This document shows positions 1 through 31,468 of a DNA stretch of 31,468 nucleotides, piece by piece. The notes under the pieces were generated by a model. The model ran no database searches. It worked only from the letters and a program-made list of their open reading frames with translations, and was not told the origin of the DNA. The translations under genes were made by a program, and so were the position numbers. Origin of the DNA: a virus. Location of the stretch: IMG/VR virus record IMGVR_UViG_3300021197_001518, positions 1 through 31,468 of that record, one strand, 5' to 3'. Each line of letters starts with the position of its first letter. The first letter of the stretch is position 1.

Positions 1-3000
1 CAGACCCTAACTGGTGGTGCTTTTTCGGGCACATTCGCAGCCAGTCAGCAAGTGTGGTTAGGAAACATTTCAACACAGTCTGGATTCCGCTTGAATGGCG
101 GCAAAATGGATGATACTCGTATTTGGGACCGTGTTCTATCTGCAACAGAAATAGCTACTATCGCAGCAGCAGGTGCAGCAGAATCCGATGCTGTAGTAGT
201 TGATCCTTCAATCTCAATTGCTCTACCGGCTAGTCAATTATATGGAGAATCTTTCATACAGACTCTTGATTTGCAAGGAGCAACAGAGTACAGTGTAGAT
301 TGGCAATACAATGGCACAGAAGGATGGACATCTATTAGTGATGTAAATGCTGATAAGTTAGTTCCATGGCAATATGAGTATTATGATGTACGAGCTTTGT
401 TAGTCATCAATGAAGTACCTTATACTTCTAACGTTGTTAGTCCTTCGGCATTCATCCCATCGCACTATTGGGACACGGATGTAGCTTCTGCTTCGCTTGG
501 CGACACTTTGACATTAATTGTAAATATGAAAGGGTATCAAGGAGCTATTCAATACGCCCGCAACACCTCTTTTGCGAGTTCGAATTACGATGATAATCAA
601 TATCATGGTGATTTTACTCTTGTGAGTCAAGTTGGCGATATAGTAACTTATACAATAGAATTAACTGCTGACCTTCATCAGAGATTTCTATCTCCGACAA
701 TCAGCATACAAGGCAATGAAAATATTAGCGATTTCTATAGTCTAGGTTCGATGGGCACATATCACGCCCCATCCATAATGACTCCAGATCTTTCTGGTGA
801 CCTTGTTCCATTGCAAAAGTATGGATATAATCCTTTATTCTTGACTGAAGCAGAGGCAAATCTATGGCCAGCAGGTGATGATACTTCTCACTCTCACGTA
901 TTTGATGGTGTAACTTATTACATGCCAAATGGCTTGACAATGGGTTCTGACCAGTTCCATGGAACTTATGGACTCGTTCTTGAACATGACTGCGATGACG
1001 CTTCTGCTGATGTAGGTTCTTCTGATGCTACACTAACAAATGTTACAGCCGAACAACTGGATGGTAGAGATGTGTGGTCTTTCTCGGGGCAAGATTCTAT
1101 TGTTGTGCTGGATACCAATAGACCTTCTTTCGGTGCCAACGCCAGTTGGACTTACAGCTTATGGTTCAAGGGACTGAAAGCAAATGGTGGTGCTAGATAT
1201 AGAACTGCATTGCGTTCTGAAACAGATTCTCACCATCAAATTATTGTTGATTACCAAAGTGACAGCCTTGGTTTTTATCAGGGAGGAGTTGGATTCCAAG
1301 ATTCTGGCTTTGATATGGCACATGGTGATTATACAGGTTGGAATCAGATCGTAGCTGTTGGCGAGGGATCAGAAGTAAAATATTACATAAATGGATCCTA
1401 TGCGGCATCAGTCTCTATCAATCCAGCTATGGATATTCGCTCAATAGGTAACTATCAATATGGCGGTAACCAGCAATTTGCAGATGCAATCAGTGATGTT
1501 AGAGTCTGGGACAGAGCAATGGACGCAGACGAAGTTGCTTACTGGCATACAGCAACAACAGTTGCTGATCCAAACGGTCCACAAACCCTCACTATCGAGC
1601 AATTCGACTCTTACGGTGACAGTTGGAACGGAGGATCACTAGATATAACAGATGCAGATGGTACTTCAGTGTTTGGTGTAGCAGGTCCAGCAAACGGTGT
1701 TAAGGCACCTGCGGGACTTTCGGAAACACATGACTTTGCTAACAATGCAACCTATTCTTATGTGATGACACCGGGTTCATACCCATCTGAAATCACTTGG
1801 AATATTAAAGACGCTGACGGAATCGTCTTGGTAAGCTGGTCAAATGCAGACTCTGTAACAGGAACTTTCACTCTTGGAACTCCACCACTGTATCCTTCTG
1901 CGACAGGCACAGCTGAATTTTCTCTTGCGGCTGGAACAATTGAATTCACAAATATACAGTCAAACGCTGATGGAATTTCAGCAGGAGCAACTCAGTGGGC
2001 TTATTCTTTATCACCTCTTGGTGATGTCGGACAGGCACACGGAGGAACAGCAGTAGATTTTGGTAACTTTACATTGTCTGGTCTACCTGAGCAGCAGTCC
2101 TTGACACTTTATTATGGATTGATTGATGCTTCTGGATTAGTATTGTGGTCAACATCCCTCTCCGGAGATACCAGAGAGAAGACAAGGCATGAACTCACCA
2201 TGTGGGATGTATATGGTGATGGTTGGGATGGAACATATTTTGTTGTGACTGACTCTAATGGGGTCCAAGTAGTGAGCACCACAAGATCAATCGCACAATA
2301 TGATAACGACGGAGACGGCGACATCGATACCGAAGACGGAAAGTACGGAGCTGTCGAATACATCGACCTTGCTGATGGAGACTATACTTGGGAGTTGTTG
2401 GGAGGCGCATATCCGGCGGAGCACAGCTTTACGTTTGTAAGGCAAGATAATAACCTCTCTTTGGCTTCAAGCACAGCTTCTAATCCTATCAGTGGCTCTT
2501 TTACAGTAACAGATGATGTGACCCCGCCAGTGATTACTATTGCTGGTGATAATCCAATGTCCTTGGTTGCTGGTGACACATTTGTGGACCCCGGCGCATC
2601 AGCGGTTGACGCACAAGACGGTGTACTTTCTGTATCTGTCACAGGCCATGAAAACATGAGTGTTTCAGATGACTGGGTTGCTTATAGTGGTTATAACTTG
2701 TCAGCACCTACAATTGATGGCGATCTCGTCACCTCTGGTGGAGTTTTTGGTCACAACTACTCTGTTAAGAAAGAGAACAACATAGCAGCTGGAGCTGATT
2801 TTGAACTCGTTGTTGAGTTTGAAGATGTCACTCTTCCTTGGACACAGTACGATCCTGAGTTCCGCCTCCGTGTTGACTTTATTGGCAATGCTTTATCGGC
2901 AGAAATCAAGATGCAAGCGTACTATGCTTGGTCAGCAAGTAATACTTTCTTCTCTGGCTTCCGCACACAGCACAATAGTGGGCAGACATATTCTGGCCAA

Positions 3001-4020
3001 ACGTCTGGCGGAAGTTTAGTGCAGGATGGTGCTTTCAAAGTAGTCAGAGTAGGTTCTACCGTAACTATGTATCGCAGAGAAGGGTCTGAAGGTGAATTTG
3101 TGCAAATGTCTTCACAGACATCGGCAAATTATGCCGGAGAAGCAAGAATTGACATGATGTTCCAAAACACACCGGGTAAGATTGTTTCTTTAACTAGAAG
3201 CGATATGCAAACAGGTGCAATATTGGGTGATTATACCATTTCTTATTCTGCGACAGACTCGGCTGGAAACACTGCTTCTGTAAACAGGGCGGTAAATGTC
3301 GGAAGCGGCGCTTATGATCCAATGCATGGAGGAAAACTACAGAATATTGTTAGTTTCATTCCGGGTAAGGACTCGCAAGGCGTACCTGTGTATGCTTATT
3401 CGACAGTGGGTGAGGGTAATACAACAAAATTGTACTTTACACAAGATTTCCAAACATGGGCATCATTCACTTCTTATGACGTATCTGTCACAGGAATTGA
3501 TTCTGCACCGACATGTCTTGAATTTGGTCAGAATGGAAAGTTCTTCTTAGGAACTGTAAGCGGCAAGCTATATGAAATCTCCGTTGGAGAAAATGGTATA
3601 CCAACCGCATATGCTCTTCTAGAAACTGTTTCCGGAAGCCCAAAGATTGATTCTGTCATCTACGGAGACCACTCTAACCAGTGGATCTTCTCCTACGAAG
3701 GAAAGATCAACACAGTTGAAATTGGCGGCGGCGCGATAGTCCAAAGACTATCACTTCCAGCTGGTGCCAAGTGTGTGGACATCGCAGAGGGTCCAAACGG
3801 TGTTGCAATGATTCTTAAAAAAGAGAATAATTCTCTTGAACCAATGCTTGCTTTCAACAATTGGACTTCGATTGTTGGCCCAGCAGGTATGACGATTGAT
3901 GTTGCTAGTCTCAACCCAACAGAGTTCAATCACTCTGAGCATTTGGGCAAGTGGGCCACTGCCGACGCAGCAGGTACCACCGTTCTGACAACTAGTGATT
4001 TATTATCGTGGATTACGTAA
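1..4020 (+). CDS. Giant multi-domain tail fibre/adhesin, 5' partial
   Basis: The frame is open from base 1, so the GTG at 52 is internal and the gene begins upstream of the window. Modules in order are: the C-terminal part of a LamG/concanavalin-like domain (about 1-165, ending in a 'DDTRIWDRVLSATEIA' signature); a complete LamG-like domain (about 960-1550, ending 'ISDVRVWDRAMDADEV'); two related modules carrying D-x-YGD-x-W (about 1588-1893 and 2188-2510); a possible calcium loop of alternating Asp/Gly at 2302-2340; a DUF5011-type Ig-like domain starting at about 2518 that is interrupted and resumes at about 3226-3300; and a C-terminal region (3330-4017) with repeated W/D turns suggesting a beta-propeller. 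LamG and Ig-like modules bind glycans or proteins, so I infer a host-receptor adhesin at the tail tip or capsid surface. It lies directly upstream of a second fibre-like gene. The receptor is not predictable. Confidence 0.8.
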   Translation, partial: QTLTGGAFSGTFAASQQVWLGNISTQSGFRLNGGKMDDTRIWDRVLSATEIATIAAAGAAESDAVVVDPSISIALPASQLYGESFIQTLDLQGATEYSVDWQYNGTEGWTSISDVNADKLVPWQYEYYDVRALLVINEVPYTSNVVSPSAFIPSHYWDTDVASASLGDTLTLIVNMKGYQGAIQYARNTSFASSNYDDNQYHGDFTLVSQVGDIVTYTIELTADLHQRFLSPTISIQGNENISDFYSLGSMGTYHAPSIMTPDLSGDLVPLQKYGYNPLFLTEAEANLWPAGDDTSHSHVFDGVTYYMPNGLTMGSDQFHGTYGLVLEHDCDDASADVGSSDATLTNVTAEQLDGRDVWSFSGQDSIVVLDTNRPSFGANASWTYSLWFKGLKANGGARYRTALRSETDSHHQIIVDYQSDSLGFYQGGVGFQDSGFDMAHGDYTGWNQIVAVGEGSEVKYYINGSYAASVSINPAMDIRSIGNYQYGGNQQFADAISDVRVWDRAMDADEVAYWHTATTVADPNGPQTLTIEQFDSYGDSWNGGSLDITDADGTSVFGVAGPANGVKAPAGLSETHDFANNATYSYVMTPGSYPSEITWNIKDADGIVLVSWSNADSVTGTFTLGTPPLYPSATGTAEFSLAAGTIEFTNIQSNADGISAGATQWAYSLSPLGDVGQAHGGTAVDFGNFTLSGLPEQQSLTLYYGLIDASGLVLWSTSLSGDTREKTRHELTMWDVYGDGWDGTYFVVTDSNGVQVVSTTRSIAQYDNDGDGDIDTEDGKYGAVEYIDLADGDYTWELLGGAYPAEHSFTFVRQDNNLSLASSTASNPISGSFTVTDDVTPPVITIAGDNPMSLVAGDTFVDPGASAVDAQDGVLSVSVTGHENMSVSDDWVAYSGYNLSAPTIDGDLVTSGGVFGHNYSVKKENNIAAGADFELVVEFEDVTLPWTQYDPEFRLRVDFIGNALSAEIKMQAYYAWSASNTFFSGFRTQHNSGQTYSGQTSGGSLVQDGAFKVVRVGSTVTMYRREGSEGEFVQMSSQTSANYAGEARIDMMFQNTPGKIVSLTRSDMQTGAILGDYTISYSATDSAGNTASVNRAVNVGSGAYDPMHGGKLQNIVSFIPGKDSQGVPVYAYSTVGEGNTTKLYFTQDFQTWASFTSYDVSVTGIDSAPTCLEFGQNGKFFLGTVSGKLYEISVGENGIPTAYALLETVSGSPKIDSVIYGDHSNQWIFSYEGKINTVEIGGGAIVQRLSLPAGAKCVDIAEGPNGVAMILKKENNSLEPMLAFNNWTSIVGPAGMTIDVASLNPTEFNHSEHLGKWATADAAGTTVLTTSDLLSWIT

Positions 4021-4034
4021 AAAAAGAAGTATTT

Positions 4035-4053
4035 ATGTAGGAATTTCTTACAT
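4035..4053. promoter_or_regulatory. 19-nt imperfect palindrome after the adhesin stop
   Basis: The sequence is an almost perfect inverted repeat centred on 4044: ATGTAGG pairs with CTTACAT, including one G-T pair. It starts 15 nt after the adhesin stop codon. It could form an RNA hairpin that protects the 3' end, or be a protein-binding operator. Nothing else in the sequence decides between these. Confidence 0.35.
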
Positions 4054-4062
4054 CATGTGTGT

Positions 4063-4098
4063 CTGCCGGCATGTAAAACTCGGCAGCATTTTAAAAAA
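4063..4098 (+). terminator. Weak hairpin, possible terminator after the adhesin
   Basis: CTGCCG (4063-4068) pairs perfectly with CGGCAG (4081-4086) around a 12-nt loop and is followed by CATTTTAAAAAA. The T tract is only four bases and the stem is short, so termination would be partial at best. It lies between two fibre-type genes, where partial termination could set their relative expression. Confidence 0.35.
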
Positions 4099-4103
4099 CA
4101 TAT

Positions 4104-4129
4104 TATAAATGGGGAAAAACCCCAAGGAG
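4104..4129 (+). promoter_or_regulatory. T4-late-like TATAAAT box plus leader hairpin and ribosome binding site
   Basis: TATAAAT at 4104-4110 matches 7 of the 8 bases of the T4 late promoter TATAAATA and lies 30 nt upstream of the next start codon. It is followed by GGGG-A5-CCCC (4111-4123), a small hairpin directly abutting the Shine-Dalgarno AAGGAG (4124-4129). No second clear TATAAATA box was found before other late genes, so use of a T4-type late sigma factor is only a suggestion. Confidence 0.35.
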
Positions 4130-4139
4130 AAAAATAATT

Positions 4140-6497
4140 ATGGCTAAAAAAACAAGAATTGGGTGGAAACAGTTTGATCTTGAAATCTCTCAGGATGCTG
4201 GTAATAACACCTACGAAACATGGCAGTCAGCAGGACAATCTGCTGAAGCCGGCCTTGCGGCATTCAACATTGGTCTCTTTGACGTAGCAACTCTTGCTCT
4301 CGCGGCATCTGTCGCCGAGTATGACGCTGCTGACAATGATAAAGCGATTGTTAACTACGGTTACTTGAAGCACACATTGGCTCTTGCAGAAGCTGAAACA
4401 GCAGCGGATGTAGCTTCTTTGGACGCTAGAGCGCAAGCAGCAGAAGACGCAGAATCATCTGCAATGAACTCTGCTGACGCTCGCATAGCGATCGAAGAAG
4501 GCATTCGCTCTGTAGCAGACGCTTCTCTTACAACTCGTCTTGGAGCAGAAGAAGTTAGAGCAGGTGCTGCTGAAACTTCTTTGACAGCACGCCTTGGCGT
4601 TGAAGAAGGCGCACGCGCAGCAGCAGTAAGCACTCTTCAAAGCAATCTTGACGACGAAGCAGCAGCCAGAGTATCAGCTGATGACTCTCTGGACGCAAAG
4701 CACACTACAGCTATGGCTGATCACATTGCTGATAACGTTGCGTCTTTCTCTTCTTCCGACTTGCGTATTTCAGCAGAGGAAGCAAGAATGGATGCAGTCC
4801 TTCTTGCGGCAGACGCTGACAAAGACAGTTTTGCAGAAATCGTTGCTCTCATCAACGCAGTTGACCTTGAGAATGATAACGACCTCGCATCAGCTGTCTT
4901 GGCAATCAACTCCGATATCGCAGTTGAAGCTTCAGTAAGATTGGCAGCAGACGGTTCCGTGACAACTCGCATGTCAGCAGAAGAAGGAGTTCGCTCTGTA
5001 GCAGACGCTTCTCTTACAACTCGCATGGCAGCAGAAGAAACAAGAGCAGATATTGCTGAAACTTCTTTGGAAACAAAAATCGATCTTGATATTCTTACCG
5101 AACAAACAGCACGCGCTGCTATGAGAACTTCTCTTGACGCTCGCGTATCAGTAGAAGAATCTACTCGTGTACTCGAAGTTGATTCTCTTGACACAAGAAT
5201 TGCTGCTGATGAAGCAGATTTGGTAGCAAAAGACGCTTCTTTGGCTGCTAGAATTGGCGCAGAAGAAGTTGCTCGCGCAGCAGACGTTGACGCAGAACAA
5301 GCAAGAGCAGAACTAGCAGAAAGTACAATTCAGGCGAACCTTGACGCAGAAGAAGCGGCAAGAATCGCGGAAGACGTTGCACTTCAAGGCAACATTGATG
5401 CAGAAGCAGCCAGAGCATTGGCAGCCGAATCTGTCATCGCTTCGAGCCTTGTTGTTGAATCAGCTGCGAGAGCAGCTCAGGATGCTTTTCTTCAATCCAA
5501 TATTGACGCAGAAGAAGCAGCAAGAGTGGCTGCTGACTCCGCAATCAACTCAGCTTTGGATGTAGAGGAAGCTAGAGCATTGGCAGCCGAATCCACACTA
5601 CAATCTAACATTGATGACGAAGAAGCAGCAAGAATCTCTGGTGACTCTGTGCTTCAATCTGCTATCGATGCAAACGAAGCTGTTAGAGTAGCAAAGATGG
5701 TGTCAACAGACGCTCGTATCTCGGCAGAAGAAGGAAGAGTAGATTCTATTCTTGACTTATCGACCGCAGACAAAGACAGTTTCAAAGAAATTGTTGACTT
5801 CATTAACTCAGTAGATCTTACAAACGACAACGCACTTGCTTCTAGCATGACAAGCGTTGGCCTTAGAGTTTCAACTTTGGAAGATTCTCACGTCGCAGCG
5901 GGTGTATCTTTGGCACAGTTAGTTGCCGACGAAGAAGCAGCAAGATTAGCTGGTGACTCTGTGTTGCAATCTAACCTTGACAGCGAATCAGCAGCACGCA
6001 CTGCTCAGGACAGCTCGCTGAGAGTTATTATCGACGCTGAAGAGGCAAGAGCACTTCTCGCCGAAGGTGCATTAGACACCAAGATCGATGATGAAGTTGC
6101 TGCCCGCGTATCTGCTATGACTTCTATGGAATCAAAGCACGACGCAGAGCTGCTCGTTGAAGAGAACGCAAGAATCGCCAAGGACGCGGATCTTAAAACT
6201 GACATGGCTGCAATTCACGACAAGTGGAAAGTCAAGCACCATGCACCATTGGCAGCCTCAGCAGTAGCCGGTGCTCACATAGTCGATATTGTCGCAGACG
6301 GCTTCGGTCCAATGTCGCAGTTAGGTTATGTAACCATCAACGGTCTAGTGGCAATGCCATTAGCCAGCGGTGTTGGTGACTATACCATGTCACTTGATGC
6401 GAATGGAGACATTATTGAAATCGTATTCCAAGTCGGACTTGATATGGGTGACCAAATCAGCTACTTCGGCCAAGAAGCGTACACAATGATTTCATAA
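4140..6497 (+). CDS. Alanine-rich repeat fibre / virion structural protein
   Basis: This 785-residue protein has a strong ribosome site (AAGGAG). After a unique N-terminal region of about 80 residues, it consists of a long array of 15-17-residue units of the type 'EEAARVAADSALQSNID', with regularly spaced Ala, Ser/Leu and acidic positions. This pattern fits an elongated trimeric coiled-coil or beta-solenoid shaft. A different block, containing 'DKDSF' and then 'INxVDLxND', occurs twice (about 4808-4915 and 5763-5850) and divides the shaft into segments. The last 80 residues form a non-repetitive cap ('VTINGLVAMP', then a 'GDQISYFGQ' ending) like those on many marine phage structural proteins. 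I infer a tail or side fibre working with the upstream adhesin. The fibre assignment is inferred from architecture; no enzymatic domain is visible. Confidence 0.7.
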   Translation: MAKKTRIGWKQFDLEISQDAGNNTYETWQSAGQSAEAGLAAFNIGLFDVATLALAASVAEYDAADNDKAIVNYGYLKHTLALAEAETAADVASLDARAQAAEDAESSAMNSADARIAIEEGIRSVADASLTTRLGAEEVRAGAAETSLTARLGVEEGARAAAVSTLQSNLDDEAAARVSADDSLDAKHTTAMADHIADNVASFSSSDLRISAEEARMDAVLLAADADKDSFAEIVALINAVDLENDNDLASAVLAINSDIAVEASVRLAADGSVTTRMSAEEGVRSVADASLTTRMAAEETRADIAETSLETKIDLDILTEQTARAAMRTSLDARVSVEESTRVLEVDSLDTRIAADEADLVAKDASLAARIGAEEVARAADVDAEQARAELAESTIQANLDAEEAARIAEDVALQGNIDAEAARALAAESVIASSLVVESAARAAQDAFLQSNIDAEEAARVAADSAINSALDVEEARALAAESTLQSNIDDEEAARISGDSVLQSAIDANEAVRVAKMVSTDARISAEEGRVDSILDLSTADKDSFKEIVDFINSVDLTNDNALASSMTSVGLRVSTLEDSHVAAGVSLAQLVADEEAARLAGDSVLQSNLDSESAARTAQDSSLRVIIDAEEARALLAEGALDTKIDDEVAARVSAMTSMESKHDAELLVEENARIAKDADLKTDMAAIHDKWKVKHHAPLAASAVAGAHIVDIVADGFGPMSQLGYVTINGLVAMPLASGVGDYTMSLDANGDIIEIVFQVGLDMGDQISYFGQEAYTMIS
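4504..5023 (+). repeat. Exact 34-nt direct repeat within the fibre shaft
   Basis: The bases at 4504-4537 are repeated identically at 4990-5023, 486 nt apart. Both encode the same stretch 'RSVADASLTTR' and are preceded by near-identical codons. Silent positions are also identical, which points to recent duplication or gene conversion rather than selection on the protein alone. A related, slightly diverged pair lies near 5411 and 5574. Confidence 0.8.
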
Positions 6498-6538
6498 TCG
6501 TTAATGTAAAAAAAGATTAAAAAGAAATAATATTCTTG

Positions 6539-6570
6539 CCCTCCCACTTTTGTGGGGGGGTTCATTTTTA
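6539..6570 (+). terminator. Strong hairpin terminator after the fibre gene
   Basis: CCCTCCCAC (6539-6547) pairs with GTGGGGGGG (6552-6560) over nine pairs, one of them T-G, around a TTTT loop. TTCATTTTTA follows. It lies 41 nt after the fibre stop codon. This is a typical Rho-independent terminator for the upstream fibre transcript. Confidence 0.8.
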
Positions 6571-6604
6571 TAAAACTAGTTATGATTGCCTTGGGGGTTT
6601 TAAA

Positions 6605-6973
6605 GTGTTTAAAAATTTTATTTCCATGTTTTCTAAGAAAAAAGAAGAATTGATTGAAGAAGAGGTCGTTGAAAAGACACCTAAACCACTTCCCGATATT
6701 ATAGAAATACCATGGACTGAAGTGGCGGGAATAAAAAACTTCGAAGACACCATATTGAGAATTCATGATGATCTTAAAGAATTTTATTATAAATCTCGTA
6801 TGAATGAGCTAAAAACCTTAAAAGCAATAGAGAAACTAGAAAAGCTTTCTGATGAAAAAGAGAAAAATTTAAGAGATAAATATCTAAAAGAGGCAACTGC
6901 TGATTACGATTTCGATATTCCCAGCACAACCGGCAAGCCCGGTTTCTTTAAAAAGCAGAAGCCAGATAAATAA
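6605..6973 (+). CDS. Small charged protein of unknown function
   Basis: I do not recognise this 122-residue protein. I chose the GTG at 6605 because TGGGGG (6592-6597) is a suitable ribosome site. An upstream TTG at 6536 would fall inside the terminator stem, and the ATG at 6626 has no such site. The N-terminus is hydrophobic and basic ('VFKNFISMFSKKKEE'), then acidic and proline-rich. Residues of about 45-95 are highly charged and helical-looking, and the C-terminus is basic. The position between fibre terminator and tail sheath suggests a minor virion or tail-assembly protein, but this is only context. Confidence 0.65.
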   Translation: MFKNFISMFSKKKEELIEEEVVEKTPKPLPDIIEIPWTEVAGIKNFEDTILRIHDDLKEFYYKSRMNELKTLKAIEKLEKLSDEKEKNLRDKYLKEATADYDFDIPSTTGKPGFFKKQKPDK

Positions 6974-7048
6974 TCTGATTTTGAAAAAATTGCAAACTAT
7001 TTATTATTGTGATAAAAACAATCTAGATTTTATAGGAGAATCCCTAGA

Positions 7049-9910
7049 ATGTCAGTTAAAAAATTTAAATTCGTATCTCCCGGTGTATTCACCAAAGAGA
7101 TTGACAACTCTCAGCTCCCAGCAGCTGATCGACCAGCAGGGCCAGTTATTATTGGCCGCCTACCACAAGGCCCAGCAATGGAGCCAGTTAAGGTAAATTC
7201 CTTTTCGGAATACGTAGAGGTTTTTGGTAACCCGGTCCCCGGCAAAGCAACAGGCGATGTTTGGCGACATGGTAACTACCAAGGGCCAACTTATGCAGCA
7301 TATGCGGCACAAGCTTATCTAAGAAACAGCGATGACGCTATTACAGTCGTCAGGCTTGCAGGACAAAAGAATCCTGATGCAGGAGCACCCGGCGCAGCAG
7401 GGTGGGGAACAGAAAACATGTCCACATCTTACGCAACAGCCGGCGGAGCATATGGGCTTTATATATGTAACAGCGGATCCGGAGCACAGGATGGATATCT
7501 TGCGGCTGTTTGGTACTTCCCATCAGGCGGTGCCGTAAGTCTTAGTGGTTCTTTAGCCGGAACAACTGCTGAAACAGGCGGGGTCGGTGGTCTATTTAAA
7601 GCAGCACCAGACGTTGGATCCAGTAAAGGCCCAGATTTTACAGCGATTGTTCACAAGAACGACGGCACGGCACTTTACAAGACAACATTCAATCTTGACC
7701 CAGCTTCTAGAACGTTTGTTAGAAAAGTTTTCAACACGAATCCGCAATCTACAGGGGGTATTATTCCCGCAGATACATTTACTAATGGCGAAAATCTTTA
7801 TTGGCTCGGAGAAACATACGAATCGTTTATCCAGAAGCAATTGGATCTCGCAACTTTGACAGATACAGCATATGCAGTCATTCTTCCATTCGCCACCAAT
7901 ACCAAGTCTGATTATAACTTCGACGCGACCAGTGCCTCAACAGGGTGGTTCTTTTCTCAGGACATCTCAACAGACTCTGCTGCATGGACCGCAAATAAAA
8001 TGCAGAAATTATTTAAGCTTCATGCACTAGAGCCGGGAAAATGGGTTCAAGATAATATCAAGGTTTCTATACAAGATTTGACTTATTCCAGAGACATCAC
8101 CGGTGCAGCTCCTTACGGAAGCTTTACTCTTATTCTTAGAAGAGCTGACGATACAGACAACGTTGTGGAAACTATCGAAAGATTTTCTAACTGCAATCTT
8201 AATCCTTTGTCAGATAATTACATTTCAAAGAAGATTGGAGATAAATACAGAAAATGGAGCGCAACAGAAGGCGTAATGAGAGAATATGGCGAATATGATA
8301 ATGCCTCAAAATATGTAAGAGTGGAAATCGACGATACGGTCAGAAACGGCATTGCAGACCCAACTCTTTTACCATTCGGTGTATTCGGTCCCGACAAAAT
8401 CAAAAATGTGGAAGTACCCGAACTTGCAAGTGGTATCACTCCTGCAACAGTATTGACCAAGGGGTTAACAGCACCCCCCGGAATGACTCCGGGAGTCGGT
8501 ACTGACGGTTCAATGAATACTGGATCAATTTCATCATACACTGCTTTGTTGAAATTCCCAGAAACTCAATTAAGAATCTCTTCATCAGCAGGCGGATTAG
8601 TCGATCAAACTAACGCCTACTTTGGACTGAATGCTTCTTCTTACCTAGAAAATACAGCTGGTGCTTACTCAAGCAATAAAGCAGACGCAGGATACGCTGA
8701 TTATGTGTATCCTCTTGGTAGCATCCTTCCAGCTGACAAAGAGCCATCATGGGCGTTCTCTCTCGACAACATCAGTGGGTCATCCGACGAACAGTTCGTT
8801 TCTTATCAGCCAGATTCTAGGACATCTGGGGAATCAATTTCTGCCGTCAGCGGTTGGAGAGAAGTTGTTGATAACGGATGGACAAGATTCACTTCTCCAT
8901 TGTTTGGTGGATTCGACGGCTTAAATGTAGTCGAAATCGAACCATTCAGAAACGAGGGAATGGATGGAAAGAACATGCAAAACAGCTATGCTCTCAATAC
9001 TTTGAGACAGGCAGTAGATTTAGTCGCTGATCCAGAAATCGCAGATTATAACTTGATGACTGTCCCCGGAATTACTGATAGAAATATCACTGATCAAATG
9101 CTTCAAGTGTGTGCCGATAGAGGTGACGCATTAGCAGTAATCGACATTCAAGATGTCTATACACCTTTTACAGAAAACTCTACTTCTTACAGTAATGTAA
9201 CGGAGCGAGCAGGAACTGTTTCCGGCGCGATTACAAAATTAGAAGACAGACAGGTCAACAACTCATATGGTTGTACTTACTATCCTTGGGTTCAGATCCA
9301 AGATACTGTAACTTCCAACAGTAGACTATGGGTTCCACCTTCAGTAGTTGCTTTGGGAACTTTTGCTTCCTCGGCTGCTCAAACAGAAGTGTGGTTTGCA
9401 CCTGCCGGCTTTAACAGAGGCGGTTTATCACAGGGTTCCGCAGGAATCCCGGTATTGAATGTAAGTCAAAGATTGACTTCCAAGGAAAGAGACTCTCTTT
9501 ACGATGCCAATATTAACCCAATCGCCTCTTTCCCGAATGAAGGAATTGTAATCTTCGGACAGAAGACCCTTCAATTAACTCCATCGGCCCTCGATAGAAT
9601 TAATGTTCGCAGAATGATGATCTTCGTTAAGAAGCAAGTATCAATCTTCGCAAACTCTATCCTCTTCGACCAAAACGTTGAAGTTACTTGGAATCGTTTC
9701 AAGAGTTTGACCAATCCATTCCTAGCAAGTGTTCAAACGCGCTTAGGTTTGAGTGATTACAAACTTATCTTGGACAAGACCACAACAACCCCAGACTTGG
9801 TTGATAGAAATATCGTATATGCCAAGATTTTCTTGAAGCCTGCAAAGGCCATCGAGTACATCGCGCTTGACTTTGTTATCACAAATCAAGGTGCGGCTTT
9901 TGAAGACTAA
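7049..9910 (+). CDS. Contractile tail sheath protein (gp18-like)
   Basis: This is the outer tube that contracts during infection. The N-terminus reads 'SPGVFTKEIDNSQ' followed by 'AGPVIIGRLPQGPAM', the usual sheath handshake and first-strand region. The C-terminal part from about residue 770, including 'NEGIVIFGQKTL' at about 828 and 'RINVRRMMIFVKKQ', is the conserved sheath C-terminal domain that carries the interlocking strands. At 953 residues it is far longer than T4 gp18 (659), so the extra length must be surface domains inserted between about residues 120 and 640. A good ribosome site (AGGAG at 7034-7038) precedes the ATG. The tail tube gene follows 47 nt later, the standard sheath-tube order. 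Identification is firm; the role of the insertions is unknown. Confidence 0.95.
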   Translation: MSVKKFKFVSPGVFTKEIDNSQLPAADRPAGPVIIGRLPQGPAMEPVKVNSFSEYVEVFGNPVPGKATGDVWRHGNYQGPTYAAYAAQAYLRNSDDAITVVRLAGQKNPDAGAPGAAGWGTENMSTSYATAGGAYGLYICNSGSGAQDGYLAAVWYFPSGGAVSLSGSLAGTTAETGGVGGLFKAAPDVGSSKGPDFTAIVHKNDGTALYKTTFNLDPASRTFVRKVFNTNPQSTGGIIPADTFTNGENLYWLGETYESFIQKQLDLATLTDTAYAVILPFATNTKSDYNFDATSASTGWFFSQDISTDSAAWTANKMQKLFKLHALEPGKWVQDNIKVSIQDLTYSRDITGAAPYGSFTLILRRADDTDNVVETIERFSNCNLNPLSDNYISKKIGDKYRKWSATEGVMREYGEYDNASKYVRVEIDDTVRNGIADPTLLPFGVFGPDKIKNVEVPELASGITPATVLTKGLTAPPGMTPGVGTDGSMNTGSISSYTALLKFPETQLRISSSAGGLVDQTNAYFGLNASSYLENTAGAYSSNKADAGYADYVYPLGSILPADKEPSWAFSLDNISGSSDEQFVSYQPDSRTSGESISAVSGWREVVDNGWTRFTSPLFGGFDGLNVVEIEPFRNEGMDGKNMQNSYALNTLRQAVDLVADPEIADYNLMTVPGITDRNITDQMLQVCADRGDALAVIDIQDVYTPFTENSTSYSNVTERAGTVSGAITKLEDRQVNNSYGCTYYPWVQIQDTVTSNSRLWVPPSVVALGTFASSAAQTEVWFAPAGFNRGGLSQGSAGIPVLNVSQRLTSKERDSLYDANINPIASFPNEGIVIFGQKTLQLTPSALDRINVRRMMIFVKKQVSIFANSILFDQNVEVTWNRFKSLTNPFLASVQTRLGLSDYKLILDKTTTTPDLVDRNIVYAKIFLKPAKAIEYIALDFVITNQGAAFED

Positions 9911-9921
9911 AACAAAAATTG

Positions 9922-9935
9922 TAACTATATAGTTA
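9922..9935. other. Perfect 14-bp palindrome between sheath and tube genes
   Basis: TAACTATATAGTTA is perfectly self-complementary and lies 11 nt after the sheath stop and just upstream of the tube ribosome site. It has no T tract, so it is not a standard terminator. It could be a weak mRNA hairpin, a processing site or a protein site. Confidence 0.35.
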
Positions 9936-9957
9936 TACAAATAGGAGAAAACACATC

Positions 9958-10500
9958 ATGGCAAATGATTTTTGGACAAGCGCGAATGTCGATCCAAAGA
10001 GGAAATATAGATTCTTAGTCGAATTAGCAGGAGTAGGTGGAGTCGGTTCAGTCTGGTTCGCCAAGTCGGTAGATAAACCGGAAATTACAATCGGAACGGG
10101 AGAAGTAGACTTTATGCAACACAAGTTTTACTATCCGGGACGTGTACAGTGGAACGAGATTGGGCTTACCCTAGTGGATCCAGTTTCTCCAGACGCAACA
10201 GGAATTTTACTTGACATTCTTTCTGCTTCGGGTTATAATGGTCCTATGAATGCTAAAGAGACTCTTCAATCTATTTCCAAAGGCGCAGAAACTAATGTTT
10301 TGGGTAACGTTGTTATTAAGCAAGTCGCAGCAGACGGAACCATTCAAGAAGAATGGGTACTTAACAACGCGATTATCATAAAAGTTGGTTGGGGTGACTT
10401 GGATTACAGTGCCGAAGAACTATCAGAAATTAGTATTTCATTCAGATATGACTGGGCCTCTTGTACAACAGGTACAGAGCAAAGACAATTTCTTAAATAA
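9958..10500 (+). CDS. Tail tube protein (gp19-like)
   Basis: The 180-residue product matches the size of T4 gp19 (163) and follows the sheath gene directly. The N-terminus 'MANDFWTSANVDPKRKYRF' leads into alternating strands, with 'GEVDFMQHKFYYPGRVQW' typical of the tube fold. The C-terminus 'EISISFRYDWAS' is the closing strand common to this family. It forms the inner conduit through which DNA leaves the virion. ATG is preceded by TAGGAG. Its N-terminus is clearly related to that of the protein at 11614, so the phage has two tube-fold proteins. A perfect sigma-70 promoter match lies inside this gene. Confidence 0.93.
   Translation: MANDFWTSANVDPKRKYRFLVELAGVGGVGSVWFAKSVDKPEITIGTGEVDFMQHKFYYPGRVQWNEIGLTLVDPVSPDATGILLDILSASGYNGPMNAKETLQSISKGAETNVLGNVVIKQVAADGTIQEEWVLNNAIIIKVGWGDLDYSAEELSEISISFRYDWASCTTGTEQRQFLK
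10211..10239 (+). promoter_or_regulatory. Perfect sigma-70 promoter match inside the tail tube gene
   Basis: TTGACA (10211-10216), a 17-nt spacer and TATAAT (10234-10239) match the consensus 12 of 12. It would read into the tail chaperone and tape-measure genes. However, these bases encode what looks like a core segment of the tube protein ('LLDILSASGYNG'), and no TGn is present. It may therefore be a coding coincidence. Confidence 0.4.
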
Positions 10501-10519
10501 ACTAACATTGAGGTGAACA

Positions 10520-11389
10520 TTGGCTAGAAATAGCAAACGAAGTAAGCTAGGCACAGGTCTAGAAGACTCAACCCCAGCACCGGCAGATCCTGTCGCTGCT
10601 GTTTTTGAAGCAGGTGGGCTTGATTTTGCCACACCAACAGAATTTGTGGATTTGCCCTCTCGGGGGCAATTTTATCCCGAAAATCATCCGCTACATGGAA
10701 AAGATACAGTAGAGATCAAGTACATGACGGCGAAAGAAGAAGACATTCTTTCTTCCAAGACTCTTATCAAGCAAGGCGTAGCTATTGAGCGACTCTTGAG
10801 AAGCGTCATTATTGATAAAAGAATAAATCCAGATACTCTAATAAGTGGAGACAGAAATGCGATTCTTGTTGCCACCCGAGTTACCGGATACGGCTCTGAA
10901 TATGATACCAAAATTACTTGCCCATCGTGTATGACTTCCGTTGATCATTCATTTGATCTGTCGGAGGTAGACATAAAGACAGTGGACGAGGAAGATAATG
11001 ACAGTTCATATGAATATACAGCAGATGGTCTCATTTCTACTGTAACTCCACTTACGAAAATACAAGTAGAGATGAAATTGATGACTGGAAAAGATGAAAA
11101 CTACCTCTCGCGCTTGGTAGATTCTAAAAGAAAAAAGAAAGTACCCGAAACAACTCTTACGGATACTCTTAAAATCCTAGTTGTCTCCTTAAACGGGGAA
11201 ACATCACCAGATCTCATCAATCAGTTTGTGAAAGTTGTGCCTGCCAGAGACTCAAGACATTTGAGATCTGTGTACGAAAAGGCATCTCCTAACGTGGATA
11301 TGACGCAGAATTTCGAATGTAGTAACTGCGGCTACGTAACGGACTTGGAGGTTCCGTTCACCACTGACTTTTTTTGGCCTAAGCAGTGA
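10520..11389 (+). CDS. T4_baseplate-family protein (gp26/gp51-like), probable tail-assembly chaperone, short form
   Basis: The gene starts at TTG with GAGGTG at 10510-10515. The 289-residue protein contains the segment 'VDLPSRGQFYPENHPLHGK' and then 'VEIKYMTAKEEDIL', characteristic of the T4 gp26/gp51 baseplate family (PF12322 type). It has two CxxC pairs (C134/C137 and C267/C270) that could hold one zinc ion. Its place between tail tube and tape measure is that of tail-assembly chaperones in other phages. A codon frame with no start overlaps its end in the +1/-2 frame. The run of seven T at 11369-11375 would allow a slip giving a product of 347-348 residues. I infer a short form and an extended form that chaperone the tape measure. 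Family is fairly certain, frameshift is inferred. Confidence 0.82.
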   Translation: MARNSKRSKLGTGLEDSTPAPADPVAAVFEAGGLDFATPTEFVDLPSRGQFYPENHPLHGKDTVEIKYMTAKEEDILSSKTLIKQGVAIERLLRSVIIDKRINPDTLISGDRNAILVATRVTGYGSEYDTKITCPSCMTSVDHSFDLSEVDIKTVDEEDNDSSYEYTADGLISTVTPLTKIQVEMKLMTGKDENYLSRLVDSKRKKKVPETTLTDTLKILVVSLNGETSPDLINQFVKVVPARDSRHLRSVYEKASPNVDMTQNFECSNCGYVTDLEVPFTTDFFWPKQ

Positions 11390-11564
11390 TTATATCCAAA
11401 AGGTTTATGAAGAGTTCTTCCTTTTAAAATATCATGGCGGCTGGAGTTTCATAGAAGCCTACAATTTACCGGTAGTAATTCGTAGGTGGTTCTTAGAGAG
11501 GTTAGCCGACCAGATCAAGAAAGAAAGCGATCAGATGAAAAAATCTTCAAAAAGCAAGAGATAA
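11376..11564 (+). CDS. Frameshift-dependent C-terminal extension of the tail-assembly chaperone
   Basis: From 11340 to the TAA at 11562 the third frame is open, and from GGC at 11376 it encodes 62 residues that look like a real protein ('DYIQKVYEEFFLLKYHGGW', then 'YNLPVVIRRWFLERLADQ' and a basic tail). This aromatic and 'LPxxxRRWFLERL' pattern resembles the second half of tail-assembly chaperones. It has no ATG, GTG or TTG before the protein-like part; the only in-frame ATG is at 11535. It overlaps the end of the preceding gene, whose TGA is at 11387. A +1 slip of Phe-tRNA on TTT (11372-11374) to TTT (11373-11375), before the slow codon TGG, would join them. A -2 slip gives the same frame with one more Phe. 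A CTG at 11364 with GGAGG upstream is the alternative start. Confidence 0.72.
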   Translation, partial: GLSSDYIQKVYEEFFLLKYHGGWSFIEAYNLPVVIRRWFLERLADQIKKESDQMKKSSKSKR

Positions 11565-11613
11565 GGATTTATTTCTTGCTTTTAACTAATTAGGACTAAG
11601 GAGATCTATCTTT

Positions 11614-12345
11614 ATGGCAAATAACTTCTGGACAACGGCGAACTACCAACCTATGCAGCAGTTTAGGTATGATGTTCAAGCTATCTTGTTTAAGGCTGAT
11701 TTTGGAGCAATAAACGACGAAGGTCGTGTTCCAATTAGACAGCCACAATCCACAGAAGCGGTCATAAGCAAAGAACTGATTAAGGCGGTAAACATGCCTG
11801 ATGTCACTTTTGGTTATGAAAATGATGCAGCTAACATTGGCTCCAATGGTCCCAGCATAGAGTCTCAAGATCCCCAGATGACAGAACTGGAATTGCAGTT
11901 ATATATGACACCACAACTAGCTCATGATATACAGGATATTTTTAGAACCTATTATCTTCAAGATGTCAAAGAGCCAATCGATGGATTTTTTGAAGGAAGG
12001 CCATCAAAGATATTGAACAAAGATAGGATAAGTCTAATACCTTCTCCTCTTCTTATCAGGAATTCTGCAATTATTATTAATATTTATGATCCATCTCCGA
12101 GAGCTTCGTTTGGTGCACCTGCTACCCCCATCAAATCAGTCAGGTACTATGGTATCTATCCGGTATCTTATAACCTCGGAGGGTTAGACTATTCTAGCTC
12201 TGAAGTGGTAATGGGAAGTATTAAGTTTTACTATTATGGAGTGGATATAAAAAATTCAGAAGATAAAGACAATCCGTCACAACAAGAAAAAGAAATTTTA
12301 AGCAGTATCGTCGCGAGTGGCAAAGCCTGCATGGGGAATTTTTAA
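11614..12345 (+). CDS. Second tail-tube-fold protein, possible tube initiator (gp48/gp54 role)
   Basis: This 243-residue protein begins 'MANNFWTTANYQPMQQFRYDV', closely matching the start of the tail tube protein at 9958 ('MANDFWTSANVDPKRKYRF'). It is longer and has the same strand-rich pattern, ending 'MGSIKFYYYGVDI' in place of the tube's closing strand, followed by a charged tail. In T4 the baseplate proteins gp48 and gp54 share the tube fold and start tube polymerisation. I infer a similar adaptor role from homology to the tube and location beside the tape measure. AAGGAG precedes the ATG. It could instead be a tail terminator or a minor tube subunit. Confidence 0.7.
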   Translation: MANNFWTTANYQPMQQFRYDVQAILFKADFGAINDEGRVPIRQPQSTEAVISKELIKAVNMPDVTFGYENDAANIGSNGPSIESQDPQMTELELQLYMTPQLAHDIQDIFRTYYLQDVKEPIDGFFEGRPSKILNKDRISLIPSPLLIRNSAIIINIYDPSPRASFGAPATPIKSVRYYGIYPVSYNLGGLDYSSSEVVMGSIKFYYYGVDIKNSEDKDNPSQQEKEILSSIVASGKACMGNF

Positions 12346-12348
12346 ATA

Positions 12349-12675
12349 ATGGAACATATTGAAATAGATTTAGAAGAAATGAAAAAGAACGAAGACATGC
12401 TCAACGAAAGCTTTTTGAGAATGTATGGTACGGTTATCGAACTCATCATAAAGCAGATGTTTGGCATGCCATTCTTTGGAACTTCGAGTAGCATTAAAGG
12501 TAAGCCAGCAGATGTTAAAGCTTTTGCCCGCGCTGTTGGAAACGAAAAGAAATATATCGAGGTTGCCAAGCAGCATGGATTGGATGATCCTAGAACTTAC
12601 AAGCAGAAGAGCAGGCTAAATAAGGCAGTGGCGGCGTTCGAATTAAAAACGGGTATTAAGTGGCCGTTTAAATAA
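12349..12675 (+). CDS. Small conserved-looking tail-region protein, unknown
   Basis: I cannot assign a function to this 108-residue protein. It starts 3 nt after the previous stop with a weak ribosome site (GGGGAA), so translation is probably coupled. The first half is acidic and amphipathic ('IDLEEMKKNEDMLNESFLR'). The second half is basic and helical and ends with 'FELKTGIKWPFK'. Its position directly before the tape measure is where phages place tail-assembly factors, so a minor tail or chaperone role is plausible but unproven. Confidence 0.7.
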   Translation: MEHIEIDLEEMKKNEDMLNESFLRMYGTVIELIIKQMFGMPFFGTSSSIKGKPADVKAFARAVGNEKKYIEVAKQHGLDDPRTYKQKSRLNKAVAAFELKTGIKWPFK

Positions 12676-12690
12676 AGGAAACAATAGTGT

Positions 12691-14997
12691 ATGTCTGACG
12701 ATCCAAAAAAAATAAAAGAGCTAGGTGAAGAAACCCAAAAAGCCAAAGAAGCTTGGGAGGCATTCGCTAAAACGCTGAATCAAGCGGAAAAGGGATTGGA
12801 TGCGTTTAACGGCAGTGCCGAGACTACTTCAAAAGCGATGCGGGAAGCTGCTCGTGCAGGTGAGGGTCTGGGAGATACATTCGCGGGACTGCTTGGCATG
12901 GGCTCCGGCCTCAGTAAAACAATGGCTAATCTGGCCGAGGCAACCAACAATACAGAGAATCTTTTTAAGGGATTTACTAAGTCTATTGGGGCAAACTTTA
13001 ATGCCATGTCTGTAGGTGTTAGTATCGTAGAAAAAATGAAAGAAGCCACCCTTGGCCTAGTGTATGCCACTGACGCTGCTTTGGTATCATTTAATAAGCA
13101 AACCGGTGCAGCATCTCTTTATGGCTCAAAGATAGTAGAGATAGAAAAAAGAAATAGTGCTTTTGGCGTATCTATAGATGAAGTCGCAGATTCTCAAGCA
13201 GCCTTAGTTTCGGGTATAAAAAACTTTAACACCTTTTCTGATGATGCCCAGCTATCAATTTTGGAAACAACTTCTGTCCTAAATGAGCTTGGCGTAGAGT
13301 CGAGTGTAACCACTCAAAGCATAGGGTTTATGGTTAATTCTTTGGGCATGACAACTGACGCAGCAGAAAAAACAAGCAGAGAGATGTTTGTTTTGGCGCA
13401 AACTATGGGTCTGCCTCCACAAGAGATGGCATCCTCATTCAATGCAGCCGCTCCTCAATTAGCAGCTTTCGGAAACCAAGCTAGCGCAGTTTTTCAAAAA
13501 ATGGCTGTCAATGCCAAAGCCGCGAACATGGAAGTAGAAGATATGCTTAGAATTACAGAGCAGTTCGACAAATTCGATTCAGCAGCATCATCGGTTGGCA
13601 AGCTAAACGCCATTCTTGGTGGTCCCTATCTGAGCACTGTAAAGATGGTTACCACAACGGATCCTACAGAAAGACTTAGGATGATGTCTGATGCTGCAAG
13701 ACAAGCCGGGAAGTCTTTCGATACCATGAGTTATTATGAAAGAAAGATGACGGCTTCAGCAATGGGCCTCAAAGATGTGAGCGAGCTAGCCCTTGTCATG
13801 GGTAACCAGTTTAACTTAGCGGCCCCCAAAATACAAAAAACACAGGCTCAAATAATCGAGCTTCAAAAACAAACACAAGCATTCAATTCAATCGGGGAAG
13901 AATTTAATCAACTCATGCGTCAGTTTGCTGTTGAAATAGCGGTTCCAGTTATAAGTGTGCTTAAAACAATCATTAACCAATTAACTTATTTGGCCCAAAA
14001 TCCTCTGGCTTGGACAACAGCCGGCATAGGAGTTTTAACAGGGGCCATAATAACATTCATGGTTGCAACAGGTGGCGTGGGTGCAGTAGTGACCGCAGTC
14101 ATTACTGGAATTACTGGATTGATAATAATGATGAAAGGCATGTACGACATGATTATGAAATCCCAGCCGGCCTTAGACATATTCAGTTTGGTATGGGAAA
14201 AGATTACTCCTCAAGTAGAAAGACTGAAAGATATGTTTGGAAAATTACAATCTGGTACAGGAGATATGCAAAAATCCTTCGATGCGTTTGTCGTAGACTA
14301 CGCACCATATATTGGAGCATTTTTTGTAGCTTTTGCCGAATCTGTATTGAGCATAGCTGAAAACGTGATGATACTCGCACAAGTATATAAAGATTCTGGA
14401 TTTTTCACTGGTCTAGCCTATCTTGCGGGTGGAATCGTGGCCGCTTTCGGATTGATCGCTCTCGGCATAGCCAAGATAATACAGGGGCTTGTATACTTAA
14501 ACACGGTGCTCAATCCTCTCTATCACTTCTTTTATGTAGGAAACAGCCCTTCTTTTATTGAAGTCTTAGGAATGGTTGGTAATGCCTTTACTGCCATTGG
14601 AGACGCAATTAAGCATCCCATTCAGATGCTCGCCAAGATGCTATCAGGACTCAAAGACGTAGCAGGGGTTTTAGCCAGTAAAGCATTGGGGTTCTTAGGT
14701 GGTGCCATATCATACGTGTTCGGTGGCGCGTCTCCGCAGACAGAAGTCAGTAACGGAGGATTTAACAGACAAGAAGACATGGATTCAAAGAGTGTCTCCA
14801 TAGGTGAAGAGGTAGCTAGAGCCGTTAAGGAGGCATTACAGGGCGTTCAACTAAATAACAAAGTAGAGCTGGAAGTGACTTCGGCAAATGGCTTACCAAC
14901 ATTGTTTGACTTTATGCAGAAAAATATGGATGATGTTGCCTCTAATAGATCTCCAAACTTTGCCCTAAACGCAAGCAGGGCGGGAATAGGAAAATAA
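12691..14997 (+). CDS. Tape measure protein
   Basis: This 768-residue protein sets tail length and is ejected with DNA. It shows the usual layout: a polar helical N-terminal half rich in Ala, Glu and Lys ('LGEETQKAKEAWEAFAKTL'), then three hydrophobic segments at about residues 440-475, 535-562 and 570-605, rich in Gly, Ala and Ile, able to insert into a membrane. A final acidic/polar segment follows. It sits after the tail chaperone and tube genes and before LysM and hub genes, the standard order. The ribosome site is AAAGGAAA. No peptidase or lysozyme motif is obvious. Tail length is probably short to medium, since tape measure length scales with tail length. Confidence 0.85.
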   Translation: MSDDPKKIKELGEETQKAKEAWEAFAKTLNQAEKGLDAFNGSAETTSKAMREAARAGEGLGDTFAGLLGMGSGLSKTMANLAEATNNTENLFKGFTKSIGANFNAMSVGVSIVEKMKEATLGLVYATDAALVSFNKQTGAASLYGSKIVEIEKRNSAFGVSIDEVADSQAALVSGIKNFNTFSDDAQLSILETTSVLNELGVESSVTTQSIGFMVNSLGMTTDAAEKTSREMFVLAQTMGLPPQEMASSFNAAAPQLAAFGNQASAVFQKMAVNAKAANMEVEDMLRITEQFDKFDSAASSVGKLNAILGGPYLSTVKMVTTTDPTERLRMMSDAARQAGKSFDTMSYYERKMTASAMGLKDVSELALVMGNQFNLAAPKIQKTQAQIIELQKQTQAFNSIGEEFNQLMRQFAVEIAVPVISVLKTIINQLTYLAQNPLAWTTAGIGVLTGAIITFMVATGGVGAVVTAVITGITGLIIMMKGMYDMIMKSQPALDIFSLVWEKITPQVERLKDMFGKLQSGTGDMQKSFDAFVVDYAPYIGAFFVAFAESVLSIAENVMILAQVYKDSGFFTGLAYLAGGIVAAFGLIALGIAKIIQGLVYLNTVLNPLYHFFYVGNSPSFIEVLGMVGNAFTAIGDAIKHPIQMLAKMLSGLKDVAGVLASKALGFLGGAISYVFGGASPQTEVSNGGFNRQEDMDSKSVSIGEEVARAVKEALQGVQLNNKVELEVTSANGLPTLFDFMQKNMDDVASNRSPNFALNASRAGIGK

Positions 14998-15666
14998 ATG
15001 ACAGATTGCACAAACATATCCATATTTGACCCCTTTAATGCGGAAGAGTATCAGAATGATCTCATCATCCAGATGGTTGCGAGTCAGAAATATTTAATAT
15101 TTAAAGACGGCATCGACTCTTTTGACAGATCTTACAGCATCAATTGGGACTCTGTGAACGTATACGGAAGACAAGATGCAATCCAGACGTATCAGTCCAC
15201 AGGGGAGACCATTAACTTAAACTTTCCCGTAAAGCCTCGCGATAATCCTGATGAATTTAATCATCAGTTAGACGCTTTATTGGCTCTCGGAAAATTTGCA
15301 CGTCCATTTTATTCTGATAGTGGTAAGATAATGGAGTCTCCTATACTAAAAATTAGATTTAGAAATCTCATAGTAGAGGAATACAACGGAGGAAGCGGTA
15401 CCCCCTTGTGGATTGCCCCTACTGGTATTTCTGTTAATTATGGCGATAGGGCTAGGGACATTTTGGCACCAAATTCTGTAAAAAGAAAGTTGGTCGTACC
15501 AAAGAGGGTGGTAATCTCCATAAACGCAGCAGTTATTAATGTGGATAAAAAATATTATGATGAATCAGATTGGGGCTTTGGTTTTCAGGGAGACAACACA
15601 CCCGATGATCCCGATACCACGCAAGGTGAGGGAGCAGTTGCAAACCAGATGGGTAACAATAACTGA
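14998..15666 (+). CDS. Baseplate/tail protein with weak gpU-like signature
   Basis: The ATG follows the tape measure stop with no gap, so translation is probably coupled. The 222-residue product contains 'INWDSVNVYGRQDAIQTYQ' followed by 'STGETINLNFPV'. This resembles the 'W..RVGR.PA.QFTGPGEETITL' pattern of P2 gpU-type proteins that sit at the tape measure end of contractile tails. A 'LLALGKFARPFYSDSGKI' segment and strands up to about residue 185 follow, then an acidic Asp/Pro/Gln-rich tail likely to be disordered. I infer a baseplate or tube-end adaptor. The similarity is short and the call is tentative. Confidence 0.6.
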   Translation: MTDCTNISIFDPFNAEEYQNDLIIQMVASQKYLIFKDGIDSFDRSYSINWDSVNVYGRQDAIQTYQSTGETINLNFPVKPRDNPDEFNHQLDALLALGKFARPFYSDSGKIMESPILKIRFRNLIVEEYNGGSGTPLWIAPTGISVNYGDRARDILAPNSVKRKLVVPKRVVISINAAVINVDKKYYDESDWGFGFQGDNTPDDPDTTQGEGAVANQMGNNN

Positions 15667-15678
15667 TGGAGAAAGCAT

Positions 15679-16020
15679 ATGCCTTTTAGTAGATTATCTA
15701 ACAGAAATATATTTAGAAATGAAGATCTTTTATACGATGAGAAGTTTAAGGTCAAAAATTTGTCTGGAATAACACAATATAATACAGATACACTTACTTT
15801 TCCGTCGCGTCAAAAAACGTCACGGATGGCCTATGACACTAAGCTTTGGAAAACGGGTGATCGATTATACAAAATCGCTTTTGAAGTGTATGGTGACTCA
15901 AGATATTGGTGGGTAATTGCTCAATTTAATAAGAAGCCAACAGAACATCATTTCAAGGTAGGTGATACTTATTATATCCCGTTAAATCTCGAAGATGCTT
16001 TAAACTCCTTTGGATATTAA
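15679..16020 (+). CDS. LysM-like baseplate wedge protein (gp53-like)
   Basis: The 113-residue product carries a LysM-type or gp53-type segment from about residue 60: 'DRLYKIAFEVYGDSRYWWV' then 'IAQFNKKPTE' and 'VGDTYYIPL'. The 'YGD..YWWVIA..N' core is diagnostic of small baseplate proteins between tape measure and hub in contractile-tail phages. LysM folds bind peptidoglycan, and in T4 gp53 helps close the wedge ring around the hub. GGAGAA gives a good ribosome site. Assignment is well supported by motif and order. Confidence 0.82.
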   Translation: MPFSRLSNRNIFRNEDLLYDEKFKVKNLSGITQYNTDTLTFPSRQKTSRMAYDTKLWKTGDRLYKIAFEVYGDSRYWWVIAQFNKKPTEHHFKVGDTYYIPLNLEDALNSFGY

Positions 16021-16042
16021 TATTTAATAAAAAGTAGGAAAA

Positions 16043-19000
16043 ATGTCCGTACAAATACCAGAACTAATAATGACCCTAATAAATTCCGGATTGGGTACCA
16101 CGCTCGTCGGCTGGAACTACGCTCTATATGATGCAGTGCAGAGCGTAGACCTTTTGAAAAAACAATTTGGAGAAGATGGTTTAACGCAAGACCAGCTATC
16201 GCCATGGTACGAAGCCTCTATAAAGGATAATTTTTTAAACATATACGATGATTTTGGTAAAGATAGAACAGATCTGTTGGATACGGAATCATATACGGTC
16301 ACTCGAACGGATGAGTCGGGTGCTAGGGTCACAGAGACTTTTATCCGGGATAAGTATCCGCTTGTAAAAAGTTACAAATCCTTGGTTGAAAAAGAATTTG
16401 GAGGCGCATTTTATGGAGAGGTCAGCGAATTCAACAGCATATTTTTGAATCCCAATAATTCGCAGAATGAAAAAGCACTAACCACTAATCTAAATAACAG
16501 TATTAGGCTCAATTTCACACCCTCTCTATCAGAAGCTGGAACGATTTTCAGAGACAGGATTGTCTACGACTCTAACGATGCAGTCGAGAGAGGGCTTAAG
16601 GGTGCGACTTACTTGGACGTACTCAAAGCATATTCTCTTTATCTTTCTTTAAAGAATTACTCCGTAGTGGAAGAGAAAATAAAAACCACTACGACCACCA
16701 GCGGCGAAAAACTAGAGGATGACAATCTTCGAAGACAAATTTTTAGATACCTCAATGATTTAGAGAAGAGGGGGACACTGGCCCAAAGAGAATTAGGTAA
16801 TTTTATTAACGACGTTGCAGATGCACAGTCTGCAATTAATGCCTCCAAGTTTGACAAGCAAAGATATTTAATAGAAAACATTGAAACTATACAAGAATTA
16901 TCGAAAGAAAGATTCAAGCATCAGCTATCGACTGCTGACATAAATTTTTTAGATGGGGAATTCGGCCAGCTTTTAGGAATAGAACAGACAAGAATACTAA
17001 AATTTACTAATAGTTCTAAAAACGCTGTTAATAGAATCGTAGGTGCCTCCCGCGCAACAGAGATGTTCCGGCTCCCAACAGTGCAGCTCTCCAAGTTGGT
17101 GCCCGAGATCAAACTATTTAAAGTGATTTATGATAAAAACCTCCAAAAAGAAAAAGAGGTGGAGATACGCTTTCCAACAAAATTTGTAGGAGCAGAAAGA
17201 ATAGATGTCGATGGACAATTATCAGATAACTCAAATTACAAAAAACCTTCCTTGAAGGATCCCTATGATTTTTTAGGCACCAAGACCGGTTATGGCATAA
17301 AGAGTTTTTCTTGGGAATACAAGGGATCTGATCCGTTCTCAGTAGATCGAGATATAGAGGCCACCCTTGAGTTATACTTTCAAGACTTTTCAGAGTTTAC
17401 GAGAGATAGGCCAGAGGGATACAGATATGTAGATTTATTATTACCCGCAGATGAAGAAAAGGCCCCGCTTGATAAAGTCTTCAATCAGGGGGTGAGAGTT
17501 AAGGCTGGATGGGCCGTACCCCAGTCATTGGAAATCGAAAGCGATGGCGACGCTATCGATCTCGATGCATACGAAACTAACCAGAAAAAAATAAATGCCA
17601 TTAAAGCATCACAAGTAAATCTTGTCTTGGACATGGTAGATTATAATATATCTTTTGAAAATAACGGTAACGGTGCTTCTACTATTGCAATCAACTACAG
17701 AGCCAGAACAGAAGCTTTGGGTAAGAACCGCTTGGTTAATGTAATCGGGGCCACCAGAGAAGAGGCTGCAACAACGCAGTATTTGGAAGATAAGATTAGC
17801 ACGTCCAAAGATCCGGAAGAAAAGGAAGAATTAAGAAAAAGACAGCAAGACTTGTTTGAGAGAATTAGATCACTATCTTCCAAAAGATTTATAGAGAAAT
17901 TAATGGACAACAGAAGCATATATTGGAGAAAGCTCAATTTGCCGGAAACAATGGCATCTGCATTAGGTGAAAAAAAGGGAAAGGAATATTTTCTTATTGT
18001 GCGCCCAGAACAGACTTGGAAAAAAAAATATATTGACGGACTTAAATTATCTTTGGATCAGTTAAACCCAGTAGGGGCCGGCGGAGTCGGTCCAGTTGCC
18101 CCAGTTAACGTACAGGACTTAGAGCTTTTCACCATGGTCAACGACGATAGTCAAATAGTTAATCCTACAAAGATTATGTATACATTTTTAGGAGATATTT
18201 TACAAGTAGCTTTGGAAAATGCCGTGGAGTCGGGAAGTTATCTCGGAGCACCAAAGAGTGCACTAGAAGATCTCAAACTAGCGTTGTTAGACTTTAGAGT
18301 AGGGGAAGAGACATACAATTTAGCTGACCTACCAATAGAAATGAACGTGTTTTTGGAGTTCCTACACAATTCTATCGGCAAAAGAAACGAGCATACAAAA
18401 TCATTTATCAATTTTACAAATGAGTTGTTATCAGAAATACTGATTAACAGGGTGGATAGCTATTTGAATCTAAAAGATGCTACCTCGAGATCTTTTAAGA
18501 TTGGTTACGCAGAAATGAATAAAGAACTGCTAGGAAATTTTGCAAAATCATATGATTTAGATAGAAGATCAGATGTTGATACAATCAATAAGCTAGATAA
18601 GCAAGACAATCTTTTTGTGTATAGTGACTCACCAGATCCTTCATCATACAAAATAACAAACTACGAAGATTCAAAAGAAAATGATGAAAAGAATGGTTTA
18701 CATCACTTTTCTCTGGGCTCTACAAAGGGAATAGTTAAAAATATCTCTTTTGACAGGATAGACATTGAGTATATCAGAGAGCAAAGACTGACAGTAAATC
18801 CAGAGGATCCATATGCTCTATTGAGCAACGTGTTTAATGTGAATGTTTCCATGTTTGGGAATAACTTTTTCAGACCGGGGAGTTATATCTATGTGGACCC
18901 AAAGATTATGGGAAATCTAGGCAACCCTTGGCAAGTTGGTACCATAGCAAACCGTATGGGCTTGGGTGGATACCACATCGTGACGGGTGTTACCAATAAA

Positions 19001-19102
19001 ATAAATTTGAACGCTTTTGAAACGTCGATCGATGCTGTGTTTGAGACTTCTGGTGATGGAGTCTTTTCTTTGACATCAGAAAAAGAAGATGGGGGAAACT
19101 GA
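16043..19102 (+). CDS. Large baseplate hub-type structural protein
   Basis: A 1019-residue protein, likely the central baseplate hub. The N-terminal 350 residues are mostly helical and charged. The middle contains 'LSKLVPEIKLFKVIYDKN' and 'GIKSFSWEYKGSDPFSVD', then strand-rich sequence with 'LELYFQDFSEFTRDRPEGY'. The C-terminal 150 residues include 'MFGNNFFRPGSYIYVDPK' and 'GLGGYHIVTGVTNKI', the pattern of hub proteins whose beta-barrels continue the tail tube. It follows the LysM-like gene, as the hub does in related phages. It is much longer than T4 gp27 (391), so extra domains are fused. No lysozyme signature was seen. A TAGGAAAA ribosome site precedes the ATG. Confidence 0.7.
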   Translation: MSVQIPELIMTLINSGLGTTLVGWNYALYDAVQSVDLLKKQFGEDGLTQDQLSPWYEASIKDNFLNIYDDFGKDRTDLLDTESYTVTRTDESGARVTETFIRDKYPLVKSYKSLVEKEFGGAFYGEVSEFNSIFLNPNNSQNEKALTTNLNNSIRLNFTPSLSEAGTIFRDRIVYDSNDAVERGLKGATYLDVLKAYSLYLSLKNYSVVEEKIKTTTTTSGEKLEDDNLRRQIFRYLNDLEKRGTLAQRELGNFINDVADAQSAINASKFDKQRYLIENIETIQELSKERFKHQLSTADINFLDGEFGQLLGIEQTRILKFTNSSKNAVNRIVGASRATEMFRLPTVQLSKLVPEIKLFKVIYDKNLQKEKEVEIRFPTKFVGAERIDVDGQLSDNSNYKKPSLKDPYDFLGTKTGYGIKSFSWEYKGSDPFSVDRDIEATLELYFQDFSEFTRDRPEGYRYVDLLLPADEEKAPLDKVFNQGVRVKAGWAVPQSLEIESDGDAIDLDAYETNQKKINAIKASQVNLVLDMVDYNISFENNGNGASTIAINYRARTEALGKNRLVNVIGATREEAATTQYLEDKISTSKDPEEKEELRKRQQDLFERIRSLSSKRFIEKLMDNRSIYWRKLNLPETMASALGEKKGKEYFLIVRPEQTWKKKYIDGLKLSLDQLNPVGAGGVGPVAPVNVQDLELFTMVNDDSQIVNPTKIMYTFLGDILQVALENAVESGSYLGAPKSALEDLKLALLDFRVGEETYNLADLPIEMNVFLEFLHNSIGKRNEHTKSFINFTNELLSEILINRVDSYLNLKDATSRSFKIGYAEMNKELLGNFAKSYDLDRRSDVDTINKLDKQDNLFVYSDSPDPSSYKITNYEDSKENDEKNGLHHFSLGSTKGIVKNISFDRIDIEYIREQRLTVNPEDPYALLSNVFNVNVSMFGNNFFRPGSYIYVDPKIMGNLGNPWQVGTIANRMGLGGYHIVTGVTNKINLNAFETSIDAVFETSGDGVFSLTSEKEDGGN

Positions 19103-19103
19103 T

Positions 19104-20315
19104 ATGACTGACCTGAACCTTAACAACCAAACGTCTGTAGAAGAAACCTTTATTAAAAGACTGTTATACGATTTGCTGGCTTTCAATACACTAGAAGGAG
19201 CCAGCCTAGACAACCCAGCTGGTATCAAGGACTATTGGAAACTAGAAAATCTATTATTTGGAAAGGTAAAGCCCTCATTAGAGGTGATGCAACCACTCAA
19301 TACTTCTCTCGTTTCTATCCCCAACCAAGATAAGACTTACTTTACTTTCCCGGAAATTTCTGATAAATTTATATCTTTTCAAAATTCTTTTAGAATACCA
19401 TCTCAGTCCGGCAGGCTTTCAGAAGATATTTACTTAAACTCTCCAGAGATATACAGGGCCTTTGTTGATTCGGAATCCTCATATAACGAGGCTATGACAC
19501 TAATTTTAAGCAAATATAATGGAATTATTCTACAAAACTCGAAAGCAGAACAAGTAAAGAATATTAAAGATTACGCTGGATTATTTTTTAATTTTATCTT
19601 AGGCTCCAACATGTCTGAGAAGATAACTAAGACTTCTTTCATTTTGTCTAGTAAGGTATCTGCTATAAATTCTGGACTGTGTATCGAGATAGCTGACCTA
19701 GATCCGTCTAACAATGGTGATAAACAGTCATTTATTCAAGGAAGCAACTTCGAATTTTATCGACAAACAGCCGTAAACAATGGGTTTGTTATCGACAAGA
19801 ATATTCCGTGGAGAATAAACTTCGATTTGTCATCCCCAGTTACTCCTGATAGAGATTACTTTTTAGATAGAAACTTTTCAGAGACACGTCAAGGGGACTT
19901 GGATGCATTAATATCTCTTGTTGTGGTTGGGTACAATTCTCTTGTAAGGCAGAAAAACTATTATATGGAAGGCCGATGCAAGTACGCAAGATTTCCTATT
20001 GACAAGGAAGTAGTACTCAGGGATGTATTATCTACCAGCTATTGGATAAAAAGGTATTGTCAAATCAGGAACTGGGAATCTGGAAACATATATACGACTT
20101 CTGAAATTGAAAAGATGGCTCAAATCGCTATTGACCTTGACGATACTTTACTATCTTATGTTAGTTCTAAATTTAGAATCCCTTATTTATTTGAGGGATC
20201 CACTGTTTATCGAGATCTCAAGAAATATTATTTAGAAAAAAACAACATTTCACTTGACAATTTCTCTGAACATGTTAAAATAATAGTAAAGAATTCGATA
20301 AACAAAATATATTGA
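19104..20315 (+). CDS. Unknown protein at the end of the structural block
   Basis: I do not recognise this 403-residue protein. I chose the ATG at 19104 over the one at 19089 because GGGGGAA (19091-19097) is correctly placed for it and it starts 1 nt after the hub stop. Visible features are a helical N-terminus, 'IKDYAGLFFNFILGSNM' in the middle, 'VDSESSYNEAMTLILSKY' and a tyrosine-rich C-terminal half ('TSYWIKRYCQIRNWESG'). There is no signal peptide, Walker motif or clear repeat. The place after the hub suggests a virion protein. The last part of the gene also holds a sigma-70 promoter for the polymerase. Confidence 0.65.
   Translation: MTDLNLNNQTSVEETFIKRLLYDLLAFNTLEGASLDNPAGIKDYWKLENLLFGKVKPSLEVMQPLNTSLVSIPNQDKTYFTFPEISDKFISFQNSFRIPSQSGRLSEDIYLNSPEIYRAFVDSESSYNEAMTLILSKYNGIILQNSKAEQVKNIKDYAGLFFNFILGSNMSEKITKTSFILSSKVSAINSGLCIEIADLDPSNNGDKQSFIQGSNFEFYRQTAVNNGFVIDKNIPWRINFDLSSPVTPDRDYFLDRNFSETRQGDLDALISLVVVGYNSLVRQKNYYMEGRCKYARFPIDKEVVLRDVLSTSYWIKRYCQIRNWESGNIYTTSEIEKMAQIAIDLDDTLLSYVSSKFRIPYLFEGSTVYRDLKKYYLEKNNISLDNFSEHVKIIVKNSINKIY
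20254..20281 (+). promoter_or_regulatory. Sigma-70 promoter upstream of the DNA polymerase gene
   Basis: TTGACA (20254-20259), a 16-nt spacer ending in TGT and TAAAAT (20276-20281) match the consensus 11 of 12 with an extended -10 element. The predicted start lies about 35 nt before the polymerase TTG. It marks the change from structural to replication genes, as expected for an early or middle host-read promoter. A weaker copy with the same spacing is at 20725-20752 inside the polymerase gene. Confidence 0.65.
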
Positions 20316-20322
20316 GGCTTGC

Positions 20323-21507
20323 TTGTTGTTCCAAACACTCGACGATAAAAAAGAATGTGTCGGCATATATCATGCTGGAGAACTTTCCTTCAAAGATGGA
20401 CTTCCAAAAGATCTAGAAAAGACATGGGCCTATTCAGCTTTTCTGCAAGATCGAGATATTGAATATGCTAAGATTTATTGTGGGGGAAATACACTCGATA
20501 AAGCATGTCCGGAGGCCCTGAGAGGCCGCTGGGAAGCAGTATCAAATAAACTTAAAGCTTTTATCAAGTCTTTTGGTACATCGCGTGTATCGCTAAATGA
20601 GAGCTGTTTTTTCGATTTAGTTCCTCAAAAGTTTCTTTTAGAGTATTGCTATACAAAAGATCTTATTTGTCAACACGTTTTCGAAACATACCAAAAGCCA
20701 GACAACTACGATTACCTTCTGGAATTGACAAAAATTATTGAAGAAATAAAATATAATAGATTGAATTTAAATGTGAAAAACCTATCACTGTATCGAGCAA
20801 AGCATCGAAAGTTTTTAAAGAAATTAAAAACTCTACAGCCCTATTGTAAGTTTAATATCTGGGGAACCAAGACAGGCCGACTTACGACAATCGCAAAGAG
20901 TTTTCCTATACTGACCATGGATAAGGAATTCAGGAGTATCATAGAGCCAAAGAATGATTATTTTGTGGAATTGGACTTCAATGCAGCAGAGCTAAGAACA
21001 TTGCTTTCCCTACAAGGCCGAGATCAGCCGCCTGAAGATATGCATGAGTGGAACATTAAAAACGTCTTCAAGGGAGATCTCACTAGAGCAGAGGCTAAAA
21101 AGAGAATATTTGCTTGGTTATATAATCCAGAAAGTCACGATCCTTTGTGCGAACACGCTTATGGGAGAGAGTCAGTGACACAAAAGTACTTCACACAGGG
21201 TCAGGTGACAACCTTTTGGGGCAAAATCATTCCATCAGAGAAGAGAACAGCACTAAATTATATTATTCAGTCAACTTGTGCTGAAAATGTACTGAGACAA
21301 ATGATAAAGCTAGCTAATTACTTAGAGGGGTGTAAATCGTATGTTGCTTTTCCGATCCATGATTCTGTTGTATTGGACTTTTCAATCGAGGACAAAGAAA
21401 GACTCGGAGAAGTCATAAACATTTTTGCAAATACAGAGCTTGGAAAATTCAAGGTAAATGTAAGTGTCGGAACAAACTTCGGCAATCTTCAAAAGCTGGA
21501 GGTTTAG
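20323..21507 (+). CDS. polA: Minimal family A DNA polymerase, polymerase domain only
   Basis: The gene starts at TTG, with TGAGG overlapping the previous stop. The 394-residue protein has the ordered motifs of family A polymerases: 'GTKTGRLTT' (TGR at 184-186); motif A 'ELDFNAAELRTL' with catalytic D218; a shortened fingers region with motif B 'RAEAKKRIFAWLY' (R255, K259, F263, Y267); 'ALNYIIQSTCAENVLRQM'; and motif C 'FPIHDSVVLDF' with H346 and D347. The usual HDE is HDS here, so one carboxylate is missing. There is no 3'-5' exonuclease domain. The length is well below that of E. coli Pol I (928) or T7 gp5 (704), so proofreading must come from another protein or be absent. It is the likely replicative polymerase, given gp32, helicase and RecA nearby. 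It ends with no gap before the tubulin-like gene. Confidence 0.9.
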   Translation: MLFQTLDDKKECVGIYHAGELSFKDGLPKDLEKTWAYSAFLQDRDIEYAKIYCGGNTLDKACPEALRGRWEAVSNKLKAFIKSFGTSRVSLNESCFFDLVPQKFLLEYCYTKDLICQHVFETYQKPDNYDYLLELTKIIEEIKYNRLNLNVKNLSLYRAKHRKFLKKLKTLQPYCKFNIWGTKTGRLTTIAKSFPILTMDKEFRSIIEPKNDYFVELDFNAAELRTLLSLQGRDQPPEDMHEWNIKNVFKGDLTRAEAKKRIFAWLYNPESHDPLCEHAYGRESVTQKYFTQGQVTTFWGKIIPSEKRTALNYIIQSTCAENVLRQMIKLANYLEGCKSYVAFPIHDSVVLDFSIEDKERLGEVINIFANTELGKFKVNVSVGTNFGNLQKLEV

Positions 21508-22335
21508 ATGAACGTTATTGGTCTTGGTAATGCTGGGTGCAATATTGCAGATTCGTTTGCGCAGTATCCACAATATAAAATATTTAAAATAAATGTTGAC
21601 ATGGAGGGAAAAGACTGTTATAATATACCTATACTTGAGACAGCGGAAGAGTACGAATCTTATGATTATCCAAAAATACGATCATTCTTTAAAGGAGTTA
21701 AGGGCGAAACCCTCTTTATCATCGGCGGATCTGGTAAAATCTCCTGCGGCTCTCTTAAAATACTCGAAAACATTAAAAGACTTCCAGTTTCCATCCTATA
21801 CATTCAACCAGATTTAGATATGCTAGACGACACACAAAAAAGCCAAGAAAAACTTGTACGAAACGTCATTCAAGAATATGCCCGTTCGGGTATTTTTGAG
21901 AAAGTTTGTTTGATCTCGAATAACTCTTTAGATAAGATCCTCGGTGGTGCACCCGTTATTGGATACTTCGATGCCTTAAACGAACTTCTAGTACCTTCTT
22001 TACACATGGTGAACTTCTTTTCTAAAAACAAGGCTGTATCTGGTGCAATACCAAAAGCAAAGAACACACACCGAATTTATACAGTTGGAATCTTCGATAC
22101 TCAAAAAAATGAAGAAAAAATGTTTTTTCCCCTTGACAACAGCAGAAATAAATGTTATATTTATGGTGTAAGCGAAGAAAAGTTAAAGACCGACAAAAAA
22201 CTAATGAATAAGATCAAAAAACAAATTGAGTCAAAAAAAGAAGAGAATCTTGATATCTCATACGCAATTTATCCAACAGACTACGAATACGACGTAGGCT
22301 ATGTTGTAGAAAGAACTCCTGTTATTCAAAACTAA
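21508..22335 (+). CDS. Divergent tubulin/FtsZ-superfamily protein
   Basis: The 275-residue protein begins 'MNVIGLGNAGCNIADSF', matching the first nucleotide loop of FtsZ ('GVGGxGxNAV'), followed by 'INVD' where FtsZ has 'NTD'. 'TLFIIGGSGKISCGSLKIL' (loop at about 73-81) sits where FtsZ has 'FIAAGMGGGTGTGA', and 'LPVSILYIQPDLDML' where FtsZ has 'TVAVVTKPF'. 'VCLISNNSLDKILGGAPV' and 'IGYFDALNELLVPSLHMV' then match 'ITIPNDKLL' and 'DAFxxANDVLxxxVxGI'. A C-terminal domain follows ('YIYGVSEEKL', ending in strands). The glycine loop is degraded and no catalytic Asp of the T7 loop is visible, so GTP binding or hydrolysis may be lost or changed. PhuZ and TubZ are known phage/plasmid tubulins. It is co-transcribed with the polymerase. 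Fold inference is good, function is unknown. Confidence 0.65.
   Translation: MNVIGLGNAGCNIADSFAQYPQYKIFKINVDMEGKDCYNIPILETAEEYESYDYPKIRSFFKGVKGETLFIIGGSGKISCGSLKILENIKRLPVSILYIQPDLDMLDDTQKSQEKLVRNVIQEYARSGIFEKVCLISNNSLDKILGGAPVIGYFDALNELLVPSLHMVNFFSKNKAVSGAIPKAKNTHRIYTVGIFDTQKNEEKMFFPLDNSRNKCYIYGVSEEKLKTDKKLMNKIKKQIESKKEENLDISYAIYPTDYEYDVGYVVERTPVIQN
21596..21624 (+). promoter_or_regulatory. Perfect sigma-70 promoter inside the tubulin-like gene
   Basis: TTGACA (21596-21601), 17-nt spacer and TATAAT (21619-21624), all consensus, plus TGT immediately before the -10. It lies about 90 nt into the tubulin-like gene and would drive an mRNA for gp32 with a leader of about 800 nt. A chance 12/12 match with ideal spacing and TGn is very unlikely. 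Confidence 0.65.
22133..22161 (+). promoter_or_regulatory. Near-perfect sigma-70 promoter upstream of gp32
   Basis: TTGACA (22133-22138), 17-nt spacer ending TGT and TATATT (22156-22161) match 11 of 12 bases. It lies within the 3' part of the tubulin-like gene and points at the gp32 gene, giving a leader of about 265 nt. High early production of ssDNA-binding protein is consistent with a dedicated strong promoter. Confidence 0.72.
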
Positions 22336-22366
22336 AATTTAATTCACTTTATTAACAACAAACCAG

Positions 22367-22390
22367 CAGAGCGAGAGATTTGTCGCTCTG
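22367..22390 (+). promoter_or_regulatory. Leader hairpin upstream of gp32, possible autoregulatory site
   Basis: CAGAGCGA (22367-22374) pairs perfectly with TCGCTCTG (22383-22390) around an 8-nt loop ending TTTG. No T tract follows, so it is not a terminator. It spans -67 to -44 relative to the gp32 ATG, about where T4 gene 32 mRNA has its autoregulatory pseudoknot. The loop TTTG could pair with CAAA near 22411, and the following leader is A-rich and unstructured. Regulation is inferred by analogy. Confidence 0.5.
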
Positions 22391-22433
22391 ACTATAGCCA
22401 ATACCGGCACAAACAACAAGAGAGGAAAGAAAG

Positions 22434-23204
22434 ATGGCATTAGACATCGCACGAATTCGAGCACGACTCGACAATGTAAAGAACAACGGCAAAGCTGGAG
22501 GATCATTCTGGCGGCCAAAAGATGGAACTCAAACAATCCGAATTGTCCCAACGCAAGATGGCGACCCCTTCAAGGATTACTGGTTCCACTACAATCTAGG
22601 CCCAGATCAACGCGGCGGCCTTCTATGTCCCAAGAAGAACCATGGAGATGATTGTCCAATTTGTGACTTCAAAGACCAGCTTTGGAAAGAATTTAATGAC
22701 ACCCAAGACCAAGACACGATGAAGATGGCAAAAGATTTGTCACCACGTCAACGTTTCTTTTCACCCGTCCTAGTTCGTGGTGAAGAGGCCGAAGGCATTC
22801 GAGTGTGGGGTTACGGCAAAGAGGCTTATACTTCTCTGCTAAACTTGGTCCTTAACCCAGAATACGGAGATATTACCGATGTTGATGCTGGTACTGATCT
22901 GACTTTGACTTATGGGAAGCCACCCGGAGCTAGCTTCCCTAAGACAACCCTCACACCTCGCCGTCGCGCAAGTCAGCTTTGTGACGAAGCTGTCGGCGGT
23001 GATGAAGAGTGTACTCGACTCTTGGATAATATTCCAAGCTTTGACAATCTCTTCCAAGTCAAGAGCGCAGATGATGTTCAACAAGCCTTGGACGGCTTTA
23101 TCGCCTCTCTTGAAGGCGAGACAGAAGGCTCTGTATCAGAACTAGTAGTCAACGAAGGGACACCTGATGTCCTCGCTGCTTTTAACGAGTTGACCGGTAA
23201 CTAA
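22434..23204 (+). CDS. gp32: gp32-like single-stranded DNA-binding protein
   Basis: The 256-residue protein has the gp32 layout: an N-terminal basic cooperativity segment ('IARIRARLDNVKNN'); 'FWRPKDGTQTIRIVPT' opening the OB-fold; a zinc-binding set C65, H70, C74, C77 ('CPKKNHGDDCPIC'); and 'FFSPVLVRGEEAEGIRVWG'. An acidic C-terminus follows that in T4 recruits helicase, polymerase and UvsX. T4 gp32 has 301 residues, so this is slightly short. It coats replication and recombination intermediates. AGAGGAAA gives a good ribosome site, and a hairpin leader and dedicated promoter lie upstream. A terminator ends the unit at 23225. Confidence 0.93.
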   Translation: MALDIARIRARLDNVKNNGKAGGSFWRPKDGTQTIRIVPTQDGDPFKDYWFHYNLGPDQRGGLLCPKKNHGDDCPICDFKDQLWKEFNDTQDQDTMKMAKDLSPRQRFFSPVLVRGEEAEGIRVWGYGKEAYTSLLNLVLNPEYGDITDVDAGTDLTLTYGKPPGASFPKTTLTPRRRASQLCDEAVGGDEECTRLLDNIPSFDNLFQVKSADDVQQALDGFIASLEGETEGSVSELVVNEGTPDVLAAFNELTGN

Positions 23205-23224
23205 GTAGTGTCTCTAACCGCAGG

Positions 23225-23257
23225 GAGGCATGGGTTCATAGATGCCTCATTTTTTTA
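23225..23257 (+). terminator. Rho-independent terminator after gp32
   Basis: GAGGCAT (23225-23231) pairs with ATGCCTC (23242-23248) around a 10-nt loop, followed by A and seven or more T. It lies 20 nt after the gp32 stop and would isolate the gp32 transcript. Confidence 0.88.
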
Positions 23258-23276
23258 TTAATCCCAAGAGGAAAAC

Positions 23277-23780
23277 ATGACAACTGAAAAGACTAAAACA
23301 AATACGCTTACAACAGCAACCGAGGGAGCAGATGCTACCGTCCACTATCGAGGTACTTTGGTGGAGGATGGCAGTGAATTTGACAACTCACATACCCGTG
23401 GAGAGCCGATCACTTTCACTGTTGGGTCCGGACAAATGATTCCGGGATTCAACAACGCAGTGGATGGTATGACAGTGGGAGAAACAAAGACTGTTACTCT
23501 TTCACCTGATCAAGCCTATGGGGATCTAAATCCAGAAGCTAAAACAACTTTTCCCAAATCTGGCTTTCCTGATGGAGTTGACTTGCGGGAAGGCATGGCA
23601 GTGCCTCTGCGAGCACCAAACGGACAAACTCTTATTGGTCGATTGACCGAATTTCAAGAAGACACGGTAACCGTTGACTTGAATCACCCGCTAGCTGGAC
23701 AAGCTCTTCAGTTTGAAATTGAGCTTGTAGAAGTTACAACCACTACCACCACTTCAACCGATGAGGAAATCGCTACCTAA
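23277..23780 (+). CDS. SlyD-like FKBP peptidyl-prolyl isomerase
   Basis: The 167-residue protein contains a full SlyD-type FKBP: 'EGADATVHYRGTLVEDGSEF' then 'DNSHTRGEPITFTVGSGQM' and 'IPGFNNAVDGMTVGETK', an inserted flap domain at about 85-135, and the hallmark 'DLNHPLAGQALQFEIELVEV'. It speeds proline isomerisation and, through the flap, holds unfolded proteins. The metal-binding His-rich tail of E. coli SlyD is absent and replaced by a Thr-rich acidic tail. The first 20 residues are also Thr-rich. AGAGGAAAA precedes the ATG. Near-identical terminator repeats lie on both sides. Bacterial-type FKBPs are uncommon in phages, so acquisition from a host is inferred. Confidence 0.92.
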   Translation: MTTEKTKTNTLTTATEGADATVHYRGTLVEDGSEFDNSHTRGEPITFTVGSGQMIPGFNNAVDGMTVGETKTVTLSPDQAYGDLNPEAKTTFPKSGFPDGVDLREGMAVPLRAPNGQTLIGRLTEFQEDTVTVDLNHPLAGQALQFEIELVEVTTTTTTSTDEEIAT

Positions 23781-23804
23781 TAACATGCGCGTTGTGACCG
23801 CAGG

Positions 23805-23836
23805 GAGGCATGGGTTTACAGATGCCTCACTTTTTA
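23805..23836 (+). terminator. Rho-independent terminator after the FKBP gene
   Basis: GAGGCAT (23805-23811) pairs with ATGCCTC (23822-23828), followed by AC and five T. It is a near-copy of the terminator after gp32. No promoter was seen between it and the uvsX unit, so downstream genes probably depend on partial read-through. Confidence 0.82.
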
Positions 23837-23848
23837 CTAGGAGAAAAA

Positions 23849-24043
23849 ATGAATATTCTTAAAGAAAACCGAGTTGTTTCAAACTCTTTTATTGTTGCAA
23901 CACTTCTTTCCATCACCTTATCAATTGCAATTTGGGCAGGTGCTACCGGAGAAAGTCTTGAACAAACCCAGAGGCTTGCTCTCTTCGTTGGCCTTTGGGC
24001 TCCCACCTTTATGGGTTTTGCAAATTATTATAAGGAGGAGTAA
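23849..24043 (+). CDS. Small two-helix membrane protein
   Basis: The 64-residue protein starts at ATG 23849 with TAGGAG; an earlier TTG at 23810 lies inside the terminator stem and is unlikely. Two hydrophobic helices at about residues 12-31 ('SFIVATLLSITLSIAIWAG') and 43-58 ('LALFVGLWAPTFMGFA') are joined by a polar turn with Gln and Glu. There is no cleavable signal peptide. It overlaps the uvsX start by 1 nt (TAATG), so the two are translationally coupled. No family is recognised. A role in the host inner membrane is inferred from hydropathy only. Confidence 0.75.
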   Translation: MNILKENRVVSNSFIVATLLSITLSIAIWAGATGESLEQTQRLALFVGLWAPTFMGFANYYKEE

Positions 24044-25161
24044 TGGCAAGAAAAGCAACTTCATCTGCTGGAAAGCTTTCTATGGCAGACATGAAAAAGA
24101 TGATCAATAAGAAAGCGGGCATGAATGTTGCTCACGATCTGAACGAGGCAAACCCAACAGAGGTTACTCAGTGGATTCCTACAGGATCTCGATGGCTTGA
24201 TTCAATTATATGCAGAGGAAAGTATGCGGGAATTCCAGTTGGGAAAGTATCCGAAATTGCTGGATTGGAGGCGACAGGTAAATCCTACATGGCAGCTCAA
24301 ATTGCTGCCAATGCCCAAGATATGGGGATTGATGTCGTTTATTTTGATTCAGAATCGGCGATTGATCCCTCGTTTCTTGAAAACGCTGGCTGTGATTTGA
24401 CAAGGCTTCTTTACGTGCAGGCACAGTCGGTTGAGTTTGTGCTTGAAACCATTGAGGACCTCTTGGCATCAGAAAACCAGATGTTATTTATCTGGGACTC
24501 TTTGGCTTTGACACCTGCTGTTAGTGAAGTCGAAGGCAGCTTCGATCCTATGTCGCAGATGGCGATGAAGGCAAGAATTCTTGCACGAGCTATGTCTAAA
24601 CTTGCACTGCCAATTGCAAATGCGAATGCAACACTGCTTGTTCTGAACCAATTGAAAACAAACATTACTCGCATTGCAGCCGAAGCTATGACTACACCGT
24701 ATGTCACACCCGGAGGGAAAGCCATGGCTTATGCCTACTCTCTCCGGGTTTGGTTGACAGGCCGCAAAGCAAAGGCAAGCTTTGTTCTCGACGACAACGG
24801 CTTTCGAATTGGGTCTGAAGTAAAAGTCAAACTTGAAAAGTCCCGCTTTGGAACCGCTGGCCGCCGATGTAACTTCCGAATCTTGTGGGGAGGAGACAGT
24901 GTAGCAATTCAAGATGATGAATCTTTGTTTGATGCAGTGAAATCTTCGGACAATATTCTTCAATCTGGTGCTTGGTACACCATGGTCTTCGAAGATGGGA
25001 CAACAGAAAAGTTCCAAGCAGCCAAATGGGTTGAGAAGATGCAAAACGATAAGTTTCGTCAGCGTGTTTATCAGATTATTGATGAGGAAGTCATTATGAA
25101 ATTTGATCAGCGTCAGGGCAGTGCATCCGATTTCTATGACTCTGAAGAAGAAGCAGACTAA
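24043..25161 (+). CDS. uvsX: UvsX/RecA-type recombinase
   Basis: This ATP-dependent strand-exchange protein acts in recombination-dependent replication and repair. The 372-residue product has Walker A 'GLEATGKS' (74-81), Walker B 'LFIWDS' (D152), 'LNQLKTNI' at about 201 and an L2-like 'TPYVTPGGKAMAY'. The first 40 residues form a polymerisation-type basic helix. Length is close to T4 UvsX (391) and E. coli RecA (353). The acidic C-terminus ('DFYDSEEEAD') is typical. The gene overlaps the upstream membrane protein by 1 nt. It should work with gp32 and the helicase encoded on either side. Confidence 0.93.
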   Translation: MARKATSSAGKLSMADMKKMINKKAGMNVAHDLNEANPTEVTQWIPTGSRWLDSIICRGKYAGIPVGKVSEIAGLEATGKSYMAAQIAANAQDMGIDVVYFDSESAIDPSFLENAGCDLTRLLYVQAQSVEFVLETIEDLLASENQMLFIWDSLALTPAVSEVEGSFDPMSQMAMKARILARAMSKLALPIANANATLLVLNQLKTNITRIAAEAMTTPYVTPGGKAMAYAYSLRVWLTGRKAKASFVLDDNGFRIGSEVKVKLEKSRFGTAGRRCNFRILWGGDSVAIQDDESLFDAVKSSDNILQSGAWYTMVFEDGTTEKFQAAKWVEKMQNDKFRQRVYQIIDEEVIMKFDQRQGSASDFYDSEEEAD

Positions 25162-25169
25162 TTGGTAGT

Positions 25170-25790
25170 ATGGAAGATTCGTTTCTAAAAATTAAATATG
25201 ATAAGCTTATGTTTGATATAAAATATTTAGAAGCGGATCTGAAATACTGCAACTCTATACTAGAAAAGGCAACGCCTCAGTTTAGTGCTAAGTGTCGAAT
25301 CAAGATAGAGGAAATGGGGATGTCTAAGTACTTCTTTGGAGATGAAAACAGAGCTGATCAATCTACTGAAAAAGCTCCCAAAGAAGTGAAGCCAAAAGTT
25401 TCCCCCTCCAAAGCGGTAGATAGTCTTTATAAAAAGGTCGTGACAAAGACGCATCCAGATAAGCTATTAAACTTGGAGGGGGAAGAACTTGAAAAGAGAA
25501 AAGATCTGTTTGCAGAAGCTACAAAAGCGAAAGATGAAGATAACCTTATGAAGTTGCATATAATTGCTTCTGAGTTGAATATAGAATTACCAGACTTAAC
25601 TTTTGAAGATATGATTTCTTTCGAAAAGATCTCCGAAGAACTTAAGAAAAAAATCAAACATAGAAAATCCACATGGATGTGGACGTGGGTAACTTCGTCT
25701 TCCAAGCGGCAAGAAGAGATGATGGAAAAGTATGTCGGAGCCATGATATCCGACGTTGAAAAGAAACTTAAAAACAATACGGAAGAATAA
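25170..25790 (+). CDS. J-domain (DnaJ-like) protein
   Basis: The 206-residue protein has a basic J-domain at about residues 80-135: 'LYKKVVTKTHPDKLLNLEG' with the HPD motif at 95-97, followed by a charged helix, 'FAEATKAKDEDNLMKLHII'. J-domains stimulate DnaK (Hsp70) ATPase and deliver substrates. The N-terminal 75 residues are a charged helical segment, and the C-terminal 60 include 'KSTWMWTWVTSSSKRQEEM', then acidic helix. There is no zinc-finger or substrate-binding domain of canonical DnaJ, so targeting must come from the novel flanks. The start has only a weak site (GGTAG). The gene overlaps the 5' nuclease by 1 nt. A DnaK-recruitment role in replication is inferred. Confidence 0.75.
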   Translation: MEDSFLKIKYDKLMFDIKYLEADLKYCNSILEKATPQFSAKCRIKIEEMGMSKYFFGDENRADQSTEKAPKEVKPKVSPSKAVDSLYKKVVTKTHPDKLLNLEGEELEKRKDLFAEATKAKDEDNLMKLHIIASELNIELPDLTFEDMISFEKISEELKKKIKHRKSTWMWTWVTSSSKRQEEMMEKYVGAMISDVEKKLKNNTEE

Positions 25791-26761
25791 TGACAGACAC
25801 AAAAAAGCGTTTGATGGTTGTAGATGCCCTCAACGCATATTTTCGAGCTTATATCGTAGACCCTAGCCTTTCTCAGAACGGCCAACCAATTGGAGGCTAC
25901 AAAGGTTTTGTCAAGATTCTTCAAAAATTATGTAGAGAAATGCGTCCGGACGAAATTATCATTGCTTGGGACGGCGCAGGCGGTTCACAAAAGAGAAGAG
26001 CAACTAACAAGAACTACAAAGAAGGGCGCAAGCCTATTAGATTCAATAACAAGCTTTCTAATACTCTGACAGAGGCGCAAGAGCTACAAAATAAAATATG
26101 GCAACAACACCGCTTGATGGAAATGTTAAATGAAATGCCGTTTATTCAAATCGTTAGTGATGGTATCGAAGCAGATGATGTGATTTCTTATGCTGTCCAG
26201 AATCACAAATATAAAGGCTGGCAAAAGATCATTATATCCAGTGACAAAGACTTCTTTCAGCTATGTGACGATGAGACAGTTTTATATAGACCTATTCAGA
26301 AAACTTTCGTAAACAAGCCTAGAATCTTGGAAGATCACGGGATTCACCCAACAAATTTTGCACTAGCTAGGGCAATCGCTGGTGATAAATCAGATAACTT
26401 AGAGGGTGTTCGTGGTGTCGGCCTTAAGACAATAGCAAAAAAGATGACTTTCTTTGCCAGTGAGGAGCCTGTTACCTTCAATGATCTTTATGAATATTGC
26501 GAGAATGATAATACTGGCCTTAAAGCGTTCTCCGCAATCCTCGAATGCCGTGACACGATTCAGGATAATTATAAGATTATGCAATTATATTCTCCGGCAA
26601 TATCTATTCAGACAAAGAACAAGATTCAATACGCTCTGGATAATTTTGAGCCCCAATTTAATAAGACAGAAGTAATCAAAAGAATGAGAGAAGACGGATT
26701 CGGCGAATGGAACACATCAGATATTTTCGCCATTTGTAAAAGAATTACAAGTAATGCTTGA
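25790..26761 (+). CDS. 5'-3' exonuclease/RNase H of the FEN family
   Basis: The 323-residue enzyme removes RNA primers and flaps during lagging-strand synthesis. Metal-binding acidic clusters are visible: D12 in 'VVDALNAYF', 'AWDGAGGS', 'GIEADDVIS' (D129, D130) and 'SSDKDFFQL' (D152, D154). The helix-three-turn-helix 'GDKSDNLEGVRGVGLKTI' starts at residue 198 and includes the conserved D199 and D202. Size matches T4 rnh (305). It overlaps the J-domain gene by 1 nt. It complements the polymerase, which lacks any nuclease domain. The last codons overlap the -35 box of the helicase promoter. Confidence 0.92.
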   Translation: MTDTKKRLMVVDALNAYFRAYIVDPSLSQNGQPIGGYKGFVKILQKLCREMRPDEIIIAWDGAGGSQKRRATNKNYKEGRKPIRFNNKLSNTLTEAQELQNKIWQQHRLMEMLNEMPFIQIVSDGIEADDVISYAVQNHKYKGWQKIIISSDKDFFQLCDDETVLYRPIQKTFVNKPRILEDHGIHPTNFALARAIAGDKSDNLEGVRGVGLKTIAKKMTFFASEEPVTFNDLYEYCENDNTGLKAFSAILECRDTIQDNYKIMQLYSPAISIQTKNKIQYALDNFEPQFNKTEVIKRMREDGFGEWNTSDIFAICKRITSNA

Positions 26762-26786
26762 CAGGCTCTCTGTATCATGCTATATT
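26758..26786 (+). promoter_or_regulatory. Strong sigma-70 promoter for the helicase gene
   Basis: TTGACA (26758-26763), 17-nt spacer ending TGC and TATATT (26781-26786) match 11 of 12 bases with an extended -10. It is the only such promoter in an intergenic gap. Transcription should start near 26793, leaving a very short leader before the ribosome site GGAGGG (26797-26802) and ATG at 26807. It drives helicase, RNR and probably the genes after them. Confidence 0.88.
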
Positions 26787-26806
26787 AAATAACAACGGAG
26801 GGTTCT

Positions 26807-28174
26807 ATGTCGAAGGAAGACTTTAGCCAATACGGTAAAGATTTCCAAGAAAGTTTATGTCACTTGATGCTCATCGACCGGCCATTTGCCGACCAGATGT
26901 ATGAAGTAATCGACATAAACTTTCTAGAATTAAAATATTTACAAACATTTGTTAAGCTGGTGCAGGTATACCGCGAGAAGTTTGGCGTTCATCCAAGCGA
27001 AGATATCATGAAAACGGTTATAAGATCCGAACTTGGTAATGAGTTAGATTCTGTACAGCAACAAATCCGAAACTTCTTCGCAAGAATCTATCGAGCAGAT
27101 GTGGGAGATTCTGAATATATTAAGGCGACCTCTCTTGATTTCTGTAAGAAACAAAAGTTAAAAGCCGCGATGCTCCGATCTGTAAAGCTTCTGGAAAAAT
27201 CATCTTTTGATGAAATCTCGCAAGAGATTAACGAGGCTTTAAAGCTTGGCGCGGATTCCAACCATGGCCACGACTACATCAAGGACTTTGAGCAAAGATT
27301 TATTTTCAAGGCCCGAAGCCCAGTTCAGACAGGGTGGGAGGAAATAGACAAAATCACCCATCAAGGTCTTGGGAATGGCGAGTTGGGTGTTGTAATTGCG
27401 CCAACCGGCGCGGGAAAGAGCATGGCTTTAGTACACATTGGTGCCCAAGCCTTGATGGATGGCAAGAACGTCCTCTATTATACTCTTGAATTGTCTGATA
27501 CTGTCGTTGGTTCAAGGTTCGATAGCTGTATAACTAAGGTTCCCCTTAATGACTTAAAGCACTTCAAGAAGGAGATCTATAAAAAGGTTCAAGAGATAGA
27601 GGGAAATCTTATCGTAAAAGAATATCCCACCAAATCTTCTTCGGTGGCAACATTAAAGAATCATTTAGAAAAAGTAATCACCAGAGGTTTCAAGCCCGAC
27701 ATCATTCTTGTAGATTATGCCGATCTTCTTCGCCCCATTTCTACTTTAAGAGAGAAAAGACATGAATTGGAGACTATTTATGAACAGCTCCGGGGTTTGG
27801 CACAAGAATACAAATGTTGTGTTTGGACTGCTTCGCAGACAAATAGGTCTGGCCTTAACGCCGAAGTCATTACTATGGAATCGATTAGCGAAGCTTTTAA
27901 CAAGTGTTTCGTAGCAGATTTCATTTTATCAATTTCAAGAACAGCGGAAGACAAATTGAGCAACAACGGTAGAATATTCATAGCAAAAAATAGAAATGGA
28001 GAAGACGGTATTATCTTTCCAATCTACATGAACACTTCGAATATTACAATCAAGGTCTTGCCTAGCTCCGGAGAGACAGTAGGCGAAGTGCAGAAGGAAG
28101 CCAAAAAGAGGCAAGAGACCAAACTAAAAGAGAAGTATGCACAATTTAAAAGTAAAAATAAGGGGAAAAAATAA
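26807..28174 (+). CDS. dnaB: DnaB-type replicative helicase (gp41-like)
   Basis: The 455-residue protein is a hexameric DNA helicase. An N-terminal helical domain (1-165) that would bind primase is followed by the RecA-type core: 'TGWEEIDKITHQGLGNGEL', Walker A 'APTGAGKS' (198-205), 'VLYYTLELSD', Walker B 'ILVDYADLL', a 'WTASQTNRSG' switch region and an 'IFIAKNRNG' arginine-finger region. Length fits T4 gp41 (475). A lysine-rich C-terminal tail follows. It has its own promoter and a strong ribosome site, and ends overlapping the RNR start by 1 nt. A separate primase was not seen in the window. Confidence 0.93.
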   Translation: MSKEDFSQYGKDFQESLCHLMLIDRPFADQMYEVIDINFLELKYLQTFVKLVQVYREKFGVHPSEDIMKTVIRSELGNELDSVQQQIRNFFARIYRADVGDSEYIKATSLDFCKKQKLKAAMLRSVKLLEKSSFDEISQEINEALKLGADSNHGHDYIKDFEQRFIFKARSPVQTGWEEIDKITHQGLGNGELGVVIAPTGAGKSMALVHIGAQALMDGKNVLYYTLELSDTVVGSRFDSCITKVPLNDLKHFKKEIYKKVQEIEGNLIVKEYPTKSSSVATLKNHLEKVITRGFKPDIILVDYADLLRPISTLREKRHELETIYEQLRGLAQEYKCCVWTASQTNRSGLNAEVITMESISEAFNKCFVADFILSISRTAEDKLSNNGRIFIAKNRNGEDGIIFPIYMNTSNITIKVLPSSGETVGEVQKEAKKRQETKLKEKYAQFKSKNKGKK

Positions 28175-30405
28175 TGTCATTAAATACACTACAAGAATAT
28201 ACGAGAATCGCAAAATATGCTAAATACTTGCCTGAAGAGAACCGAAGGGAGACTTGGAAAGAACAAGTCGATAGGGTTTTCGACATGCATAGGGAATACT
28301 TCAAAGAGCATCCAGAAGTAATGCCTCATATTGAATTTGCTGCAAGTGCGGTTCTCAAAAAAGACATTCTTGGCTCGCAAAGAATCCTGCAATTTGGGGG
28401 TACTCCCATTTTTAAGCATAATGCGAGAGTGTATAACTGTGGCTTTGGACATATCAACCGACCACGGGCATTCCAAGAGTTGATGTACTTGCTTCTTTGC
28501 GGCTGCGGTATTGGATTTTCTGTACAGAAACATCATATTTCACAACTGCCACCCGCAACAAAGCGGGGAGAAATTATTGAAAAGACCTATCTAGTACCAG
28601 ATACTATTGAGGGGTGGGCTGATGCTATTGGTGTTCTTATTGCAAGCTATATGGGTGGAATTCCCGAATTTGATGAATACATTGGGGAAAAAGTTGTTTT
28701 TGATTATTCAAACATCCGTCCTGCCGGTGCTCCCTTATCTTCTGGTGCCAAGGCTCCCGGTCCAGATGGCCTCCGCCGCTCTATTGAAAAGATTGAAGAA
28801 ATATTTGAAAAGAGTCTTTCAAAAGCCAGAACAGTAAAGATGCGCCCACTTGAAGTGTATGATATAATCATGCACGCAGCAGATGCTGTTATCTCTGGCG
28901 GAGTTCGTCGCTCCGCAACGATTGCACTTTTCTCTCCAGAAGACGAAGAGATGGCCACAGCAAAGACGGGCAACTGGTTTATTGAAAACCCACAACGAGG
29001 CAGGTCCAATAACAGTGCTTTACTTGTACGTGATGAAACTTCGAAAGAAACATTTAATAAATTAATGTCTTGCGTTAAAGAATACGGCGAGCCGGGTTTT
29101 GTCTGGGCAGAGAGCACGGAGATGGGATTCAACCCCTGTGTCGAGATCGGACTATACCCTGTTGATGTTGAGACTGGGAAGTCGGGTTGGCAGTTCTGCA
29201 ATTTGGCAGAAATCAATGGCAAGAGGGCAAACACAGAAGAAAAATTCTATGAGGCTTGCAGAGCAGCAGCTATTGTGGGCACGCTTCAGGCATCTTACAC
29301 AAGTTTTCCTTACGTTGGGGAGACGACAGAGAGGATTACAAGGCGAGAAGCCCTATTGGGTGTCTCCATTACGGGCATGATGGACAATCCGGAAGTTCTT
29401 TTTGATCCCCAAATTCAGAGAAACGGTGCAAAGATCGTAAAGGACACCAATAGAGAGATCGCATCAATCATTGGAATAAATCCAGCTGCAAGAACTACTT
29501 GTGTCAAGCCCGCCGGCTCCACAAGTTGTATTCTAGGTACTGCAAGTGGCATTCATCCACACCATGCTAAGAGATATTTTCGTCGTGTGCAAGCAAATGT
29601 TCAAGAGAATCCTGTTCAGCATTTCAAACAAATCAACCCAAGGGCCGTTGAGACCTCGGTATGGGATCCGAATGGTGTAACAGAAGTGATCACATTCTTA
29701 TGTGAAGTTCCAGTAGGGGCAAAGACAAAGAATCAGATTGATGCATCAAAATTATTGGAAAGTGTCAAGCTAACACAACAGAACTGGGTTCGCTACGGAA
29801 CAAATAAAGAGTTATGTACACAGCCATGGCTGAGTCATAATGTTTCGAATACTATCCATGTCAGACAAGACGAATGGGATTTGATTGAAGATTACATCTA
29901 TCAAAATAAAAAATACTTTGCCGGCATCGCGTTGATTCCAAATTCAGGAGATAAGGACTATCCGCAGGCTCCGTTCTGCGCAGTCCCATATGGTACGGAC
30001 ATTTACCGCGAGTATGGTGACGGTGCTTTCTTCGCTTCAGGAATTATCGAACAGGGCCTAGAAGCATTCGACAAGAACTTGTGGGCCGCCAGCGATTGTC
30101 TACTGGGTGTTGGTGAGCCAATCGAGCAAGCCAGTTGGGTAAAGAGAGAGTGGATTAACGCAGCGATTAAATTTGCTGACAGTCATTTCGACGGAGAGGT
30201 CCGAAAGATGACTTATTGTCTAAAAGATATTTACAACCTTAAGCTTTGGGAAAAGTTGAATAAGGAGTACAAGGATGTCGATTGGACAGCTATGAGTGAG
30301 CAGGAAGATAATATTGATTTTGGGCAGGAATCTGCTTGCGCCGGCGGTGCTTGCGAGATGCCAGAAGAGTACCTTGAAGCCTTAAGGGGCACAAACAACA
30401 AATAA
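28174..30405 (+). CDS. nrdJ: Class II adenosylcobalamin-dependent ribonucleotide reductase
   Basis: It makes deoxynucleotides using vitamin B12 radical chemistry, so it needs no oxygen or second subunit. The 743-residue length matches the monomeric RTPR of Lactobacillus leichmannii (739). Active-site elements are C89 ('VYNCGFG'), the radical Cys C322 and E324 in 'NPCVEIGLYP', C342 ('WQFCNLAEI') and the C-terminal redox pair C722/C727 ('CAGGAC'). The 'TCVKPAGSTS' nucleotide/phosphate loop is also present. No NrdB-like radical-generating subunit or NrdD activase is near, as expected for class II. It depends on host cobalamin. The gene is read with the helicase. Confidence 0.93.
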   Translation: MSLNTLQEYTRIAKYAKYLPEENRRETWKEQVDRVFDMHREYFKEHPEVMPHIEFAASAVLKKDILGSQRILQFGGTPIFKHNARVYNCGFGHINRPRAFQELMYLLLCGCGIGFSVQKHHISQLPPATKRGEIIEKTYLVPDTIEGWADAIGVLIASYMGGIPEFDEYIGEKVVFDYSNIRPAGAPLSSGAKAPGPDGLRRSIEKIEEIFEKSLSKARTVKMRPLEVYDIIMHAADAVISGGVRRSATIALFSPEDEEMATAKTGNWFIENPQRGRSNNSALLVRDETSKETFNKLMSCVKEYGEPGFVWAESTEMGFNPCVEIGLYPVDVETGKSGWQFCNLAEINGKRANTEEKFYEACRAAAIVGTLQASYTSFPYVGETTERITRREALLGVSITGMMDNPEVLFDPQIQRNGAKIVKDTNREIASIIGINPAARTTCVKPAGSTSCILGTASGIHPHHAKRYFRRVQANVQENPVQHFKQINPRAVETSVWDPNGVTEVITFLCEVPVGAKTKNQIDASKLLESVKLTQQNWVRYGTNKELCTQPWLSHNVSNTIHVRQDEWDLIEDYIYQNKKYFAGIALIPNSGDKDYPQAPFCAVPYGTDIYREYGDGAFFASGIIEQGLEAFDKNLWAASDCLLGVGEPIEQASWVKREWINAAIKFADSHFDGEVRKMTYCLKDIYNLKLWEKLNKEYKDVDWTAMSEQEDNIDFGQESACAGGACEMPEEYLEALRGTNNK

Positions 30406-30417
30406 GGGGAGAAAGAG

Positions 30418-30687
30418 ATGGGTTTTACACCGTGTAATAGATATTTGCTTGTCAACAGGCAAGCAAAGAAAGAAACAGAAACATTGATTGCACTGCCGGA
30501 AGGAACGTTCCGAGCAGAGAATCGATACGAAAGAGTGACAGTTGAAGGTATCTCTTCAGAGGTAAGGCCACCCCTTGCTGCTGGAAAAGATATCGTTGTT
30601 TTGAGTCACATGATCGAAGAAGTGGATTTTGGAAATGGCCCAGTCTATTTAGTACTGGAAAATCATGTCCTTGGAATCGTGGGGTAA
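30418..30687 (+). CDS. GroES-like co-chaperonin candidate
   Basis: The 89-residue product is close in size to GroES (97) and shows the same order of strands: 'PCNRYLLVNR' where GroES has 'PLHDRVIVKR'; a loop containing 'ETETLIALPEG' where the mobile loop binds GroEL; 'GKDIVVLSHMIEEVD' resembling 'VGDIVIF'; and the ending 'YLVLENHVLGIVG' resembling 'VLIMSESDILAIV'. Phages such as T4 (gp31) encode co-chaperonins to fold capsid protein. The match is distant and the roof loop differs. GGGGAGAAAG lies upstream of the ATG, 12 nt after the RNR stop. The call is probable rather than certain. Confidence 0.62.
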   Translation: MGFTPCNRYLLVNRQAKKETETLIALPEGTFRAENRYERVTVEGISSEVRPPLAAGKDIVVLSHMIEEVDFGNGPVYLVLENHVLGIVG

Positions 30688-30692
30688 GAAAA

Positions 30693-30848
30693 ATGCAAAA
30701 CAATGAACAATTCATTATCTTGCTAAGACAACTGGTCAAAGAAGCAATTAAAGAAAGGGAGGTTCTTTTAGAATCTCCTGTTCCTAGCCAATCAGAAGTT
30801 TTAGTTGAGAGAAAAATAAGCAAAATCTTAAAAAATACTAAGAAGTAG
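30693..30848 (+). CDS. Small helical protein, unknown
   Basis: This 51-residue ORF starts 5 nt after the GroES-like stop with GGGG just upstream. It encodes 'MQNNEQFIILLRQLVKEAI' then a charged linker and basic C-terminus ('KISKILKNTKK'), predicted as two amphipathic helices. It resembles no family I know. Tight spacing in the operon and a clean stop support it as a real gene. Confidence 0.5.
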   Translation: MQNNEQFIILLRQLVKEAIKEREVLLESPVPSQSEVLVERKISKILKNTKK

Positions 30849-30871
30849 AGTGAGTCTATAAAAGAGGGATT

Positions 30872-31468
30872 TTGAAGTTAGACAAACATACATATCAGTA
30901 TGACACCATTGTAATTGGAGGTGGTCTAAATGCTAAAATCTATGCTTATTATAATAAGTGTCCTTGTATTTGTGGAAACTATGCTTCTCCCTTTAGGTTT
31001 GATATGTTGCAGGAAGAAGTGGTGCAAGGACTGCCGGGACAAAACAAAAACTCTCTTCAGAGCTGGGAAACACTAAATTTTATTCTTAGCTTGTCGGGCC
31101 AGCTCCCTATGGGAGATAAGGCAACGAGCCTAAATATAAGAGATAATGTTATTAAATCAACCACCAAAGACTCTAGGCTCGCAAAATTCGAGTTTAACAA
31201 ATTGGTTGTGTTTGATGATACAAATGTGTACGGTCTACCTTTAATAAAGGAAAAGAAAATTGGAAAATCACGAGTTCTGGACTGGTTTAATGTGCGCTCT
31301 GGCATGGAGCATGAGTATGATTTGCTTGAGACCCAAGATGGATTCATCAGAAAAGTTATCTTTTACCCCTCCGACAGATTTGGAAATCAAGCGTCAGGAA
31401 GAGTTAGAAAAGATCTTGTTGCGGTATCATTTTTAGAAGAAGATCAAGTAAAAGACTTTGAGTATTCT
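30872..31468 (+). CDS. Rossmann-like protein, 3' partial
   Basis: The frame is open from TTG 30872 (ribosome site GAGGG at 30864-30868) to the window edge, 199 codons so far. The start reads 'YQYDTIVIGGGLNAKIYAYY', a strand-glycine loop-helix like the dinucleotide-binding opening of FAD or NAD proteins. It is followed at once by 'NKCPCICGNYAS', an unusual cysteine cluster. The rest is mixed strand/helix and acidic toward the edge. The usual GxGxxG is GGGLNA, so cofactor binding is uncertain. It could be a flavin enzyme of nucleotide or redox metabolism, given the RNR two genes upstream, or a non-enzymatic Rossmann fold. Confidence 0.6.
   Translation, partial: MKLDKHTYQYDTIVIGGGLNAKIYAYYNKCPCICGNYASPFRFDMLQEEVVQGLPGQNKNSLQSWETLNFILSLSGQLPMGDKATSLNIRDNVIKSTTKDSRLAKFEFNKLVVFDDTNVYGLPLIKEKKIGKSRVLDWFNVRSGMEHEYDLLETQDGFIRKVIFYPSDRFGNQASGRVRKDLVAVSFLEEDQVKDFEYS

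Follow-up and report, generated by a model that had tools for sequence, protein, structure and literature searches.

A start-less +1 frame behind a gp26-like gene suggests a frameshifting tail-assembly chaperone in relatives of phage T4

How is a conserved protein-coding frame translated when it overlaps the end of the preceding gene and has no start codon of its own? The question is raised by a 31,468-base record of a marine-type virus of bacteria (IMG/VR IMGVR_UViG_3300021197_001518; ‘the window’ hereafter means this whole stretch). Its tail genes follow the order sheath (7049–9910, plus strand; phrog_23, E 5e-64; Phage_sheath_1C), tube (9958–10500, plus strand; phrog_4542, E 4e-22), gp26-like gene (10520–11389, plus strand), start-less +1 frame (11340–11564, plus strand), second tail-tube-like gene (11614–12345, plus strand; phrog_4542, E 3e-5), small unknown gene (12349–12675) and tape-measure-like gene (12691–14997, plus strand). 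The last was named from its position and size and from two weak matches (PhageMin_Tail, E 0.01; phrog_167, E 0.005). The gp26-like gene starts with TTG behind GAGGTGAACA and encodes, as the short form, a 289-amino-acid protein ending in TTDFFWPKQ. It belongs to the T4_baseplate family (PF12322, E 6e-16, 59 bits against a curated cut-off of 24.5; phrog_150 ‘baseplate hub’, E 9e-20), and its AlphaFold2 model (pLDDT 90) matched baseplate hub proteins in BFVD.

An earlier note on this DNA had proposed a programmed shift, +1 or −2, from the gp26-like gene into the overlapping frame (ORF2). The +1 frame is open, stop to stop, for 74 codons and, as the note described, has no ATG, GTG or TTG before its conserved part; the first such codon lies 148 nt past the TGA stop of the zero-frame product (11387–11389, plus strand). 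The run of seven Ts that it placed at 11369–11375 is present and reads TTT TTT TGG in frame 0 and TTT TTT GGC in frame +1. Across 22 independent pairs of relatives, ORF2 differences fell at codon positions 1, 2 and 3 of the +1 frame in the ratio 224/136/497, and 12 of the 15 differences between the window and one relative (L001) were at the third position, a bias which indicates that ORF2 evolves as coding sequence, in line with the note’s view of it as protein-like.

The note had also suggested looking for the same overlap and T run in relatives. From 193 loci in viral contigs and annotated phages we obtained 156 distinct junctions and assigned the frame of ORF2 at each with an ORF2 profile: the start-less +1 overlap recurred in 147, ORF2 was in the −1 frame in 9, and the two were fused in frame in 0. 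With the window protein as query, bacterial MAG contigs gave 8 loci, 7 of them readable through the junction and all 7 in +1 with the same site; the gp26 of LIS04 as query gave no matches in these contigs. The +1 arrangement is also present in the isolates immuto, Mel-JY01, SP-15 (a Bacillus phage), LIS04 and GXN1, the Flavobacterium phage immuto having the site TTT CTT TGG CCT. These relatives are not fully independent, and clustering at 50% identity reduced them to 37 clusters. A sequencing or assembly indel within what is really one fused gene might be suspected where, as here, the frame changes in a homopolymer of a metagenome contig; recurrence in independently sequenced contigs, MAG loci and isolates, including at sites without long runs, excludes such an error, to which we give practically no credence.

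Nor is ORF2 a wholly unknown protein: it is a gp51-like domain. A profile of the 147 ORF2s matched the short gp51 proteins of KVP40 (E 4e-10), P-SSM2 (1e-8) and S-PM2 (6e-8; all at Z=5), and cyanophage gp51, about 20% of the length of other gp51 proteins, is known to resemble their C-terminal region (Sullivan et al., PMC3037559), as the KVP40 database record likewise states for its short gp51. Both T4 gp26 and T4 gp51 match PF12322 (E 9e-64 and 4e-52), and within phrog_150 the former covers positions 14–235 and the latter 13–280; the two are paralogues. A profile of the shifted fusion aligned with the Straboviridae gp51 family through both the gp26 domain and ORF2 (E 5e-6, probability 86). ORF2 alone matched the T4 gp51 C-terminus only moderately (score 17.8, equalled by 1 of 150 column shuffles), and profiles built from only 41 ORF2s and 7 gp51s gave too weak a match when compared directly, the signal coming with larger sequence sets. 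In the modelled gp51, three C-terminal helices (207–221, 226–230 and 234–247) follow the gp26-like domain; this model matched no PDB structure, the HK97 tail-assembly chaperone included, and a PDB sequence search returned nothing relevant. An assignment of ORF2 to DUF6760 (PF20546) was rejected at 18 bits against a cut-off of 27 (E 0.003), with 10 of 41 members matching at E ≤ 0.01. The virus therefore likely makes a short gp26 and, by frameshifting, a gp26::gp51 fusion.

Where is the second frame entered? Upstream initiation is impossible in 68 of the 147 +1 junctions, where a stop closes the +1 frame 5 or 11 nt before the T run. In 67 of the 147, the stretch from the last +1 stop to the ORF2 core contains no ATG, GTG or TTG; elsewhere upstream starts are scattered, and in none of the 147 did we find a start codon at a conserved position between the upstream stop and ORF2. 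With the stop at −5 or −11 and no conserved start, entry must fall within TTY YTT TGG CCN. The conserved residues of the +1 frame start immediately at the T run; the position of the zero-frame stop, by contrast, varies from 1 to 6 codons past CCT. ORF2 might still start independently, at a non-AUG codon (the CTG at 11364, for example) or through ribosomes that re-initiate once past the gp26 stop, and cyanophages, KVP40 and several relatives do have a separate ATG for gp51; with no start-like codon conserved, the upstream stops where they are and +1 conservation anchored to the T run rather than to the moving stop, we regard this as very unlikely. As a general explanation, the CTG that the note had named as a possible start is excluded by its lack of conservation and by the frequent presence of intervening stops. 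Some relatives do have a start codon for ORF2, which the note would have taken as refuting a shift; in these, ORF2 lies in the −1 frame, for the most part preceded by a −1 slippery site, or the site is lost altogether.

The shift site itself (TTT_TTT_TGG, 11369–11377, plus strand) was delimited by codon conservation over the 147 +1 junctions, which keep it as TTY-YTT-TGG-CCN or close variants. The first codon is TTT in 132 and TTC in 15; the second, the slip codon, is TTT in 138, CTT in 8, CTA in 1 and TTC in 0; the third is TGG in 132, TAC in 10 and something else in five; and the fourth is CCT in 136, CCA in 7, CCC in 2, GCC in 1 and ACC in 1. TTC is thus missing at the slip-position Phe (0/138), compared with 21% of Phe codons elsewhere in the gp26-like genes (P ~ 7e-15; binomial P 4e-4 over the 37 clusters), and no other Phe column with at least 25 sequences showed the same absence. 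The outlying sites are TTT_CTA (LR756508), TTT_TTT_CAC (SP-15), TTT_TTT_AGT (LIS04) and TTC_TTT_CGT (GXN1), and every +1 member, outliers included, has at least one Phe or Leu codon whose +1 slip lands on UUU or UUC. As far as codon usage can tell, the variants fit a putative +1 slip of the P-site tRNA (YUU_U to UUU).

The conservation of CCT (136/147) is explained by dual coding, as it serves both the zero frame, for Pro, and the +1 frame, for Leu (members with CCA carry Gln in +1). It could also mark a slip two codons later, at CCU, with FFWP-SSDY at the junction (...FFWPSSDYIQK), and in Listeria phage PSA +1 shifting does take place at Pro codons (PMC5009743); such a slip from CCU to CUN would, however, occur without re-pairing, and would give no reason for TTC to be missing at the Phe codon, while 9 relatives with CCA or CCC and two with GCC or ACC all keep ORF2 in +1. 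We consider a slip at CCU unlikely, though not fully excluded.

We directly observe the overlap and its conservation, the coding character of the second frame, the constraint on the site and the homology of ORF2 to short gp51, and this comparative evidence supports the note’s central proposal, a programmed shift into the +1 frame within a T4_baseplate-family gene. With considerable confidence, we read the pair as the tail-assembly chaperone of a T4-related contractile phage whose long form arises by a +1 slip at TTT_TTT_TGG; the slippage, its direction and efficiency, and the chaperone function are all inferred, and the frameshift product has not been shown. Normal translation would yield the short gp26-like protein ending FFWPKQ. 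At the site, a fraction of ribosomes would slip one base forward, the P-site tRNA-Phe moving from UUU 11372–11374 to the overlapping UUU 11373–11375 while the zero-frame UGG waits in the A site, and reading would resume at GGC (11376), then CUA, to give a long gp26::gp51 form (...TTDFF-GLSSDYIQK..., predicted junction peptide ...TTDFFGLSSDYIQK). The long form would add the helical gp51 domain, encoded without a start of its own at 11376–11564 (plus strand; GLSSDYIQKVYEEFF...KSKR; assigned from the short-gp51 profile match and the third-position bias). By analogy with lambda gpG/gpGT, many short forms would coat the tape measure and few long forms would recruit tail-tube subunits.

The same fusion could be made by −2 slippage on the T run, the other direction that the note had allowed, with FFFGL in the product (predicted junction peptide ...TTDFFFGLSSDYIQK, 147.07 Da apart from the +1 peptide, with three rather than two Phe). 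The seven Ts permit full re-pairing two bases back, −2 slippage has been reported for phage Mu, and a GGAGGT upstream of the site in the window’s subfamily is placed more like a backward-shift stimulator. In the 15 relatives with TTC TTT, however, a −2 slip would bring tRNA-Phe to UCU, and the sites of GXN1 (TTC TTT CGT) and LR756508 (TTT CTA) are compatible with +1 only; on the strength of the TTC TTT relatives we favour +1, and −2 slippage seems to us improbable. Variation at the site bears equally on transcriptional slippage, which on the seven-base homopolymer that most members have would create a mixed mRNA population: TTTCTTTGG sites (8 distinct junctions) and TTCTTTTGG-type sites (15 with TTC TTT) keep ORF2 in +1 with T runs of only 3–4, so that this mechanism can be given hardly any weight.

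What would drive an efficient +1 slip is unclear. In tests with a stop codon, few P-site codons slip +1 more readily than CUU and UUU (PMC10885494). At this site there is no A-site stop or rare codon as stimulus (UGG in 132/147), and no conserved 3′ RNA structure was found among the 37 cluster representatives, where the mean z of about −0.5 was no different from that of control windows; downstream structure was therefore rejected as stimulator. The GGAGGT at 11347–11352 (plus strand), 16 nt upstream of the T run, is a possible Shine–Dalgarno-like stimulator of unproven role. Its conservation is real (GAG in 17/17 cluster representatives with Glu, versus 28% GAG in the gene body) but confined to the window’s subfamily, and its spacing is odd for +1, so it too was rejected. 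No Shine–Dalgarno-like 5-mers adjoin the site; most of them lie at about −22, in one subfamily. A preference for GAG is also seen at other Glu columns shortly before the site.

Is the pair, then, a counterpart of lambda G/GT? We consider this most likely, a reading that rests on its position between tail tube and tape measure. The positional criterion is met between the tube (9958–10500) and the tape-measure-like gene (12691–14997). The note’s ‘upstream of a tape measure’ holds as to order; directly between lie two genes (11614–12345 and 12349–12675), the first of which, a second tail-tube-like gene, sits between the pair and the tape measure. An overlapping start-less second frame with a conserved slippery site is likewise met (147/156 junctions). 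A canonical −1 heptamer is absent in the window, where the frame is +1, and present in cyanophage relatives; such a heptamer is usual for tail-assembly chaperones, not defining, given that chaperones shifting by −1, −2 or +1 have all been described (PMC5009743). Among solved structures, the best match of the gp26-like model was the HK97 chaperone (2ob9_B), a weak one (E 0.36, probability 0.69) that serves, for a model, as a pointer and not as proof.

Lambda gpG/gpGT is the model for a short form and a frameshifted long form in tail assembly (PMC5009743). Like lambda G/GT, HK97 gp13 and P2 E/E′, the pair described here has overlapping frames between tube and tape measure, with a long form that would be made by low-level frameshifting; unlike them, the window’s lineage would shift +1 at YUU_U, and the proteins belong to the T4 gp26/gp51 family. 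In T4, gp26 and gp51 are listed as hub assembly chaperones, of which gp51 is essential, does not occur in the particle and has no known function (Leiman et al., PMC3004832). The pair shares PF12322 with these proteins, and the fused profile aligns along gp51 with its C-terminal helices included, whereas T4 has two divergent paralogous genes and no shift. In the haloviruses HF1/HF2 and HSTV-2, whose chaperone genes also sit between tail tube and tape measure, a +1 shift at TTT-CGC has been predicted (PMC7230728), a likeness in both direction and place; these viruses differ in having archaeal hosts, and the HF2 chaperone proteins gave no match to PF12322. As in prfB (CUU_UGA) and influenza PA-X, whose +1 core is UUU_CGU (PMC3498833), a P-site CUU or UUU would slip to UUU or UUC, and the TTC_TTT_CGT of GXN1 matches the PA-X core. 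Unlike prfB, the window has UGG instead of an A-site stop and no Shine–Dalgarno sequence 3 nt upstream.

Cyanophages and KVP40 resemble the window in having one gp26 followed by a gp51 of about 55 amino acids that is homologous to ORF2, with Phe-Phe in the same place; their gp51 differs in lying in the −1 frame behind U_UUU_UUC and in having a nearby ATG too. In cyanophage-like viruses, gp26 ends with T_TTT_TTC at that Phe-Phe in 58 of 58 distinct junctions, compared with TTC at only 15% of Phe codons in the gp26 body, and the short gp51 frame is open through the site. Loci of the cyanophage type with T_TTT_TTC or T_TTT_TTT are L253–L332, L248, L249, L250, L089, L333 and L334. T_TTT_TTC was also found in KVP40, Atu_ph07 and the LR756511-type loci L086, L192 and L194, T_TTT_TTT in HTVC008M and pf16, and T_TTT_TTG in Rhizobium RHph_Y68. 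Judged on these sites, the cyanophage-type junction, in marine phages that are very abundant, is a candidate for a canonical −1 programmed frameshift. Many −1-site phages also carry a gp51 ATG just past the gp26 stop, and in phages that have both, frameshift and ATG start may both operate; L181, L186 and Vibrio D503 have the ATG route only and no slippery site. Three further loci (L042, L052 and L094), which form a small clade, read TTC TTC TGG CCY TCC CGG TAR with ORF2 in −1, in L042 without a start codon, and may use a −1 slip of T_TTC to TTT. With TTC as slip codon, where no +1 slip is possible, the frame of ORF2 has changed too. In L042 and L052, TCCCG occurs as a direct repeat on either side of the stop.

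Two PF12322 genes are present in T4, RB43 and CP220 among the records searched, and a single one in nine other matching records, where it is followed in all but PAU (which was examined only briefly) by a gp51-like ORF2. In Campylobacter phage CP220 (L247, FN667788.1, 2349–2651 region), the second PF12322 gene lies near the terminase and has a gp51-like tail. We lean, with less assurance than for the window itself, towards a wider reading in which gp26 and gp51 are short and long forms of one tail-assembly chaperone across T4-related phages, the Phe-Phe codons recoding +1 (YUU_U) in the window’s lineage or −1 (U_UUU_UUY) in cyanophages, KVP40 and others, and T4, RB43 and CP220 having replaced frameshifting by two paralogous genes.

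Frameshifting chaperones are known; the +1 site and the link to T4 were not found in the open-access papers searched, among which there was no report of a gp26/gp51 frameshift (subscription papers and preprints lay outside the search). The G–T frameshift has been reviewed as conserved ‘except T4’ (PMC5009743), and the reading proposed here, if true, would explain that exception, testably, by the two paralogous genes. If gp26 and gp51 are two chaperone forms, the result would be two further signals: a +1 signal that has neither a stop codon nor known structure and persists across large divergence, and a −1 signal in cyanophages, which are very abundant.

The same reading would also put right annotations in which gp51 is missing or cut short. 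The gene annotated behind gp26 in immuto and SP-15 is a truncated ORF of 36–39 amino acids, as expected if the true entry is hidden. Truncated gp51-like annotations, with entry hidden by the proposed frameshift, occur in L082 (4833–4943), L085 (4836–4955) and L333 (1153–1290); in L335 (1235–1339) the truncation probably reflects a missed overlapping ATG. Elsewhere in the window, 4140–6497 encodes a 785-amino-acid Ala/Glu-rich protein of repeated AEEGVRSVADASLTTRM-like motifs, perhaps a fibre or coiled-coil structural protein.

Follow-up and report, generated by a model that had tools for sequence, protein, structure and literature searches.

Members of the tubulin superfamily are known as filament formers, acting in division, in the positioning of plasmid and phage DNA, and in microtubules. 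CetZ, an archaeal member, possesses the T7 loop and H8 helix together with the full glycine motif. The catalytic motif of T7 in the superfamily is NxDxx[D/E]. In the accessible parts of the literature, phage tubulins are of the PhuZ/TubZ type and come from jumbo or lysogenic phages (PMC6302109, PMC7824862, PMC12583498, PMC9123017, PMC3678025), with two distinct FtsZ/tubulin representatives reported in jumbo phages (PMC7824862). The portions of text available describe TubZ of Bacillus plasmids as polymerising and moving extrachromosomal DNA (PMC5322520), and phiKZ TubZ as a protein that forms a canonical protofilament and whose GTPase site is competent (PMC3678025). According to the same partial sources, the canonical protofilament contact is made by T7, the base of H8, and S9, the catalytic Asp lies in T7 (PMC3678025), and the glycine loop signature of the superfamily is GGGTG[T/S]G (PMC12583498).

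In the present study, a tubulin-like gene was investigated in a virus record of 31,468 bases, here called the window. Many phages have annotated tail sheath proteins that match the tail sheath gene of the window, at less than 60 % identity, and the source is therefore taken to be a divergent myovirus. The gene, at 21508-22335 on the + strand, has an ATG start and a TAA stop and encodes a protein of 275 aa, named ZLP here. The family is large: including that of the window, 140 distinct ZLP sequences were found in the loci examined, a few of them partial and some near-identical. Literature searches, whose coverage of subscription journals and preprints is thin and whose sources were available in part, returned no description of this family.

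The preliminary description of this gene, made from its letters, had listed five ordered blocks resembling FtsZ/tubulin landmarks, and the reading frame and all five blocks are present where it placed them: a T1-like loop, GLGNAGCNI (21520-21546), INVD (21589-21600), a degenerate T4 or glycine loop, GGSGKISCG (21724-21750), ISNNSLDKI (21913-21939), and thereafter the helix of residues 153-172 (21964-22023), all on the + strand. They are not a product of chance, given the 140 distinct sequences, the low dN/dS, and the tubulin/FtsZ fold that is predicted for the protein. Against four relatives, dN/dS is 0.056-0.070, a value that is indicative only since dS, at 1.1-2.4, is saturated. Judged on these alignments, ZLP is under purifying selection.

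The preliminary description had proposed structure prediction and profile searches for judging the likeness to tubulin and FtsZ. The first of these bears it out. From an alignment of 65 sequences, AlphaFold2 gave a model of ZLP with a mean pLDDT of 95.4 and a pTM of 0.92. This 65-member alignment (A2), like those of 30 (A4) and 19 (A5) members, was hand-picked, with fragments and near-duplicates excluded. When the model was compared with solved structures using Foldseek, there were 540 matches at E<=0.001, the best at 4.5e-12, and the 50 listed are all FtsZ or TubZ. In VIA-align, all 733 chains aligned to the model have Z>=8. The best structural match is archaeal CetZ (3zid, 4b45), with chain 3zid_B aligned over 255 residues (Z 24.5, rmsd 2.9), followed by TubZ of Bacillus plasmids (2xka_A, Z 23.4; 4ei7, Z 22.9), which has the same fold, FtsZ (Z 21.8), and tubulin (Z 21.5). 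Identity in these structural alignments is about 10-19 %. Eight viral models match at E<=0.001: two FtsZ or cell division proteins, one tubulin, one PhuZ, that of phage Noxifer, and four that are unnamed or uncharacterised. The two-domain arrangement with the joining helix H7 is present in ZLP, as seen in the confident model and the whole-length matches to PDB structures.

The results of the profile searches are mixed. The ZLP profile matches an FtsZ profile, built from the FtsZ of Escherichia coli, that of a WOR-3 bacterium, and one phage FtsZ-like protein, with a probability of 87 % and E 3.8e-6, an E-value that, like the others of this kind, refers to one comparison and not to a database. 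The register is kept from T1 to H7 and the match ends at T7. As a control, the ZLP profile was compared with the polymerase profile, giving 0.9 % and E 0.062. In single-sequence Pfam scans of the 65 members, on the other hand, Tubulin is matched by 8 of 65 at E<=1 (best 0.0014), fewer than match the generic Rossmann family TrkA_N (16 of 65, best 0.0053).

These scans would suit a protein of some other Rossmann type, unrelated to tubulin, as would the weak result obtained when the phage FtsZ-like family was compared by itself (2 %, E 0.024). Sequence-only searches of the window ZLP also gave no tubulin match: it has zero matches at the curated cut-off of Pfam PF00091, and searches of Pfam, PHROGs, NCBIfam, PADLOC, and PDB sequences returned nothing convincing, nor did a seven-member ZLP profile against PDB sequences or PHROGs scans of the 65 members. 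Such an origin is nevertheless highly improbable, as the fold match is whole-length and takes in the C-terminal domain (Z 24.5), the 50 Foldseek matches listed are without exception FtsZ or TubZ, and the FtsZ profile match is in register. On the basis of the model, it is the fold rather than the motifs that decides the assignment. ZLP almost certainly has the predicted tubulin fold and is probably a member of the tubulin/FtsZ superfamily by descent, for which the support from sequence is modest.

Conservation was counted over 137 distinct near-full sequences, that of the window included. The glycines of the T1-like loop are nearly invariant (weighted G5.99, G7 1.00, G10.99), and Q122, R126, and S127 each have a weighted conservation of 1.00. 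In the profile alignment, N138 (21919-21921, + strand) falls on the Asn of FtsZ loop T6 (PND), and in the helix equivalent to H7 (residues 153-172) N158 falls on the H7 Asn; in FtsZ both of these residues contact guanine. Both positions are Asn in 130 of the 137 sequences, both are lost in six (L150, L153, L165, L203, L214, and L215), and N138 alone is lost in one (L188), so nucleotide binding is not universal in the family. Their loss together would suit a linked pocket, and it is probable, from this pattern of residues, that most members bind guanine nucleotide and that a minority do not. In the C-terminal domain, the motif EKMFF[SP]LD (22114-22137, + strand) is also conserved (weighted E203.86, F206.96, F207.82, L209.90, D210.80) and is a candidate contact surface.

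The elements that the family lacks are those of the filament. Between H7 and the next strand there is a short link at the position of the FtsZ T7 loop and H8 helix (residues 172-189; 22024-22074, + strand), 18 aa long in 137 of 137 sequences, where E. coli FtsZ has about 58 residues between comparable landmarks, T7 and H8 among them. The ZLP model has no helix at the H8 position. The preliminary description had seen no catalytic Asp of the T7 loop, which now extends to the whole family, NxDxxD being absent from residues 160-199 in every sequence (0/137). The degradation that it saw in the glycine loop is likewise true across the family: GGGTG[T/S]G is replaced by GGSGKIS in the window, with weighted conservation of.88 for G74,.78 for G76, and.83 for S79, and the loop decays further in diverged members. 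With T7 and H8 gone, neither canonical protofilaments nor GTP hydrolysis at a shared site would be expected, and it is very probable that ZLP builds no canonical protofilaments.

The same elements separate ZLP from each of its described relatives. CetZ, unlike ZLP, is neither phage-encoded nor part of a replication cluster and retains T7 and H8; these are also absent from ZLP by comparison with TubZ, beside which ZLP is a protein of just 275 aa. FtsZ shares the fold and the in-register T1, T6, and H7 landmarks, whereas its glycine and catalytic motifs are not found in ZLP, which has no division context. PhuZ and phiKZ TubZ of jumbo phages are, like ZLP, phage-encoded proteins of tubulin fold; however, PhuZ phages carry a shell gene and ZLP lacks T7/H8.

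ZLP might still be a cytomotive tubulin of the PhuZ/TubZ kind, which through a non-canonical filament contact would position or segregate phage DNA and whose place among replication genes would reflect the timing of its expression. It has a full-length tubulin fold, and the T1 loop and guanine Asn positions are kept in most members. In the sources, as far as they are accessible, the tasks suggested for phage tubulins are the centring of virions or the partitioning of phage genomes (PMC3678025), and that suggested for PhuZ is the positioning of DNA (PMC4244570). Such a role is unlikely for ZLP, however, because T7 and H8, which the accessible text of PMC3678025 names as elements of the canonical interface, are deleted in 137 of 137 sequences. 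The chain of the window protein also stops 5 residues past the last strand of its model, with no PhuZ-type H11 helix and tail, and some relatives are longer by up to about 16 residues.

The shell gene was sought as well. None had been seen in the window in the preliminary description, and among eight large ZLP contigs (147-204 kb), possibly fragments, none has a match to chimallin with 201phi2-1 gp105 as the query; this query recovers the phiKZ shell gene at 5e-138. A PhuZ-like nucleus-type role is therefore unlikely. Restriction to one polymerase clade, described below, would also be unexpected for a partition gene, and PhuZ-like DNA positioning by ZLP is less likely than partnership with the polymerase.

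A second FtsZ-like protein, Z1, was found in 33 loci in viral contigs. It is 402 aa long and canonical, and, unlike ZLP, it keeps the T4 stretch GGGGGTGS and the T7 stretch FDSKDL. Both proteins belong to the tubulin superfamily, both are from uncultured phages, and they co-occur in the contigs G001 (151 kb; Z1 at L087 937-2145) and G004 (82 kb; Z1 at L086 1036-2085), where Z1 lies about 31-33 kb 5′ of ZLP and, in G001, adjoins an ORF that by eye is prohead-protease-like. Z1 is present in 2 of 13 ZLP contigs and in 1 of 10 large ones (three contigs are common to both sets, and these may be fragments). Among 14 contigs chosen for Z1, many of them fragments, neither ZLP nor its clade of polymerase was found (0/14 for each), and the phage collection gave no match to Z1. 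As Z1 is found in few ZLP contigs, it was rejected as an obligate partner of ZLP as a general rule. A further FtsZ-like locus, L122 4001-5662, has a duplicated start with intervening stops, and is either a partial duplication or a disturbed copy.

The co-occurrence of ZLP with a canonical FtsZ-like protein in those two of the 13 contigs would suit a decoy that acts during infection to stop cell division, by capping or poisoning host FtsZ or a phage filament. By its geometry, a monomer with a nucleotide face and no T7/H8 could cap one end of a filament. That ZLP acts in this way is quite improbable: identity in the structural alignments is only about 10-19 %, the FtsZ-like partner is missing from 11 of the 13 contigs and from 9 of the 10 large ones (with the same reservations on fragments and shared contigs), and placement between the polymerase and the single-strand DNA-binding protein in every relative is not what one would expect of a gene for host takeover.

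In the window, ZLP follows a compact family-A DNA polymerase of 394 aa with a TTG start (20323-21507; PF00476, E 1.2e-12), and is followed by a gp32-like single-strand DNA-binding protein (SSB; 22434-23204; PF08804, E 1.9e-12), a RecA/UvsX-like recombinase (24043-25161; PF00154, E 9.1e-35), a 5′-3′ exonuclease (25790-26761; PF02739, E 4.6e-28), a DnaB-like helicase (26807-28174; PF03796, E 6.9e-21), and a ribonucleotide reductase that is B12-dependent-like (28174-30405; PF02867, E 9.4e-7; PF21995, E 4.2e-6). Upstream of the polymerase lies a 408-aa protein of unknown function (19089-20315), which all 88 loci with room possess. All of these genes are on the + strand. The 408-aa protein is fast-evolving, with a median distance of 1.89 against 0.78 for the polymerase, and has a weak match to an endonuclease PHROG (E 0.016). 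In the interval between SSB and RecA, the window also has an FKBP/SlyD-like peptidyl-prolyl isomerase, recognised by eye, at 23277-23780.

Across the family, the tie to the polymerase that had been noted in the window holds throughout, with ZLP 3′ of the compact polymerase in 99 of 99 loci with enough flank and the gp32-like SSB 3′ of ZLP in 96 of 96 with room. Where there is room, the surrounding cluster includes RecA (37/37), the exonuclease (28/29), and DnaB (4/5). The ZLP-led search, from which 80 of 109 relatives were kept, is matched by a polymerase-led profile search, in which at least 599 stretches were matched and ZLP was the next gene in 80 of 80 loci, these being the best 80 of at least 581 relatives; 12 of the 80 contigs were already in the ZLP-led set. 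Insertions between the polymerase and ZLP or SSB were also seen, among them a Nudix-like ORF, recognised by eye (L203 1947-2360), and a 793-aa ORF (L146 2025-4406).

In the polymerase, motifs A (D218..E223), B (R255, K259, F263, Y267), and C (H346 D347) are intact. D218, R255, K259, Y267, H346, and D347 are present in 30 of 30 polymerases compared, and E223 and F263 in 29. Its model has a Pol I-like fold and aligns with the Bacillus Pol I large fragment over 353 of 549 residues (Z 24.9). The polymerase is much shorter than this fragment, and its length would allow at most a remnant of the exonuclease domain.

At the junction with the polymerase there is no gap, as had been reported: the polymerase stop TAG occupies 21505-21507 and the ATG of ZLP begins at 21508. 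A GGAGG within the end of the polymerase gene (21498-21502, + strand), 5 nt before this ATG, resembles a ribosome-binding site and may serve as one. The description of ZLP as fused to the polymerase does not hold, as these are two genes with a stop codon between them. Five other zero-gap loci end the polymerase with TAA and most junctions differ, thus the in-frame TAG is not conserved. Since stop codon and junction vary between relatives, literal fusion and programmed readthrough of the TAG were ruled out. In 132 loci, after removal of duplicates and of loci with no usable start, and with script-assigned starts, the ZLP start overlaps the polymerase gene in 62, lies 0-20 nt from its stop in 36, 21-400 nt in 19, and farther in 15; it is thus overlapping or within 20 nt in 98 of 132 and beyond 20 nt in 34.

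Folded as one chain through the stop, polymerase and ZLP gave a pLDDT of 92.9 and a pTM of 0.65, with good domains whose relative position is not fixed and no direct indication that the two touch, a reading limited by the short artificial link. Pairwise distances in 35 loci correlate for polymerase and ZLP (r 0.84) no more highly than for polymerase and SSB (r 0.89), which co-inheritance explains, and co-evolution by distance correlation was therefore dropped as a sign specific to ZLP.

Of ten loci reached through a diverged polymerase, seven have ZLP and three (L220-L222) do not. A sister polymerase clade, retrieved with L220 and comprising 77 loci, has ZLP in 0 of the 62 loci with at least 2 kb past the polymerase, although SSB lies within 4 kb in 33 of these. 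With the profile of the ZLP-clade polymerase, the sister clade scores 32-90 bits, compared with at least 435 for the seven diverged loci that bear ZLP. A large inserted frame was seen in one sister-clade locus (L245 6249-8540).

Searches of the phage collection by tblastn found zero relatives of ZLP or of the window polymerase. With a diverged member of the polymerase family, ten records were weakly matched, four of them immuto. This Immutovirus (Flavobacterium phage vB_FspM_immuto, NC_055915) has the same cluster order, with family-A polymerase, SSB, RecA, exonuclease, DnaB, and ribonucleotide reductase; however, within the bases searched (1-16000) its polymerase-SSB interval holds two other small genes and not ZLP. 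A split ZLP in immuto was rejected, as neither small gene matches the ZLP profile. ZLP was also not found in the searched stretches of the 484-kb LR756508 and of Mel-JY01. Proteins of 151 aa in immuto (L223 1346-1801) and 129 aa in LR756508 (L225 10224-10613), alike by eye, occupy the interval from polymerase to SSB in which ZLP was not found, and are possibly another polymerase-linked accessory. Beyond viral contigs there is one ZLP relative, in the WOR-3 metagenome-assembled genome CP070664.1, in which ZLP belongs to a short segment of phage replication genes (L094 5505-10864) with masked stretches and with flanks that look bacterial by eye; this segment in the chromosome is a prophage remnant or an assembly error.

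The preliminary description had suggested a task in replication or DNA positioning. The unbroken neighbourhood favours the former, and the latter is disfavoured because none of the 137 sequences retains the element with which tubulin-like proteins make protofilaments. A role with the polymerase is favoured since the lost filament interface agrees with how strictly ZLP is tied to one polymerase, although shared timing may by itself account for the gene order. That ZLP is a partner of the polymerase or the replisome is put at even chances, and the same balance applies to the reading of it as a reduced, non-filamentous, probably guanine-nucleotide-binding accessory of a single clade of compact family-A polymerases.

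ZLP might instead be a regulator, or a sensor of dGTP or GTP, that tunes the polymerase or the nucleotide supply and is not a stable subunit of the replisome. The guanine-contact positions are conserved and the hydrolysis element lost, and the cluster includes a ribonucleotide reductase (at 28174-30405, as above). Retention of the gene in the six sequences with neither Asn stands against this, and the proposal is rather unlikely.

In the preferred reading, as an accessory of the polymerase, ZLP would be a tubulin trimmed to a non-filamentous form and dedicated to one polymerase clade. It would form no canonical protofilaments and would not hydrolyse GTP through the usual shared active site, and GTP or dGTP would be bound as a structural or sensing ligand. 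ZLP would contact the polymerase or SSB, and the small polymerase would thereby be helped to stay on DNA or be recruited. Other phage polymerases depend on such help, T7 gp5 needing thioredoxin and T4 gp43 needing the gp45 clamp. In the eight ZLP contigs of 147-204 kb, which may be incomplete, there was no match to the gp45 clamp families (PF02916 and PF09116) or to family-B polymerase (PF00136), with T4 positive as the control for each, and immuto likewise gave zero matches to either. More specifically, and with somewhat less than even confidence, ZLP may be a tubulin-fold replisome subunit, a processivity or recruitment factor in which guanine nucleotide is structural or sensing, in phages for which no gp45-type clamp was found.

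If this reading is true, ZLP would be a replication accessory of a new kind, in which the tubulin fold has a non-cytoskeletal use in a widespread phage family, and it raises the question of what a tubulin that has neither T7 nor H8 does for a polymerase.

Follow-up and report, generated by a model that had tools for sequence, protein, structure and literature searches.

An H-type pseudoknot behind the stop codon of phage gp32 genes and its possible role as a 3'-boundary element

Gene order and repeats at the locus

The window, i.e. the whole stretch of DNA that was analysed, is a complete virus record of 31,468 bases. The genes and RNA features around the repeats are the following.

22365..22396, plus strand: hairpin in the 5' leader of gp32, AG-(8 bp)-GANATTNG-(8 bp)-ACTNTA
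22434..23204, plus strand: gene for a gp32-like single-stranded-DNA-binding protein (SSB), 256 aa (PF08804, E 1.9e-12; PHROG 1192 SSB, E 1.7e-27)
23217..23248, plus strand: pseudoknot copy 1; P1 23217-23219 with 23233-23235 (ACC:GGT), CAGG 23221-23224, P2 23225-23231 with 23242-23248
23249..23256, plus strand: T-rich tract behind copy 1, ATTTTTTT, from the sequence
23277..23780, plus strand: slot gene for an FKBP-type prolyl isomerase, SlpA/SlyD-like, 167 aa (Pfam FKBP_C, E 4e-23)
23797..23828, plus strand: pseudoknot copy 2; P1 23797-23799 with 23813-23815, P2 23805-23811 with 23822-23828
23849..24043, plus strand: second slot gene, a predicted membrane protein of 64 aa (PHROG 23295, E 5.1e-8, unknown function)
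24043..25161, plus strand: UvsX/RecA-like recombinase gene, the downstream border of the slot (PF00154, E 9.1e-35; PHROG 97 UvsX, E 6.6e-57)

A first reading made from the sequence only had reported near-identical 39-nt copies on either side of the SlyD-like gene, and this was confirmed. The copies (23217-23255 and 23797-23835) are direct repeats 580 nt apart, identical at 36 of 39 bases and without any difference in their first 20 nt. A third match to these 20 nt with at most 3 mismatches was found nowhere across the 31,468-base record, and none occurred in 100 shuffles. Each copy contains a 7-bp stem without mismatches that closes a loop of 10 nt (23225-23248 and 23805-23828), with T-rich sequence behind it. 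The feature proper (23217-23248 and 23797-23828) is shorter than the 39-nt repeats. Copy 1 sits at the 3' end of the gp32-like gene and begins 12 nt past its stop codon, and copy 2 begins 16 nt past the first stop of the FKBP ORF, which ends in TAATAA. The best PDB match of the FKBP is SlpA/SlyD-like (8.7e-27, residues 14-153). The 64-aa protein, whose membrane character is a prediction from sequence, has relatives in four other loci (L005, L007, L083 and L085).

Two further observations were made in the window. Of two neighbouring ORFs at 19089-21507, only the second (394 aa) matches family-A DNA polymerase, and the polymerase is possibly split over two genes. On the minus strand, at 8615-8686, a sub-threshold Rfam match to Fibro-purF (23.9 bits against a gathering threshold of 60) is probably due to chance.

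Relatives and distribution of the element

Loci were collected by searching with gp32, from which the best 80 of 595 relatives were taken, and with FKBP, which gave 7 loci. A DNA motif pattern, with gp32 not preselected, yielded at least 120 viral contig stretches, and a scan of 84,980 species genomes from bacteria and archaea with the same kind of pattern yielded 32 contigs. A covariance model, R1, was built from 103 sequences. Both copies of the window, which are themselves part of the model, match it with 59.4 bits and E 5.8e-13 (copy 1) and 61.8 bits and E 1.4e-13 (copy 2).

R1 matched 67 of the 79 gp32 loci searched, L022 being omitted as it lies on the same contig as L083. The 12 loci without a match were classified by reading their sequences: 7 carry another pseudoknot, 4 (L019, L020, L055 and L063) a plain hairpin at the element's place, and 1 (L036), in which the gp32 frame is broken, could not be assigned. 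The alternative pseudoknot after gp32 (L010, L011, L012, L014, L015, L017 and L023) differs in sequence and reads ACCG-TTT-stem-G-CGGT, with a P1 of ACCG:CGGT and an A-rich last loop, TTAAAATAA, followed by ATTTTT. In L006 and L018 a plain hairpin follows gp32 and the element follows FKBP. Two elements of different class lie in tandem behind gp32 in L037 (2806-2889), each with a T-run.

Among the 32 cellular contigs, R1 confirmed only L215 and L235, L221 scoring 26 bits. L235 is a Flavobacteriales MAG contig. In L215 (CP070664.1, a WOR-3 chromosome record) a module of gp32, element and uvsX lies inside a 2.8-Mb bacterial MAG chromosome record, where it is either a provirus or an assembly artefact.

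Positions were counted on 253 copies in 177 loci, recognised by script as CC[AG]CAGG with a perfect P2. From this count 19 loci repeating contigs already present (or the window) were left out, as were 32 loci comprising unconfirmed GTDB pattern hits and L241/L242; one doubtful match (L173, position 988) was kept. With the gp32 relatives limited to the best 80 of 595 and the motif pattern to at least 120 stretches, all totals are lower bounds, to be read as "at least", and as many loci are near-duplicates the counts are not independent events.

In the window, no Rfam 15 match with E up to 5 overlaps the element, and none was obtained for L037, L114, L066, L021, L112 and L010 (E up to 1). A literature search, which covered few subscription papers, returned no published description of such an element. 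The RNA family is thus apparently undescribed so far: it looks like a new 3'-end family, a phage intercistronic or 3' RNA element with an H-type pseudoknot fold. Its host phages, known from many metagenome contigs, are probably marine. The best gp32 matches in phage records stay below 60% identity, with no close cultured relatives; in phages Mel-JY01 and immuto gp32 adjoins recA, with 8 and 2 nt between them. A known parallel is the L17 downstream element (RF01708), which PMC2864571 describes as a conserved RNA that potentially belongs to the 3' UTR of a single gene. The phage element is likewise a conserved RNA in a potential 3' UTR, but it differs in gene, hosts and structure from what is described there, and it has no Rfam match. 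The same paper calls structured-RNA regulation in bacterial 3' UTRs highly unusual. The present family adds a strongly covarying RNA, widespread in uncultured and probably marine phages, 3' of the SSB gene.

Pseudoknot structure and covariation

The unit is a pseudoknot and not a simple hairpin, because the loop of the stem pairs with bases just 5' of it. Its 32 nt comprise a 3-bp P1 (NCC with GGN') and a 7-bp P2, with conserved joining bases RCAGG, R and A-AG, and the consensus can be written N-CC-R-CAGG-P2(7)-R-GG-N'-...A.AG-P2'(7)-A. As expected of the H-type, there are two helices, one loop pairs with the flank, and both helices covary; the structure is well supported. Over 102 distinct sequences, 99.5% of cells are paired, against 89.0% in shuffles, and double-change cells number 120 against 40.4, a value reached by 0 of 500 shuffles. 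These shuffle tests are inflated by related sequences, and cruder measures do not rise above shuffles (double-change pairs, 5 against 3.9; further pair types, 13 against 12.3). Sliding the register lowers pairing to 23-56%.

P2 is paired in 100% of cases, with double changes in 4 of its 7 pairs. Its variants include GAGGCAT:ATGCCTC, GAGGCAC:GTGCCTC, GAGGCCC:GGGYCTC and GAGGCCT:AGGCCTC, and further GGGGCAT:ATGCCCC, AAGGCAT:ATGCCTT and AGGGCAT:ATGYCCT. P1 is paired in 98.3%; both its inner C-G pairs are invariant, and the outer pair occurs as all four Watson-Crick types. In 79 distinct CCG-class copies this N:N' pair is Watson-Crick in 65 (A:T 36, C:G 17, T:A 7, G:C 5), of G-T type in 7 and unpaired in 7, where 20,000 permutations gave a mean of 26.9 and a maximum of 42. 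The changes are not one inherited event, because copies within single genomes differ in the pair (A:T and G:C in L003, A:T and T:A in L007, A:T and C:G in L021). The base that follows CC is likewise coupled to the first base of the loop (G/G 145, A/A 63, A/G 7, G/A 0). Pair 15-34 is GC in 61 sequences and GU in 41, with G-U on one side only, as expected of RNA made from the gene strand rather than of a DNA site.

In six loci (L112, L114, L128, L141, L143 and L235) the last loop is expanded while P1, P2 and the ends are kept; by eye, most of these loops hold a further hairpin. The stem of copy 1 alone is G+C-rich and stable (about -10.8 kcal/mol). In a 77-nt context, the predicted minimum is a different fold and the z-scores against shuffles (0.18 for copy 1, -0.83 for copy 2) are not significant; folding energy alone would therefore not reveal the element, whereas comparison does.

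The slot between gp32 and uvsX

Where a locus has both gp32 and uvsX, nearly all copies (209 of 213) are located between them. The distance between the two genes ranges from 61 to 3576 nt over 149 loci, and the number of copies in the slot is one (93 loci), two (46), three (8) or zero (2). The sequence-only reading had expected relatives with one copy and no FKBP, and a slot of varying content. Both were found: 26 of the 149 slots are at most 102 nt long, each with exactly one copy and no FKBP, and FKBP occurs in 26 of 149, the rest having other genes or short spacers without it. Nor is the repeat a genome-wide standard terminator of the phage, an outcome which that reading had set against its own proposal. 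This candidate was rejected, as 40 records, several of them of 146-293 kb, gave 0-4 matches each, nearly all in the slot of the long records. What failed is a bracketing specific to FKBP: among 29 loci in which FKBP adjoins an element, the element lies in front in 27, behind in 14 and on both sides in 12.

Slot-like genes also occur together in another large contig (L245; also the 180-kb and 281-kb contigs of L087/L088), where FKBP and a repetitive lipoprotein-like ORF are accompanied by a 67-aa ORF similar to a slot protein and by a weak match to the element. Slot genes may travel as a set.

Anchoring behind stop codons

An ORF ends within 150 nt upstream of 251 of the 253 copies, at 5-14 nt for 226 of these. 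The median distance past the stop is 9 nt and stays at 7-9 nt in every bin of intergenic length, while the spacing to the next start widens from 18 to 177 nt; the Spearman correlations with intergenic length are 0.23 and 0.93, respectively. Some of the long start distances reflect small genes missed by the start rule; elsewhere tRNA genes, promoters or terminators follow the element. Because the distance to the stop is fixed and that to the start grows, the element goes with the upstream gene. An operator of the downstream gene was rejected since the spacing to the start is not constant.

The upstream gene is gp32 for 146 copies, and the downstream genes are diverse (uvsX 52, FKBP 28 as clustered, and many small proteins). 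In none of the 177 loci do copies occur on both strands, and in 167 of them gp32 lies on the same strand. Copies outside the slot also follow shortly past stop codons, namely those of ORFs that resemble a nucleotidyltransferase (L243), an AAA-type protein (L244) and, behind an FKBP, a lipoprotein (L245), the names being our own reading of the sequences.

Termination and 3'-boundary role

We lean slightly towards reading the H-type pseudoknot, as part of the upstream gene's 3' UTR, as a 3'-boundary element, which would end or protect the upstream mRNA. It is preferred because of the anchoring behind stop codons, the exchange with other stable 3' structures and the presence of U-tracts against weak canonical termination. 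The pseudoknot would form in the 3' UTR, mostly 5-14 nt past the stop, and the upstream message, above all that of SSB/gp32, would gain a defined exonuclease-resistant 3' end. Where a U-tract follows, the element would terminate transcription; otherwise it would cap the end that is left when the RNA is cleaved, or transcription terminates, within the A/U-rich, G-poor linker. With each gene bringing its own 3' element, gain or loss in the slot would leave the gp32 message undisturbed, and the locus would show a way to arrange accessory genes in a hypervariable slot that leaves the expression of core genes intact.

REP/BIME-type elements are intercistronic mRNA stabilisers of enterobacteria, and lambda sib is a retroregulator. 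The present element resembles them in that a structured RNA, intercistronic or 3'-terminal, would govern the upstream message; it differs in being phage-borne and tied to gp32 and in its sequence and fold, and its effect on mRNA is one that we infer. Against this reading, the conservation of CAGG and A-AG is stricter than an exonuclease block or a terminator needs, which suggests a specific partner. The element is a compact test case for the way in which a phage terminates and protects the messages that it needs most.

The copies had been described as terminators in the sequence-only reading. The stem with T-rich sequence behind it stands, but the unit is a covarying pseudoknot and mostly no canonical terminator. 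That these are ordinary intrinsic terminators which happen to be repeated, the pseudoknot adding little, seems to us unlikely. As in an intrinsic (Rho-independent) terminator, a G+C stem is followed by a T-rich tract in many copies: the best-offset U-tract score (offset 0-3 nt) is at least 4 in 91 of 215 copies, a value reached by 5.1% of random positions, 3-4 in 54 and below 3 in 70, and the first 10 nt past P2 hold 2.7% G, 45% T and 36% A. A plain hairpin with a T-run also occupies the same place in L019, L055 and L063. However, just 5 of the 215 copies pass a canonical composite terminator score, the T's without an offset are no nearer the stem than in shuffled flanks (2.41 against 2.43), the U-tract is delayed or missing in a third, and a clade of five loci (L060, L066, L074, L075 and L077) has no T-run. 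The element is moreover a pseudoknot with conserved loops, in which P1 covaries and CAGG, outside the stems, is invariant, and it is not used genome-wide.

A further terminator-like hairpin was found within 90 nt in 7 of 216 distinct downstream contexts, one of them being a second copy of the element; in these 7 the element is not the sole terminator, because a further hairpin follows. Such classic hairpins lie at most 90 nt downstream in L040, L043, L049, L093, L094 and L195. A promoter directly behind the element was rejected as a general rule, as the pattern is not clearly enriched there (6 of 216, against 74 of 4000 random 90-mers). In six loci a near-consensus TTGAC..TA---T promoter directly follows the element (L004 at 5354, L005 at 5613, L007 at 5912, L084 at 4461, L133 and L162), perhaps marking a new transcription unit in those phages.

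Comparison with the gene 32 operator of T4

PMC535899 and PMC3014915 describe the translational operator of gene 32 in T4, RB69 and T2 as an H-type pseudoknot in the 5' leader. The phage element is likewise an H-type pseudoknot at a gp32/SSB gene with A/U-rich single strand after it, and it could be a binding site of the phage's own gp32, similar to the T4 operator but placed 3' of gp32, where the bound protein would either retroregulate the gp32 message itself or obstruct the start of the gene that follows (uvsX, FKBP). We hold this to be decidedly unlikely. In its favour, gp32 is present in 167 of the 177 loci, the linker behind both the T4 and the phage pseudoknots is A/U-rich and G-poor, and the T4 leader can be read as GCC-A-GCTATGA-GGT-AAAGTG-TCATAGC, which has the same plan of 3 bp and 7 bp with a 6-nt last loop. 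Yet the T4 pseudoknot sits in the 5' leader with a first loop of 1 nt, against 5 nt (RCAGG) in the element, which lies 3' of gp32, is fixed to the upstream stop and not to the downstream start, and has several copies, some of them behind unrelated genes; the leader of the phage gp32 carries a different hairpin. R1 found no significant match in two 4-kb T4 stretches, one of which holds gene 32, and nothing in the gene 32 region with filters off; the likeness of the helix plan is by eye.

A broader variant, in our estimate a long shot, is that gp32 recognises the pseudoknot at the 3' ends of its own message and of those nearby, and that its excess would, together with the leader hairpin, retroregulate the whole slot. 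Were this so, the element would correspond to the T4 gene 32 operator moved to a new place, controlling replication and accessory genes. The family is a test case for a possible 3' version of the gp32-pseudoknot control known from T4-type phages.

T4 also offers a parallel for the preferred 3'-boundary reading, since, according to PMC3014915, no T4 mRNA is more stable than that of gene 32, in which an RNase E site lies near the stop codon. The T4 gene 32 3' terminator hairpin lies at the same place, shortly past the gp32 stop, but it is a plain GGGGACC...GGTCCCC with six T's and no pseudoknot, and it is a terminator by its sequence only.

Recoding, ligand binding and recombination

It is very improbable that the element is a recoding (readthrough) signal, binds a metabolite or keeps ribosomes from scanning and reinitiating. 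Readthrough pseudoknots have a similar spacing behind the stop, which the 5-14 nt seen here resembles, and invariant bases such as those of the element are ligand-like. Nevertheless, the in-frame extension is open in 156 of 194 cases, against 142 and 163 for the other frames, the spacer lengths modulo 3 are distributed 77/60/57, and the stops are mostly TAA (122 of 194); with no excess of open frame and a spacer out of phase, stop-codon readthrough was rejected, neither a conserved in-frame extension nor a constant spacing being found. No common metabolic gene lies behind the element, which speaks against metabolite binding.

The sequence-only reading had also proposed that recombination between the copies removes the gene, as in a swappable cassette. 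The slot is indeed variable (61-3576 nt, mostly 1-3 copies), but a DNA recombination boundary is extremely improbable, and a recombination site was rejected, as the covariation is of the RNA type with one-sided G-U and the copies of one genome are hardly more alike than those of different genomes (0.864 against 0.835 identity over 44 genomes) and frequently fall into different classes, with unlike R bases in 13 of the 44 and unlike N bases in 27. The identity pattern thus gives little sign of recombination or concerted evolution. In FKBP genomes identity is 0.923 against 0.920/0.910, and 0.888 across positions.

A second structure in the gp32 leader

The leader hairpin with the octaloop GANATTNG was found at 88 places in 88 loci, one in each, with 59 distinct sequences. 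All 8 pair positions vary with pairing kept, each having at least 2 pair types; as the search demanded at least 7 of 8 pairs, it is this diversity of pair types that is informative. The hairpin is a candidate autoregulatory or 5'-stabilising element of gp32. With the leader hairpin 5' and the pseudoknot 3', the gp32 message seems to have a conserved RNA structure on either side. In several relatives the hairpin lies, by eye, directly behind a TTGACA/TATATT promoter.
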